From positions 161,463-209,035 of the forward strand of contig AOIR01000055.1 of NCBI GenBank assembly GCA_000337115.1: DNA of 47,573 bases, read 5' to 3'. Numbering within the stretch: the first letter of the stretch is position 1; every line of letters begins with the position of its first letter. This DNA comes from Natrinema thermotolerans DSM 11552. Lineage in GTDB: Archaea > Halobacteriota > Halobacteria > Halobacteriales > Natrialbaceae. The notes beneath the pieces are model-generated. The model ran no database searches. It was not told the origin of the DNA and was given only the letters and a program-made list of their open reading frames with translations. Both the position numbers and the translations under genes were made by a program. Shown one piece after another: positions 1-47,573 of the stretch.

Positions 1-330
1 GATGGGTGGTCCGGATTGCCGACAGCGACTACGGACAAGCGTCCTGCTATCGTGGCAGCACGGAGCGGCCACACCCTCCCCAGCCGATTTCTGCTCACGG
101 GCCTTCGGCCCGTTCGCATGGTTCGCGGAACTTCCGGTTCCGCGCTAACGCTCAGTCACTCCGTTCCTTCGCTCACCCCTCGCGCAGTTTCGTCGGCTGT
201 CCTCACTACCGTTCGGCCAGCCGACAGTGCGCGCCACTGCAGCGAGACAGGCCGAGCGTGCGCAACGAGTGCCGACGCGGCGACGAGCTGTTTCGCGTCG
301 CTTTTAGGCCCCTCGTGAGTAGCCGCCGCC
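1..330. repeat. Intergenic region with haloarchaeal hairpin-type repeat
   Basis: No credible gene is seen. The stretch at about 60-215 has the look of a dispersed haloarchaeal intergenic repeat: a CACACCCTCCCCAGCCGA block, a GGGCC/GGCCC hairpin with a TTC loop (98-112), a GCGGAAC/GTTCCGC hairpin (125-143), and then CACTCCGTTCCTTCGCTCACCCCTCGC. The open frames crossing it have composition unlike a haloarchaeal protein (Arg/Ser/Pro-rich) and continue into the antiporter in the wrong frame. A TTTTAG box at 302-307 lies about 27 nt before the exchanger ATG and is a plausible promoter for a leaderless transcript. Membership of a repeat family is inferred from structure; only one copy lies in this window. 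Confidence 0.5.
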
Positions 331-1275
331 ATGCTTTCGGGAACGCCGTTGTATCTCCTCCTGTTGGCGGCCGGTATCGTCGCGCTGTATGGCGGTGCCG
401 AGCTACTGGTCTCGGGGGCGGGGCGGCTGGCGCTCGGGATCGGGCTGCGGGCGACGACCGTCGGCGTGACCGTCATCGCCTTCGCGACGACCGCGCCCGA
501 ACTGTTCGTCTCGACTATCGGCGCGCTGAACGTCTCGAGCGACGTGGGACTGGGAACGGTCGTCGGCTCGAACATCGCGAACATCGGGCTCGTGCTGGGG
601 GTGTCCGCGTTGATCAAACCGCTCCCGATCGGCGATCGGGTCCTCCGCCGGCACGTCCCCACGATGGTGCTTGCTGCCCTGCTCCTGGTCGGGCTGGGGG
701 CAAACGGGCGGATCGGTCGCCTCGAGGGCGCGATCTTCCTGCTGGTGTTGGCCGGATTCACGGCCTTTCTCCTCTACTACGTGAACGCGGATCCGCCGTC
801 GGTGGCCGACGATCCGGACGCCGGCGCGGGCGTCTCGATCCGCGATATCGGGCTCGTCGTCGCCGGCCTGATCGCGCTGGTGGTCGGCTCGCGGTGGCTC
901 GTCGCCGGCGGGACGGGGCTGTTGTCGGCGCTCGGCGTCCCGGACCTCATCATCGGGCTGACGGTGCTGGCGCTGGGGACGTCGTTGCCCGAACTGGCGG
1001 CCTCGGTCGTGGGTGCCGTCCGCGGCGAGACGGAGTTCGCGGTCGGGAACGTCGTCGGCTCGAACATCTACAACGTCCTCGCGGTACTCGGGGTCGTGGC
1101 ACTGATCACGCCGATCGAGATCCAGCCAGCGACGCTTCGGTTCGAACTCCCGGTCATGGTCGCCTTTACGCTCGTGCTGGTCGGCATGATGAGCTACGGC
1201 CGGCGGCTCACGCGACTCGACGGCGCGGCTCTCGTCGTCGGCTACGCCGGCTTCATAGCCTTGCTGGTCCTTTGA
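331..1275 (+). CDS. Calcium/sodium antiporter (CaCA family, YrbG-like)
   Basis: A 314-residue integral membrane protein with about ten hydrophobic segments. It carries the two inverted alpha-repeats that define the cation/Ca2+ exchanger superfamily. The first has FATTAPELFVS followed by GTVVGSNIANIG; the second has LGTSLPELAAS followed by GNVVGSNIYNVL. In this family the Glu of each P-E motif and nearby Ser/Asn residues form the ion-binding site. Length matches prokaryotic YrbG-type exchangers, which swap cytoplasmic Ca2+ for external Na+, a sensible role in a salt-loving cell. The ATG at 331 is preceded by TTTTAG at about -27, so the transcript is probably leaderless. It stands alone, converging on the next gene. 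The exact ion preference cannot be read from the sequence. Confidence 0.93.
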   Translation: MLSGTPLYLLLLAAGIVALYGGAELLVSGAGRLALGIGLRATTVGVTVIAFATTAPELFVSTIGALNVSSDVGLGTVVGSNIANIGLVLGVSALIKPLPIGDRVLRRHVPTMVLAALLLVGLGANGRIGRLEGAIFLLVLAGFTAFLLYYVNADPPSVADDPDAGAGVSIRDIGLVVAGLIALVVGSRWLVAGGTGLLSALGVPDLIIGLTVLALGTSLPELAASVVGAVRGETEFAVGNVVGSNIYNVLAVLGVVALITPIEIQPATLRFELPVMVAFTLVLVGMMSYGRRLTRLDGAALVVGYAGFIALLVL

Positions 1276-1317
1276 TACGGTCTACTGTCCGTCAGTTACA
1301 GCAAACCGTCTGAGCCG

Positions 1318-2643
1318 TCACATCGGCAGGGGCGTCCCGTCGGTTTCGTCGCCGGCGGTCGGCAGCCGGTCCAGCCGTGGTCCGAGCTGGGTGCGGACGA
1401 CCGACACGAGCGCATTCTCGCGGCCCTCACCGGTGATCGCGCCCGCTCGTACCGACTCGTCGCCCACGTCGCGCTCGGCCGTCACGAGCATGGCCGCCTC
1501 GCGGTCCGCGAGGAGGACGTATCCGCACTGTGGCGCGTCCACCGGGAAACTGAACCAGTCGAACCGCGGTTCACAGACCGTCGCGGTCGGTACCGCCGAC
1601 CGGACCGTGTCGCGAACGCGGGGCGACCGCGACGCCACGTAGACGTCGACTCCACGGTCGGCGGCATCCCGCAGGTTCTCGAGGCAGGTCGTCCCGAGTA
1701 ACACGGCGCTGGGCGCCATCACGAACAGTTCCTCGTCGGCCCCGGCGGCGATCTCGTCGCCCCGCTCGGCGACGTTCGCCTCGCCCTCGAGCGTCCAGCA
1801 GCTCTCGACATCCGTCCCCGTCCGTCCGCTCTCGTCCGAGTCCCGAGCGATCGGCTGCGCCGGGACCGACGGCTCGCTCTCGGGTCGCGCTCGTCGCGTC
1901 GAGTCGGACCGAACGAGCGCGGCGGCTTCGGCGAGCGGCCCGTCGGCGAGCCAGTCGACGTCCCAGTGTGGCGCGTCGGTCTCGAGCGCGGCCCGTCCCG
2001 ACTCGTCGTCGTGGGCCACGAGCCCCGCAGCCGCGAGCGCGGGGAGGTGTTTGTGGGCCAGCTCCGTCGCCACGGCCGTCCGCTGCGAGCCGACCACGTC
2101 GGCGGGACGGTCCGCCTCGCCCTCCCGGACGAGGACGCCGGCGGCGAGGTCGTCGACGGCGATCGGTCCGCCCCGACTCGCGAGTTCGGTACAGACGATC
2201 AGACGCCGCGGCTCCCGGAGCGCCTCGAGAGTCCGGGTCAGCGTCTCCCCTGCGACGGGGACGTCGTCCCCGGTCGGATCCTTGAGGAGGCTCTCGACCC
2301 ACTCGAGATCGGGGATCGGGTGGGTGGTGAGCGAGACCGCCGGGTCGTCGCCGTCGACGTCCCGGGACAGAACACCGCGGTCGACCAGCCGCGGGACATG
2401 CCGGTGAATCAGTTCGATCTGGAGGCGCTCGCAGTGGGCGTCGGGAACGATCGGGGTGCCCCGTTCCACGGCCGCGACCTCGGTCGTGAGGTCGGCGATC
2501 GGCATGGCGGGCCCCGTCGCTGTGGCGGCCGTCGGGGTTTGCCCCTCGCGGTCGCGCAACACGGCGAGGAGTACCCGCCGGTGCGGGTCCGCGAGGACGT
2601 CCGCCGCGGTCGTCGTCAGCTCGAGGGACGGGGGGAAACTCAT
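1318..2643 (-). CDS. Haloarchaeal tandem winged-helix protein with C-terminal regulatory domain
   Basis: A 441-residue acidic protein beginning MSFPPSLEL. An upstream in-frame extension to 2847 runs into the neighbouring regulator and has non-protein-like composition, so the ATG at 2643 is chosen. Two copies of a winged-helix-like segment are visible: one near residue 10 (DVLADPHRRVLLAVL) and one near 140 (LEALREPRRLIVCTEL). Each is followed by a helix ending in a HKHLP- or HRHVP-like strand, as in the DUF7344-type helix-turn-helix domains that abound in haloarchaea. The last 130 residues form an alpha/beta region (VMAPSAVLL, RGVDVYVASR, YVLLADREAAMLVT) resembling the effector half of TrmB- or phospholipase-D-like sensory domains. 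A transcription regulator is inferred; its targets are unknown. It lies 74 bp downstream of another regulator on the same strand. Confidence 0.75.
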   Translation of the reverse strand: MSFPPSLELTTTAADVLADPHRRVLLAVLRDREGQTPTAATATGPAMPIADLTTEVAAVERGTPIVPDAHCERLQIELIHRHVPRLVDRGVLSRDVDGDDPAVSLTTHPIPDLEWVESLLKDPTGDDVPVAGETLTRTLEALREPRRLIVCTELASRGGPIAVDDLAAGVLVREGEADRPADVVGSQRTAVATELAHKHLPALAAAGLVAHDDESGRAALETDAPHWDVDWLADGPLAEAAALVRSDSTRRARPESEPSVPAQPIARDSDESGRTGTDVESCWTLEGEANVAERGDEIAAGADEELFVMAPSAVLLGTTCLENLRDAADRGVDVYVASRSPRVRDTVRSAVPTATVCEPRFDWFSFPVDAPQCGYVLLADREAAMLVTAERDVGDESVRAGAITGEGRENALVSVVRTQLGPRLDRLPTAGDETDGTPLPM

Positions 2644-2717
2644 TGGCGGATAGAGACAGCGAGCGGTGGAAAGAACTGTACCAGCATACTCTGGTATCGC
2701 TCGGTGGTGCCATCGGC

Positions 2718-5156
2718 TCACTCGTCGTCGCCGAAGTACGCCGAGAGCAGTTTCGCCTGTGCGACCCGGAGGTGCTGGTGGAAGGTCTGGCGGGCGATGT
2801 CGAGCCGGTCGGCGACCTCCGAAGCGTCGCTGTTTCGCGTCGGCCACTCGAAGTAGCCGCCGTGATAGGCCGCCTCAAGGGCGAGGCGCTGTTTCTCGGT
2901 CAGTGCCGACTCGACGGTCCGCCGGAAGTCCCCGCGGGTCCGGACCGGCCGATCGACGGTCCGCTTCGAGACGAGCCGGGTGTCGGGGTAGGCCGAGGTG
3001 ATCGCCCCGACGAGTTCCCGGAGATCCGAGTCGGGGCTGGTCTGGACGGTTAACTCGGCCGTGCCGTCCCGGACGACCTTCGACTCGAGGCGGGCCCCGT
3101 ACTCCCCGAGTAGCTCGGTGATCGTCGAGCCTCGGACGACGATCTCCCAGTAGCTCTCGTCGTCGTCGGCGTCGATGAGACGCAGCTCCGTGATCGCGGC
3201 CGCCTCGGTTGCCGCCGATCGGAGCGTGTCGGGTTCGATGCCTGACACGGTGAGATAGTAGACGAACACCTCGTCGGTCAGCGGCAACACGTGGTCGATC
3301 GAGAGATCGCAGCCCGCCACCCACGAGAGATCGATACAGACGTCCCCGCGGTCGGTCGACTCGAGTTCGAGTTCGACGACGGTGTCGAGATAGAGGAGTC
3401 GGCGGACCGCCATCGCGTTGATCGCGTGCCCGATGGTGCCGCCGAACTCCTGTAACACCTCCCGCTCGCGGTCGGCGAACGCCGACGGTTCGCGGGCGGC
3501 GATCACGAGCGCGCCGAGGGGGCGATCGCTCGCGACGATGGGGACGACCGCGACCGACGCGTACTCGCGGGCCGCCGCGTGGGTTCGCCACGCCGCGATA
3601 TCGCTTTCGGGGAGGGCCCGGTAGCGCTGGACGCTCCGACTCTCGAGCGCCGGCGAGCCGTCGGCCTCGGCCGGGGGATCGACGAACGACGAGAGGAGGT
3701 CCGCGTCGGCCGTCGGGTCGATCCCCGCCCCCGTTTCGGGCGTCCAGGCGTAGCCGTCCGTCCCACCGGGGTCCGCCCGACCGATGACGGCGAACCGGTA
3801 GGCGTCGGCGGCCGCGAACGCCTCGACGATCGCCCGCTCGATCTCGCCGCGTGTCTCGGCGGCGACCATCGTCTCGTCGATCGTCCGGACGATCGCATTG
3901 AGCCGCTCGAGGCGCTCGAGTTCGCGCTCGCGGGCCTTGCGGTCGCTGATGTCGCGGCCGACGCCGGTAAAGCCCAACACGGTGCCGTCGTCGTCGGTGA
4001 TGCGGGCGCTGTTGAACTCGTAGGGGATCCGCTCGCCGTCCGCGGTGAGGAGCCGCCCCTCGGCGGTCACGCGCTCGCCGGCCTCGAGGATGCGATCGAT
4101 CGCCGCCCCGATGTGGTCCCGGTCTTTCGGCGCGATGAATCGGAGCGGATGCATGCCGACGAGATCGGCCGACACGTAGCCGGTCACGTGCTGGAACTGG
4201 TCGTTCCACTCGATCAGGTTCCCCTCGGTGTCGAAGGCATAGAGGATGTCCGGCTGGGCCTCGAGGACGCTCTCGGTGAAGGCCTTCTCCTCGCGGAGTT
4301 CGCGCTCGCGGGCCTTGCGGTCGCTGATGTCGCGACCGATGCCGGTAAAGCCTAAGACGGTACCCTCGTCGTCGGTGACACGGGCGCTGTTGAACTCGTA
4401 GGGGATCCGCTCGCCGTCCGCGGTGAGGAGAGCGGCTTCGACGGTGACGGACGTCTCGTGTTCGAGGACGCGATCGATCGACGCCGCGATCCGGTCCCGA
4501 TCCGCCGGCGCGACGAACTCGAGGGGGTCCATTTCGAGCAGTTCCGACTCGGTGTAGCCGGTCACGTCCGGCACGCGATCGCTCCACTCGATGAACTCCC
4601 TCTCGGTGTCGAACGCGTAGACGATGTCCGGCTGGGCCTCGACAACTCGTTCAACGACGTGTTTCTCCTCTCGAGGCCGCCGTTCGCGCTCGTGGTCGTC
4701 GGTGCGGTCGTGGACGACCCAGACGTAGCCGGCCGGCTCGGCGTCCGCTCCCACGGCGACGCCGACGTCGTCGCCCTCGACCGTCGCCAGCACTTCGTGG
4801 ACCCACACCCGGCCCCCATCGCTCGTGACGCGCCACCCTTCGGACTCGACCGTTCCGCTCGAGCGCGCGGCCTCGAGCAGTCGCTCCGGGTCGCCCGCCT
4901 CGCGTTCGGCCGCCGGAAAGAGGCGGCGGTACCGCGAGCCGACGGCCGCGTCCGCGTCGTATCCGAGGAGCGTTCGCGCGCCGTCGTTCCACGTCGTGAA
5001 CCGCCCCTCGCTGTCGAGGACCGCCATGGAAGCGTCGCTGACGACCGCGCTCAGGTCGTGGATCCCGAGTCGGTCGGCGATCCGTCGGTCCCTCCGTGTC
5101 GCGGCGCAATCGGTCTCGTCCCCCGACGCCACTTCGTCGGGCGAATCGTCACTCAT
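2718..5156 (-). CDS. PAS-PAS-PAS-GAF bacterio-opsin activator (Bat)-type regulator with HTH_10
   Basis: An 812-residue multidomain sensor-regulator. Domains in order are PAS at about 30-140, PAS at about 165-290, PAS at about 295-415, GAF at about 425-580, the bacterio-opsin activator middle domain at about 590-740, and HTH_10 at the C-terminus (LTEKQRLALEAAYHGGYFEWP, then SEVADRLDIARQTFHQHLR). This is the architecture of Bat, which controls bacteriorhodopsin genes in Halobacterium, and of its many haloarchaeal paralogues. No bop or carotenoid gene lies here, so the target is unknown. PAS2 and PAS3 are close copies, spaced 378 bp apart in the DNA. The start at 5156 (MSDDSPDEV) is preferred over one 13 codons upstream because it has the usual acidic N-terminus. 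There are no membrane segments, so it should sense in the cytoplasm. Confidence 0.85.
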   Translation of the reverse strand: MSDDSPDEVASGDETDCAATRRDRRIADRLGIHDLSAVVSDASMAVLDSEGRFTTWNDGARTLLGYDADAAVGSRYRRLFPAAEREAGDPERLLEAARSSGTVESEGWRVTSDGGRVWVHEVLATVEGDDVGVAVGADAEPAGYVWVVHDRTDDHERERRPREEKHVVERVVEAQPDIVYAFDTEREFIEWSDRVPDVTGYTESELLEMDPLEFVAPADRDRIAASIDRVLEHETSVTVEAALLTADGERIPYEFNSARVTDDEGTVLGFTGIGRDISDRKARERELREEKAFTESVLEAQPDILYAFDTEGNLIEWNDQFQHVTGYVSADLVGMHPLRFIAPKDRDHIGAAIDRILEAGERVTAEGRLLTADGERIPYEFNSARITDDDGTVLGFTGVGRDISDRKARERELERLERLNAIVRTIDETMVAAETRGEIERAIVEAFAAADAYRFAVIGRADPGGTDGYAWTPETGAGIDPTADADLLSSFVDPPAEADGSPALESRSVQRYRALPESDIAAWRTHAAAREYASVAVVPIVASDRPLGALVIAAREPSAFADREREVLQEFGGTIGHAINAMAVRRLLYLDTVVELELESTDRGDVCIDLSWVAGCDLSIDHVLPLTDEVFVYYLTVSGIEPDTLRSAATEAAAITELRLIDADDDESYWEIVVRGSTITELLGEYGARLESKVVRDGTAELTVQTSPDSDLRELVGAITSAYPDTRLVSKRTVDRPVRTRGDFRRTVESALTEKQRLALEAAYHGGYFEWPTRNSDASEVADRLDIARQTFHQHLRVAQAKLLSAYFGDDE

Positions 5157-5310
5157 TGCTCCCTGCTCACAGTGTTTCGTGCCATTCATACCCATTGATG
5201 AAAAGCTACTGGCGGCGTTTGCTGCGAGCTTTTAAGAGTCAAGCGGGACGCACCCTCACCGATGGGTCCGAACCGGCGAGGTTAACGGGGTCACCCACCG
5301 ACGGGAGGGT

Positions 5311-6699
5311 ATGACGACGCTCGCGATCGTCGAGAGCCGCGCCGACCGCGCTTCGGAACACGTCTGCGAGTTCCTCCGCGAGAACGCCGACTGGGTGCGA
5401 CGCGAGGACGACGCCCGGCCGGCCGAAGACGGCGGCGGTACGTACTACCGGACCGAGGGGGCCGAACTCCGCTCGTTCGACGACCTCCACATCGAGCTCG
5501 AGCGCCCGGCCGACGCCTTCGACTGCGACCCAGACCTGCTCGTGTTCGCCTCGAGACACTCCGGCGACACGGGTCCGCTACTGACCGGCCACTTCACGGG
5601 CAACTTCGGTCCCGCCGAGTTCGGCGGCGAGCCCGACGCGCTGGCCGACGCCGCCCCGAACGCGCTGGCCCGCCTGCTCGAGGCCTTCGACGAGTACGCG
5701 CCCGAGGAGTACGAGGTCGGCATGGAAGGGACCCACCACGGCCCCACCGACGTTGGCTGTCCGTCGCTCTTTGCCGAACTCGGCAGCGGCGACGAGCAGT
5801 GGGACGACCCCGCCGGTGCCGAGGCCGTCGCCCGCGCCATCCTCGCGCTTCGGGACGTCGACCCGCATCGCTCCAGACAGGTCGTCGGCTTCGGCGGCAA
5901 CCACTACGCCCCGCGGTTCGAACGGATCGTCCGCGAGACCGACTGGGCTGTCGGCCACGTCGCCCCCGACTGGGCCCTCGAGGCGATGGGTCATCCGACG
6001 GCCCACCGCGACGTCCTCGAGCGCGCGTTCGACGCCAGCGACGCCGAGATCGCGCTGCTGGACGGCGAGTGGCCGGTCCTCGAGGAGACCCTCGCCGACC
6101 TCGACTGCCGGCTCGTCGGCGAGACGTGGCTGCGGGAGGTCGACGGCCGGCCGCTCGAACTGGTCGATCGGATCGAAGCCGACCTCGGCCCGATCGCCGA
6201 CGGCGTTCGCTTCGGCGACTGTCGCGCGGACGAGATTCGCGTCGTCGACCTCCCGGCCGATCTCGTCGAAACCGCACAGGGGATCGACCCCGACCGGGTC
6301 CGGACGATCGTCGAGAACCACACCGTCGCCTTCACCACGGACAACGGCGGAACGCGCGTCGGCTCGCGGGCAGCAATTCCCGCGAGCGCGGGCGATGCCG
6401 CGGACGACCGTGACGGCGCTGTCGGGGACGAACGCGACGCCGACACGAGCGATCCGCGGCGGGCGATCGTCGACGACCTGGCCGCGGTCCTCGAGACGAA
6501 GTTCGACGCCGTCCGGCTCGAGGCCGGGGCCGTCGTCGCCGAGGAGACGGCCTTCGATCCGAAGTTAGCACGCGAGGCCGGCGTTCCCGAAGGGCCGAAG
6601 TTCGGCGCGCTCGCCGACGGCGAGCCGGTGACCGTCGACGGCGAAACGGTCAGTCCCGAGAGGGTTCTGACAGAGCGTACGCGACGGTTTCCGATCTGA
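5311..6699 (+). CDS. dtdA: D-aminoacyl-tRNA deacylase, archaeal/plant DTD2 type
   Basis: A 462-residue protein of the archaeal/plant D-aminoacyl-tRNA deacylase family (GEK1/DTD2). It frees tRNAs wrongly charged with D-amino acids and, in known members, protects against aldehyde-modified aminoacyl-tRNAs. The N-terminus (MTTLAIVESRAD), SRHSGDTG near residue 75, the MEGTHHGP segment near 138 and VGFGGNHYAPRF near 190 are family hallmarks; the conserved His and Gly-Asn-His residues belong to the Zn-dependent active site. It is longer than the roughly 270-residue Pyrococcus protein because haloarchaeal members have a long acidic C-terminal half. The gene is monocistronic and divergent from the Bat-type regulator. 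GGTTAAC at 5280-5286 lies about 28 nt before the ATG and is the likely promoter. Confidence 0.93.
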   Translation: MTTLAIVESRADRASEHVCEFLRENADWVRREDDARPAEDGGGTYYRTEGAELRSFDDLHIELERPADAFDCDPDLLVFASRHSGDTGPLLTGHFTGNFGPAEFGGEPDALADAAPNALARLLEAFDEYAPEEYEVGMEGTHHGPTDVGCPSLFAELGSGDEQWDDPAGAEAVARAILALRDVDPHRSRQVVGFGGNHYAPRFERIVRETDWAVGHVAPDWALEAMGHPTAHRDVLERAFDASDAEIALLDGEWPVLEETLADLDCRLVGETWLREVDGRPLELVDRIEADLGPIADGVRFGDCRADEIRVVDLPADLVETAQGIDPDRVRTIVENHTVAFTTDNGGTRVGSRAAIPASAGDAADDRDGAVGDERDADTSDPRRAIVDDLAAVLETKFDAVRLEAGAVVAEETAFDPKLAREAGVPEGPKFGALADGEPVTVDGETVSPERVLTERTRRFPI

Positions 6700-6824
6700 C
6701 TGAACGGGAACTCGACAGTAATAGATACCTATACCCCTCCTGTCGCGGCTTTCGTGGTGTCCTGCGTTCGACACGTATGAATCGATTACCGTGTCAGACA
6801 GGCGGCTGACGTGTAGGGGAAAGG

Positions 6825-6832
6825 TAATTATG
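6825..6832 (+). promoter_or_regulatory. TATA-like box of ftsZ1
   Basis: TAATTATG lies 26-33 nt before the ftsZ1 ATG, preceded by a purine-rich GGGAAAGG that fits a BRE. The spacing implies a leaderless or nearly leaderless ftsZ1 transcript. Confidence 0.5.
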
Positions 6833-6857
6833 CTCCATCTTTTAGACAGGGCCAAGA

Positions 6858-8024
6858 ATGGACTCTCTCATCGACGACGCAATCGACGAGGCCGAAGACG
6901 GGGAGGCCGCGGTCCCCGACGAGACGCCACAGGGCGGACAGTCGGCCGACAACACTGGGTCGGACGGCCGACAGACCGGGACGATGACCGACGACGAACT
7001 CGAGGACGTTCTCCAGGATCTCCAGACCGACATCACCGTCGTCGGCTGTGGCGGTGCCGGCGGGAACACCATCAACCGCATGCACGAGGAGGGGATCCAC
7101 GGCGCGAAACTCGTCGCGGCCAACACCGACGTCCAGCACCTCGTCGAGATCGAGGCCGACACCAAGATCCTCATGGGCGAGGACAAGACCGGCGGCCGCG
7201 GGGCCGGTTCCCTGCCCCAGGTCGGCGAGGAGGCCGCCCTCGAGAGTCAGGAGGACATCTACGAGGCCATCGACGGCTCGGACATGGTCTTCGTTACGGC
7301 TGGACTGGGCGGCGGTACCGGGACCGGTTCCGCACCCGTCGTCGCCAAGGCCGCCCGCGAGGCCGGCGCGCTGACGATCTCGATCGTCACGACGCCCTTT
7401 ACCGCGGAGGGCGAGGTCCGGCGAACCAACGCCGAGGCCGGCCTCGAGCGCCTGCGGGACGTCTCCGACACCGTGATCGTCGTCCCCAACGACCGCCTGC
7501 TCGACTCGGTCGGCAAACTGCCCGTCCGACAGGCGTTCAAAGTTTCCGACGAGGTGCTGATGCGCTCGGTGAAGGGGATCACGGAACTGATCACGAAACC
7601 CGGCCTCGTCAACTTGGACTTCGCCGACGTTCGCACCGTCATGGAACGGGGCGGCGTCGCCATGATCGGCCTCGGCGAGGCCGACTCCGAGGCCAAGGCC
7701 GAGGACTCGGTCAAGACCGCCTTGCGCTCGCCACTGCTCGACGTCGACATCTCCGGCGCGAGTTCCGCGCTGGTCAACGTCACCGGCGGCAACGACATGG
7801 CCATCGAGGAGGCAGAAGGCGTCGTCGAGGAGATCTACGACCGGATCGACCCCGACGCACGCATCATCTGGGGGACCTCGATCGACGAGAGCCTCGAGGG
7901 CAGCATGCGCACCATGATCGTCGTCACGGGCGTCCAGTCGCCCCAGATCTACGGCCGACCGGACGGCGAGGAGCCCGTCCAGCCCGAGCCCGCCCAGGGT
8001 GACGACATCGACTTCGTCGAGTGA
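6858..8024 (+). CDS. ftsZ1: Cell division protein FtsZ1
   Basis: A 388-residue tubulin-superfamily GTPase. The N-terminal [14 protein letters not shown] and the [13 protein letters not shown] segment are typical of haloarchaeal FtsZ1 rather than FtsZ2. The nucleotide-binding GCGGAGGN near residue 60, the T4 loop GGGTGTG at 151-157 and the catalytic T7 region (LVNLDFADV) are all intact. The FtsZ2-type long C-terminal extension is absent. In Haloferax volcanii FtsZ1 assembles first at midcell and scaffolds the divisome, while FtsZ2 drives constriction. FtsZ2 is not in this window. An acidic linker of about 45 residues precedes the GTPase core, and a short acidic tail (DDIDFVE) ends the protein. 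The gene stands alone and converges on a ferritin-like gene. Confidence 0.97.
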
Positions 8025-8130
8025 TCGGCCCGTCGCCGTTGCGTCGCCGATTCGAGTCCCACTTTCGGTTTCTGTTCGTGTCTCGAGTCCGCCGATAGCC
8101 CCGGCTCCGGACCGGTCGGTTCCGGCCGGC

Positions 8131-8766
8131 TCAACAGATCGGTTTCGGGTCGATCCCCAACTCGTCCAGCGAACCCGCGTATGCATCGTACGCGGCCCCG
8201 ATCACCGCCTCGGCCGCGTCTCGAGCCTCGTTCCAGTCGGCGTCGTCCGTACAGGCCTCGGTGAGCAACGCGGCTACCCGCTCGCCCTGCGCGACCGTCT
8301 CGCTGCGCAGTTCCCGGAACAGATCGGCTCGCGACTCGTCGCCCTCGTTGACGAAGAAACTCACCACCTGCAGGTGGGTCCGATCCCCGACCAGCGCTCG
8401 CCCGACGAGCCCGCCCAGCCGGGCCGCCGTCGACTCGAGCGAGCGAAGTTCGGCGTGCATCGGGTCGACGCTCTCGGCGTCGCCTTCGTACTCGTCCTCG
8501 AGCAAGTCCGTAATGCGGTCGCAGTGGTCTCGCTCCTGCTCGCGGAAGTCGGCGAAGGCCTCGCGCGCCCCGTCGTGGTCCTCGTCGTCAGTCCACTCGG
8601 CGAGGGTCTCTGCGGCGACGCGCTCGCTGTCGGCGGCGGACCGGAGGACCCGTTCTTCGGTCAGGTCCGCGTCGGTCAGCGCAACGAGGCGCTTCGACGA
8701 GCCGAGCCGCTCGAGTTCGGTTGCCATCGACTCCGCGACCGCGGCCTCGAATTCGTCGGCGTCCAT
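8131..8766 (-). CDS. Rubrerythrin/ferritin-like helical protein
   Basis: A 211-residue, strongly acidic, all-helical protein. Its helices carry spaced E-x2-H and E-x3-E-x-H-like pairs (FREQERDHCDRI near residue 92, HAELRSLE near 121), which fits a four-helix ferritin-like or rubrerythrin-type di-iron fold. There is no C-terminal rubredoxin domain with paired Cys, so it would be a rubrerythrin-family protein without rubredoxin. The start ATG at 8766 gives MDADEFEAAV. An oxidative-stress or electron-transfer role is family knowledge only. The di-iron ligands are not fully assignable by eye, so function is tentative. Confidence 0.6.
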   Translation of the reverse strand: MDADEFEAAVAESMATELERLGSSKRLVALTDADLTEERVLRSAADSERVAAETLAEWTDDEDHDGAREAFADFREQERDHCDRITDLLEDEYEGDAESVDPMHAELRSLESTAARLGGLVGRALVGDRTHLQVVSFFVNEGDESRADLFRELRSETVAQGERVAALLTEACTDDADWNEARDAAEAVIGAAYDAYAGSLDELGIDPKPIC

Positions 8767-8852
8767 ACCGGCCCGACACCAGCCAGGGTGTTGAACGTTA
8801 GCCAGCGGTGTCCGCCGGCGGGTTTACCAGCGACGGGGACGTATCCGAACCC

Positions 8853-10034
8853 ATGACCGACCGGAGCGACGCCGACGGACCGACCGATACCCCTTCGATC
8901 GCTCCCGCGGCGCTGGCCGAGCGGCTACGAACCGGGTCGGAACTGACCGTCCTCGACGTCCGTGACCGCGACGAGTTCGAACGCTGGCACCTCGCGGGCG
9001 AGGGGGTCGAGGCCGTCCAGATCCCGCACATGAAGTTCATCCAGGCACAGGCGACCGGCGGGGTGACCGACCTCGCGGCCGACCTCAAGGAGCCGATCCT
9101 GGCGGTCTGTGGACACGGCGAAGCGAGCGCCCACGCCGTTTCCCTCCTCCGGGACGCGGGGATCGACGCCGCCAACCTCGCCGGCGGGATGGACGCTTGG
9201 GCCGACCTGTACGTCGCTCGCGAACTGCCGGTCGACGCGCCCGCGACGGTCGTCCAGTACGACCGCCCCTCGAGCGGCTGTCTCGCCTACGCGATCTACA
9301 GCGACGGCGAAGCCGCGGTGATCGACCCGCTTCGGGCCTTTGCCGACCGGTACACCGCCGACGCCGACGACCGGGGCGCGACCCTCGAGTACGCCATCGA
9401 CACGCACGTCCACGCCGACCACGTCAGCGGCGTCCGGACGCTCGCGGACCGAACCGATGCGACGGCCGTCGTTCCCGCGGGCGCGACCGACCGCGGGCTG
9501 GCGTTCGAGGCCGTGACCGTCACTGATGGGGAGGAACTGCGGGTCGGCGACGCGACACTGACCGTCGCGGCCACGCCCGGACACACGAGCGAGTCCGTCT
9601 CCGTCCGGCTCGAGGGTGACGGCGGCGGGCCCCTGTTTACCGGCGATACGCTCTTCCTCGAAGGGGTTGGCCGACCGGACCTCGAACGCGGCGACGAGGG
9701 CGCAGCCGCCGCTGCCGAGGCGTTGTACGAGACGCTTCAAAACCGCGTCCTCGCGTTCCCCGACGACACGACGATCGCGCCGGGCCACTACGGCGACGCC
9801 GCCGAGTCGAGCGCGGATGGGACCTACGCCGCCCGGCTCGGCGACCTCCGCGATCGCCTCGAGGCGCTCTCGATGAACGATCGGGAGTTCCTGGCCCACG
9901 CGACGAGCGACCTCCCGCCGCGGCCGTCCAACCACGAGCGCATCGTGGCGGCGAACCTCGGGCACGAGGCGATCGACGACGAAACGGCGTTCGAACTCGA
10001 GTTGGGACCGAACAACTGCGCCGTCGCGGACTAA
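8853..10034 (+). CDS. Rhodanese / metallo-beta-lactamase fusion (persulfide-dioxygenase-like)
   Basis: A 393-residue two-domain enzyme. Residues ~15-125 form a rhodanese domain (VLDVRDRDEFERWHLAGE, active-site Cys86 in VCGHGEAS, AGGMDAWA). Residues ~130-300 form a metallo-beta-lactamase domain with the metal motif THVHADH (His185, His187, Asp189, His190), then TPGHTSES and FTGDTLF. This ligand set matches the ETHE1/persulfide dioxygenase and glyoxalase II branch. The likely role is sulfane-sulfur handling, with the rhodanese passing a persulfide to the lactamase-fold enzyme. Rhodanese comes first here, whereas many bacterial fusions have it last. The ATG at 8853 is preferred over an in-frame start at 8808, because GGTTTACC lies about 26-33 nt upstream of it. 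Confidence 0.88.
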   Translation: MTDRSDADGPTDTPSIAPAALAERLRTGSELTVLDVRDRDEFERWHLAGEGVEAVQIPHMKFIQAQATGGVTDLAADLKEPILAVCGHGEASAHAVSLLRDAGIDAANLAGGMDAWADLYVARELPVDAPATVVQYDRPSSGCLAYAIYSDGEAAVIDPLRAFADRYTADADDRGATLEYAIDTHVHADHVSGVRTLADRTDATAVVPAGATDRGLAFEAVTVTDGEELRVGDATLTVAATPGHTSESVSVRLEGDGGGPLFTGDTLFLEGVGRPDLERGDEGAAAAAEALYETLQNRVLAFPDDTTIAPGHYGDAAESSADGTYAARLGDLRDRLEALSMNDREFLAHATSDLPPRPSNHERIVAANLGHEAIDDETAFELELGPNNCAVAD

Positions 10035-10038
10035 CCGG

Positions 10039-10371
10039 TCAGTCGTCGGCGACCGCGCCGTCGCTCGAGACGGCCTCGAGGTCGCCCTCGATGCTCGGCG
10101 GATACTTCCCGCGGTCGAGTTTCAGGTCCGACTGCGGCCGGGCCATACAGGTCAGCGCGTAGTTCTCGGCCTCTTCCTCGGTGAGTCCGCGGGCAGCGGG
10201 CTGGGTGACCTCGCCCTCGACGATCTCGGCCGAACACGCCAGACACATCCCAACCCGGCAGGAGTATTCCTGGGCGATGCCCTCCTCGAGGCACCGGCTC
10301 AGGATGGTCTCTTTGTCGGTACAGGTGATGGTCTCACCCGTTCCGACGAACTCGATGGTGTACTCAGTCAT
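10039..10371 (-). CDS. 2Fe-2S ferredoxin
   Basis: A 110-residue plant-type ferredoxin. The cluster ligands are Cys38, Cys43, Cys46 and Cys75 in the pattern C-x4-C-x2-C-x28-C (YSCRVGMCLACSAEI, then LTCMARPQ). It lacks the roughly 25-residue acidic N-terminal insertion of the main haloarchaeal ferredoxin, so it is a second, standard-size one-electron carrier. It converges on the rhodanese gene. Its promoter element, CATAAAACGTTTT, is identical to that of the geranylgeranyl-reductase-type flavoprotein 650 bp away and has the same spacing to the start. I infer that it may be the electron donor for that enzyme. Confidence 0.93.
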   Translation of the reverse strand: MTEYTIEFVGTGETITCTDKETILSRCLEEGIAQEYSCRVGMCLACSAEIVEGEVTQPAARGLTEEEAENYALTCMARPQSDLKLDRGKYPPSIEGDLEAVSSDGAVADD

Positions 10372-10396
10372 ACCTCTCGGTACGACTGACCTCCCT

Positions 10397-10409
10397 AAAA
10401 CGTTTTATG
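10397..10409 (-). promoter_or_regulatory. TATA/palindrome promoter element of the ferredoxin gene
   Basis: Read on the minus strand this is CATAAAACGTTTT, centred about 32 nt before the ferredoxin ATG. It combines a TATA-like ATAAAA with the perfect palindrome AAAACGTTTT. The same 13 bases precede the flavoprotein gene at 10981-10993. Confidence 0.6.
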
Positions 10410-10458
10410 TGCCAGCGGACGCCGGCTGCGGCTGGCTCCGTCCAACCGCGGGAGGCGG

Positions 10459-10797
10459 CTAGATTTCCCGAACGAAATCTTCCGCGATCCACCAGTCGTC
10501 GTCTAGCTTGTGCCAGTCGACCTTGTAAACCTCCGTGCCGTCGTCGTCGGCGATCGCCCGAACGTATCCCGCCCAAGAGTGGTTGATCTCCGTCCAGTCA
10601 CCGCTTCTATCGCTGTTCTCCCAGCCGGGAGCGTACCCGAAGTCCCCCCAGGCCTGAACTTGATCACCCACGTCGATCCCCCAATCGGACGCACTGGCCG
10701 TGCCGACCGCGGCGACCGTACCGACACCCGCAGCGACCGTCGCGGCGGACGTTTTCAGCACGTTTCGTCGAGACCGTCCGTCGTCGTTTCCAGGCAT
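10459..10797 (-). CDS. Small Tat-exported hypothetical protein
   Basis: A 112-residue protein with a twin-arginine signal: SRRNVLK at residues 9-15, an Ala/Val-rich hydrophobic stretch, and a likely cleavage after ASA near residue 36. The mature part is only about 75 residues and is rich in Trp, Asp and Gly (SDWGIDVGDQVQAWGDFGY, WTEINHSWAGYVR, DWHKLDDDWWIAEDFV). This suggests a small folded SH3-like or beta-sandwich domain. No lipobox or C-terminal anchor is visible, so it should be released outside the cell. I do not recognise the family. A clear TATA box (GCATATAAAT, 10822-10831 on the plus strand) lies about 25-34 nt upstream in unusually AT-rich DNA, giving a leaderless mRNA. Confidence 0.8.
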   Translation of the reverse strand: MPGNDDGRSRRNVLKTSAATVAAGVGTVAAVGTASASDWGIDVGDQVQAWGDFGYAPGWENSDRSGDWTEINHSWAGYVRAIADDDGTEVYKVDWHKLDDDWWIAEDFVREI

Positions 10798-10980
10798 TGC
10801 ATTCGAACAGTGAATGTTGTCGCATATAAATTTAATCTAGAAAATATTACGAAGTAGACTTGTGCTGGATTGGTGAACCCGTGGGCCACGGCTGTAAGTG
10901 AAAAGACAGCCACACCACAACGTCGCGCTTGCTCCGAACCGGGTACTGCCGCGGTCAACGCGGCACCACCGCGGACCGAC

Positions 10981-10993
10981 CATAAAACGTTTT
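10981..10993 (+). promoter_or_regulatory. TATA/palindrome promoter element of the flavoprotein gene
   Basis: CATAAAACGTTTT, identical to the ferredoxin promoter element and centred about 33 nt before the ATG at 11020. ATAAAA is the likely TATA box, and the AAAACGTTTT palindrome could also be a repressor site overlapping it. Confidence 0.6.
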
Positions 10994-11019
10994 CTTACCA
11001 CGGCCTCCACACAGTTGAT

Positions 11020-12423
11020 ATGAGTACGCAGGAGCAGTCGGCCGCCACGACGCCGAAGACTCAGTCGCCGGACGCGGTCGTCGTCGGGGCCGGAACGTCA
11101 GGGTGCTACGCGGCAGCGACTATCGCACGGGCGGGGTACGACGTGGTCGTCCTCGAGCGAAAGGACGAGGAAGAGGCGGGCCACATCGCCTGTGGCGACG
11201 CCCTGAAGGGTGCCGATGCCTTCCCCGAAGCCATCCCGAAGTCCAAACTCGAGCCGGCCTTTACCAACACCGACGTCGACCACGGCCGGTTCGAGATTCC
11301 ACAGGAGGATACCGTCCTCGAGATCCCGGTACCGGGCGAACTCGCCGTCATCGACCGCTGGGAGTACGGCCGCCGGATCATCGACGGGGCCGAGGACAGG
11401 GGGGTCGAGTTTCGCTACGATACGGTCGTCCAGAACGTCCGCCAGAACGACGACGGCCGCGTCACGGGCGTCGAGGCGATCCGCAAGGGCGACCCGGTCA
11501 CCTACGAGGCCGACATCGTCATCGACGCCGCCGGCTCGCTGTCGGTGCTGCAAGACCACGTCGACTTCTCCGACTCCACGTTCGACACCAACGTCGACTA
11601 CAGCCACTTCTGTTCGGCCTACCGCGAGATCGTCGAAGTCGAGGAGCCCGTCGAGTGGGACGACGCGCTGGTCTTCAAGCCGACCGAGCGCGCGGCGGGC
11701 TATCTCTGGTATTTCCCGCGGACCGACACCGAGATCAACGCCGGCTTGGGCTTCCAGATGACCGAGGAGCCGATGCAACTGGTCGACGACCTCAAACGCG
11801 ACCTCGAGAACCGCCCCGAATTCGAGGGTGCCGAGGTCGAGGACAAACTCGGCGCGGCGCTGCCGACCCGGCGACCCTACGATTCGGCCGTGCATCCGGG
11901 CTACATGGCCATCGGCGACGCCGCCGGCCACGTCAACCCCACCACCGGCGGCGGCATCGCCGGGGCCGCCTACGGCGGCAAGTACGCCGCCGAGCGGGCC
12001 ATCGAGGCCCTCGAGACGGACGAGTTCGGCGAGGACGTCCTCTGGGAGTACAATCAAAAAGTGATGGACCACTTCGGCGCGCGCTACGCCGCGCTGGACG
12101 TCTACAACATCCTCTCGACGGCCGTCGACGTCGACGACCTGATGAGTCTACTCGCCGCCATGCCCGGCGACAAACTCGCCGAGGCGCTGTACTCGGGCAG
12201 TACCGACATCGGGCTCAAACTCAAACTCGAGGCGCTGGTCAAGAGCCGCGGCCACTGGGGCACGATCTGGAACCTCTACAAGACCAAGCGCCGGGCCGAC
12301 GAACTCCTCTCGCACTACGAGAACTACCCGACCAGTCCCGAGGGGCTGGCGGGCTGGCAGGACCGCCGTGACGAACTGATGGAAAAGGTCTACGAGACGA
12401 CCGGGGCCGACCCGAAATACTAG
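11020..12423 (+). CDS. Geranylgeranyl reductase-family FAD-dependent oxidoreductase
   Basis: A 467-residue flavoprotein. The N-terminal Rossmann motif is VVVGAGTSGCYAAATIARAG, ending in the ribose-binding Glu (VVLERKDE). The second FAD motif GDAAGHVNPTTGGGIAGAAY near residue 305 is characteristic of geranylgeranyl reductases. Family members hydrogenate the isoprenoid chains of archaeal membrane lipids or related polyprenoids. The IACGDALKGA segment contains a Cys seen in archaeal members. The start at 11020 (MSTQEQSAA) is chosen over an in-frame ATG at 10870, because the TATA-like element at 10981 sits at the right distance and the earlier stretch is not protein-like. Archaeal lipid versus menaquinone or carotenoid substrate cannot be settled here, since haloarchaea carry several paralogues. 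Confidence 0.85.
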   Translation: MSTQEQSAATTPKTQSPDAVVVGAGTSGCYAAATIARAGYDVVVLERKDEEEAGHIACGDALKGADAFPEAIPKSKLEPAFTNTDVDHGRFEIPQEDTVLEIPVPGELAVIDRWEYGRRIIDGAEDRGVEFRYDTVVQNVRQNDDGRVTGVEAIRKGDPVTYEADIVIDAAGSLSVLQDHVDFSDSTFDTNVDYSHFCSAYREIVEVEEPVEWDDALVFKPTERAAGYLWYFPRTDTEINAGLGFQMTEEPMQLVDDLKRDLENRPEFEGAEVEDKLGAALPTRRPYDSAVHPGYMAIGDAAGHVNPTTGGGIAGAAYGGKYAAERAIEALETDEFGEDVLWEYNQKVMDHFGARYAALDVYNILSTAVDVDDLMSLLAAMPGDKLAEALYSGSTDIGLKLKLEALVKSRGHWGTIWNLYKTKRRADELLSHYENYPTSPEGLAGWQDRRDELMEKVYETTGADPKY

Positions 12424-12432
12424 CCACCGAAC

Positions 12433-12698
12433 TTTTGCTCTGCGGGCGCGGCGAAGCCGCGCCCGCGGCAAAATCTCGAGAGAGCGCGAAGCGCTCTCTC
12501 GGACCTCGCGGGGGCTTCGCTCCCGCTTAGCTTCGATGAAAAGCACTCCTCCTTCCGTTCGTTCCTTTCAGTCACTCACATCAGTCGTCGGCCCGCTCGC
12601 TCGGCCTCCGGCCTCGCTCGCGGTCGGTGTCGGGCGGCGGCCTGCCCTCCCCCGAGTCGTGCGTCTCTCGCCGATGCTCGAGACGCACTCCCGGCCAG
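12433..12698 (+). repeat. Structured intergenic repeat, copy 1 (downstream of the flavoprotein gene)
   Basis: This starts ten bases after the flavoprotein stop. Blocks shared exactly or nearly so with the copy at 21570-21807 are TTTTGCTCTGCGG (12433-12445), CGGCAAAATCTCGA (12466-12479), AAAAGCACTCCTCCTTCC (12539-12556), a 23-base block at 12581-12603, a 22-base block at 12613-12634 and GCCTGCCCTCCCCCGA (12640-12655). Between them lie perfect or near-perfect hairpins at 12442-12466, 12478-12500 and 12508-12526, plus a 9-bp stem at 12659-12667/12680-12688. The outer arms TTTTGC and GCAAAA can also pair. No coding capacity is evident. The remaining 12699-12850 holds nothing else beyond the promoter of the next gene. 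Confidence 0.75.
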
Positions 12699-12850
12699 TG
12701 ATCGTTCGGCTTGTTCCGTTCGACTGACTCTCGAGTAACTGGAACGTTCGGCCGTCGGATACCGATTCGCTTCCCATAGTATCGTTTCCCGTGAATATTC
12801 CCCTACGCTGTTAGGATGTCTTGGCTTTCCTATCCGTCAAATAACGGGTT

Positions 12851-13663
12851 ATGATGGCACGGAACCACACACGGCGACGCGCACTGACACTGATCGGAAC
12901 CGCGAGCGGCATCGCGCTGGCCGGCTGTATGGGCGGCGACGACGGGGACGACGAGGAGATGAGCGACGACGATTCGGGCAACGGGATGGAAGACGACGGG
13001 ATGGAAGACGACGGGATGGACGACGACTCCGGGTCGGACGACATGGAGTCGTCCGGCTCGAACGTCCGGGTCGCACACCTCTCGCCCGACGCCCCCAACG
13101 TCGACGTCTCCGTCGACGGCGACGCCGTCCTCGAGGACGTGCCCTACCGGGCCGTCAGCGACTACCTCGACCTCGAACCCGACACCTACGAGGTGATGAT
13201 CACGGCCGCCGGCGACGCCGACACCGTCGTCTTCGATCAGGAACTCGAGATTGCCGAGGGGTCGTTCACGATCGCGGCCCTGGGCGAACTCGCCGACGAG
13301 AACCAGCCCTTCGAGCCGGCAGTTCTGGAAGACGACGTCAGCGATCCCGGCGACGACGCGCGGGTGCGGCTGGTCCACGCGTCGCCGGACGCCCCTGCAG
13401 TCGACGTCACCGTCGGCGACGGCGAGACCGTGCTGTTCGAGGACGCTGCCTTCGGCGACGCGGCCGCGACCGAAGTGCCGGGCGGCGACTACACCCTCGA
13501 GGTCCGCCCGGCGACGGAGACCAACGACGGCGACGTGGTCGCGACCTTCGACGTCGCTCCGGAGGGCGGCAACGTTTACAGCGCCTTCGCCGTCGGCTAC
13601 CTCGAGCCCGGCTCGGCTCCCGCCGACGAGGCGTTCGACCTCGAGGTCGTCATGGACGCCTGA
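12851..13663 (+). CDS. DUF4397 domain lipoprotein
   Basis: A 270-residue secreted lipoprotein. The N-terminus has RRRALTLIGTASGIALAGC, a Tat-like signal ending in a lipobox with the lipidated Cys at about residue 26. A low-complexity acidic linker follows, with three EDDGM-type repeats. Two DUF4397 units occupy about residues 72-160 and 170-265. Each opens with a strand reading VRVAHLSPDAPNVDV or VRLVHASPDAPAVDV, the family signature. DUF4397 proteins are extracytoplasmic beta-domain proteins of unknown function. Two ATGs stand in tandem (12851 and 12854) and either could be the start. It is probably membrane-anchored on the outside. Confidence 0.9.
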   Translation: MMARNHTRRRALTLIGTASGIALAGCMGGDDGDDEEMSDDDSGNGMEDDGMEDDGMDDDSGSDDMESSGSNVRVAHLSPDAPNVDVSVDGDAVLEDVPYRAVSDYLDLEPDTYEVMITAAGDADTVVFDQELEIAEGSFTIAALGELADENQPFEPAVLEDDVSDPGDDARVRLVHASPDAPAVDVTVGDGETVLFEDAAFGDAAATEVPGGDYTLEVRPATETNDGDVVATFDVAPEGGNVYSAFAVGYLEPGSAPADEAFDLEVVMDA

Positions 13664-13676
13664 TCGACGATACGGG

Positions 13677-14903
13677 TCAGCGCTGGGACCGAAGCCGTTC
13701 GATCCGGCGCTCCGTCGACGGGTGCGTGCCGAACAGCCGCCGGTGGAGGAACCGCCGCGTACGGTCGAAAAAGCGGTGTTCCTCCCACGGCGGCGGGACG
13801 ATCGAGAACGCAGCCGTCGAGCGGTGTTTGCGGAGATCGTTCGAGGGCCGTTCCTCGAGGGCGGAATCGAGTTTCTCGAGGGCGCTTGCCAGCGCCGCGG
13901 GGTCGCCGGTGATCGCGACGGCGCCGCGGTCGGCGACGTACTCCCGATAGCGGGTGACGACGGCGACGGACCACCGGACGAGGAGGATGACCATACCACA
14001 CGGGACGGCCACAAACGGGTGGAAATCGTAGCGCTCGATGAGCGCGGCCGCGGAAGCTGCGGGCACCGATAACGCGGTCAGCACCGCCGCGTCCCTGTTT
14101 TTCGCGTGGGCGAGTTCGTGTGCGAGGACGGCGTCGAGTTCGCGGTCATCGACGGCCTCGAGCAGGCCCTTGGAGACGACGATCGTGGACGATCCGGCCC
14201 GATAGCCGACGGTCGCTGCCGTCGGCGTCGACGAAACGCCAAGACGGACCGTCGGTGCGGGGAGATCGACCTGCTTGGCGAGCCGGTCGACACGGCGTTG
14301 GACGGCAGTTCGGCGTTCCTCGAGGTCCTCGTCGGGCCGATCGATGACGCGGACGACGCCTTCGATATCGCGGAGCGCAGCGGCGTCATCGGTTCGTTCG
14401 GAGTAGGCGATCCACGCCACGTGTGCGAGGACGACGAGGACGCCGACCGCAGCGGCGGCGGACAACGGATCGACGATCGAGCGCCACGCGACCGCCTCCG
14501 TGAACGCGAATCCGACGAACGTCCCGAGGGCCACACCGCCGAGCAGGCCGAGGATTTTCGGCCAGTTCGCGATCGCCTCCGCGGACAGCAGCGTCTCACC
14601 GACGGCTTCGACTGCGTTGGCGGTCCCGTCGTGAGCGATGCGATCCGAGAGGGTCTGTTCGGGATAGTAGCGTCGGATCACGATCGCGATGCCGAGCCAA
14701 CAAATGAACGCACCAGCGAACAGTAGCGAGACGAGGAAGAAAAAAGCGAGAAAATCCTCGAGCGCCACGAGGAGAAACAGTGCGACGAACCCGCCGACGA
14801 CGAACTCGAGTGCGAGGACCACGAGCTGTGCGGCTCCGACGAGAAGTCCGGCGACCGCCATCCGCACCCAGAGTCCGAGGTGGAGGGGCGTCGGACGGAT
14901 CAC
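13677..14903 (-). CDS. M48-family (HtpX-like) membrane metalloprotease, divergent
   Basis: A 408-residue integral membrane protease. Hydrophobic segments occupy about 11-70, 115-165 and 280-310. The zinc motif HELAH is at residues 262-266, with the third ligand likely in YREYVADRGA near 325. It resembles HtpX, which degrades misfolded membrane proteins, but it has an N-terminal extension of about 130 residues with four extra hydrophobic stretches compared with the standard HtpX encoded at 26217-27041. The start is GTG at 14903. It ends 13 bp from the stop of the converging lipoprotein gene. Zinc-protease activity is well supported; its substrates are unknown. Confidence 0.88.
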   Translation of the reverse strand: MIRPTPLHLGLWVRMAVAGLLVGAAQLVVLALEFVVGGFVALFLLVALEDFLAFFFLVSLLFAGAFICWLGIAIVIRRYYPEQTLSDRIAHDGTANAVEAVGETLLSAEAIANWPKILGLLGGVALGTFVGFAFTEAVAWRSIVDPLSAAAAVGVLVVLAHVAWIAYSERTDDAAALRDIEGVVRVIDRPDEDLEERRTAVQRRVDRLAKQVDLPAPTVRLGVSSTPTAATVGYRAGSSTIVVSKGLLEAVDDRELDAVLAHELAHAKNRDAAVLTALSVPAASAAALIERYDFHPFVAVPCGMVILLVRWSVAVVTRYREYVADRGAVAITGDPAALASALEKLDSALEERPSNDLRKHRSTAAFSIVPPPWEEHRFFDRTRRFLHRRLFGTHPSTERRIERLRSQR

Positions 14904-15032
14904 CGACCGGCCACCTCGAGCGCGGCCGTTCGGGTCGTCGATCGCGAATCGGGGACTGGATCAGCGGACTGCACCGTCACTGATCCGTACTGGTAGGATA
15001 CCCAAGAACATTCGGGGTCCGTTCTCGGTCGG

Positions 15033-16310
15033 TTACTGGTCGTGGCCGAGTCGCTCGATCGTGCCCGCGAGCGTGTCGATGCCGTGTTGGATACTTGCCT
15101 CGTCGACGTCGAACGTTGCGGTGTGGTGGCCGCCGGGGTGGTCGGTGCCGACGCCGACGTAGCAGGCACTGCCCCCGTTTTCCTGTACCGCCTGCATCAG
15201 ATAGGTCGCGTCCTCGCTGCCGCCCAGTTCGTCGCGCTCGAGGACGCGCTCGACGCCGGGCGTCTCGCCGGCGACGTCGGCGACGATCGAGACCAGTTCC
15301 TCGTCGCTGGTCGCACTGGGGGCCTCCGCACCGATCTCGAGTTCGACCTCGCAGTCGTGCATCGCGGCGGCGCTCCGGAGGACCTGCCGGGTCCGCCCTT
15401 TCATGTACTCCATCAGGTCGGTCGTCTCACCTCGTACCTCGGCGACGATCCGGGCCTCGGCCGGGATGACGTTGGCCGCGCTCCCGCCCTCGACGACGCC
15501 CGCGTTGACCCGCGTCGCGCCGTCGTTGTGCCGTGGAATCCCGTAGAGGTTCTGGACGGCCGTCGCCATCGCCTGGACGGCGTTGCGGCCCTGCTCGGGG
15601 TGTCCCCCCGCGTGGGACGACGCGCCGGTGAACTCGGCCTCGAGGTGCGAGACCGCCAGGAAGCCGTCGATACCGGCGACGATCTCGCCGGTCGGGTGGT
15701 CGAGGCCGATGTGGACCGCGAGCAGAGAGTCGACGTCCTGTAGGTGGTCGCTCTCGGCCATCGCCTTCCCACCGCCGACGACCTCCTCGGCGGGCTGGAA
15801 GAAGACCTTGAAGGTTCCCGTGAAATCGCTCTCGGCGATCCGCTCGAGTACGCCGATCCCGATCGTCGCGTGGGCGTCGTGGCCGCAGGCGTGCATCGCG
15901 CCCTCGTGGTCGGAGCGAAAGCCCTCGGCGACGGGCCGGTGGCCTGGGTCGTCGGACTCGGTTTGGGGTAGGCCGTCGATGTCGACCCGAAGGCCGACGG
16001 TCGGTCCTTCGCCGCGCTCGAGGACGGCCACTGCACCCGTATACCCGCCGTCCAGTCGCTCGAGAGTAGCGTCGTCGACGCCGGCGTCCCGCGCCTGTTC
16101 GTACCAGTGGGTGAATTCGGTTTCCTCGGGGACCGCCAGCCGGTGGTCGCCGGCGATCGCCTCGGGGCCGACGTGGAGTTCGGCGAGGTCGTCGCCCAGT
16201 CGGGACTCGAGTTCGTCGACGATCCGTGCAGTCGTGTAAAACTCCCGCCAGGCTGGTTCGGGTTTTCGGTGCAGGTCTCGACGCAGCGTAACGAGGTCGT
16301 CTGCGGTCAT
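15033..16310 (-). CDS. M20-family amidohydrolase
   Basis: A 425-residue M20D-type metallohydrolase (hippurate or N-acyl-amino-acid/IAA-amino-acid hydrolase family). The catalytic and metal region shows LRVDIDGLP, MHACGHDAHATIGIGVLE near residue 140 and FFQPAEEVVGGGKAM near 170, followed by the lid-domain insertion with GASSHAGGHPEQGRNA. The Cys and His of ACGHDAH and the Glu-Glu pair are conserved metal ligands. It removes an acyl group from an amino-acid or small amide substrate in the cytoplasm; the natural substrate is not evident. The ATG at 16310 gives MTADDLVTLRRDLHRKPE, the standard opening of this family. It lies just downstream of the uS10 paralogue on the same strand. Confidence 0.9.
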   Translation of the reverse strand: MTADDLVTLRRDLHRKPEPAWREFYTTARIVDELESRLGDDLAELHVGPEAIAGDHRLAVPEETEFTHWYEQARDAGVDDATLERLDGGYTGAVAVLERGEGPTVGLRVDIDGLPQTESDDPGHRPVAEGFRSDHEGAMHACGHDAHATIGIGVLERIAESDFTGTFKVFFQPAEEVVGGGKAMAESDHLQDVDSLLAVHIGLDHPTGEIVAGIDGFLAVSHLEAEFTGASSHAGGHPEQGRNAVQAMATAVQNLYGIPRHNDGATRVNAGVVEGGSAANVIPAEARIVAEVRGETTDLMEYMKGRTRQVLRSAAAMHDCEVELEIGAEAPSATSDEELVSIVADVAGETPGVERVLERDELGGSEDATYLMQAVQENGGSACYVGVGTDHPGGHHTATFDVDEASIQHGIDTLAGTIERLGHDQ

Positions 16311-16391
16311 ACGATCATCTCGTCGTGAACGACCAAAAGCCCTCCTGACGGTTTCGGTGTCCGACGATCGCAGAAGTGCGACCGAGGCCAG

Positions 16392-16727
16392 TCAGTTGCT
16401 GCGGCCGGCCCCGTGGATCTGCTCGACCTCGGCCTCGATGTGGACCGAGTCGGGGAAGTTCTGTGAGGCGATGTTGCGCGCGAGGTCGTCGTGGCCGTGG
16501 ATCTCGAGTTCGCGGGTGAAGACGGTGTACTCCCAGGAGTCGAAGTGACGGTCGTCGTCGGCGTGGAGCCGGCAACGCTGGGGGACCGACAGCTTTTCCG
16601 GCGGGTGGGAGTGGGGACCTTTCAGTGCCGCCCCCTTCCGTTCGGCGGTGGTTTTGATGTCCTCGACGATGCCATCGAGCGCGGCGCGATCGCCGCTCTG
16701 GAGGGTGAGACGGGTGACGAAGGTCAT
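16392..16727 (-). CDS. uS10-like ribosomal protein paralogue (uS10/mL48 family)
   Basis: A 111-residue protein with the uS10 fold order: a beta strand MTFVTRLTLQSGD, a helix (ALDGIVEDIKTTAERKG), the GPHSHPPEKLSVPQR loop, and WEYTVFTRELEIHG, where normal S10 has WE.R.HKRLID. The canonical haloarchaeal S10 lies beside EF-1alpha and reads differently; no translation-factor gene is adjacent here. This is therefore a second, diverged S10-like protein, longer by about ten residues and ending GAGRSN. It may replace S10 under some condition or act outside the ribosome, for example in antitermination as NusE does in bacteria. That role is speculative. Confidence 0.82.
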   Translation of the reverse strand: MTFVTRLTLQSGDRAALDGIVEDIKTTAERKGAALKGPHSHPPEKLSVPQRCRLHADDDRHFDSWEYTVFTRELEIHGHDDLARNIASQNFPDSVHIEAEVEQIHGAGRSN

Positions 16728-16907
16728 GGCTGGTGCTGTCGCATACGTCTGCGACGGGCGCGTAAAAACCTGCTGAGACGCGTCGCCGGCACGACAGTGA
16801 ACGACTGCAGACGATCGCCCGTCTCGTGCGTGACAATCCGGTCGGATCCGTGTCCGTAGGACGAACAGTCCGATATTCTCTTAACGTCGCACCTGTTAGC
16901 CCACCTA

Positions 16908-17348
16908 ATGGCAGTCGAAGCTACGAGCGCAGGCGCGATCCTCTTCCGCGACACGCGGGGCCGGCGCGAGTATCTTCTACTCAAGAGCCGCCCGGGCGAT
17001 TGGGAGTTTCCCAAGGGCGGTGTCGAAGGAGACGAAGAACTTCAGCAGACGGCTATCCGCGAAGTAACGGAAGAGGCAGGTATCGAACAGTTCCGACTAC
17101 TCGACGGCTTTCGCAAGGACTACGACTACGTCTTCGAGGCGAACGGCAAGACGATCCACAAGACCGTTCATCTCTTCATCGCGAAGTCGTTCGAAGCCAG
17201 CGCGGAACTATCGAACGAACATCGCGACCTCCAGTGGCGCGACTACGAACAGGCGGTAAACACCGTCACGCAGGACGGCCCCAGAGAGATCCTCGAGGAC
17301 GCCCACGAGTTCCTCGACGAACGCGAGGCAGAAGACGACGAGGAGTAG
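16908..17348 (+). CDS. Nudix hydrolase, bis(5'-nucleosyl)-tetraphosphatase type
   Basis: A 146-residue Nudix protein. The Nudix box spans residues 37-59 and matches the consensus G-x5-E-x7-REVTEEAG, preceded by WEFPKGGV. That preceding segment, with the short N-terminal ATSAGAILFRD, is typical of archaeal diadenosine-tetraphosphate hydrolases (Ap4A to ATP + AMP). The C-terminus is very acidic. Expected role: removal of Ap4A or other noxious nucleoside phosphates. TATTCTCTTAAC near 16871-16882 is about 26-37 nt upstream of the ATG and is the likely promoter. It is divergent from the uS10-like gene. Confidence 0.9.
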   Translation: MAVEATSAGAILFRDTRGRREYLLLKSRPGDWEFPKGGVEGDEELQQTAIREVTEEAGIEQFRLLDGFRKDYDYVFEANGKTIHKTVHLFIAKSFEASAELSNEHRDLQWRDYEQAVNTVTQDGPREILEDAHEFLDEREAEDDEE

Positions 17349-17507
17349 CCGGTCGCGGCCGGTGAGAAATCACTTCTCTCGTGTCGTGCGACGCGGGCAT
17401 CGCGACCGACCTCGAAATACGGTCGATAGCACCGCCCATATCGTTCGCTCGACCCGATCGTCGGCCGATCGGGCAGCGTTTTTGCACCTCCGAATTCAAC
17501 GGGGAGC

Positions 17508-18557
17508 GTGGACGCATACACCGCCGAGTTCGGGTTCGAACTCCGGACCTGCCGGTGGGCCGAACGCGAGTGGCCGCCCGGCGAAACCGACGGTGCTGAC
17601 ACCGCCGTCCTCGTCGCCCGCCAGCTCGGGACGACCCGCCGCCGCTGGGATACGATCGTCCTCGAGTGCGACCCCGAGGGGCTGCGCCGCCGCGCCCGGT
17701 TCGGCCCTGATCGGCTCGATAGCGACCTCCTGCACGTCGTCCGAAACGCCCCCGACGAGTGGTGCTACTACCGCGACGCGCTTCCCGACCCGGGCTATCC
17801 GTGGCGATACGTCCGCGAGTCGATCCACGAGGCCGCCGACCGCGGGATCCTCGAGACCCGCAAGTCGGGCAACCGGATCGAGATCCGTCGACAGTGGGCC
17901 TACCCCGACTGGCTCGAGCGGCTCGTCGCGATCGAGAACAAACCTGACTTGGACGCCAGCGCCGCCCGCGCGCTCGGATCACAACTCGAGTACGACGTGG
18001 CCGTCGGGCTGGCCGACGAGGCCTGGGTCGCGACCCGTCGAACGGACGAACCCGTCGAACCCGTCCTCTTCGAGGACCTGCCGGTCGAAGCCGGGGTCCT
18101 CGCGCTCGAGCCCGACGACCTGACCGCCGAGGTCGCGTGGTATCCTCGCTCGCTCCCGGTGACGGAACCGGGGACCCGCATCCTCGAGCAGCCGGACGGC
18201 GGTGAGCGGGACGGCTCGGCGGCCCGATTCGAGTACGCCGACACCGACTGGAAGGTCGACAAGCGCCTCGCCATCGCCGAGCGCGCCTACGAGCGCGGCT
18301 GGCGCTCGTTCGTCGACACGATGCGGCCCGACTGCCGCCACTTCGAGCTACGGGACCCCGACGGCTCACAGGCGCTGCCGTACTGCGCCGCCAAAGGGCG
18401 GTGCCAGACGGCCGCCGAATGCGCCGGCTCCTGCAGCGAGTTCGAGCCCGAACCGCCCGTCTGGCGCACCCGCGGCTGGCCGATCGAGGGCGGGCCCGGA
18501 AAACGGGTCCAGCGAATCCTCGCGGAGCGCCGGCGACGACGGCGACCGGAGCTGTAG
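17508..18557 (+). CDS. Probable Fe-S PD-(D/E)XK nuclease-like protein (DUF5787-type)
   Basis: A 349-residue protein starting with GTG at 17508. I believe it is the haloarchaeal DUF5787 family, without assigned function. The sequence shows a literal PD-x8-ExK motif (Pro133-Asp134 to Glu143-x-Lys145), followed by a helix with GSQLEYDVAVGLADEAW, the arrangement of motifs III and IV in PD-(D/E)XK nucleases. One Cys lies near the N-terminus (Cys15), and a C-terminal cluster holds Cys276, Cys293, Cys299, Cys305 and Cys309. An N-terminal Cys plus C-terminal Cys cluster bracketing such a nuclease is how Cas4 and AddB hold an Fe-S cluster. No cas or helicase gene is adjacent. A DNA repair or replication nuclease is inferred. 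The C-terminus is Arg-rich (RRRRRRPEL). Confidence 0.6.
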   Translation: MDAYTAEFGFELRTCRWAEREWPPGETDGADTAVLVARQLGTTRRRWDTIVLECDPEGLRRRARFGPDRLDSDLLHVVRNAPDEWCYYRDALPDPGYPWRYVRESIHEAADRGILETRKSGNRIEIRRQWAYPDWLERLVAIENKPDLDASAARALGSQLEYDVAVGLADEAWVATRRTDEPVEPVLFEDLPVEAGVLALEPDDLTAEVAWYPRSLPVTEPGTRILEQPDGGERDGSAARFEYADTDWKVDKRLAIAERAYERGWRSFVDTMRPDCRHFELRDPDGSQALPYCAAKGRCQTAAECAGSCSEFEPEPPVWRTRGWPIEGGPGKRVQRILAERRRRRRPEL

Positions 18558-18581
18558 TCGTCGACCGTTCGAAACGGTGGT

Positions 18582-19085
18582 TCAGTCGGAGACGGCGACC
18601 TCGAGGTCCGCACGCTCGACGGCCAGCCGGAACGTGGGGACGGTGCGGTACTCGACTTCGACGACGCCCTTGCGCCGGAGACTCTGGAGGCCCGACCGGA
18701 CGTCCTCGGCCTCGGCGTCGACGTCGTACTCGTCCCGGAGTTTGTGCAGTACCGAGACGACGCTCTCGGACTCCTCGTCCGGGCCGGAAAGCACCGCCAC
18801 GATCCGCGCCTGTAGTTCCGGGACGCGGACCTTCGAGGGGACCCCCTCGTCGTCCGGGTCGCTCTCGATCCCCGGCTCGACGTCGACCAGCTCGGCGGCT
18901 TCGGCGGTCGCTCGGATCAGACTGTTGTCGTCCCGGAAGTAGTAATCGCCGAGTTCGTTCTCGAGGTACTGGTGGACCTCGCTGCCGCTCTCCATCCCCC
19001 ACCGCTCCTGCAGTTCGCCGTTCTTCGTCGGCTGTAGCTCCACCACGTCCGCCAACCGGTCCTGGGCCTCCTCCGAGAGCGTCAT
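18582..19085 (-). CDS. DUF5797-type haloarchaeal protein (winged-helix-like)
   Basis: A 167-residue acidic protein starting MTLSEEAQDRLADVVELQPTK. The N-terminal part (NGELQERWGMESGSEVHQYL) and C-terminal part (VLHKLRDEYDV, then VRSGLQSLRRKGVVEVEYRT) look like two helix-turn-helix segments separated by an acidic linker. Haloarchaeal proteins of this form are grouped as DUF5797. A regulatory or DNA-binding role is inferred from the winged-helix look only. The ATG at 19085 is chosen because upstream in-frame sequence runs into the epoxide-hydrolase gene. It converges on the nuclease-like gene with a 24-bp gap. Confidence 0.75.
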   Translation of the reverse strand: MTLSEEAQDRLADVVELQPTKNGELQERWGMESGSEVHQYLENELGDYYFRDDNSLIRATAEAAELVDVEPGIESDPDDEGVPSKVRVPELQARIVAVLSGPDEESESVVSVLHKLRDEYDVDAEAEDVRSGLQSLRRKGVVEVEYRTVPTFRLAVERADLEVAVSD

Positions 19086-19156
19086 CGTCGAACCGTATGG
19101 GGATCCGGTACTTTTGCGTTGCGTCCCGCCGCGGCTCGAGCGACTCCGCCCCGTCC

Positions 19157-20320
19157 TCAGCCGAACTCGCCGGCGAACGATCGCAGGTCCTCGACGAACA
19201 GTTCCGGCACCTCCATCGCGGCGAAGTGGCCGCCCTCGGGCTGTTCGGACCAGTACTCGACGTCGTAGACCGCCTCGGCCCAGCCGCGGGGCGTCTTGTA
19301 CACTTCGGCCGGATAGCGCGCGTGGCCCGTCGGCACGTCGACCGACTCCGGCGTCGCCGCGCCCACGTCCGTCTCGGCGTAGAGTCGCATCGAAGAGCCG
19401 ATCGTGCCGGTCAGCCAGTAGACGCTGAGGTTGTCGAGCAGCCGGTCGCGGTCGATCCACGACTCGAGGTCGCCGTCGCAGTCGCTCCAGGCGCGGAACT
19501 TCTCGACGATCCAGCCCGCCAGCCCGGCCGGCGAGTCGGTGAGTCCGTAGGCCAGACTCTGTGGTTTGGTCGCCTGAATCTCGTGGTAGGCGGTTTCGGT
19601 CTCGCTGAACGCCGCGGTCTCCCGGTAGTCGGCCATCCCTCGTTCGTCGAGCAGGTCGGTCGGGTCCTCAGCGTCGAGCGACGAGGGGTGTAGAAAGAGC
19701 ATGTTCGTGTGGATCGCGTCCACGCGATCGGGGTAGTTCGCACCCAGTAGCGCGGCGACCAGCGCGCCCCAGTCCCCGCCCTGTGCGACGTAGCGGTCGT
19801 AGCCGAGCCGGGCCATCAGGTCGGCGACGGCGTCGGCGATGCGGGGCACGTCGTATCCTTGCTCCGCTGTCGGGCCGGAGAAGCCAAAGCCCGGCAGCGA
19901 GGGCGCGACGACGTGAAAGGCGTCGGCCGGATCGCCGCCGTGGGCGGCCGGATCCGTCAGCGGCCCGAAAACGTCGAGGAACTCGGTGACGGAGCCCGGC
20001 CAGCCGTGGCTCAAAACGAGCGGCGTCGCGTCCGGCTCGGGCGAGCGGACGTGATAGAAATGCAGCCGCTGGCCGTCGATCGTCGTCACGTACTGGTCGA
20101 ACTCGTTGCACCGGTCCTCGAATGCCGCCCAGTCGAACTCCGCGCGCCAGTACGCACAGAGGTCCCGGAGAAACTCGCGGTCGGTCCCGTCCGCCCAGCC
20201 CGTCTCGGGAAGCTGGTCCGGCCAGCGCGTCCGCTCGAGACGCGTCCGGAGGTCGTCGATCTCGTCCGGATCGACAGACACCTCGAACGAGCGAATCGAA
20301 TCGTCGGTGTCCGTCGTCAT
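19157..20320 (-). CDS. Epoxide hydrolase (alpha/beta-hydrolase with EHN domain)
   Basis: A 387-residue alpha/beta hydrolase. Residues 10-105 are the N-terminal epoxide-hydrolase (EHN) domain (VDPDEIDDLRTRLERTRWPD). Then come the oxyanion motif HGWPGSVTEF near 105, the nucleophile Asp183 in GGDWGAL, and the charge-relay His in EGGHFAAME near the C-terminus. The YALTDSPAGLAGWIVEKF lid segment is typical of the microsomal/juvenile-hormone epoxide hydrolase family. The reaction is opening of an epoxide to a diol via an ester intermediate. The physiological substrate is unknown. The start at 20320 (MTTDTDDSIR) is preferred over one 25 codons upstream, where the sequence is basic and unlike the family. 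Confidence 0.92.
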   Translation of the reverse strand: MTTDTDDSIRSFEVSVDPDEIDDLRTRLERTRWPDQLPETGWADGTDREFLRDLCAYWRAEFDWAAFEDRCNEFDQYVTTIDGQRLHFYHVRSPEPDATPLVLSHGWPGSVTEFLDVFGPLTDPAAHGGDPADAFHVVAPSLPGFGFSGPTAEQGYDVPRIADAVADLMARLGYDRYVAQGGDWGALVAALLGANYPDRVDAIHTNMLFLHPSSLDAEDPTDLLDERGMADYRETAAFSETETAYHEIQATKPQSLAYGLTDSPAGLAGWIVEKFRAWSDCDGDLESWIDRDRLLDNLSVYWLTGTIGSSMRLYAETDVGAATPESVDVPTGHARYPAEVYKTPRGWAEAVYDVEYWSEQPEGGHFAAMEVPELFVEDLRSFAGEFG

Positions 20321-20407
20321 GTCGCTACCCCGGTTCGAGTTCCGCCATCGTTCGTGATACCGACCCGCATACCGGATTCGACGCGACCGCGTCACAAAGG
20401 GGTATCG

Positions 20408-21226
20408 TCAATCGTCACCGATGACCGGAACCGGAACCGTCGTCTCGAGGGTCTCCTCGACCTGCGTGTAGACGAGGATCGTCCCGAGGGCGGCGAGCGC
20501 GGTCCCGAAGACGAACGGGGTCTCGAAGCCGAACCGCACCAGCGCGCCCGAGGAGAGCGGCCCGACCGCGATCCCGTAGCCGAAAGCCATCGTCAGCACC
20601 GACAGCTTCGAGCCCGACTCACCCTCGCCGGCGAGGTCGCCGGCCAGCGCCAGCGACGGGGCAAAGACCATCGCGGCGGCGATTCCCTGAAACAGGCGAG
20701 CCAGGAACATCAGCGACGAGGAGAGGAGGAAGCCCTGGACGAGCGTCGTCGGGATCAGCAGTGCCATCCCGGTCACGATGAACGGCCGCCGGCCGTACCG
20801 ATCGCAGGCCCGCCCGATCGGCGTCTGGAGCGCGACCTGTGCGATGATAAACCCCGCGAACTGCAGGCCGAACCAGGTCGCCCCCTGCTCGAGGCGGGCG
20901 TTGACCTGGGGCTGGATGGTCGCGAACAGCGCGATGGCGGTCGCCATGAAAAACGACGCGACCCCGAGGGTGAAGATCGGATCGAGCAGGTTCGAGCCGG
21001 TCCGATCGAGGATCGGGATCGAGAGGTCCGCGCCGGCGTTGGCGGCCGTCGACTCGGGGTCCGAGACCAGCACCGTCACCATGACGTAGCTGATCGTCGC
21101 GGTGATCGTCGCGACGTAAAAGGCGGCGTCGAACCCGGAGACCGCCAGACCGCCGGCCTCGTCGCTTTCCGCCTCGCTATCGACGCCGTCACCTCCCTCT
21201 CGCGGGGCGACTTCTTTTCTACACAC
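20408..21226 (-). pseudogene. N-terminally truncated MFS transporter (probable remnant)
   Basis: A 272-residue frame that looks like half to two-thirds of a 12-helix major facilitator protein of the DHA1 drug-transporter type. The first hydrophobic stretch (AAFYVATITATISYVMVTVLV) resembles helix 6 and its exit. It is followed by a hydrophilic loop and about six helices containing IGRACDRYGRRPF, LARLFQGIAAAMVF and GYGIAVGPLSSGAL. Full-length relatives have about 400 residues. An in-frame stop lies directly upstream of the GTG at 21226, and only 29 bp separate it from the divergent TFS gene, so no N-terminal half can exist at this locus. A functional half-size carrier is possible, but a decaying truncated gene is more likely. 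The real start, if any, is uncertain. Confidence 0.55.
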
Positions 21227-21255
21227 TTAACCGGGGTGAGCGACAACCGAAGCGT

Positions 21256-21564
21256 ATGGAATTCTGCGACGAATGCGGTTCGATGATGAAGGCCGACGAC
21301 GGCCTCTGGGAGTGTGGCAGCTGTGGGTACACGGAGCCGAAAGGCGACGCCGACCAGTACATCGTCACCGACGATCAGGAGGTCGGCGAAATCATCGAGT
21401 CCTCCGGCGAGACCTCGCTGCCCGAGACCGACGCCATCTGTCCCGAATGCGGCAACGACCGGGCCCACTGGTACATGCAACAGATCCGCTCGGCCGACGA
21501 GTCCGAGACGCGCTTCTTCATCTGCACCGAGTGCGAACACAAGTGGCGCGAGGACGACAACTAA
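21256..21564 (+). CDS. tfs: Transcription factor S (archaeal TFIIS-like cleavage factor)
   Basis: A 102-residue protein with two zinc ribbons. The N-terminal one uses C-x2-C (FCDECGSMM) and C-x2-C (WECGSCGY); the C-terminal one uses CPECG and CTECEHKW. The acidic hairpin SADESETRFF holds the paired Asp-Glu that enters the RNA polymerase active site and stimulates transcript cleavage in backtracked complexes. Length is standard for archaeal TFS. It is divergent from the truncated transporter with only 29 bp between starts. A structured repeat begins just after its stop codon. Confidence 0.95.
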   Translation: MEFCDECGSMMKADDGLWECGSCGYTEPKGDADQYIVTDDQEVGEIIESSGETSLPETDAICPECGNDRAHWYMQQIRSADESETRFFICTECEHKWREDDN

Positions 21565-21807
21565 CGAAATTTTGCTCTGCGGTCTATCGCGAGCGAAGCG
21601 CTCGGCGCTTCGCTCGCGATGTCCCTCGGCAAAATTTCGATTAAAAGCACTCCTCCTTCCCCGTCAGCCGCGCGGAACGCGGCTTCTGGGTCAGTCGTCG
21701 GCCCGCTCGCTCGCCCTACGGGCTCGCTCGCGGTCGGTGTCGGGTGACTGCCTGCCCTCCCCCGAATCGCGGGCTCCTCGCGTTGCTCGGAGCCCGCTCT
21801 CGGCCAT
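21565..21807 (+). repeat. Structured intergenic repeat, copy 2 (downstream of tfs)
   Basis: This starts immediately after the tfs stop codon. Inverted arms CGAAATTTTGC (21565-21575) and GCAAAATTTCG (21629-21639) enclose a 15-bp perfect hairpin (21586-21600/21606-21620). Then come AAAAGCACTCCTCCTTCC (21643-21660), the 23-base block at 21691-21713, the 22-base block at 21723-21744, GCCTGCCCTCCCCCGA (21750-21765), and a terminal stem at 21769-21776/21790-21797. Spacing between the last three blocks is identical to copy 1 (32 and 27 nt). The hairpins differ in sequence from copy 1 but still pair. No protein is encoded. Confidence 0.75.
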
Positions 21808-21852
21808 TGCTCTCTCGAGCTGAATACGGAATTTGAGTAAGGAGAAACCGCA

Positions 21853-22638
21853 CTACTCGTTGCGCGCGATCGTCAGATAGCCGGTGTGACCGACGGGCGC
21901 GGTCGTCGGCCGCGAGCCCCGCTCGTCGAACTGCATCTCGCGCTGGATCGTCTCTCGAGTGGTGACGTTCGCGAGGCCGACTTCGCCGGCCGTCCGTGCG
22001 ACCTCGCGGGTCGACTCGATGAAGGGGCTGTAGACCGCAACGAAGCCGCCGTCGACCAAGAGGTCGGGCGCGTGTTCGACCATCGTGGGCGCGTCGGCCG
22101 TATCGAGGGTCATGACGTCGAACGACGACGGCTCGAGGCCGTCGATCTCCTCGGTCACGTCGCCGGTCCGGACGTCGACGGCGTCGGCCACGCCGCCGAG
22201 TGCCATGTTCTCGCGAGCCACGTCGGCGAACTCGGCGTCCTGTTCGTAGGTCACGACCTCGGCCCCGGCCCGGGCCAGCAGGGCCGCGAGGACGCCGGTT
22301 CCGGTGCCGGCGTCGAGGACCCGGTCGCCGCCGGCGATGCCGGTCTCGCCGATGACGAGCCCGATATCGCGGGGTACCATCGGCGCGCCCGTCCGCTCGA
22401 AGTGATGGAAGAGATCCGGGCCGCGCAGCCGGCGCACCTGGAACTCGTCGCCCAGATGCGTCTCGATGGTGTCGCCCGACTGCACGTCCTCGGGGACCTC
22501 GAGAACGCCGAGGTCGGTCCCCTGTTCGCCGCCGGGTTCGACGAGGTACTCGCGGTCGCCGCGGACGAGTAGGACCGGAACGCGATTCGTTCCGCGCTCG
22601 GCGTCGTCCGCGCTCTCGTCCTCGCTCACGCGAGTCAC
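21853..22638 (-). CDS. trmI: tRNA (adenine-N1)-methyltransferase, TrmI family
   Basis: A 261-residue SAM-dependent methyltransferase of the archaeal TrmI type, which makes m1A at positions 57/58 of the tRNA T-loop. An N-terminal beta domain ([15 protein letters not shown]) precedes the Rossmann core with SAM motif [20 protein letters not shown] near residue 105 and the acidic motif II (VTYEQD). The [13 protein letters not shown] segment just before motif I is typical of the family. It starts with GTG at 22638, whose last two bases plus the following A form the TGA stop of the upstream NAC gene (GTGA overlap). The two are therefore co-transcribed and translationally coupled. Confidence 0.9.
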
Positions 22639-23015
22639 TCGAGGGATTCGACTGCTGCGGCGAGGTCGCCGTCGGCGTCCTCGAGGGCCTCCCGGGCCTC
22701 GTCTTCGCTGACGCCGGCACGGGTCGCGACGAGTTCGACGTCCTCGTCAGGGATCGACGAGCCGGCGTCGCCCCCGGTGTCGGCACTGCCGCCGGCCGAG
22801 CCGGCCTCGACCTCCTCGGGCGAGCCGATGACCTGGTAGGTCTCCTGGCCGCGGGCGTCCATCTTGGTGACCTCGGCGTCGTCGAAGACGAGGTCGTACT
22901 CGTCGGTGCGGATGATGACCTCTTCGGCGTCGATGTCCTCGACGTCGATGCCCATCTGTTCCATCATCTGTTCCATCTTGCGCGGGTTGAGTCCGCCGCC
23001 GCCTCCTCCGAACAT
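22635..23015 (-). CDS. nac: Nascent polypeptide-associated complex protein (archaeal NAC)
   Basis: A 126-residue ribosome-associated chaperone beginning [24 protein letters not shown], the standard archaeal NAC opening. The NAC domain covers about residues 30-75 ([21 protein letters not shown]). A flexible acidic/Gly-Ser linker leads to a C-terminal UBA domain ([21 protein letters not shown]). Archaeal NAC forms homodimers that bind emerging chains at the ribosome. The ATG at 23015 is chosen over an in-frame GTG nine bases upstream. It overlaps the trmI start by four bases. Confidence 0.95.
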
Positions 23016-23093
23016 ACTCGACACGTGGCCACGGGCGACCTTTTAGTTTGTCGTTCGCTCGAGGGTGGGCGGACAGTCCCGGCCGTCAGTGTC

Positions 23094-23122
23094 GGCGCGA
23101 CCGCAGGACCCGCGGTCGCGCC
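23094..23122. terminator. Strong GC hairpin between the SDR and NAC genes
   Basis: A perfect 11-bp inverted repeat, GGCGCGACCGC (23094-23104) and GCGGTCGCGCC (23112-23122), with a 7-base loop. It lies 22 bp past the SDR stop and about 80 bp before the NAC start, on the path between two same-strand genes. A terminator or processing signal for the SDR mRNA is inferred. There is no T-run directly after it on that strand, which weakens the terminator reading. Confidence 0.4.
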
Positions 23123-23144
23123 GCCGATCGTACAACAGTCCGTC

Positions 23145-24002
23145 TCAGGCGCCGTCCGGCCGCGAGTAGCCCGGATCGAACAGCTGTGCCGACGTCGGTT
23201 CGGGATCGCCCTCGGTGAGGTTGTACTCGGAGAAGTCCTCGACGCCGGCCTCCCGGAGGAAGTCCTCGTCGTAGACGCGGTTCCCGGTGAACTCGGCGGG
23301 ATCACGGGCCAGGATCTCGAGGACCGTATCCGAGACGATATCGGGCGTCCGCCAGTCGTCTTCGGTCCCCATCTCGAAGTACCGGGTCGCGCGCGTGTCG
23401 ATCGCAGTCACCGGCCAGAAGGTGTTGCAGCCGATCCCGTCGTCGGCCAGTTCCTGAGCCATCGACAGCGTCACGAACGACATCCCCATCTTCGACCAGG
23501 AGTAGGCGGCCGAGCCCGGGGCGCGGTCGAGTTCGACCGGCGGCGCGTTCGTCAGGATCCAGGCGTCTTCCTCGACGCCTTTGAGGTGGTCGATGAACGC
23601 CCGCGAGACGAGGTAGGTGCCGCGCACGTTGACCTCGTTCAGGAGGTCGTACCGGTTTGCCGGCAGGTCCTCGACCGCGCCCATCTGGATGGCCGAGGCG
23701 TTGTTGATCACGATGTTGATCTCGCCCATCTCGTCGATCGCCTCCTCGACGGCCGCCTCGATGGCGTCCTCGTCGCGGACGTCCAACTGGATCGCGTGCG
23801 TCTCGACGCCTTTCTCGGCGCAGGCCTCGGCGGTCTTGTGGATCGTCCCCTCGAGGTCCGAGTCCGAGTCGTCGACGGTCTTGCCCGTCGAGACGATGTC
23901 ACAGCCCTGCTCGGCGAGTGCGAGTGCGAGTTGCTTCCCGATTCCACGCGTGGTACCCGTTATAAACGCGGTCTGTCCGCTCAGATCTGGTTTTTGCGGC
24001 AT
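23145..24002 (-). CDS. HSDL2-like short-chain dehydrogenase/reductase
   Basis: A 285-residue SDR. The cofactor motif TGTTRGIG is at residues 15-22, NNAS at 100-103, and the catalytic Tyr167-x3-Lys171 in YSWSK. The sequence around YSWSKMGMS and the C-terminal stretch FTGNRVYDEDFLREAGVEDF closely follow hydroxysteroid-dehydrogenase-like protein 2. HSDL2 proteins keep Ser in an N-I-S-P-P segment before the Tyr; here the matching segment reads TNAPPVE, so the catalytic Ser appears to be Ala or absent. It may still bind NADP but with altered activity. The ATG at 24002 (MPQKPDLSGQ) is preferred; CTATTAGG on the minus strand (24028-24036) is the likely promoter. Confidence 0.88.
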   Translation of the reverse strand: MPQKPDLSGQTAFITGTTRGIGKQLALALAEQGCDIVSTGKTVDDSDSDLEGTIHKTAEACAEKGVETHAIQLDVRDEDAIEAAVEEAIDEMGEINIVINNASAIQMGAVEDLPANRYDLLNEVNVRGTYLVSRAFIDHLKGVEEDAWILTNAPPVELDRAPGSAAYSWSKMGMSFVTLSMAQELADDGIGCNTFWPVTAIDTRATRYFEMGTEDDWRTPDIVSDTVLEILARDPAEFTGNRVYDEDFLREAGVEDFSEYNLTEGDPEPTSAQLFDPGYSRPDGA

Positions 24003-24099
24003 TCGTGATCTATACACACACTCCGTCCCTAATAGTCCATTCAAACTCCCGGGTCGCCGATCGACGTTTTCAATCCCGATCGGCGAGTGGGCAATCGTA

Positions 24100-24711
24100 A
24101 TGGCCGACGAACTCGACGCCTTGCTCGAGGCTCTCGAACTGAAAGACGAGCGCCGGACCGGCTGGGTCCTCCGCGGGATCGATGCCCCGGAGTCTGTCGC
24201 AGCCCACACGTGGGGCGTGGCGACGCTGTGTCTGTACTATGCCGACCGGGCCGACGGCGTCGACCGCGACCGCGCGGTATCGATGGCACTGCTTCACGAT
24301 CTGGGCGAGGCCCGCATCGGCGATATTGCGACGCGCGCCGAGGACGACAACCAGCGAGTCGACGGCGACGAGAAAGTCGCCCGCGAGCGGGATGCGATCG
24401 TGGACCTACTCGAGCCGTTCGACGGCGACGAGTTTCGCTCCCTCTGGGCGGCGTACGAGGCCCGCGAGACTCAGACGGCGCGGTTCGTCAAGGACATGGA
24501 TCTGATCGACAACTGTTTGCAGGCGCTCAAATACGAACGCGGGGAGCGCTACGACGAGACCGAGCGCAACGAGGCCTTCGACGAGTACGAAAACCTCGAC
24601 GAGTTCTTCGCGACGGCCGCGCCGCGGCTCCGGACGCCCGTCGGCGAGCGACTCTTCGAGGCGATCAAGACACGGTACGAGCGCGAGATCGGTCGGGAGT
24701 GTCAGCTCTAG
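24100..24711 (+). CDS. HD-domain hydrolase (YfbR/HDDC2-like 5'-deoxynucleotidase type)
   Basis: A 203-residue HD protein. The metal-binding residues are His36 (AAHTWG), His66-Asp67 (LLHDLGEA) and a later Asp in VKDMDLIDN near residue 140. The order H...HD...D and the LLHDLGEARIGDI motif match the YfbR/HDDC2 family, which removes the 5' phosphate from deoxynucleoside monophosphates. The C-terminal third is acidic and helical. The nucleotide substrate is inferred from the family. The ATG at 24100 is preceded by a TTTTCAATC box about 30 nt upstream. It is divergent from the SDR gene with a 97-bp shared promoter region. Confidence 0.85.
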   Translation: MADELDALLEALELKDERRTGWVLRGIDAPESVAAHTWGVATLCLYYADRADGVDRDRAVSMALLHDLGEARIGDIATRAEDDNQRVDGDEKVARERDAIVDLLEPFDGDEFRSLWAAYEARETQTARFVKDMDLIDNCLQALKYERGERYDETERNEAFDEYENLDEFFATAAPRLRTPVGERLFEAIKTRYEREIGRECQL

Positions 24712-24747
24712 CGGTCCTCGCGGACCGGCTGCCGGTCCATCACCCCG

Positions 24748-25236
24748 CTACGTCTCTGCGGGCGCACCCTCGCGCACGTTGACTGCCATCCCCGTCTCGA
24801 AGTCACGGATAGCGTCGGCGTCGAGTTCGGCCGTCCCGACCGCGAGCAACTCGCCGCGTTCGTGGACCACCAGTACCTCGTCACCCGGCCGGATCTCGTC
24901 GCCGACCTCGAGGACGAACTTCGCGAAGACGTTCTTCTCCTCGCGGACGAAGGGCTCGCTCTCGTCGTCGACGACAACTCGATAGGCCGGCGGCTCGAGC
25001 GCGGCCGCGAGCCGGCGACCACCCTCGAGGCCGAGCGTGAACCGGCCGTCGGTGCCGAAGGAGACGATCCGGCCGGCGTCGGCGTGGACCTGCTGGGGGC
25101 GGCCCGAGGAGGTCCGTTTGACCGTCAGCGATTCCGACGGCGGGAACAGCGCCGTGCCGGCGTCCGCACCGAACTGGTAGTCCGCGATGGTCCGAAGCTG
25201 GGGCAGGCCCGCGCTCCCGTCTGCTGACTCGCTCAT
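24748..25236 (-). CDS. PUA-domain protein
   Basis: A 162-residue protein with an N-terminal region of about 60 residues (LRTIADYQFGADAGTALFP) and a PUA domain from about residue 65 to 150 (GRIVSFGTDGRFTLGLEGGRRL, then DEIRPGDEVLVVHERGELLAVGTAELDA). PUA domains bind RNA and often accompany tRNA-guanine transglycosylase/archaeosine or pseudouridine enzymes. Here there is no catalytic domain, so it may be an accessory RNA-binding subunit. The start at 25236 (MSESADGSAG) is chosen over an in-frame start 32 codons upstream, which gives implausible sequence. It converges on the HD gene with 36 bp between them. Confidence 0.8.
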   Translation of the reverse strand: MSESADGSAGLPQLRTIADYQFGADAGTALFPPSESLTVKRTSSGRPQQVHADAGRIVSFGTDGRFTLGLEGGRRLAAALEPPAYRVVVDDESEPFVREEKNVFAKFVLEVGDEIRPGDEVLVVHERGELLAVGTAELDADAIRDFETGMAVNVREGAPAET

Positions 25237-25434
25237 TGGGCCGAATTTGCGCCGGCGGGTCGAAAGCCCTTCGACCTGCGGTTCCGGCGTATTCGCTCGG
25301 ATCGATCCCGTGTGGGCACCGAATCCGGCCACCGGAGCGGCTTCATGCCGTGGCGACCCCCTCGATCAGCCACCGACGCGACCGAAACGAGATGGAGAAC
25401 GTTATTATCGTCGCTTCAGTAGTATCGGCCCTAC

Positions 25435-25611
25435 ATGGACGTCACGCAAATCGGTCTCGGGGTCGCCCTGCTGGTCATCGGGACCCTGACACTGATCGGG
25501 CCGGCCGCGATCGCCACCGGTCCGCTCGTCTATCTCGTTACCGGTGCGACGCTGCTTGTCACCGGCTACGCGCTGGTGATCGGTCTCTGGCAGACCCGCC
25601 AGCCGAACTGA
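25435..25611 (+). CDS. Small two-helix membrane protein, 58 residues
   Basis: A short frame starting with ATG at 25435 (MDVTQIGLGVALLVIG) and ending QTRQPN. Two hydrophobic segments, about residues 5-26 and 32-51, are separated by a Gly/Pro turn. The charged C-terminus after the second segment suggests both ends are cytoplasmic. The codons are strongly G/C at third positions, as in real genes here, and the gap would otherwise be an unexplained 400 bp. TTATTATCG at 25402-25410 is about 25-33 nt upstream, a good archaeal promoter for a leaderless transcript. The function is unknown. Confidence 0.65.
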   Translation: MDVTQIGLGVALLVIGTLTLIGPAAIATGPLVYLVTGATLLVTGYALVIGLWQTRQPN

Positions 25612-25649
25612 TTCTCGGCCCGAACCGGGTGTGGTTCGGGTCGGCGCGC

Positions 25650-26147
25650 TTACAGCAGGAACGTCTCGTGGCGTTCGCCCAGATCGAGGAAGGAGTCGGC
25701 GGCGTCGATGAGTTCTTCGGCCGTCGAGGACTGGAACGCCATCACCTCGACGCGGACCCCTTCGTGGCGCAAGTGCGAACACAGCCGCGAGAAGTCGCCG
25801 TCGCCCGTACAGAGGACGATCGTGTCGACGTGGTTGGCCAGCGTCACCGCGTCCAGACTCATCCCGACGTCCCAGTCGGCCTTCTTCGAACCGTCGGCGA
25901 AGGTCTTGATGTCCTTGATCTTCGGCTCGAAGCCGATGTCGATCAGTGCCTCGAAGAAGCTCTCCTCCTCCGGCGAGTCCGCGCGGATGACGTACGCGAT
26001 CGCGCGCGTGAGCTGGCGGTCCTGGACCGCCTTCTCGAGCAGGGCGGAGTAGTCGATATTGCGGCTGTGCATGCTCTGGGCAGTGTGATAGAGGTTCTGG
26101 GCGTCGACGAGGACGGCGACGCGCTGCCCAGGGTGAATTTCCGTCAT
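25650..26147 (-). CDS. NYN-domain (LabA/DUF88-like) putative ribonuclease
   Basis: A 165-residue NYN protein of the PIN-like nuclease superfamily. Acidic catalytic positions are visible in VAVLVDAQNLYHTA (near residue 15), the KADWDVGMSLD region (near 91) and LCTGDGDFSRLC (near 115). The last two are the typical motifs of LabA-like NYN proteins. The family is thought to act on RNA with Mg2+; some members are regulators. The ATG at 26147 gives MTEIHPGQRV. It is followed on the same strand by no close gene, and the HtpX gene lies 69 bp upstream in the same direction. Confidence 0.88.
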   Translation of the reverse strand: MTEIHPGQRVAVLVDAQNLYHTAQSMHSRNIDYSALLEKAVQDRQLTRAIAYVIRADSPEEESFFEALIDIGFEPKIKDIKTFADGSKKADWDVGMSLDAVTLANHVDTIVLCTGDGDFSRLCSHLRHEGVRVEVMAFQSSTAEELIDAADSFLDLGERHETFLL

Positions 26148-26216
26148 ATACTAGCATGTCGCGGGCGGCTATAAAAAATCGCGGCGTTCGAGACGGCCCC
26201 AGTGGACCTGTCGCGG

Positions 26217-27041
26217 TTACCTCCGAAGCTTCCGAATGCGCTTTTCCGTCGGCGGGTGGGTGGCAAACAGCGTCTGCAGCAGGCCCTTCTCCGAGTTGAA
26301 GATACACAGCGCGCTCATGCTGTCGTCGAGTTGGGATTCGCGACCCTGCGCACCGTTCGAGATCTTCTCGAGGGCGCGGGCGAGCGGGTCGCCGCTGCCG
26401 ATGTACTGGCGGGCGTCGTCGTCGGCGACGTACTCGCGGTACCGCGAAATCGCGAGGACGAACACCATCACGAGCATCTGGGCGATGTTCGAGATGATCA
26501 TGCCGACGATGATGCTGCCGATGTTGCGTTCGCCGCCGAACATGTAGACCATGTAGGCGACCCAGCCGACCATCATCGCGATGGAACTCCCGAAGACCAT
26601 CGCGAGGACGTCGCGGTTCTTGATGTGGGCGAGTTCGTGGGCGATAACGCCCTCGAGTTCGTCCCGCTGGAGCAGGCGGATGAGTTCGGTCGAGACGACG
26701 ACGTAGCTCTTGCCCTTCCGGCCGGTCGCGAAGGCGTTGGGGACGCCCATATCCATGACCATCAGCGTGGGCTTTTCGATGCCCATGTCGCGACAGAGCG
26801 ACTCCGTCATCCGATGGACCTCCTGATACTGGCCGTCCTCGGGCATCTCCTCGGCGCGTCTCGTGGCCGACCAGGTCCCGATCTTGTACTGGATGGCCGG
26901 GAGGACGAGCAGGCCGAGCCCGACGAGCGGCCACGCGCCGACCCCGAACATCGCCAGGCCGAAGGCGCCGACGAGCATGTAGAACGCGAACAGGATCGAG
27001 CCGACGATCGCCATTCGCACTTTCAATCCGAAATTCGTCAT
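26217..27041 (-). CDS. htpX: HtpX zinc metalloprotease
   Basis: A 274-residue M48B membrane protease. Two N-terminal hydrophobic helices (about residues 10-52) precede the catalytic motif HELAH at 135-139, then two more helices. The third ligand is expected in YREYVADDDARQY near 202. The central PNAFATGRKGKSYVVVST stretch is the family signature. The protein is of normal HtpX length and should degrade damaged membrane proteins with the active site in the cytoplasm. GTAACTTATC on the minus strand (27066-27075) lies about 25-34 nt upstream and fits a leaderless start at 27041. A longer paralogue is encoded at 13677-14903. Confidence 0.93.
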   Translation of the reverse strand: MTNFGLKVRMAIVGSILFAFYMLVGAFGLAMFGVGAWPLVGLGLLVLPAIQYKIGTWSATRRAEEMPEDGQYQEVHRMTESLCRDMGIEKPTLMVMDMGVPNAFATGRKGKSYVVVSTELIRLLQRDELEGVIAHELAHIKNRDVLAMVFGSSIAMMVGWVAYMVYMFGGERNIGSIIVGMIISNIAQMLVMVFVLAISRYREYVADDDARQYIGSGDPLARALEKISNGAQGRESQLDDSMSALCIFNSEKGLLQTLFATHPPTEKRIRKLRR

Positions 27042-27382
27042 GGCTGACTCTAGACAACGACTCGGGATAAGTTACGCGGATTCATGTGTCAGACCGACTC
27101 ACCCACAGCGATCGGGTCGGTCGAAGACACAACGGCTAAGTCGGTTCGGTTCAGTCTCCCGGGTATGCGTCACGTCGCTCGCTCGAGGCTCGAACCCACC
27201 GTGAGCGGCGTCGCCCCCCGTTTTTCGAAACGTAAACGCGCCTGCGAGTGCTCGCGGCGGGCGTAGCGCCCCCGTCCCGGGCACGCTTCGACCGCGCGTG
27301 ATCGATTATAACGACCGATCGGAACCGATAGGACCTCCCGATCGGAGTTCGACACACGACTCAACGACACCACCACCATCAC
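27042..27382. other. Intergenic region between htpX and dapA
   Basis: No gene is seen in 341 bp. The left part holds the htpX promoter; the middle (about 27150-27290) is GC-rich with a GGGGGCG/CGCCCCC-like pairing around 27265. The right part holds the dapA promoter and two CCGATCGG sites. A stretch with GGTTCGAGCC on the minus strand near 27185 recalls a tRNA T-arm, but no cloverleaf can be drawn. Confidence 0.5.
27304..27345 (+). promoter_or_regulatory. dapA promoter with paired CCGATCGG sites
   Basis: GATTATAACG (27304-27313) is the best TATA box before the lysine cluster, predicting transcription from about 27335. The self-complementary octamer CCGATCGG occurs twice, at 27315-27322 and 27338-27345, with centres 23 bp apart. 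The pair thus brackets the predicted start site. An operator or mRNA hairpin is inferred. Confidence 0.45.
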
Positions 27383-28306
27383 ATGACTGCTATCGACCTT
27401 TCGGGCGTCTTTCCGGCGATGTGTACGCCCTTCGACAGCGACGAACGGATCGACTTCGAAACGCTTCGGACCGACGCCCAGCGACTCGAGACCGCGGGCG
27501 TCGACGGGCTCGTCCCGGTCGGCTCGACCGGTGAATCGGCGACGCTGACCCACGACGAACACGTTCAGGTCGTCGAGGCCGTCATCGAGGCCGTCGACGA
27601 CGTACCCGTCATCGCGGGTACCGGTTCGAACAACACCCGCGAGGCGCTGGAACTGTCCGAGCGCGCGGCCGACGCGGGCGCGGACGGCCTCCTGCTCATC
27701 TCGCCGTACTACAACAAGCCCGAACAGCGCGGACTGATCGAGCATTACCGGACGATCGCGGACGCCGTCGACCTGCCCCAGATCGTCTACAACGTCCCCT
27801 CGCGGACGGGCCGGAACATCGAACCCGACACCGCCGTCGAGCTGGCGAGCCACGAGAACATCGCGGGCTACAAGGCCGCCAGCGGTGATCTGGGCCAGAT
27901 CAGTGAGGTCGTCGAACGCACGCGTGAGGAGGACTTTGCGGTGCTGTCGGGCGACGACGGCATGACCCTCCCGACCCTCTCGGTCGGCGGCACTGGAACG
28001 ATCAGCGTCGCCGCGAACATCGAACCCGAGCGCACGTGTGCCATGGTCGGTGCGGCACTGGAGGGCGATTACGAACGCGCCAGAGAACTGCACCACGAAC
28101 TCGGCCCGCTGTTTCGCGAACTGTTCGTCGAGACCAACCCCATCCCGGTCAAGGAGGCCATGGGGATCCGGGGCTACGGGCCGGCCCGCCTGCGCTCGCC
28201 GCTGTCCCGACTGGCCGACGAGTATCGCGAGGACCTCGAGGCAGTGCTGGCCGACCTCGAGCGCGACGAGACGGACGTCGCCGATCCGGCGGAGGGTGAT
28301 CGATGA
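27383..28306 (+). CDS. dapA: 4-hydroxy-tetrahydrodipicolinate synthase
   Basis: A 307-residue class I aldolase that condenses pyruvate with aspartate semialdehyde, the first dedicated lysine/DAP step. The Schiff-base Lys164 is in IAGYKAASGD and the proton-relay Tyr136 in VYNVPSRTG. GSTGESATL near residue 45 is the pyruvate-binding loop. Length is normal. It opens the DAP cluster and overlaps dapB by ATGA (28303-28306), so the two are translationally coupled. The promoter region upstream carries paired CCGATCGG sites. Confidence 0.96.
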   Translation: MTAIDLSGVFPAMCTPFDSDERIDFETLRTDAQRLETAGVDGLVPVGSTGESATLTHDEHVQVVEAVIEAVDDVPVIAGTGSNNTREALELSERAADAGADGLLLISPYYNKPEQRGLIEHYRTIADAVDLPQIVYNVPSRTGRNIEPDTAVELASHENIAGYKAASGDLGQISEVVERTREEDFAVLSGDDGMTLPTLSVGGTGTISVAANIEPERTCAMVGAALEGDYERARELHHELGPLFRELFVETNPIPVKEAMGIRGYGPARLRSPLSRLADEYREDLEAVLADLERDETDVADPAEGDR

Positions 28307-29070
28307 CGGTCCGGCTGGGCGTCACCGGCGCGACCGGGCGAATGGGCCGGGAAGTCATCGCCGCGGCGGCGGGACGCGAGGACTGCGAGGTCGCTTTCGC
28401 AGTCAACCGCGATCCGGACAGCGAGACGATCGAGGGCGTCGACATCGAGCCCGCGGCCGAGTTCGACTCGCTGGTCACCGACCGCGAGCCGGCCGCCGTG
28501 ATCGACTTCACCGGCCCGGAGTCGGCCGTCGACTACGCCCGTGCCTGCGCCGACGCCGGCGTCGCGTTCGTCACTGGGACGACCGGCTTCGACGACGATC
28601 AGTACGAAGCCCTCGAGGACGCAAGCGAGGAGATCCCGGTCCTGCACGCGCCGAACTTCGCCCGCGGCGTGCAGGCCCTGCTCAACGTCGTCGGCGAGGC
28701 AGTCCGGAACCTGCCGGGCTACGACGTGGAACTCGTCGAGACCCATCACAACGCCAAGCGCGACGCCCCGAGCGGCACCGCCAACCGGCTGCTCGAGGAG
28801 ATCGAGGCCAACGGTGACTTCGGCGAACGCGTTCACGGCCGCGAGGGCGAGGCCCCGCGATCGGAGTCCGAAATTGGGGTCCACGCGCTTCGTGCGGGCA
28901 ACGTTACGGGCGAACACGAAATCGTCCTCGCGGACAACCACGAGGAGGTCCGGCTCACCCACCGCGCCGAGGACCGCGGGGTCTTCGCCGCGGGCGCGGT
29001 CGACGCGGCGGTCTGGATCGCTGGACAGAAGGCAGGGTGGTACGACTTCGCAGACGTGATCGGAGAATGA
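28303..29070 (+). CDS. dapB: 4-hydroxy-tetrahydrodipicolinate reductase
   Basis: A 255-residue NAD(P)H-dependent reductase. The Rossmann motif GVTGATGRMGREV is near the N-terminus; FVTGTTGFDDDQ and HAPNFARGVQALLN precede the catalytic HHNAKRDAPSGTA motif near residue 148, which holds the active-site His pair and Lys. It converts HTPA to tetrahydrodipicolinate. It overlaps dapA upstream and dapD downstream by ATGA, making a tight three-gene operon start. Confidence 0.96.
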   Translation: MTVRLGVTGATGRMGREVIAAAAGREDCEVAFAVNRDPDSETIEGVDIEPAAEFDSLVTDREPAAVIDFTGPESAVDYARACADAGVAFVTGTTGFDDDQYEALEDASEEIPVLHAPNFARGVQALLNVVGEAVRNLPGYDVELVETHHNAKRDAPSGTANRLLEEIEANGDFGERVHGREGEAPRSESEIGVHALRAGNVTGEHEIVLADNHEEVRLTHRAEDRGVFAAGAVDAAVWIAGQKAGWYDFADVIGE

Positions 29071-29903
29071 GCGCACTCGAACGCGAAATCGGCGAGCTGT
29101 GGGACCGCAAACAGGACGGCGACGTCAGCGCTGACACCGCCGGCGAGGACGAATACGCCACCCTCGAGGCCTTCCTCGACGCCCTCGAGTCCGGCGAGGT
29201 CCGGGCCGCCGAGAAGTCGGGCGACGAGTGGGAGGCAAACGAGTGGGTCAAGCAGGGGATCCTGCTGAACTTCGGCCTTCGGGAGATCCAGCAGTACGAC
29301 CACGGCGACACGACGTACAACGACGTGCTACCGCTTGCCGACGCGAGCGCGTACGGCGACCGCGGGAGCCGCAACACGCCCGACGGCACCGTCGTCCGGC
29401 AGGGCGCCCACATCGGCTCGGACTGCATCATGATGAGCCCGTCGTTCGTCAACATCGGCGCGTACGTCGGCGACGGCACGCTCGTCGACTCCTGTGACAC
29501 GGTCGGCTCCTGTGCCCAGATCGGCGATAACGTCAAACTCGGCGCGAACACCCTCATCGGCGGTGTCCTCGAGCCGGTCGAGAACGCGCCGGTCATCGTC
29601 GAGGACAACGTCTCGCTCGGTGCGGGCTGTCGCGTCACCAGCGGCTTCGTCGTCGGTGAGAACAGCGTCGTCGGCGAGAACACCCTGTTGACGCCGCGTA
29701 TCCCCGTCTACGACCTCGTCGAGGAGGAGGTTCTCTACGGCGAACTGCCCGCGGATCGGCGCGCCTTTACCCGGTTCGTCGAGTCCTCGATCAGCGACCA
29801 CGACCTCTTCGAGGGCGGTGCGTACAAGCCCGCCGTCGTGGCGACCGACCTGGAAACGGAGACGCTCGAGGCGACCGAGCGCGAGGACGCGCTTCGGGAA
29901 TAG
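29067..29903 (+). CDS. dapD: Tetrahydrodipicolinate N-succinyltransferase
   Basis: A 278-residue left-handed beta-helix acyltransferase. Hexapeptide-type repeats run from about residue 105 to 215 (VRQGAHIGSDCIMMSPSFVN, IGAYVGDGTLVDS, AQIGDNVKLGANTLIGG, VEDNVSLGAGCRV). The N-terminal helical domain (SALEREIGELWDRK) is typical of DapD. It adds succinyl from succinyl-CoA, so this organism uses the succinylase branch of the DAP pathway. The ATG at 29067 overlaps the dapB stop (ATGA). The next pathway gene, lysA, is separated from it by a vapBC pair. Confidence 0.95.
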   Translation: MSALEREIGELWDRKQDGDVSADTAGEDEYATLEAFLDALESGEVRAAEKSGDEWEANEWVKQGILLNFGLREIQQYDHGDTTYNDVLPLADASAYGDRGSRNTPDGTVVRQGAHIGSDCIMMSPSFVNIGAYVGDGTLVDSCDTVGSCAQIGDNVKLGANTLIGGVLEPVENAPVIVEDNVSLGAGCRVTSGFVVGENSVVGENTLLTPRIPVYDLVEEEVLYGELPADRRAFTRFVESSISDHDLFEGGAYKPAVVATDLETETLEATEREDALRE

Positions 29904-30013
29904 ACGAGCCGTGCCCGACGGCCTCGGACGAATCCCCGTGATCGCACTCGGTCCGGGGAAACCACAGGAGATCGTGGGAGGACTTTTGGTCGTTCCCCCA
30001 GTAGTGGATCGTA

Positions 30014-30265
30014 ATGAGCAAACGAGCCGAAGCCGACGATCGGGGTCGCATCGTCATCCCCCACGAGATCCGTGAGAGACACGGCGACCGATACCGCGTC
30101 GTCGAACTCGAGGATCGGATCGAACTGATCCCGTTGAACGACGACCCGATCGAGGGCCTCCGCGATGCCGTCGGTGACGCCTTCGACGGCAGATCGATCG
30201 ACGAGATCAAGCGCGAGGCACGCGAGAACGCTCGAACGGACGCGATAGACGACGTGAGTGACTAG
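30014..30265 (+). CDS. vapB: AbrB/MazE-type antitoxin (VapB-like)
   Basis: An 83-residue protein. Residues 1-45 form a swapped-hairpin AbrB DNA-binding domain (ADDRGRIVIPHEIRERHGD). The C-terminal tail (EGLRDAVGDAFDGRSIDEIKREARENAR) is the helical part that neutralises the toxin. It is followed six bases later by a PIN-domain gene, the usual VapBC order, and should autorepress the pair. GGACTTTTGGTCG near 29979-29991 is about 25-34 nt upstream, so the pair appears to have its own promoter inside the lysine cluster. It sits between dapD and lysA, an unusual place. Confidence 0.88.
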   Translation: MSKRAEADDRGRIVIPHEIRERHGDRYRVVELEDRIELIPLNDDPIEGLRDAVGDAFDGRSIDEIKREARENARTDAIDDVSD

Positions 30266-30271
30266 GGTCAG

Positions 30272-30652
30272 ATGATATACGCCGATACCGACTTCTTCAT
30301 CGCGTTGGTGAAAGACGACGACTGGCTGCAGGATCGGGCAGCCGAGATCGCGCTCGAGAACGACGGAGAAATCTACACCTCGCGGGCGACGCTGCTCGAA
30401 CTGCTCGTGATCTCGGACCGGTTCGAGTTCGATCGGATGGAAGCGCTCACGTCCGCGCTCGAAATCGCGACTATCCCCGAAGACGAGGACGTCCTGTTTC
30501 AGGCGGCGGACTATATGGAAGAAGACGGTCTCACAGCCTTCGATGCGTACCACGTCGCCTACGCGGAGGCAGATCCGATCGTTTCGTCGGACAAATCGAT
30601 CGACGACGTGACGGACGATCGGATCGCGATAGAAGAACGGGAATCGGAGTAG
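30272..30652 (+). CDS. vapC: PIN-domain toxin ribonuclease (VapC-like)
   Basis: A 126-residue PIN nuclease. The acidic active-site positions are visible: Asp5 and Asp7 (MIYADTDFF), Glu43 (LLELLV), Asp91 (TAFDAYHVAYA) and Asp107 (VSSDKSIDD). It should cut RNA, typically tRNA or rRNA, when released from the antitoxin encoded directly upstream. It ends 46 bp before the lysA ATG. All catalytic acids are kept, so it looks functional rather than decayed. Confidence 0.9.
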   Translation: MIYADTDFFIALVKDDDWLQDRAAEIALENDGEIYTSRATLLELLVISDRFEFDRMEALTSALEIATIPEDEDVLFQAADYMEEDGLTAFDAYHVAYAEADPIVSSDKSIDDVTDDRIAIEERESE

Positions 30653-30698
30653 CGGAGAACCCAAACGCTTGAATCCTCTCGCTCACTTTGAGGTACCA

Positions 30699-32132
30699 AT
30701 GACTGACGCCGCGGCTTCGGTGCCCGTCCGCCGCCTCTCCGACTGGGACGCGGCCGAACTACACACGCTCGTCGAGGACTACGGCTCGCCGCTGTACGTC
30801 CTCGATCTCGAGCGGGTCCGGGAGAACTACCGCCGCCTCGAGACCGCCTTTCCCGACGCCGAGATCCTGTACGCGGTGAAAGCCAACGCGCTGGGGGACG
30901 TTCTCTCGACGCTCCACGAGGCGGGGGCGGGCCTCGAGTGTGCCTCCGCCGGCGAGGTCCAGCGCGCGCTCGAGGCGGGCGCGGCCGGGTCGGAGATCCA
31001 CTACACGGCGGTCAACCCGCCGGCGCGGGATCTCGACTGGATCGTCGACGCCTGGGCCGACGAGCCGGAGCTGACCGTCACCGCCGGCTCCGCGGACACG
31101 ATCGATCGCCTCGAGGAGCGCGGCTACGATGGGCGGCTCTGTCTGCGGGTGAATCCGGGGATCGGTGCGGGTCACCACGAAAAGGTCAAAACCGGCGCGG
31201 CCGCGAAGTTCGGTATCCCCGCCGAGCGGGCCGTCGACGTGCTGACCGACGCCGCCGACCGCGGCTTCGACGTCGTCGGGATCCACGCCCACGTCGGCTC
31301 CGGCGTCTCGAGCGACCAACTCGAGGCCCACCGGGAGTTCGTCGCGCGGATGGGTGATCTCGCGCGGGACGTGAGCGAGGCGCTACGCGCCTCGGATAGC
31401 CGAACGGGGAGCGAAGCGACTCGTGAGGCGCGCGAGGCCGTCGGCGGCCTCGAGTTCGTCGACGTTGGCGGCGGCTTCGGGGTGCCCTACCGCGAGGACG
31501 AGGCCCCGCTGGATCTCGAGTCGGTTGCCAACGCGACCCGCGAGGCGCTAGGTGACGTCGACGCCGACCTGACGATCGAGCCCGGCCGCTACTTCGTCGC
31601 GGACGCGGGCGTGTTGTTGACCGAAGTGAACACGGTCAAGGAAGCCCGCGAGACGACCGTTACCGGCGTCGACGCCGGGATGACGACCCTGCTCCGGCCG
31701 GCGATGTACGACGCCTACCACCCGATCCGAAACCTGACCGCCGAGACGGCGGGCGACGGCTCGAGCGATCGCGATGCGACCGACGGCGCCGGGCGCGAGA
31801 TCGTTCCGCAGACCGTCGCCGGCCCCATCTGCGAGAGCGGCGACGTTTTCTGTGCCGAGCGTGAACTACCGGCAAGCGAACGTGCGGACATCCTCGCGAT
31901 CGGCAATGCGGGGGCCTACGGCTACGAAATGGCGAACCAGTACAACACCAGACCTCGACCCGCGTCGATCGTCCTCGCGGACGGCCAGGCGCGACTCGCC
32001 CGCCGTCGCGAGACGGTCACCGACGTGACCCGCCCCGAACGCGAGGCGCGGGGCGTCTCGGATACCTCGAGCGATGCGAGGCGCGACCGAAGTGAGCGCC
32101 TCGATGAAGGAGCGGGGCGGAACGACCCGTGA
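30699..32132 (+). CDS. lysA: Diaminopimelate decarboxylase (with inserted and appended palindromic segments)
   Basis: A 477-residue PLP-dependent decarboxylase making lysine from meso-DAP. The PLP Lys61 is in YAVKAN, the HAHVGSG motif lies near residue 205 and the VDVGGGFGVPY motif near 255. A glycine-rich phosphate site and the late CESGDVF catalytic-Cys motif are intact. Two oddities stand out. Residues ~225-245 (between GDLARD and AVGGLEF) are an extra Arg/Ser/Ala-rich stretch whose DNA holds a GAGGCGC/GCGCCTC hairpin. Residues ~453-477 are an Arg/Asp-rich tail whose DNA holds the same heptamer pair. The ATG at 30699 is chosen over one ten codons upstream. No coupling to vapC is visible, so it may have its own promoter. 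Confidence 0.94.
   Translation: MTDAAASVPVRRLSDWDAAELHTLVEDYGSPLYVLDLERVRENYRRLETAFPDAEILYAVKANALGDVLSTLHEAGAGLECASAGEVQRALEAGAAGSEIHYTAVNPPARDLDWIVDAWADEPELTVTAGSADTIDRLEERGYDGRLCLRVNPGIGAGHHEKVKTGAAAKFGIPAERAVDVLTDAADRGFDVVGIHAHVGSGVSSDQLEAHREFVARMGDLARDVSEALRASDSRTGSEATREAREAVGGLEFVDVGGGFGVPYREDEAPLDLESVANATREALGDVDADLTIEPGRYFVADAGVLLTEVNTVKEARETTVTGVDAGMTTLLRPAMYDAYHPIRNLTAETAGDGSSDRDATDGAGREIVPQTVAGPICESGDVFCAERELPASERADILAIGNAGAYGYEMANQYNTRPRPASIVLADGQARLARRRETVTDVTRPEREARGVSDTSSDARRDRSERLDEGAGRNDP
31371..31433 (+). repeat. GC palindromic segment inside lysA (in frame)
   Basis: GAGGCGC (31377-31383), a TAC loop and GCGCCTC (31387-31393), followed by GGGAGCGAAGCGACTCGTGAG. The composition matches haloarchaeal intergenic hairpin repeats rather than the flanking lysA codons. 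The same heptamer pair and a similar follow-on recur at 32078-32135. Confidence 0.5.
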
Positions 32133-32140
32133 GCGAGTCA
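32071..32140 (+). repeat. Related GC palindromic segment at the lysA 3' end
   Basis: GAGGCGC (32078-32084) and GCGCCTC (32096-32102) flank an 11-base spacer, then GGAGCGGGGCGGAACGACC and CGTGAG. It encodes the last 20 or so residues of LysA and crosses its stop codon. It has the same layout as the internal segment at 31371-31433. Confidence 0.5.
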
Positions 32141-32229
32141 CTGCGAGAGCGCGAGGCGAGCGATACTGCACCGGCGGATCGAAAGAACGACCACGACCGA
32201 GCGACCGACACCGACAACGACCAAGTACG

Positions 32230-33060
32230 ATGAGCGTCCCATTCCAGAAGTACCACGGCACCGGCAACGACTTTCTAATCATCCAGGCTGACGAGTACGT
32301 CCCCAATCGGGGTGCGCTCGCCGAACGCGAGTGCGACCGCGACGACGGCGTCGGTGCCGACGGGATCCTCTATCTCGCCCTCGAGGAGCGGTTCAACCCG
32401 CCCCGCGTCGTGATGACGCTGGTCCAGCCCGACGGCGCGACCGCGCCGATGTGTGGCAACGGCGCGCGCTGTGCGGCCGACTGGGCCATGGATCGGACCG
32501 GGGCCGACAGCGTCATGATCGACACGCAGGCCGGCACCCTGCGCGCGGACCGGACCGACGACGGGATCATCATCGAGATGGGGACCCCGACGTTCGATCC
32601 CGAGGAGGTCCCCGTCAGGGCCGACGAACCGGTCTTCGAGGAGGAGATCGAAGGCCTCGAGGTGACGATGGTCAACACCGGCGTTCCCCACGCCGTGAGC
32701 TTCGTCGACGACGTCGACGACGTCGACCTCCAGACCGTCGCGCCGCGGGTCCGCTATGCCGACGCGTTCCCCGTCGGGACGAACGTCACGATCGCCAGCC
32801 CCGACGGCGAGGGCGGCTTCGACCAGCGGACCTACGAACGCGGCGTCGAGGACGAGACCGACTCCTGTGGCACCGGTGCGGTCGCCATCGCGGTCGTCGC
32901 GCGGCGGCTCGGACTGACCGACGCCGATCCGGTCGAGGTCCGACCGCCGGGCGGGGACCTGCAGGTGAGCTTCAACGACCGGGGGAACGCGACGCTCGCC
33001 GGCCCCGTCGAACACGAGTTCGACGGCGAGGTAGCCGTCCGATCGCCGACCGAACTGTGA
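32230..33060 (+). CDS. dapF: Diaminopimelate epimerase
   Basis: A 276-residue PLP-independent epimerase converting LL-DAP to meso-DAP. Both catalytic cysteines are present: Cys75 in MCGNGARCAA and Cys213 in DSCGTGAVAIAV. The N-terminus MSVPFQKYHGTGNDFLI is the family hallmark and fixes the start at 32230; in-frame sequence upstream to 32074 is repeat-derived. It lies 97 bp after lysA and 13 bp before dapE. Confidence 0.96.
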   Translation: MSVPFQKYHGTGNDFLIIQADEYVPNRGALAERECDRDDGVGADGILYLALEERFNPPRVVMTLVQPDGATAPMCGNGARCAADWAMDRTGADSVMIDTQAGTLRADRTDDGIIIEMGTPTFDPEEVPVRADEPVFEEEIEGLEVTMVNTGVPHAVSFVDDVDDVDLQTVAPRVRYADAFPVGTNVTIASPDGEGGFDQRTYERGVEDETDSCGTGAVAIAVVARRLGLTDADPVEVRPPGGDLQVSFNDRGNATLAGPVEHEFDGEVAVRSPTEL

Positions 33061-33073
33061 ACGGGAGCCATCG

Positions 33074-34243
33074 ATGAGCGGGGACGAGCCGACCGCGAGC
33101 GGCCCCGACGGCGACGGCGAGTTCGACCCCATCGCGTTCCTCGAGACGGCGGTCCAGCACGCCTCCCACGAGGACGTCGGCCCGATGCGAGCGTTCCTCC
33201 GTGAGACGCTCGAGACCCACGGGGTCGACCCCCGCGTCGACGACGCCGGAAACGTGCTGGCGAGTCGCGGACCGCCGGCGGCCGACGCCGACAGCCACGT
33301 CGTGTTGAACACCCACATCGACACGGTCTCGCCCCACGTCCCTTACGAGCGCGACCCGGATGCGCCCGAGACCGACGGCGGCGAGGTGATCCGCGGACGG
33401 GGCTCCTGTGACGCGAAGGGACCGCTCGCGGCGCTGTTGTCGGCCTTTTTCGCGGTCGAGCCGACCGATGACCGCGTCACGCTCGCGGTCACCCCCGACG
33501 AGGAAATCCTCTCGACGGGCGCGTACGCGCTCGTCTCCGGCGAGGCGTCGCCCATCGCAGACGCCGACGCCGTAATCGTCGGCGAACCGACCGACCTCGA
33601 CGTCTGTACGGCCGCCAAGGGCCGGTTCCAGGGAACGATCCACCTTTCGGGTGCCAACGCCCACGCTGCCGAACCCGAGACCGGAACCAATGCCGTCGCC
33701 GCCCTCGAGGGCGTCCTCGAGGCGGTCCGGACCTTCGGCGAGCGCGCCGACGCGCCGCCGACCCATCCGCAACTCGGTGCGGCGACGCTGACCCCGACCG
33801 TCGTCGAGGGCGGTGAGGCGACGAATCAGGTGCCGGCAGACGCCGCATTGACCGTCGACCGCCGGAGCGTCCCCCCGGAGACGGCCGACGAGTTCCACGA
33901 AGCGCTGACCGCGCACCTGCGGGCCGCCGTCCCCGACGATGTCGACCTCGACTTTCGCTTTACCGACCGACCGACGCCGTTCCTCGAGGCCTGGGACACC
34001 GATCCCGACGCGCCGGTTGCGCGAACGCTTGCGGACGCCGCTGGCGGCGAGATCCGACCGTTCACCGCGGCGACGGAAGCGTCCTACTTCGCCGCCGACG
34101 CCCCGACGGTCGTCTTCGGTCCCGGCGTCCTCGCCGACGACGAGGGGGCCGTCGCACACGCGCCACGGGAGTACGTGCGGCTCGAGGCCGTTCGGAAGGC
34201 TGCCCGAGCGCTCGAGGCGACGCTATCGGAACTGGTCGAATAG
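33074..34243 (+). CDS. dapE: Succinyl-diaminopimelate desuccinylase (M20 family)
   Basis: A 389-residue M20 metallopeptidase-fold enzyme. Metal-site segments are VVLNTHIDTVSPH near residue 80, GSCDAKGPLAALL near 111 (bridging Asp) and TPDEEILSTG near 140 (catalytic Glu-Glu). The lid domain follows. By sequence it could also be a LysK- or ArgE-type deacylase, but its place 13 bp after dapF in a cluster with dapD makes succinyl-DAP the likely substrate. It completes the DAP set here except for the aminotransferase, which must be supplied from elsewhere. Confidence 0.9.
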   Translation: MSGDEPTASGPDGDGEFDPIAFLETAVQHASHEDVGPMRAFLRETLETHGVDPRVDDAGNVLASRGPPAADADSHVVLNTHIDTVSPHVPYERDPDAPETDGGEVIRGRGSCDAKGPLAALLSAFFAVEPTDDRVTLAVTPDEEILSTGAYALVSGEASPIADADAVIVGEPTDLDVCTAAKGRFQGTIHLSGANAHAAEPETGTNAVAALEGVLEAVRTFGERADAPPTHPQLGAATLTPTVVEGGEATNQVPADAALTVDRRSVPPETADEFHEALTAHLRAAVPDDVDLDFRFTDRPTPFLEAWDTDPDAPVARTLADAAGGEIRPFTAATEASYFAADAPTVVFGPGVLADDEGAVAHAPREYVRLEAVRKAARALEATLSELVE

Positions 34244-34277
34244 GGCGGTACGATTCGATTCTCTGCGCGGCGTGGCG

Positions 34278-34541
34278 TCAGGACAGCAACGTGAGGAGTC
34301 CCCCGAGAACGGTGAGGATCGCGCCGACCGTCACGACGGTTACCACCCGGTCGTCGGGGATCGAGGGATCATCGGCGATCGTGACCTGGTAGGCCGTCGC
34401 CAGTACCATCCCGACGCCGCCGATCGAGAGCAAAACGGCCGGAATGGAGGTGGTCCCCGACGCGAGCGTCGACAATCCCATGAAACCGAGCGTGCCGCCG
34501 ATAATGGCCATGGACGCGTGATAGCGGAGTGCGGTTCGCAT
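34278..34541 (-). CDS. Small membrane protein, three hydrophobic segments
   Basis: An 87-residue hydrophobic protein starting MRTALRYHASMAIIGGTLG. Three likely transmembrane helices lie at about 9-28, 33-52 and 65-86, with a short acidic loop (ADDPSIPDD) between the second and third. I do not recognise the family. The ATG at 34541 is preferred to one nine codons upstream; an AT-rich AATAACTGTTTT stretch lies about 25-36 nt further up. It converges on dapE with 34 bp between them. Confidence 0.7.
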   Translation of the reverse strand: MRTALRYHASMAIIGGTLGFMGLSTLASGTTSIPAVLLSIGGVGMVLATAYQVTIADDPSIPDDRVVTVVTVGAILTVLGGLLTLLS

Positions 34542-34623
34542 GTGTGTCAATTGGCCCGGCACGCACAATAACTGTTTTCTCGGTGAACTGTTCGTCCGTC
34601 AGGACGGTGTCTCGGCCCCGGCG

Positions 34624-35040
34624 TCAGACCGACATCAGCGCGATCGCGACCACGCTCAGTGCGATGGCGGCGAGTTTACGCGGTGTGACGGTCTCGTCGA
34701 AGGCGACGATCCCGATCAGGGAACTGACTACGATGAACAGGCCGTAAATCGGGACGACGATGCTCACCGGGCCGAGCGCGAGCGCCCGGTAGTAGGTCAG
34801 CAATCCGATCGTCAGCAACACGCCCATCGCGAGGATGTACGGGGTGCGGGGGTGGTGCAGATACGGCCGCACGGGGTGGCCACGATAGCGGACGACGAGG
34901 CCGACGGTGACGAACATCACCGAGTTCGAGAGGAACACGGCGAGGGAACTCGGCAGATCGGTCATCGCGATCGAGAGCAACGGCGCGACCAGACTGTAGG
35001 CCAGACAGGCGAGGACCGATAGCTCGAGGTATCGGCGCAT
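34624..35040 (-). CDS. EamA/DMT half-transporter, downstream partner
   Basis: A 138-residue membrane protein of four to five helices (about 5-25, 35-52, 68-86, 92-115, 118-137). LGPVSIVVPIYGLFIVVSSLIG is the typical end-of-repeat motif of the EamA family of drug/metabolite transporters. It equals one EamA repeat, half of a normal ten-helix carrier. Its start overlaps the stop of the upstream paralogue in TAATG. The two therefore probably assemble as a heterodimer. The substrate is unknown. Confidence 0.85.
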   Translation of the reverse strand: MRRYLELSVLACLAYSLVAPLLSIAMTDLPSSLAVFLSNSVMFVTVGLVVRYRGHPVRPYLHHPRTPYILAMGVLLTIGLLTYYRALALGPVSIVVPIYGLFIVVSSLIGIVAFDETVTPRKLAAIALSVVAIALMSV

Positions 35041-35462
35041 TATTCCTCACCCCCCGCGGCGAGGTAAATCGCCGCCGTCGCGACGGCGATCCCGGCCGCC
35101 CGCGTCGCGGTCAGCTCCTCGCCCAGCGCGGCGATGCCGACGATCGAACTCCCGACGATAAAGAGGCCGTAGATCGGGACGACGACGCTGACCGGCCCCT
35201 GCTCTAAGGCCTGATAGTACGCGAGGATCCCCGTCGAGAGGAAGAGGCCGGCGACGTAGACGATCCCCGCCGAGGGCGTCGTCACGTCGGCCGGCTGGCC
35301 CGTCCCGGACACCAGGAGGACGACCGCCGTCAGACAGAGGAAGATCGTCGTCGAGAGAAAGAGCGCGACCGCGGGCGGAACCTCCCTCGTCACGAAACTC
35401 GTCAGCGGTGCCATCAACCCGTACGCCACGAGGGCGACGATCACCCAGAGCAGATACTCCAT
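35040..35462 (-). CDS. EamA/DMT half-transporter, upstream partner
   Basis: A 140-residue membrane protein, homologous to the downstream partner. YYQALEQGPVSVVVPIYGLFIVGSSIVGI is shared almost residue for residue with YYRALALGPVSIVVPIYG. There are about five helices, with the start MEYLLWVIVALVAYG. Tandem half-EamA pairs usually work as two-subunit carriers with opposite topology, and the TAATG overlap gives equal synthesis. A tandem duplication is the simplest origin. Confidence 0.86.
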   Translation of the reverse strand: MEYLLWVIVALVAYGLMAPLTSFVTREVPPAVALFLSTTIFLCLTAVVLLVSGTGQPADVTTPSAGIVYVAGLFLSTGILAYYQALEQGPVSVVVPIYGLFIVGSSIVGIAALGEELTATRAAGIAVATAAIYLAAGGEE

Positions 35463-35540
35463 ACCGACGGTCCCTCGAGGGGGACCTATACAGTCACGGT
35501 CTCGGAACGACGTACCGGAGCCCCAGCCCGGGAGGACGTC

Positions 35541-36926
35541 TCACTCGAGGTCGTCGACCAACTCGCTCGCCACGCCCGTGTACCCGGCCGGCGTCAGCGC
35601 GCGCAGCTCCTCGCGAACGCTCTCGTCGACCTCGAGGTCGTCGAACATCTCGCGGAAGTCCTCGAGGGTAACGTCTTTCCCACGAGTCACGGCCTTGACG
35701 CGCTCGTAGGCGTCTTCCTGTCCCTCGCGCCGGAGGACCGTCTGGACGGCCTCGCCGATGATCTCGGGGGTGGCCTCGAGGTCGTCGCGCATGACCTGCT
35801 CGTTGGGGACGACTTTCGAGAGCCCCGATGCGGTCTTCCCGTAGGCGATCAGGCAGTGGGCGAAGGCCCCGCCGATGTTTCGCTTGACCGTCGAGTCCGA
35901 GAGGTCCCGCTGGAGCCGGGAGGTGGTGACGTAGTCCGCGAGGAAGGTCAGATCCGAGTTCGCTTTCGAGAGGTTCCCCTCGCTGTTCTCGAAGTCGATC
36001 GGGTTGACCTTGTGGGGCATCGTCGACGACCCCGTCTCGCCCTCGACGGCCTCCTGTCCGAGGTAGCGATCGGAGACGTAGAGCCACATGTCCAGATCGA
36101 GATCGAGCAGAACGTCGTTGGCCCCGCGGAACGCATCGAACAGCGCCGCGAGGTCGTCACAGGGGTTGACCTGCGTCGTGAGCGGTTCGAACTCGAGGCC
36201 CAGTTCCGTGACGAACGCCTCGGCGAAGTCCTGCCAGTCGACGTCGGGATAGGCGGCGACGTGGGCCGCGTAGGTACCCGACGCGCCGCCGAGTTTGCCG
36301 CGCAGATCGTCGGTCGCTTGCCGGATCCGGCCGGTCGCACGACCCAGCCGCGAGGCGTAGACGGCCATCTCCTTGCCGAAGGTCGTCGGCGTCGCTGGCT
36401 GGCCGTGGGTCCGGGCCAGCATCGGGAGGTCGCGGTAGTCGCGAGCCATCTCGGCCAGCGTGTCGCGGACGCCGTACAGTTCGGGCAGCAACACCCCGTC
36501 GACGGCGTCGCGGACCAGCAGCCGATGGGCGAGGTTGTTCACGTCCTCGCTGGTCAGCCCGAAGTGGATCCACGCTGAAGCGTCGCTGCCCTCGGGCAGT
36601 CGGTGGCGCACGAAGTACTCGACGGCCTTGACGTCGTGGTTGGTCGCCTCGAAGCCGGCGTGGCCCTCGGTCTCGAGTTTCTTGATCAGTTCGGCGTCCT
36701 CCTCGGCGAAGTGCTTGTAGAGCCCCCGTAGCTCCTCGCGTTCCTCGAGGCCGAGTTCCAGCGGCGTCGCCTCGAGGTCGGCGAGCGCGATCAGGTACTC
36801 GACCTCGACGCGAACGCGGGCCCGCATCAAGGCGGCCTCGCTCGCGTACGGCGACAGTGGTGCGGTCCGTCCGTCGTACCGGCCGTCCAGCGGCGAGACG
36901 GCGTACAGGGCGTCGGTATCGGTCAT
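35541..36926 (-). CDS. purB: Adenylosuccinate lyase
   Basis: A 461-residue fumarase/aspartase-superfamily enzyme. The signature GSSTMPHKVNPIDFEN near residue 270 contains the flexible catalytic loop. The N-terminal LYAVSPLDGRYDGRT is typical of PurB, and the TSEDVNNLAH and RTHGQPATPTTFGKE motifs are intact. It releases fumarate from SAICAR and from adenylosuccinate, two steps of purine synthesis. The ATG at 36926 is chosen over one 17 codons upstream. It is divergent from the purN-purH fusion gene, and a large palindrome lies between the two. Confidence 0.96.
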   Translation of the reverse strand: MTDTDALYAVSPLDGRYDGRTAPLSPYASEAALMRARVRVEVEYLIALADLEATPLELGLEEREELRGLYKHFAEEDAELIKKLETEGHAGFEATNHDVKAVEYFVRHRLPEGSDASAWIHFGLTSEDVNNLAHRLLVRDAVDGVLLPELYGVRDTLAEMARDYRDLPMLARTHGQPATPTTFGKEMAVYASRLGRATGRIRQATDDLRGKLGGASGTYAAHVAAYPDVDWQDFAEAFVTELGLEFEPLTTQVNPCDDLAALFDAFRGANDVLLDLDLDMWLYVSDRYLGQEAVEGETGSSTMPHKVNPIDFENSEGNLSKANSDLTFLADYVTTSRLQRDLSDSTVKRNIGGAFAHCLIAYGKTASGLSKVVPNEQVMRDDLEATPEIIGEAVQTVLRREGQEDAYERVKAVTRGKDVTLEDFREMFDDLEVDESVREELRALTPAGYTGVASELVDDLE

Positions 36927-37025
36927 TGTGCGACTCTTTCCAGCGCGGTGCAAAAGCGTATCGAAACCGCGACCCACACAGGGCCACGAGCGTGCATATC
37001 TCGAGCGGCCGACTCGGAAATACTA

Positions 37026-37056
37026 CCGGAATAATACACGGCCGTGCATATTCCGG
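37026..37056. promoter_or_regulatory. 31-bp nested palindrome between purB and purNH
   Basis: Outer arms CCGGAATA (37026-37033) and TATTCCGG (37049-37056) enclose the perfect inner palindrome CACGGCCGTG (37037-37046). In addition, GTGCATAT occurs twice in direct orientation (36992-36999 and 37044-37051). The site is about 48 bp before the purNH ATG and about 100 bp before the purB ATG. A regulator binding between two divergent purine genes is inferred. Confidence 0.55.
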
Positions 37057-37103
37057 GGATCGAGACCGCAACGGCTTTGCCCCTCGCGGGCGGGCATCCG
37101 ACC

Positions 37104-38741
37104 ATGACGCGAATCGCCGGGATGGCCGGCAACCGAGGGCGCAACCTGTTGAACATCGCCGACCGAGCGCCGGGCGGGGCCGCGTTCGCCGTGATCCTCG
37201 CGACCGATCCGGACGCACCGGTGCTGGAGGGCGCGGCCGAGCGCGGGATCCCGACCGAAGTCGTCCCGCTCGAGGACGACATGGACCGCCGCGATCACGA
37301 GGAGGCGGTCCTCGAGGCTCTCTCGGACTACGAGTTCGACCTCGTCTGTCTGGACGGCTACATGCGGATCCTCTCGGAGACGTTCCTCGAGGAAGCACCC
37401 ACCACGCTGAACGTTCACCCCGCCCTGTTGCCGTCGTTCCCCGGCATGGACGCCTGGGGCGACGCGCTCGAGGCGGGCGTCTCCGTCACGGGCTGTACGG
37501 TCCACGTCGTCACGGACGCGACCGACGAGGACGGCGCGGTCGTCGAGGACGATGTCGACGCCGGTCCGATCGTCACGCAGGAGCCGATCCCGGTCTACGA
37601 GGGCGACGACGAGGCCGACCTCAAAGAGCGGGTTCTCTACGAGTGCGAGTTCCGCGCCTACCCGCGGGCGGTCAAGTGGTTCGCCGAAGGTGCAGTAGAC
37701 GTCGACCTCGAGGCGGGCGAGGTCACCGTCGATGCTGACGTGGCCGGCGTCGACGACGCCGATCACGATGGCTTGCCGAGTCGGCGCGTCGTCTCGGACG
37801 ACCGCGCGGACACGCTCCGCTACGGGGAAAACCCCCATCAGGATGCGGCAGTCTACACCGACTACACCACCGACGAGGCCAGCGTCGTCCACGCCGACCA
37901 GTTGAACGAGGGTGCGAAGGGACTCTCGTACAACAACTACAACGACGCCGACGGCGCCCTGAACCTCATCAAGGAGTTCGACGAGCCCGCAGCAGCGGTC
38001 ATCAAACACACCAACCCGGCGGGCTGTGCGACTGCCGACTCGCTCTCGGACGCGTACGAAAAGGCCCTCGCGACGGACCCGATGAGCGCCTTCGGCGGCA
38101 TCGTCGCGCTCAATCGGGAGTGTGACGCCGCCACCGCGGAACAGATCATCGACTCGTTCAAGGAAGTCGTCGTCGCACCCGGTTACACCGACGACGCTCT
38201 CGAGGTCCTCTTCGAGAAGGACAACCTGCGCGTGCTGGACGTGGGCGAACTGGGCGAGCGGACCGAGCGCTTCACCGAGAAGCCGCTGGTCGGCGGTCGA
38301 CTGGTCCAGGAACGCGACCTCCAGTCGATCTCGGTCGACGACCTCGAGGTCGTCACCGAGCGCGAGCCCACGGACGAGGAACTCGAGACGATGGTCTTCG
38401 CGTGGCAGACCCTGAAACACGTCAAGTCCAACGGCATCCTCTTCGCCGACGGCACGGAGACGGTCGGTATCGGCATGGGGCAGGTCTCCCGCGTCGACGC
38501 GGTCCGGCTGGCGGCGATGAAGGCCGACGAACATGCCGAGGGCAAGGACGCCGAGGGCGCGGTGATGGCTTCGGACGCCTTCTTCCCGTTCCCGGACGGG
38601 ATCGAGGAGGCCGCCGAAGCGGGCATCGAGGCGGTGATCCAGCCCGGCGGCTCGGTCAACGACGAGGACGTGATCGAGGCCGCGGACGAACACGGGATGG
38701 CGATGGCGTTTACGGGTCAGCGGTCGTTCCGGCACGATTAG
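37104..38741 (+). CDS. purH: Bifunctional PurN-PurH fusion: GAR formyltransferase / AICAR formyltransferase
   Basis: A 545-residue fusion. Residues ~1-205 are a GAR-transformylase (PurN) domain with the catalytic triad Asn103 and His105 (LNVHPALLPSFPG) and Asp152 (DAGPIV). Residues ~225-545 are the AICAR transformylase half of PurH, with catalytic Lys301-His302 (IKHTNPAGC) and the C-terminal FTGQRSFRHD. The IMP cyclohydrolase half of bacterial PurH is missing, so the last step must be done by another enzyme such as archaeal PurO. It covers two formyl-transfer steps of purine synthesis on one chain. ATG 37104 is chosen over an in-frame GTG at 37044 that lies inside the palindrome. The 3' end of the gene is partly repeated at 38847-38886. 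Confidence 0.94.
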   Translation: MTRIAGMAGNRGRNLLNIADRAPGGAAFAVILATDPDAPVLEGAAERGIPTEVVPLEDDMDRRDHEEAVLEALSDYEFDLVCLDGYMRILSETFLEEAPTTLNVHPALLPSFPGMDAWGDALEAGVSVTGCTVHVVTDATDEDGAVVEDDVDAGPIVTQEPIPVYEGDDEADLKERVLYECEFRAYPRAVKWFAEGAVDVDLEAGEVTVDADVAGVDDADHDGLPSRRVVSDDRADTLRYGENPHQDAAVYTDYTTDEASVVHADQLNEGAKGLSYNNYNDADGALNLIKEFDEPAAAVIKHTNPAGCATADSLSDAYEKALATDPMSAFGGIVALNRECDAATAEQIIDSFKEVVVAPGYTDDALEVLFEKDNLRVLDVGELGERTERFTEKPLVGGRLVQERDLQSISVDDLEVVTEREPTDEELETMVFAWQTLKHVKSNGILFADGTETVGIGMGQVSRVDAVRLAAMKADEHAEGKDAEGAVMASDAFFPFPDGIEEAAEAGIEAVIQPGGSVNDEDVIEAADEHGMAMAFTGQRSFRHD

Positions 38742-38846
38742 AACCGCGAGCGAACGTAGTGAGTGAGCGGCTTTTTGGTCCAGATTTTTGCACGAGGGGT
38801 GAGCGACCATCGGGAGTGAACCCGAGTGGAAAAAGGTGGATGCCGC
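38742..38846 (+). repeat. Intergenic hairpin repeat downstream of purNH
   Basis: This starts at the purNH stop. It has GCGAGCGAACGTAGTGAGTG followed by AGCGG, then CTTTTTGGTCCAGATTTTTGC, a GC-rich hairpin region with CCATCGGGAGTG, and AAAAAGGTGG. The T-runs on the plus strand could also end purNH transcription. The TTTTTGC/AAAAAG framing resembles a dispersed haloarchaeal intergenic repeat. Confidence 0.5.
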
Positions 38847-38886
38847 GATGGCGTTTACGGGCCAGCGGTCGTTCAAACACGACTGA
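38847..38886 (+). pseudogene. Duplicated 3' end of purH
   Basis: This 40-bp stretch repeats the last codons of purNH (38702-38741), 145 bp downstream. Read in the same sense it gives AAMAFTGQRSFKHD and a stop, against MAMAFTGQRSFRHD and a stop in the real gene. Over the 36 coding bases from GATGG to CACGA only four differ, three of them in one Arg-to-Lys codon. It has no start of its own and is a tail fragment. Confidence 0.75.
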
Positions 38887-38908
38887 GCGCGAGCGCGACC
38901 AGCACTTC

Positions 38909-39349
38909 TCACATCGTGATTCCGGCCGGGCGCAGCCAGTGGGTCTTCGCGCGCAGCCAGCCGCCGACCCGCGCGCCGATGGCGGCGAGTACGACGGCTA
39001 TTCCGAACAGCAACGCGGTAAACAGCGTTAGAAAGCCGACGGCGGCTGCGCGCGCCAGCACCGACGGTTCCACTTCGGTCGCGATGAAGACCAGGACGTC
39101 GGCGACCATCCACAGCCCCGGCAGCACGCCGATGACGCCCGCTCTGTTCGCGGCTCGAGCGCGCGCCGACGGGTCGGCGACGAGATAGCCGGCGATGAGG
39201 CCGGCGACGAACACCGGACCGAGCGCGAGTTCGCTTCCCGTCCGGACGTAGGCGGCGGTCGTGAACGGGAGGGCGGCCACGCCACCGACGAGTCCGGCCC
39301 GCCAACTCTCGTCCTCGAGCAGCGGTCGAAGGGACAGGGTGGGTCTCAT
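38909..39349 (-). CDS. Membrane protein of DUF5518-like type
   Basis: A 146-residue protein with about four hydrophobic segments (18-34, 42-58, 70-92, 98-128). A Gly-rich VFVAGLIAGYLVADPSARARAANRAGVIGVLPGLW region resembles the glycine-zipper core of haloarchaeal DUF5518 proteins; that assignment is from memory and tentative. The C-terminus is basic (RLRAK-like, ending RPAGITM). CTTTATACGG on the minus strand (39371-39380) is about 25-31 nt before the ATG at 39349, a strong leaderless promoter. The function is unknown. Confidence 0.7.
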   Translation of the reverse strand: MRPTLSLRPLLEDESWRAGLVGGVAALPFTTAAYVRTGSELALGPVFVAGLIAGYLVADPSARARAANRAGVIGVLPGLWMVADVLVFIATEVEPSVLARAAAVGFLTLFTALLFGIAVVLAAIGARVGGWLRAKTHWLRPAGITM

Positions 39350-39481
39350 GGTCGACTAGTCCGCGGCCCGCCGTATAAAGACAACCGGCCGACACGTCCG
39401 CCCGCCCGATTCCCGCGAGCGGCCTGACACGAAGCGCATCGAATCCGCGAGTTTTAGCCCGTCGCGACTGACTGCTCACAC

Positions 39482-39565
39482 ATGACAGCGACGGGAGCCG
39501 CCGATCGAACCGCGAGCGCCGACGCCGGTCCGCGACCGCGCGCCGCCCGGGGTGGACAGACGTGA
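39482..39565 (+). CDS. Possible 27-codon upstream ORF overlapping the glycerate kinase start
   Basis: The ATG at 39482 opens a 27-codon frame (MTATGAADRTASADAGP, then Arg/Pro-rich) that ends at TGA 39563-39565. Its stop overlaps the GTG start of the kinase as GTGA. TTTTAGCC at 39452-39459 lies 26-30 nt upstream, where a leaderless start would be expected. Thus the transcript may begin at this ATG, and the kinase may be reached only by translational coupling. Whether the peptide is stable is unknown. Confidence 0.35.
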   Translation: MTATGAADRTASADAGPRPRAARGGQT

Positions 39566-40890
39566 TCGAGGACCGCGACCGACTCGCCTCGAGCGAGGCC
39601 CGCGAGGCCGCGCTCGCCTGCGTCGAGGCCGGCATCGAGGCGGGCCATCCACGCACTGTCGTCCGCGAGGCCGTCTCGCTCGCGGGCGAGACCCTCCGCG
39701 TCGCCGACGCGACCTACGACCTCAGTGCGTACGACGAGGTCCGCGTCCTCGGCGGCGGCAACGCCGCGGCCCACGTCGCCGCGGCGCTCGAGGACGTCTT
39801 GGGCGACCGGCTCGACGGGGGCGTGGTTGTCACTGACGACCCCGTCGAGACGGACCGCGTGACGGTCCGCGAGGGCGACCATCCGACGCCGAGCGAGCGC
39901 GGGGTCGCGGGAACGCGGGCCCTGCTTTCGGCGGCCGACGCGGCGAGCGAGGACACGCTCGTGCTGGCGGCGATCACCGGCGGCGGGAGCGCGCTCATGG
40001 CCGCGCCCGCCGGCGACGTGTCGCTGTCCGATCTGCAGTCGACGACTGATGCCCTTCTCGAGAGCGGGGCCGACATCGGCGAGATCAACGCGGTCCGCAA
40101 GCATCTCTCGGCGCTGAAAGGCGGCCGACTGGCCCGCCGGGCCGCCCCCGCGCCGGTCGCCGGCGTGATCCTCAGCGACGTGGTCGGGAACGACTTGAGC
40201 GTGATCGCCAGCGGCCCGGTCGCCCCCGACGCGTCGACGTTCGACGACGCGCTCGCCGTTCTCGAGCGCTACGGGATCGACGCGCCCGATGCCGTCCGCG
40301 AGCGCCTCGAGCGCGGCGCGGCCGGCGAGATCGCCGAGACGCCCGGGGCGGACGACCCGGCGTTCGAGCGCGTTTCGAATCACGTCGTCGCCGACGGGAT
40401 GACCGTCCTCGAGGCCGCACGGGACGCGGCGATCGAACGGGGGTACGAGCCGCTCGTCCTCTCCTCGCGCGTTCGCGGCGAGGCCCGCGAGGCGGCGACG
40501 ACCCACGTCGCGATCGCGGAGGAGATCCGGGCCACCGGGACGCCGCTCGAGCCGCCGGCCGTGATCCTCTCCGGCGGCGAGACGACGGTGACGGTCCGGG
40601 GCGACGGGTCGGGCGGGCCGAACCAGGAGTTCGCGACGAGCGCGGCGCTGTCGCTCGCGGAGCGGGAAACGGACGTCGCGGTCGCCGCGGTCGACACCGA
40701 CGGCATCGACGGCGCGACCGACGCGGCCGGCGCGCTGGTGGACGAAGCGACCGTCGAGGACCCCGATGCGGCGCGGGCGGCGCTGGCCGACAACGACGTC
40801 TATCCGTATCTCGAGTCCAGAAATAGCCTCGTTTGCACGGGGCCGACGGGCACGAACCTGAACGACCTGCGGGTACTGGTCGTCCGCTAG
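39562..40890 (+). CDS. Glycerate 2-kinase (MOFRL/DUF4147 family)
   Basis: A 442-residue type II glycerate kinase. The N-terminal DUF4147 domain has VLGGGNAAAHVAAALED, an EGDHPTPSERG loop near 110 and AITGGGSALMAAP near 132. The linker INAVRKHLSALKGGRLAR leads to the C-terminal MOFRL domain (SGGETTVTVRGDGSGGPNQEFA, DTDGIDGATDAAGA). It phosphorylates D-glycerate with ATP to 2-phosphoglycerate, for example in sugar or glycerate breakdown. It starts with GTG. Its stop codon interlocks with that of the converging GntP permease gene, which may import glycerate or gluconate. Confidence 0.92.
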   Translation: MIEDRDRLASSEAREAALACVEAGIEAGHPRTVVREAVSLAGETLRVADATYDLSAYDEVRVLGGGNAAAHVAAALEDVLGDRLDGGVVVTDDPVETDRVTVREGDHPTPSERGVAGTRALLSAADAASEDTLVLAAITGGGSALMAAPAGDVSLSDLQSTTDALLESGADIGEINAVRKHLSALKGGRLARRAAPAPVAGVILSDVVGNDLSVIASGPVAPDASTFDDALAVLERYGIDAPDAVRERLERGAAGEIAETPGADDPAFERVSNHVVADGMTVLEAARDAAIERGYEPLVLSSRVRGEAREAATTHVAIAEEIRATGTPLEPPAVILSGGETTVTVRGDGSGGPNQEFATSAALSLAERETDVAVAAVDTDGIDGATDAAGALVDEATVEDPDAARAALADNDVYPYLESRNSLVCTGPTGTNLNDLRVLVVR

Positions 40891-42248
40891 AAGGCCAGTC
40901 CCGCGACGTTTCGGAGGACGACGATCCAGACGATACTCGAGAGGCCGAGTACCAGCGTCGCGAGCGTCCAGGCCTGGTAGGCCGTCGACGTCTCCATGTC
41001 GGTGAACTCCGTGATGATCCAGAAGTAGGAGTCGTTGGCGTGGCTGACGGTCATGCTGCCGGCCCCGATCGCGAGAACGGTGAAGACCTTGCCGATCTCG
41101 GTGTTCAGGCCCAGCGAGCCAAGCAGCGGCGCGACGAGCCCCGCCGTCGTCAGGATCGCGACCGTCGAGGAGCCGAGCGCGGACTTCATCGCCGCGGCGA
41201 CGACGAACGCGGCGAGCAGGCCGATACCGAGCCCGCCCAGCGTGTCGGTGATGAAGTTCTCGAGGGGCAGCGCCGAGAGGACCTCGCCGAACGCGCCGCC
41301 GGCGCCGGTCACCGCGAGGATGACGGCGGCGTTTTTGATCCCGTCGGAGACCCACTCGTCGGTCACGTCGCTGGTGAAGTCGGGCACGATCGCGAAGGAG
41401 ATGAACGCGCCGATGATCAGCGCGACGGCCGGATCGCCGAGGAACAGCAGCCAGCGCTGGAGCGTTCCAGTGATCAGTTCCGGGTTCTCCGCTTCGGGGT
41501 AGGCGGCGATCGAGCCGACGGCGATCAGTGCGATCGGCACGAGCAGCGGGGCGAACGATGCCGCACGCGAGGGCATCGACCCGTACTCGGCTTTGATCTC
41601 CTCGATCGTCATCTCGGGGTTGGGGTCGATGTGGTAGTTCGAGGCGACCCTGTCGGCCCACGTCGCGGCGACGAAGACGATGGGGGCACTGACGATGAGT
41701 CCGGCGAGCATGACGAGACCGATGTCCGCGCCGATGATCCCGGCTGCGGCGATCGGCCCCGGCGTCGGCGGCACGAAGACGTGCGTGACGTAGAGCCCGC
41801 CCGCGAGCGCGACGCCGAGCGTCGACAGCGAGAGTCCCGATCGCTCGGCGAGCGACCGGTTCAGACCCGAGAGAATGACGAACCCGGAGTCACAGAACAC
41901 CGGAATCGAGACGATGCTTCCCGTGATCGCCATCACCTGCGTGGTGTACTCCTCTCCGACGTAGTCCAGTACCGTCTCCGCGATGACGATGGCGGCACCC
42001 GAGCGCTCGAGGCAGGTGCCGATGATCGTCCCGGCGACGATGACGATCCCGATGTAGCCGAGGATGCCGCCAAAGCCGTCGGTCACGAGCGAGGCGACCT
42101 CCGCGGGATCGAGCCCCGCAGCGAGACCGGTCAGGTAGGCGGCGATCAGCAGTGCGAGGAACGCGTGCAGATCCAACTTCGCCGTGGCGACGATGATAAA
42201 GGCCACCGCCGCGGCGAGCAACAGTACCAGTGGAAATCCTTCGAGCAT
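40887..42248 (-). CDS. GntP-family gluconate/glycerate:H+ symporter
   Basis: A 453-residue permease with about 12-14 hydrophobic segments. GFGGILGYIGIVIVAGTIIG near residue 60, SIPVFCDSGFVIL near 116 and HVFVPPTPGPIAAAGIIGAD near 157 are GntP hallmarks. Family members import gluconate, idonate or glycerate with protons. Its 3' partner is a glycerate 2-kinase on the opposite strand; their stop codons share the CTAG at 40887-40890. Glycerate or a sugar acid is thus a reasonable substrate guess. The promoter region upstream holds an 11-bp palindrome. Confidence 0.9.
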   Translation of the reverse strand: MLEGFPLVLLLAAAVAFIIVATAKLDLHAFLALLIAAYLTGLAAGLDPAEVASLVTDGFGGILGYIGIVIVAGTIIGTCLERSGAAIVIAETVLDYVGEEYTTQVMAITGSIVSIPVFCDSGFVILSGLNRSLAERSGLSLSTLGVALAGGLYVTHVFVPPTPGPIAAAGIIGADIGLVMLAGLIVSAPIVFVAATWADRVASNYHIDPNPEMTIEEIKAEYGSMPSRAASFAPLLVPIALIAVGSIAAYPEAENPELITGTLQRWLLFLGDPAVALIIGAFISFAIVPDFTSDVTDEWVSDGIKNAAVILAVTGAGGAFGEVLSALPLENFITDTLGGLGIGLLAAFVVAAAMKSALGSSTVAILTTAGLVAPLLGSLGLNTEIGKVFTVLAIGAGSMTVSHANDSYFWIITEFTDMETSTAYQAWTLATLVLGLSSIVWIVVLRNVAGLAF

Positions 42249-42590
42249 GTAGTCGGTTCCCGCTCATGAACGATGATGAATTTATCGATCAATACGCAAT
42301 TCGTGATACCTGGTATATGATTGCGGCCAATATCTTGCACCTGAAACGTAGGAATAGAGATATTTGGTAAATAATTCAGGCGGATCGGGGACCACTCGTG
42401 TCGAAACCCGATGCGTTTCGTTCCCGAAGCGCGAGCCCCCTCGCGGGCCGACTCACCCGCCGCTGTCCGGTCGTCGAGTGGCAGGTCGGCGAAATCCGTT
42501 CGTCGGCGGACGGCGGGCGGAGTCCGAGCGGTCGACGAGAACCGCGCGACCCCCGACGCGAACGGGCAGGACCGCGGCCGTCGCTCGGTT
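42249..42590. other. Intergenic region upstream of gntP
   Basis: 342 bp without a credible gene. 42249-42390 is AT-rich for this genome and carries the gntP promoter (GATGAATTTATC, 42273-42284). The perfect palindrome ATACC-T-GGTAT lies at 42306-42316, about 60 bp before the gntP start. From 42390 on it is GC-rich and runs to the stop of the amidohydrolase-like gene. I see nothing definite there. Confidence 0.5.
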
Positions 42591-43451
42591 TCAGTTCCAG
42601 GCGTCCGCCTCGGGTGCGAGCGCGTCGATCACGCGACAGGCGTTTTTCGAAAACGCACGGCGAAGCATGTCCTCGGAGACGTCCAGCGTGAGGATCTCCA
42701 TGACCGCGACGTTGGGGTGACAGGCCGGCGCGCCGCTGCCGAAGAAGACGCGGTCGGGATGCTCGAGGACGGCGCGCTCGAGCTGCTCGCGGTAGCGGAC
42801 GAAACTCGTCTCGAGGTAGCAGTCGTCGTACTCGTCGAGGAGGTCGATCATCTCGTCCATCAGCTCCCGATTCAGCGGGTGGCCGCCGAACCGGCCGACG
42901 ACGACGGGGAACGACCGATCGAGTATCGTTTCGGCGAGGGTTTCGGGAGGCGCATCGACGCCGCCGCGGACGATTACGGGGAGGCCGACGTCCTCGAGGG
43001 CCGCCAGCACGTCCTCGTCGGGGTAGTCATCGACGGCGGGGTCGAGGACGAACCCGTGAAAGCGGTCGTCGTAGGCGAACTTCTCGACGTCGCTCGGCGA
43101 GGTGTGGTGGTCCTCGCGGCCGCTGACGGCGTTGCGCAGTCGGTCGGTGGTCGTCCGCCCCGGCGTCTCGGTCCCGTTGATCCGGGCGAAGGCGACGAAC
43201 GGGCGGTCGACGCTGCGTCTGGCGACGCCGTTGTTCGGCGCGAGATAGCTCGTCTCGGGAAGCGCGGGTGGGAAGACGACCGACCCCGTGATCCCCGCCT
43301 GATGCATTTCCCGCTCGAGTCGATCCGCGGTGATCGTCGGTACGCTGGGCACCCCCGTCCCGTCCGCCGGCGGCAGCCGCGTCGCGACGTCGACGACGCG
43401 GAACCCGTGTTCCAGCTCCAGCATTCGTCCGGCCATTCCGAGCGGACCCAT
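42591..43451 (-). CDS. Amidohydrolase-2-like TIM-barrel protein lacking expected metal ligands
   Basis: A 286-residue protein with the layout of the amidohydrolase_2 family: a first strand, mid-barrel FHGFVLDPAV, VVVGRFGGHPL, CYLETSFVRY, DRVFFGSGAPACHP and a closing SEDMLRRAFSKNACRVIDAL. In active members the first strand ends in D-x-H-x-H and the last metal ligand is the Asp in FGSD. Here the corresponding places read VVDVATRLPP and FGSGAPAC, so at least three expected ligands are missing. It may bind a ligand without hydrolysis. The ATG at 43451 is used, though starts five or nine codons later are also possible. Confidence 0.75.
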   Translation of the reverse strand: MGPLGMAGRMLELEHGFRVVDVATRLPPADGTGVPSVPTITADRLEREMHQAGITGSVVFPPALPETSYLAPNNGVARRSVDRPFVAFARINGTETPGRTTTDRLRNAVSGREDHHTSPSDVEKFAYDDRFHGFVLDPAVDDYPDEDVLAALEDVGLPVIVRGGVDAPPETLAETILDRSFPVVVGRFGGHPLNRELMDEMIDLLDEYDDCYLETSFVRYREQLERAVLEHPDRVFFGSGAPACHPNVAVMEILTLDVSEDMLRRAFSKNACRVIDALAPEADAWN

Positions 43452-43536
43452 ATTTCCCTACCGGCTCGTCGCCGACCCGTCGTGTCGACGGTTCACACGG
43501 GCAATCGCAAGACGGAGCGGTGGTAGGAGGGAAACG

Positions 43537-43545
43537 CTTATATAG
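43537..43545 (+). promoter_or_regulatory. TATA box of the thermosome gene
   Basis: CTTATATAG, preceded by the purine-rich GGGAAACG that fits a BRE, is 34-42 nt before the ATG. It is the strongest TATA box in the window. GAGG at 43567-43570 may be a weak ribosome-binding site. Confidence 0.7.
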
Positions 43546-43578
43546 AAGTGCTAACGACATAGGTAGTGAGGATCAACG

Positions 43579-45156
43579 ATGGCACAACAGCGACGCATGG
43601 GTGGGCAGCCCATGTTCATTATGAGCGAGGATAGTCAGCGAACGCAGGGTCGGGACGCCCAGTCGTCCAACATCATGGCCGGCAAGGCCGTGGCCGAGTC
43701 GGTACGTACCACACTCGGACCCCGCGGTATGGACAAGATGCTCGTCGACTCCGGCGGGGACGTCGTCATCACCAACGACGGCGCGACCATCCTGAACGAG
43801 ATGGACATCGAACACCCCGCGGCCCAGATGATCGTCGAAGTCTCCGACACCCAGGAGGAAGAAGTCGGTGACGGGACGACCACCGCCGCGGTACTGGCCG
43901 GCAACCTGCTGGGCGAGGCTGAGGACCTGATCGAGCAGGACGTCCACGCGACGACGATCGTCGAGGGCTACCACGAGGCCGCCGAGATCGCCCTCGAGGC
44001 GATCGACGAGCAGGTCAACGAGGCCGACGTCGACGACGAGATCCTCCGACAGGTCGCCGAGTCGTGCATGACCGGCAAGGGCACCGGCGGACTCACCGCC
44101 GCGTCCCTGGCCGAGACCGTCGTCGAGGCGATCCGCCACGTCGACACCGACGAGGGCGTCGCCCGCGACAACGTCACCGTTCACACCCAGATCGGTGCCT
44201 CCTCGAACGCGACCGAACTCGTCCCCGGGATCGTCGTCGACGAGGAGCCCGCCCACGACGGCATGCCGAGCGCGGTCGAAGACGCGTCGATCGCTATTCT
44301 GGACGTCGAACTCGACGTCCGGACCGGCGACGTCGACGCCGAGTACGCCATCGACTCGATCGACCAGCTCAACGCCGCCATCGACGCCGAAGAGGGCGAA
44401 CTCGAGGGCTATGCCGAGGCCGTCGCCGACAGCGGGGCCGACGTCGTCTTCACGACCGAAGACGTCCACGACCGCGTCGCGAACGCGCTGGCAAACGAGG
44501 ACGTTCTCGTCTTCGAAGGGCTGGGCGACAGCGACGCGCGACAGGTCGCCTCCGCGACCGGCGCGCGCCGCGTCGGCGACCTCGACGACCTCGAGGACGA
44601 GGACCTCGGCTCCGCCGACCGGATCCGCACCGAGAACTTCGGCGACGACGACCTGGCGTTCGTCGAGGGCGGCGCGGCCGCCGAGACGGTCACCGTCTTC
44701 GTTCGCGGCGGCACCGAACACGTCGTCGACGAACTCGAGCGCGCCATCGGCGACGCCTTGGACGTCGTCGCGACGGCGCTGGAGTCCGGCGAGGTCGTCC
44801 CCGGCGCGGGCGCGACCGAGATCGCGATCGCGGACAAGGTCCGCGAGGAAGCCGCCGGTATCGAGGGCCGTAAACAGCTCGCCGTGACGGCCTTCGCCGA
44901 CGCGGTCGACATCGTCCCGCGGACGCTCGCGGCCAACACCGGCCGCGACCCCATCGACGCGCTCGTGGACCTCCGTGCCGCCCACGAGTCCGAGGGCCGT
45001 GCGGGTCTGATCACCGACGGTGACGAGGTCACGATCGACGATCCCTTCGAGTACGGCGTCGTCGACCCCGCCGACGTCAAGCGTGAGGCCGTCGAGAGCG
45101 CGACCGAGGCCGCGACGATGATCGCCCGTATCGACGACGTCATCGCCGCCGAGTAA
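43579..45156 (+). CDS. Thermosome subunit (group II chaperonin)
   Basis: A 525-residue group II chaperonin. Signatures are [34 protein letters not shown] (catalytic Asp in GDGTT) and the C-terminal-half [18 protein letters not shown] with [13 protein letters not shown]. Archaeal thermosomes form two-ring eight- or nine-fold complexes that refold proteins using ATP. Haloarchaea have two or three paralogues. This one ends in DDVIAAE, without the Gly-Gly-Met-rich tail many carry, and I cannot assign it alpha or beta with certainty. A strong TATA box precedes it and a T-run follows it. Confidence 0.95.
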
Positions 45157-45179
45157 CGTCGCTGTTTCCCGCGTTCGCG

Positions 45180-45188
45180 TTTTTTTTT
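45180..45188 (+). terminator. T-run terminator after the thermosome gene
   Basis: Nine consecutive T bases lie 24 bp after the stop codon, preceded by the GC-rich CGCGTTCGCG. Archaeal RNA polymerase stops at such T-runs. This is the clearest one in the window. Confidence 0.7.
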
Positions 45189-45230
45189 CGTGTCGCTTGC
45201 TGCCGGTCCCGGTCGATTATGGCCATTACT

Positions 45231-45243
45231 GTTAAGTGTTAAC
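45231..45243. promoter_or_regulatory. GTTAA-GTG-TTAAC palindrome before the HalOD1 gene
   Basis: A 5-bp inverted repeat with a 3-base centre, 21 bp before the HalOD1 ATG, followed by ATCTAGATCTAG (45251-45262) with an internal AGATCT palindrome. It lies between a likely TATA (GATTATGG, 45214-45221) and the start codon. A repressor site is inferred. Confidence 0.4.
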
Positions 45244-45263
45244 AAACACCATCTAGATCTAGT

Positions 45264-45635
45264 ATGTCCGGAACCGCTCCGCGAGACACCCTGACGCCGA
45301 TCGGTGACACTGACGGTCGGACGGTCTACTACGACGAGGACCGCGGGACCTACCACACGTGGTGTGACGACCGCGCCTATGAACCGGTGAGTACGGCCCT
45401 GCTCATGACCGTCTCGTCGGTCCTCGGCGTCGAGCCCGACGATCTCGAGGCGCTTTCGGAGTGTATCGATCCGGACGCACTCAACGCCCTGTTCGTCCAC
45501 TGGCGGGGCGACGAGCCCCGGATCGGCGACGGTTCGGTGTCGTTTACGTTCTCGGAGTGTGCCGTGACGGTGTATGCCGACGGCGAGGTCGTGATCGATC
45601 CGGCGCGACAGCGGCCGCGGCCGGCCGATGACTGA
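45264..45635 (+). CDS. HalOD1 output-domain protein
   Basis: A 123-residue stand-alone HalOD1 domain: YHTWCDDRAYEPVSTALLMTVSSVLGVEPDDLEALSE, then VSFTFSECAVTVYADGEVVI. HalOD1 is a haloarchaeal output domain often linked to receiver or PAS sensors; its molecular activity is not established. Here it has no fused sensor. Its TGA stop (45633-45635) directly abuts the stop codon of the converging SAM hydrolase gene with no spacer. Confidence 0.88.
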   Translation: MSGTAPRDTLTPIGDTDGRTVYYDEDRGTYHTWCDDRAYEPVSTALLMTVSSVLGVEPDDLEALSECIDPDALNALFVHWRGDEPRIGDGSVSFTFSECAVTVYADGEVVIDPARQRPRPADD

Positions 45636-46481
45636 CTACTCCGCTTCCTCGCCGCCTTCGGGCTCGAGGACCACCCGATCGCCCGGTGCGAGGCCGAACG
45701 CGTCGTCGCCGCGGCCGCGGTTGACGTCGAGTTCGACGTAGCCGTGGCTCCCGACGGTCGCGAGTCGCTCACCCGCCGGCACCGCGGCGAAGGTGTCGCC
45801 GACCGGGATCGCATCGCCGTTCGCGACGATCCGCGCTCGGTCCGCGAGATAGGAGCCCGGAACGTTCGTAATCACGTTCCCGAAGCCGTCGACCACCAGC
45901 ACCTCGCCGACCGCCCGCTCGCCGTCCAGCGTCGGCGTCGGCAACGTCAGTTCGACGTCGATCGCCGTCGGTTCGAGCCACTCGAGCGAGTCCAGCGCCG
46001 CTGGATCGGCCTCGTGGACGGCGGCGGCCGCGGGCGCGAAGACGTCCCGACCGTGGAACGTGTTGCTCCGGCCGCCCGGCGGTCGCTGTGGGCTCTCATC
46101 GTCGATCGGCTCGACGGGGACAGTCGGTTCGACCGGCTCGAGCGCCGCCTCGTCGACGGTGTAGCACTCGGGGTTCTCGGATCCGGCGAGTCGGGTCGCC
46201 GCGGGGACCAAGACGCCGTTGTCGGGGCCGACGAACGTGTGATCGCCCGCACGGAGAACGATCGCGTCGCGGTCGGTTCCGACGCCGGGGTCGACGACGA
46301 CCAGGTGGGTCGCCGGCGGAAAATAGGGCAGTACTTCTCGGAGCCAGAAGGCGGCCGTGCGGACGTCCTGTCGGGGGAAATCGTGTGCGACGTCGACCAG
46401 CCGAGAATCGGTGCGTTGCAACAGCACGCCCTTCATCGCCGCGGGATAGGGCGAGCCGAAGTCGGACGCGAGCGTGATCAT
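45636..46481 (-). CDS. S-adenosyl-L-methionine hydrolase (adenosine-forming), DUF62 family
   Basis: A 281-residue DUF62 enzyme. The N-terminal ITLASDFGSPYPAAMKGVL and the VVVDPGVGTDRDAIVLRAGDHTFVGPDNGVL segment (about residues 68-98) form the SAM and hydroxide site. FHGRDVFAPAAAAVHE near 145 and the C-terminal VLVVDGFGNVITNVP are typical. It splits SAM with water to adenosine and methionine, lowering SAM levels. The ATG at 46481 (MITLASDFG) fits the family better than one nine codons upstream. It follows nadM by 28 bp on the same strand, probably co-transcribed. Confidence 0.93.
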   Translation of the reverse strand: MITLASDFGSPYPAAMKGVLLQRTDSRLVDVAHDFPRQDVRTAAFWLREVLPYFPPATHLVVVDPGVGTDRDAIVLRAGDHTFVGPDNGVLVPAATRLAGSENPECYTVDEAALEPVEPTVPVEPIDDESPQRPPGGRSNTFHGRDVFAPAAAAVHEADPAALDSLEWLEPTAIDVELTLPTPTLDGERAVGEVLVVDGFGNVITNVPGSYLADRARIVANGDAIPVGDTFAAVPAGERLATVGSHGYVELDVNRGRGDDAFGLAPGDRVVLEPEGGEEAE

Positions 46482-46509
46482 GGGATCGGTTACGACCCTC
46501 GAGGCCAAA

Positions 46510-47028
46510 TCAGTCCCCGTTCGAGTCCGAATCGCTGACCATCTGAATCCGTTCGATACCGTCCATCTCCTCGACGACCTCGACGACGGCGTCGGGCACG
46601 AGCGACTGCCAGTCGCCGTCGGTGATCATCCGTTCGCGGACCTCCGACCCCTCCAAGACGTCGCGGTTGAACATCGGGGACTGGCGGATCTCGATGCCGG
46701 CTTCCCGGAAGAGTTGGATGACCAGCGGATTGTTCGAGTAGGCGACGTCGAAGTCGGGGCTCATGCTCTGGACGTGGCTCACCCACACCGAGTTCCGTTC
46801 TAAGTCCTCGATCGGGACGGCGTAGGTGACCAGATCGTACTCGACCAGCGACTTCGTGATCATCATGATGCGTTCGCCCGCGGTAAACGGGTTGCGTACG
46901 GTGTGTGAGTCGTCGGCGCTCCCGATCCCGAGGACGAGTTCGTCGACGTCTTCGGCGATCTGCTTGACCATGTTCAGATGGCCGTTGTGAAACGGCTGGA
47001 ACCGACCGATGTAGAACCCCCGAGTCAT
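46510..47028 (-). CDS. nadM: Nicotinamide-nucleotide adenylyltransferase, archaeal NadM type
   Basis: A 172-residue nucleotidyltransferase. TRGFYIGRFQPFHNGHLNMV carries the GRFQPFHNGH ATP-binding motif; the second motif is RDVLEGSEVRERMITDGDW near residue 130. It joins NMN and ATP to give NAD+. The length and the archaeal RFQPFHNGH form match NadM rather than bacterial NadD. The ATG at 47028 is chosen over one 35 codons upstream; CGCTTAAGCG at 47051-47060 is about 25-30 nt before it. A GTP/ATP-rich SAM hydrolase gene follows, and a lonB-like gene is divergent, a neighbourhood I recall from other haloarchaea. Confidence 0.96.
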   Translation of the reverse strand: MTRGFYIGRFQPFHNGHLNMVKQIAEDVDELVLGIGSADDSHTVRNPFTAGERIMMITKSLVEYDLVTYAVPIEDLERNSVWVSHVQSMSPDFDVAYSNNPLVIQLFREAGIEIRQSPMFNRDVLEGSEVRERMITDGDWQSLVPDAVVEVVEEMDGIERIQMVSDSDSNGD

Positions 47029-47265
47029 GCCGGGAACTGCTCGGGCACGGCGCTTAAGCGTGGCGAGTCGTCTCGAACGCGGGACACTGACCGACAGCGC
47101 CCCGTCGCCCCCCGCTCGTCCCGTGCCGGTCACGCTGACCGATCACCGAGCGATACATTCGTTGAATATGTACCGAATTAAAACAGGGACGGTCGCTCCC
47201 TGATTAGCCACGTCGGGCGCTGTTCCCGCCGGTATCAGCAACTGACACCATCCTCCGCATGGAGA

Positions 47266-47274
47266 AAGTATATC
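47266..47274 (+). promoter_or_regulatory. TATA box of the lonB-like gene
   Basis: AAGTATATC lies 40-48 nt before the ATG at 47314, with GGAGAA just upstream. It predicts a short leader of roughly 15 nt. Further AT-rich sequence at about 47159-47185 gives a second possible box. Confidence 0.5.
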
Positions 47275-47313
47275 AGTCGCAATCCCTTCGAAACAGATAC
47301 CGAACAGAGTTCT

Positions 47314-47573
47314 ATGAGTAACGATACGAACGTTGACGATCCTCCCGAAGACGCTTCGGACGCTGCTCCCGACGAGGACGGGCGCGAGCAGCCCCCCGAG
47401 CGTCAGGGAGACCGGCCGCCGCTCGAGGACGAGGGCGACCGAGGCGACGACCTCGATGAGCCGATCGACGGGTTCGACCCGTCGTCCGACGAGGACGACG
47501 ACCTCGAGACGGTCGAGGACCTCGGCAGTACGGTCGAGGTCGATCCCGGCGTCGAGGTCGACGAGGAGATCGC
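47314..47573 (+). CDS. lonB: 5' end of a LonB-type membrane protease gene (cut by window edge)
   Basis: The first 86 codons of an open frame that runs off the right edge. The start MSNDTNVDDPPED and the stretch DDLETVEDLGSTVEVDPGVEVDEEI match the acidic N-terminus of haloarchaeal LonB as I recall it (MSNDTNVDD, then GSTVEVD). LonB is the archaeal ATP-dependent membrane-bound Lon protease, essential in Haloferax. The AAA+ and catalytic Ser-Lys domains would lie outside the window, so the call rests on the N-terminus and the divergent nadM neighbour. The Glu/Asp-rich first 70 residues form a disordered head. Confidence 0.72.
   Translation, partial: MSNDTNVDDPPEDASDAAPDEDGREQPPERQGDRPPLEDEGDRGDDLDEPIDGFDPSSDEDDDLETVEDLGSTVEVDPGVEVDEEI

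What the first reader, a model, noticed from the sequence alone, without database searches (positions are those of the whole stretch)
12433..12698. Repeated intergenic element with conserved blocks and covarying hairpins (with 21565-21807)
Two intergenic regions 9 kb apart, each directly after a plus-strand gene stop (the flavoprotein gene and tfs), share six ordered blocks, including exact matches of 18, 23 and 22 bases and GCCTGCCCTCCCCCGA. Spacing between the last three blocks is identical (32 and 27 nt). The segments between blocks differ completely in sequence yet still form hairpins: the 5' stem is GCGGGCGCGGC/GCCGCGCCCGC in one and a 15-bp stem with AT-CGCGAGC ends in the other. The terminal stem is GTGCGTCTC/GAGACGCAC in one and GCGGGCTC/GAGCCCGC in the other. 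Conserved loops with swapped, still-pairing stems suggest selection on structure, so a structured 3' UTR, small RNA or hairpin-based mobile element family. I know of no named family with this layout.
Basis: partly seen in the sequence, partly recalled or inferred. Interest (0 to 1): 0.8.

Follow-up and report, generated by a model that had tools for sequence, protein, structure and literature searches.

The report
Haloarchaeal two-way gene-end terminator family
A roughly 220-base repeat that sits right behind the ends of many housekeeping genes in salt-loving archaea is a shape-conserved element, probably a two-way transcription stop sign whose working RNA lies on the strand opposite to the gene; it has no entry in the RNA-family database.

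Summary
The two copies are real and belong to a large, chromosomal family: about 20 copies in this Natrinema genome, copies throughout Natrialbaceae, and recognisable copies in at least six other haloarchaeal families. None was found outside the order, in viruses or in Rfam. In 130 of 144 copies behind a coding gene, a T4 tract lies 4-10 nt after the stop codon; other copies follow SRP RNA or tRNA genes. The same genes (TFS, GGR, DNA polymerase D large subunit, SRP RNA, PhoU) carry it in different species or families, while the hairpins are exchanged. Covariation is strong (97.0% of cells paired; score 0.426 against 0.167 shuffled, 0/500).

The conserved 'mismatches' are TC/TC on the gene strand, hence tandem GA pairs on the opposite strand. 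That strand also carries most wobble pairs and folds better in 60 of 62 copies. There, a hairpin of alternating Watson-Crick and tandem-GA steps runs straight into UUUU-N8-UUUU, a double U4 tract. The same layout occurs gene-sense in this window (38744-38789), 2 nt after a stop codon.

Best reading: a composite two-way transcription terminator shielding housekeeping genes from antisense transcription. The structure and position are shown; termination itself is inferred.

The parts
12421..12423 (+). Stop codon TAG of the geranylgeranyl-reductase-family gene (host gene of copy 1)
12428..12438 (+). Copy 1: left arm of hairpin A, CGAAC-TTTT-GC; T4 tract 12433-12436, 9 nt after the stop (proposed terminator for the plus-strand gene)
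12439..12473 (.). Copy 1: interior and right arm of hairpin A (GCGGGCGCGGC/GCCGCGCCCGC); AAAA 12470-12473 is the distal U4 of the minus strand
12475..12530 (.). Copy 1: extra double-hairpin cassette inserted inside the right arm of hairpin A (absent from copy 2, present in many other copies)
12539..12542 (-). Copy 1: proximal U4 of the minus strand, abutting hairpin B
12543..12592 (-). Copy 1: hairpin B on the minus strand, GCC-GA-C-GA-CU-GA-UGU...ending at UUUU; alternating Watson-Crick and tandem GA steps
   Evidence: unconstrained fold; pairs
12593..12623 (-). Copy 1: hairpin C on the minus strand, CCGC-GA-GC-GA-...-GA-GC-GA-GCGG
12640..12655 (.). Copy 1: conserved block GCCTGCCCTCCCCCGA
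12652..12696 (-). Copy 1: terminal hairpin D, GTGCGTCTC/GAGACGCAC plus flanks, to GGCC
21562..21564 (+). Stop codon TAA of tfs (host gene of copy 2)
21565..21575 (+). Copy 2: left arm of hairpin A, CGAAATTTTGC; T4 21570-21573, 5 nt after the stop
21576..21642 (.). Copy 2: hairpin A interior and right arm; AAAA 21631-21634 is the distal U4 of the minus strand
21643..21646 (-). Copy 2: proximal U4 of the minus strand, 8 nt from the distal U4
21647..21702 (-). Copy 2: hairpin B on the minus strand with three tandem GA steps
21703..21733 (-). Copy 2: hairpin C on the minus strand
21750..21805 (-). Copy 2: conserved block GCCTGCCCTCCCCCGA and terminal hairpin D (GCGGGCTC/GAGCCCGC) to GGCC
38739..38789 (+). 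Independent simple version, gene-sense: TAG stop, 2 nt, GA-ladder hairpin CCGC-GA-GC-GA-...-GA-GT-GA-GCGG (38744-38770), C, TTTTT, 8 nt, TTTTT

Best explanation
The element is a composite, two-way transcription terminator (insulator) placed at the 3' ends of housekeeping protein, SRP RNA and tRNA genes in haloarchaea. Gene side: RNA polymerase leaving the host gene meets a T4 tract 4-10 nt after the stop codon and terminates there. Opposite side: polymerase arriving from downstream on the other strand transcribes hairpins D, C and B. These fold as helices of Watson-Crick pairs alternating with tandem G-A/A-G pairs. Hairpin B ends directly at UUUU-N8-UUUU, a double U4 tract of the kind bound by the archaeal termination factor aCPSF1, so antisense RNA is ended before it enters the host gene. 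Shown here by computation: family, position, orientation, covariation, strand of the structure, double U4. Inferred: that both sides terminate, that aCPSF1 acts there, and that the purpose is to block antisense or read-through transcription.
For: Family of about 20 copies in this genome. Sense orientation directly after stops: 130 of 144 with T4 at 4-10 nt; after SRP RNA and tRNA genes. Convergent gene pairs each with their own element (L002; L154). Same genes across species and families. Covariation 0.426 versus 0.167 +/- 0.008 shuffled, 0/500, and at most 0.119 when slid; top mutual-information pairs are nearly all Watson-Crick with double changes. Strand: C-A mismatches on the gene strand 83 versus G-U 14 (helix D 40 versus 4), invariant TC/TC = GA/GA opposite; the opposite strand folds better in 60 of 62, z -2.75 versus -1.29. 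Hairpin B abuts U4, with the closing pair covarying (GC57, AT3, TA1). Two U4 exactly 8 nt apart in 135 of 175 copies, two U4 in 158. aCPSF1 needs two U4 tracts to bind (PMC8716108) and is encoded here. T stretches terminate in Haloferax (PMC7237163). The GA-ladder + U-tract-N8-U-tract layout also stands gene-sense 2-8 nt after stop codons (38744 in this window and five others). In L025, L061 and L088 the element follows a gene on the GA strand and precedes the next gene. No fixed antisense promoter.
Against: No RNA data: no 3' end was observed. T4 on the gene side is short. The downstream neighbour is not clearly enriched for convergent genes (37 convergent/31 codirectional versus 223/252 background). 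Part of the strand bias in folding energy is compositional (shuffled difference -7.9 of -13.3 kcal/mol), and the base of helix B shows the reverse wobble bias (6 GU, 0 CA). The 3' module D is more elaborate than termination alone would need. A standard terminator scan finds nothing.
Confidence: 0.62

Rival explanations
1. 3'-end RNA stabiliser or protein-binding structure: the GA-strand RNA is the 3' UTR of whatever is transcribed from downstream, and its GA-ladder hairpins block exonucleases or bind a protein.
For: Strong structure on the GA strand; conserved single-stranded block GCCTGCCCTYCCCCG and module D, which a terminator would not need; tandem GA pairs are common protein-binding features (general knowledge).
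Against: Nearly half of the copies have no convergent gene downstream; placement is tied to the stop codon of the gene on the other strand, not to the GA-strand gene; the hairpin ends in a double U4.
Confidence: 0.17
2. A family of trans-acting small RNAs encoded convergent to housekeeping genes and ending at the shared hairpin A.
For: Covarying multi-hairpin architecture with a 3' double U4.
Against: No TATA-like signal at a fixed distance upstream of its 5' end and no conserved sequence outside GGCC; about 20 near-identical loci per genome locked to stop codons; module D is missing in most other families.
Confidence: 0.08
3. A mobile, hairpin-based (MITE-, REP- or IS200/IS605-like) element that inserts behind terminators.
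For: Many copies per genome; nested double-hairpin cassettes and swapped hairpins; one tfs ortholog without the element keeps the T tract (L198); a subset of copies lies away from gene ends, next to IS-like sequence.
Against: The tfs site is occupied in 26 of 29 Natrinema genomes and in two other families; no copies in viral or phage collections and few on plasmids; fixed orientation to the gene; no associated transposase was found in the copies inspected.
Confidence: 0.1
4. A DNA-level signal (cruciform or protein-binding site) with no role for RNA.
For: Pairing is also possible in DNA, and tandem GA and GT pairs are stable in DNA (general knowledge).
Against: Strong strand asymmetry and U tracts at the hairpin exit; fixed place relative to transcription.
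Confidence: 0.03

Closest known systems
Archaeal U-tract terminators / aCPSF1(FttA)-dependent terminators (PMC8716108, PMC7237163)
   Same: T/U tracts directly downstream of genes; two U4 tracts on the GA strand fit the minimum aCPSF1 binding site reported in Methanococcus maripaludis; the factor is encoded in this genome.
   Different: Archaeal terminators are described as not needing an upstream hairpin; here a conserved, covarying, multi-hairpin structure precedes the U tracts and the layout is shared by many genes and species.
Bacterial intrinsic terminators, including bidirectional terminators of convergent genes (general knowledge)
   Same: Hairpin abutting a U run; a shared 3' end for two directions.
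   Different: The stem is not a continuous Watson-Crick hairpin: it alternates with tandem GA pairs, and the scan for standard terminators finds none here. The two directions use different parts of the element.
REP/BIME and other intergenic palindromic repeats
   Same: Many intergenic copies behind genes, palindromic units in mosaic arrangements.
   Different: About 220 nt with long invariant blocks, fixed orientation and fixed distance to the stop codon, conserved at orthologous genes across species and families.
MITEs / palindrome-associated transposable elements of haloarchaea
   Same: Short, repeated, palindrome-rich, non-coding.
   Different: Orthologous positions conserved; not found in viruses; no target-site duplication or transposase relative seen.
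Kink-turn RNAs
   Same: Tandem sheared-type GA pairs next to Watson-Crick stems.
   Different: No three-nucleotide bulge beside the GA pairs in hairpins B and C; GA steps recur periodically.

Membership tests
Archaeal U-tract / aCPSF1-type terminator | Runs of at least four T(U) just downstream of the gene end | tested here: met
   T4 at 4-10 nt after the stop in 130 of 144 copies
Archaeal U-tract / aCPSF1-type terminator | Two U4 tracts (minimum for aCPSF1 binding, PMC8716108) | tested here: met
   GA strand only: 158 of 175 copies, 135 exactly 8 nt apart
Archaeal U-tract / aCPSF1-type terminator | Factor encoded in the genome | tested here: met
   TIGR03675, 973 bits, above cut-off
Archaeal U-tract / aCPSF1-type terminator | RNA 3' ends map to the tract; factor-dependent | not testable with these tools
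   No transcript data held
Bacterial-type intrinsic terminator | Stable hairpin immediately before a U run | tested here: met
   Hairpin B closes on the base next to UUUU; closing pair covaries
Bacterial-type intrinsic terminator | Continuous GC-rich Watson-Crick stem with U-rich tail by the standard scan | tested here: not met
   0 sites in 12300-12860
MITE / mobile element | Variable occupancy of orthologous sites, copies on mobile replicons | tested here: not met
   26 of 29 tfs sites occupied; 0 viral and 0 phage hits, 4 plasmid records
MITE / mobile element | Target-site duplication and related transposase | not tested
   No empty/occupied pair with clean borders was analysed
REP/BIME | 20-40 bp palindromic unit mobilised by a RAYT transposase | not tested
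   Unit length and orientation rule differ; no RAYT search was made
Any Rfam RNA family | Match to a covariance model | tested here: not met
   No match at E <= 1 in 10000-24000
Kink-turn | Three-nucleotide bulge flanked by tandem GA and two stems | tested here: not met
   Hairpins B and C show GA steps without such a bulge in predicted folds

The most novel reading that the evidence does not exclude
GA-ladder hairpins followed by a double U tract 8 nt apart are a previously undescribed class of structured archaeal terminator. Haloarchaea use the composite form on the antisense strand as a genome-wide firewall that keeps antisense transcription out of housekeeping, SRP RNA and tRNA genes, possibly through a dedicated GA-helix-binding protein.
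Probability: 0.35. Interest if true: 0.87.

Novelty: new variant of a known kind. Interest (0 to 1): 0.77.

Why it matters
Archaeal transcription termination is described as relying on U tracts without a strict need for RNA structure (PMC8716108, PMC7237163). A covarying RNA-structure family shared by dozens of 3' ends per genome across the haloarchaea would show that structure does matter in at least one archaeal group. It gives a precise, testable signal (GA-ladder hairpin, U4-N8-U4), suggests that core genes are shielded from antisense transcription, and offers a ready terminator part for halophile genetics. It is also an unusual RNA helix, with tandem GA steps repeated in register, conserved in organisms with molar internal salt.

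Tried and rejected
Rfam at a permissive E-value gave no match. Own-strand (gene-sense) structure was the starting assumption; rejected after the wobble and folding tests. Independent small RNA gene: no fixed promoter. 3' UTR of the convergent neighbour only: neighbour orientation is near background. Virus- or plasmid-borne mobile element. Literature for earlier description, including short sequence strings: nothing found in the held library. Kink-turn reading of the GA pairs: no three-nucleotide bulge. Consensus terminator scan: blind to GA-containing stems.

Full report
OBSERVATION. The window is a contig of a 3.9 Mb Natrinema-type genome (G000:C55:161463-209035). Copy 1 runs from the stop at 12421-12423 to 12696, copy 2 from 21562-21564 to 21805.

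FAMILY. A DNA search of the same genome finds roughly 20 further copies, and a search of relatives finds 12-32 matches in most same-genus genomes (1 in G003). A covariance model of the core (R1) hits 178 of 293 genomes of the order (at most 10 scored per genome, so counts are lower bounds), 19 places in this genome, and no listed genome outside the order in a phylum-wide sample. Viral and phage collections hold none and plasmids only four records, with no annotated feature under the matches. Rfam has no match.

PLACE. Of 175 non-identical copies, 144 have a coding stop on the same strand within 260 nt; in 130 of them a TTTT begins 4-10 nt after that stop. Stop usage is skewed: TAA 88, TAG 35, TGA 6, against TAA 148, TAG 119, TGA 214 in long ORFs of the same loci. 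Other copies stand behind the SRP RNA gene and tRNA genes (L244, L257), so translation is not needed. Host genes in this genome include GGR, EngB, DNA polymerase D large subunit, ribosomal protein L16/L10e, TFS, TbsP, Pan2, two thermosome subunits, eIF1A and a PurF-like enzyme. Convergent pairs can carry one element each, tail to tail (L002; L154).

ORTHOLOGY. Behind tfs the T4 plus hairpin A is present in 26 of 29 Natrinema genomes, two of them (L181, L190) visibly decayed; L178, L198 and L203 lack the element, and L198 keeps TAACGAAATTTT. tfs also carries it in two other families (L239, L245), GGR in a third (L246), PhoU in two (L237, L258), SRP RNA in one (L252). TFS, GGR and PhoU in those other families were named by reading the C-terminal residues against the Natrinema proteins, not by a family search.

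STRUCTURE. In a 64-copy alignment the highest mutual-information column pairs are nearly all Watson-Crick with double changes: GC23/AT22/CG16, GC41/AT21, TA33/CG27 and others. On the opposite-strand alignment of 62 copies, 25 pairs are 97.0% paired (83.2% shuffled) with covariation 0.426 (0.167 +/- 0.008 shuffled, 0/500; at most 0.119 when slid).

STRAND. On the gene strand the helices contain invariant TC opposite TC; on the other strand these are tandem GA steps. Near-pairs are 83 C-A and 14 G-U on the gene strand, so wobbles sit on the opposite strand; in helix D the ratio is 40 to 4. One position (C104-A143 in the alignment) contributes 35 of the 83, and the base of helix B goes the other way (6 GU, 0 CA), so helix D carries the argument. 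ViennaRNA prefers the opposite strand in 60 of 62 cores and 60 of 61 B hairpins. Part of this is composition, but z-scores agree (-2.75 versus -1.29). The unconstrained fold of the minus strand of copy 1 is a GA-ladder hairpin C stacked next to a GA-ladder hairpin B that ends exactly at UUUU. Even the B segment of copy 1, which makes no hairpin on the plus strand, pairs this way.

MECHANISM. After hairpin B the opposite strand reads UUUU-N8-UUUU: exactly 8 nt apart in 135 of 175 copies, two U4 in 158; the pattern is otherwise rare in these GC-rich loci (113 in 0.9 Mb, most or all of them elements by inference). aCPSF1 binding in a methanogen needs two U4 tracts (PMC8716108), and a T stretch gives 95% termination in Haloferax (PMC7237163). 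aCPSF1 is encoded here. The same layout, GA-ladder hairpin + U tract + 8 nt + U tract, stands gene-sense in this window 2 nt after the stop at 38739-38741 (hairpin 38744-38770, TTTTT 38772-38776, TTTTT 38785-38789) and at other sites in this genus; the pattern read backwards gives zero. Six of 22 such sites, including this one, lie within 8 nt of a stop on the same strand. In L025, L061 and L088 the element itself follows a gene on the GA strand and precedes the next gene. No TATA-like signal stands at a fixed distance outside the element. I therefore read the element as a composite two-way terminator: T4 for the host gene, hairpins plus double U4 against transcription from downstream. Shown: position, structure, strand, U tracts. 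Inferred: termination, factor, purpose.

LIMITS. No transcript data were available. Gene calls outside the window were made by a simple codon-position rule. Weak hits in distant families were inspected in 30 loci only. The cause of the hairpin exchange and the role of module D are unexplained.

Noticed in passing
12475-12530; also L002, L006, L018, L035, L045, L063: Double-hairpin cassettes (CTYNAAAAGAGC..GCTCTTTTGGACCTCGCGGGATC..GATCCCGCTNAG and GTCGTTCGA..TGATGACGA..CGAACCACG) inserted at fixed points of hairpin A, with stems that differ between copies; how they spread is unclear.
   Followed up: partly
L019, L020, L021, L044 and family f12 copies L243, L248, L263: A second 3' module (GTGAACGGCGTCGTTCGGGTTCTCCGAACCGCTCACTCGCC) replaces module D, e.g. 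behind thermosome and eIF1A genes.
   Followed up: partly
38739-38789: Simple gene-sense GA-ladder terminator with two T5 tracts 8 nt apart; a recurring pattern in Natrinema genomes with a conserved tail (GCGCGAGTGGT).
   Followed up: partly
L089, L101, L107, L108, L119, L121, L134, L163: Subset of copies with a shared upstream tag (TACGTGTGC / ACGTGCATA) away from gene ends and near IS-like sequence; may be copies that became mobile.
   Followed up: partly
L006, L038, L098, L125, L152: Element between the start of a ribosomal-protein-LX-like gene (MASFTVVVGDPE) and another gene start, i.e. apparently in a divergent promoter region in several species.
   Followed up: partly
Hairpin A, alignment A1 columns 15-19 / 70-72: Asymmetric internal loop KCTGC / TCG is nearly invariant in all copies while the helices around it vary; no explanation.
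   Followed up: no

Follow-up and report, generated by a model that had tools for sequence, protein, structure and literature searches.

The window, a 47,573-nucleotide stretch of DNA from Natrinema thermotolerans DSM 11552, contains two divergent purine genes, purB and purNH, with 177 bases between their start codons. The first encodes adenylosuccinate lyase, whereas the second is a fusion of a PurN-like GAR formyltransferase with the AICAR formyltransferase part of PurH. The PurH part exceeds the cut-off of its profile (NF002049, 412.5 bits, residues 221-544) and the PurN part lies slightly below that of TIGR00639 (145.8 bits against 150.1, residues 3-198). As judged by eye from translations, the locus is flanked upstream by dapF-like and dapE-like genes (32074-34243) and downstream by a glycerate-kinase-like gene and a GntP-like permease (39562-42248). 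The features are as follows.

35541-36926, minus strand: purB, adenylosuccinate lyase (NF006764, 621.8 bits, above the cut-off of 446)
36952-36967, minus strand: putative purB core promoter, GTTTCGATACGCTTTT on the minus strand, leaderless (from the footprint)
36981-36998, unstranded: putative operator copy 1, GGGCCACGAGCGTGCATA, purB-proximal, with a weaker left half (direct repeat and footprint; conserved block 36984-37001)
37026-37056, unstranded: 31-nt palindrome as first noted, its outer arms lineage-private (pattern scans and relatives' spacers)
37033-37050, unstranded: putative operator copy 2, AATACACGGCCGTGCATA, purNH-proximal, the inner part of the 31-mer (footprint, fixed position in relatives and strict-pattern match; conserved block 37034-37050)
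37063-37079, plus strand: putative purNH core promoter, BRE/TATA-like AGACCGCAACNNCTTTG (footprint, read by haloarchaeal promoter rules; conserved block 37061-37079)
37104-38741, plus strand: purNH fusion gene (profile matches)

Architecture of the divergent promoter region

To define the conserved parts of the region, 44 distinct purB-purNH spacers of 176-177 bases were cut from the loci of relatives. Four blocks are conserved: the purB core promoter, operator copy 1, operator copy 2 and the purNH core promoter. Each TATA-like block is found ~27 nt ahead of the ATG, which is the distance expected for leaderless haloarchaeal transcripts, and both transcripts are therefore read as leaderless. 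The two operator copies sit upstream of both core promoters in the same orientation and exactly 52 bp apart, with the center of copy 2 at about -62 relative to the purNH ATG. A conserved AATA block at 37019-37022, upstream of copy 2, is part of neither operator nor core promoter.

A sequence-only reading had drawn attention to a large nested palindrome here, with CCGGAATA and TATTCCGG arms, and to further occurrences of GTGCATAT. The 31-nt element CCGGAATA-n15-TATTCCGG indeed occupies 37026-37056 without mismatch, against an expectation of 0 from 100 dinucleotide-shuffled copies of the window, and GTGCATAT does recur at 36992 and 37044, within a 15-nt direct repeat (CACGAGCGTGCATAT at 36985-36999 and CACGGCCGTGCATAT at 37037-37051, offset by 52 bp). 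The nesting holds in part: both palindromes exist, the inner one being the 10-bp CACGGCCGTG at 37037-37046, but they are not concentric (outer center 37041, inner center 37041.5) and the inner part alone is conserved.

The long CCGGAATA arms are not the defining element. All eight outer pairs are complementary in the Natrinema window only among the 44 distinct spacers, and in the 43 other rows the complementarity of the outermost four arm pairs equals that of shuffled sequence (1.49 vs 1.49). Meanwhile, the first two inner pairs are retained in 43/44 and 41/44 rows, and the inner CAC/GTG is almost invariant. The outer CCGGAATA/TATTCCGG arms belong to the Natrinema genome alone, and it is the inner palindrome, about TATRCACGNNCGTGYATA, that shows conservation across haloarchaea. 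The arms occur nowhere else in the 3.9-Mb genome, even with spacers of 5-25 permitted, and the proposed scan for CCGGAATA-n15-TATTCCGG ahead of other pur genes finds no second place. As the genome has a single copy of the 31-mer, a scan based on its arms would have discarded a true finding.

The pairing of sites is also a general feature of the locus. Using a weight matrix built from Natrialbaceae purNH sites only (57 distinct 18-mers of 75), at least two sites of at least 5 bits were found in 70 of 85 distinct divergent spacers, one site in six and none in nine. The best two sites in those 70 spacers are separated by 52 bp in 46 cases, 53 in 18, 42 in three, and 43, 55 and 86 in one each, so that 68 of the 70 fall at 42/43 or 52/53. 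As 42 bp corresponds to ~4 helical turns and 52-53 bp to ~5, this spacing suggests that two dimers occupy one face of the DNA at paired operators. We confine the statement on phase to spacing within a pair, because the distances to the TATA box at different genes (~21, 36 and 54 bp, judged by eye from printed promoters) share no single phase; a helical phase common to all genes was rejected.

Sites at other purine genes

The idea that the palindrome is an operator for a purine regulator was borne out when the inner motif, rather than the arms, was followed: it is common to other pur promoters and to relatives. In the genome itself, ATRCACGNNCGTGNATA with at most two mismatches occurs at 12 distinct places (18 strand hits vs 7 control strand hits), eight of which lie ahead of purB/purNH, purF, purL, purD, purS/purU, folD, a pbuX-type permease that stands directly after hpt, and another NCS2 permease. 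The other four (L114, L124, L125 and L129) are not at such genes. At L125 (G000:C55:62152) a two-mismatch match falls inside the start of a gene that looks carA-like by eye from its translation, and is probably due to chance. A looser scan with a 16-mer at up to two mismatches in 15 genomes was set aside as too noisy (26/34 strand hits against 10/11 for the control in the genome studied here).

Stricter patterns are more selective. ATVCACGNNCGTGBAT, with no mismatch, gives 13 sites in 10 of 26 haloarchaeal genomes (the genome studied here and 25 others accessed by way of named loci) and none for the control. Twelve of these are ahead of purine-related genes (purS/purU 5, purL 3, NCS2 2, hpt/pbuX 1, purB/purNH 1), and the thirteenth, at position 1501 of L147, has no purine gene nearby and is without explanation. 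Across 125 Natrialbaceae genomes, 53 sites distributed over 40 genomes match the longer TATVCACGNNCGTGBATA, again with 0 in the control. Fifty of them stand ahead of purF (15), purL (15), folD (9), NCS2 (4), purD (4) and purB/purNH (3), and two more lie ahead of purA, bringing the number at regulon genes to 52 of 53. The one without explanation is a perfect site at position 1200 of L302, where no purine gene is nearby and a second TATACACA-type sequence follows ~20 bp further on.

The distance from site to start codon is fixed by gene: 49-50 for purL, 82-84 for folD, 62-63 for purNH, 33-35 for NCS2, 82-84 for purF and 63-64 for purD. At four loci (L117, L138, L140 and L146) the operator region is common to purS and a gene for a PurU-like formyltetrahydrofolate deformylase, which lies close to purS or diverges from it; together with folD, this places one-carbon flow in the purine regulon. 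Other neighbors include an AbrB/MazE-like gene near purD and a Lrp-type gene near purL.

A candidate regulator encoded beside the permease

In Halocatena (L137), the NCS2 permease carrying a strict site is directly preceded by a member of NF006328/PRK08558 that scores 334.2 bits over residues 2-237, above the cut-off of 184. The genome studied here has its own copy:

G000:C63:71860-72567 (locus L151), strand not given: NF006328 family gene (352.4 bits)

Scores over the 53 passing genomes range from 298 to 360 bits, except for one partial match of 224. The family is also present above the cut-off in Haloferax volcanii, and is found in Sulfolobus acidocaldarius. The permease lies directly downstream of the NF006328 gene in 13 of 21 loci.

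The protein has two parts. The N-terminal 75 residues match the Cro/CI-type HTH_3 family in 21 of 21 genomes, with 17.8 bits for the first member (below the Pfam gathering score of 23) and a best E-value of 4e-5 among members, and the segment G38-P50 (GDLNRYVNGHVLP) is invariant in 21 rows. At E<=10 the 21 members together match 12 Pfam families, none of which is the PuR_N winged helix; the speed filters of this search may lose very weak matches. The remainder is a phosphoribosyltransferase (PRTase) domain (Pribosyltran, 36.7 bits, above the cut-off of 26.3), and its PRPP-binding loop, V-D-D-x-x-R-S-G-x-T, is likewise invariant in 21 rows. The closest solved structure is the Bacillus Pur operon repressor (5e-8 with one sequence, 4e-13 with a profile), ahead of adenine phosphoribosyltransferases (APRTs). 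A crystal structure of a Sulfolobus APRT reportedly exists, and none was listed when solved structures were searched by sequence with NF006328. The data point to a regulator, or a bifunctional protein, behind the annotation 'adenine phosphoribosyltransferase'.

The motif is also found ahead of the NF006328 gene itself, at -64 to -67 in 17 of 21 genomes, near -23 in 11, and at either or both in 20, compared with 0 of 21 in a control stretch further upstream of the same promoters. As the -23 site overlaps with the TATA region, the TATA box may contribute to its score.

Protein and operator occur together. NF006328 is above the cut-off in 21/26 and 32/49 genomes or, leaving out the genome studied here, present in 52 and lacking in 22. 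A purNH operator of at least 8 bits is found in 46 of the 52 and in none of the 22; outside Natrialbaceae the figures are 32/38 and 0/21 (Fisher p = 6e-11, kinship ignored). The six genomes that have the protein but fall short of 8 bits at purNH are three Halonotius, Halorhabdus, one Natronomonas MAG and Halegenticoccus tardaugens, the last of which has two ~7-bit sites at the correct places. The same holds at other genes in the 26-genome set, where the matrix built from Natrialbaceae purNH sites alone, at a threshold of 9, detects a site ahead of purL in 17, purD in 15 and purF in 19 of the 21 genomes with NF006328, and in 0/5 for each gene in those without it; the start codon is uncertain for some of the purF and purD genes.

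The absences of NF006328 are clustered in one large Haloarculaceae-type group and a few others. On a PurNH tree its presence changes six times, with at least four changes on starred branches. Across four independent pairs, the operator changes in the same direction as the protein in a mean of 3.7 and in the opposite direction in none, four pairs being too few to reach 0.05. The core promoter does not share this fate, as a CGCAACTACTTTGC-type core is kept in 21 of the 22 genomes lacking the protein.

Halovivax asiaticus (L014), a member of the Natrialbaceae, has lost the HTH-PRTase gene and the operators at purNH, purL, purD and purF. Halorhabdus (L169) keeps the gene and the downstream NCS2 permease with two weak sites 42 bp apart ahead of the gene; despite NF006328, no operator is found ahead of its purNH, purL, purD or purF. 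In this organism the regulon has apparently shrunk to one operon.

Taken as a whole, the comparisons make it likely that the inner palindrome, like its second copy at a distance of 52 bp, serves as an operator in a purine regulon of haloarchaea, with the HTH-PRTase protein NF006328/PRK08558 as the reader. NF006328 could instead be a member of the regulon, given its NCBIfam name of adenine phosphoribosyltransferase and its occurrence in Sulfolobus acidocaldarius too. It would then be only a co-regulated salvage enzyme, bearing an operator as any target would, and another DNA-binding protein would read the site and have been lost along with that site. We regard this as unlikely: an HTH_3-like domain with an invariant G38-P50 segment is present in every one of the 21 members, the nearest solved relative is PurR rather than an APRT, and the sole sites seen in Halorhabdus are those ahead of the NF006328 gene.

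Binding by a known haloarchaeal metabolic regulator, TrmB or GfcR, is very improbable. GfcR is likewise an archaeal HTH fused to a PRTase domain, but it belongs to a separate subfamily and does not track the operator, as GfcR (NF045507) is found in four of the five genomes without operators and is missing from Natronomonas G134, where operators are present; it was rejected as the reader of the site. In the portions of the source available, its role is given as control of sugar degradation (PMC11519228). Deletion of TrmB changes pur gene levels in Halobacterium, according to the accessible parts of two studies (PMC3794607, PMC4540570). However, the motif given there for TrmB of Halobacterium salinarum (TACT-N7-8-GAGTA; PMC3794607) has no exact match on either strand of 36927-37104, and TrmB was rejected on this ground; in the same portions, Todor et al. 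infer a non-TrmB regulator (PMC3794607, PMC4540570). The sequence-only reading also raised an mRNA/DNA cruciform. An mRNA hairpin, attenuator or DNA cruciform without any protein site, for which the perfect 8-bp arms and 10-bp inner palindrome of the Natrinema genome would speak, can be dismissed, since the element lies upstream of both conserved leaderless core promoters, its arms are unconserved, shuffled sequences fold as well as the RNA strand does (z -0.01), Rfam gives no match at the palindrome and the same motif precedes many other promoters.

Proposed mechanism and relation to known regulators

If NF006328 is the reader, a dimer would bind each CACGNNCGTG palindrome through its two HTH domains, and cooperative binding would bring two such dimers, separated by 4 or 5 helical turns, onto the same DNA face. 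The purB/purNH pair stands ~36 bp upstream of each TATA box, and both divergent genes would so be controlled. The PRTase domain would sense purine status through PRPP, or a purine base or nucleotide, with repression when purines are plentiful and release at shortage.

Confidence in this mechanism is lowest for the sign of regulation and for the ligand. We lean towards NF006328 as a repressor because the -23 site covers the TATA region of its own gene, because purD has a second weak site at -21, because protein and operators were repeatedly lost with the core promoter unchanged, and because of the Bacillus precedent. A role as activator is a serious, if somewhat less probable, option, as most sites stand upstream of the BRE, and archaeal sites in that position often mean activation. 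With regard to the ligand, the accessible text of Todor 2015 (PMC4540570) reports that pur genes go up at low purines and low PRPP, which, if the same regulator acts in Halobacterium, would favor a purine co-repressor over PRPP as inducer.

The closest parallel is PurR of Bacillus subtilis (TIGR01743; PDB 1p4a, 1o57), which has a purine regulon and paired PurBoxes. The two systems are alike in the PRTase-fold regulator domain (nearest solved structure, 4e-13), in what looks like a regulon comprising pur genes, folD and purine permeases, and in paired sites upstream of the promoter. They differ in that the L137 protein scores 37.7 bits against TIGR01743, far from the cut-off of 258.7, that NF006328 has a Cro/CI-like HTH_3 with no PuR_N found among its Pfam matches, that the observed operator CACGNNCGTG looks unlike the PurBox consensus, and that the haloarchaeal system has archaeal core promoters. 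The haloarchaeal system would thus work like Bacillus PurR yet lack two PurR features, a TIGR01743 score above the cut-off and the PuR_N domain.

Several earlier observations bear on this reading. In the text available, Brown et al. 2011 (PMC3261824) describe haloarchaeal purB and purH1N as divergent and suggest a shared promoter site. The accessible parts of Todor 2013 and 2015 (PMC3794607, PMC4540570) state that Halobacterium purine genes are held down by purines via an unidentified TrmB-independent regulator, and that no PurR homologue is apparent by sequence. GRE #6 of EGRIN 2.0, linked in the portion available to a purine-enriched corem (PMC4299497), could be the same element as the CACGNNCGTG operator, and in a figure legend (PMC7824242) Apt3 of Haloferax has an NCS2-type permease as its neighbor, which is compatible with the NF006328-NCS2 pair. 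Neither the motif nor an NF006328 regulator was found described in the literature searched, which comprised passages of openly accessible main texts.

The analysis offers both missing halves of the inferred haloarchaeal purine regulation, an operator and a named candidate protein, and genetically tractable hosts are available, with NF006328 above the cut-off in Haloferax volcanii. If the assignment is true, the function given to this family, annotated solely as an enzyme, would need correction, and the system would provide a case in which a regulator and its operators were lost together several times. More tentatively, NF006328 may be a bifunctional archaeal PurR, a purine phosphoribosyltransferase whose Cro/CI-type HTH was gained independently of Bacillus PurR and GfcR, with the whole purine, one-carbon and nucleobase-uptake regulon placed under paired operators 4-5 turns apart. 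A 'salvage enzyme turned purine regulator' would then have evolved more than once, and the system could predate the haloarchaea, because the family is also found in Sulfolobus, with its own divergent purB/purP promoter.
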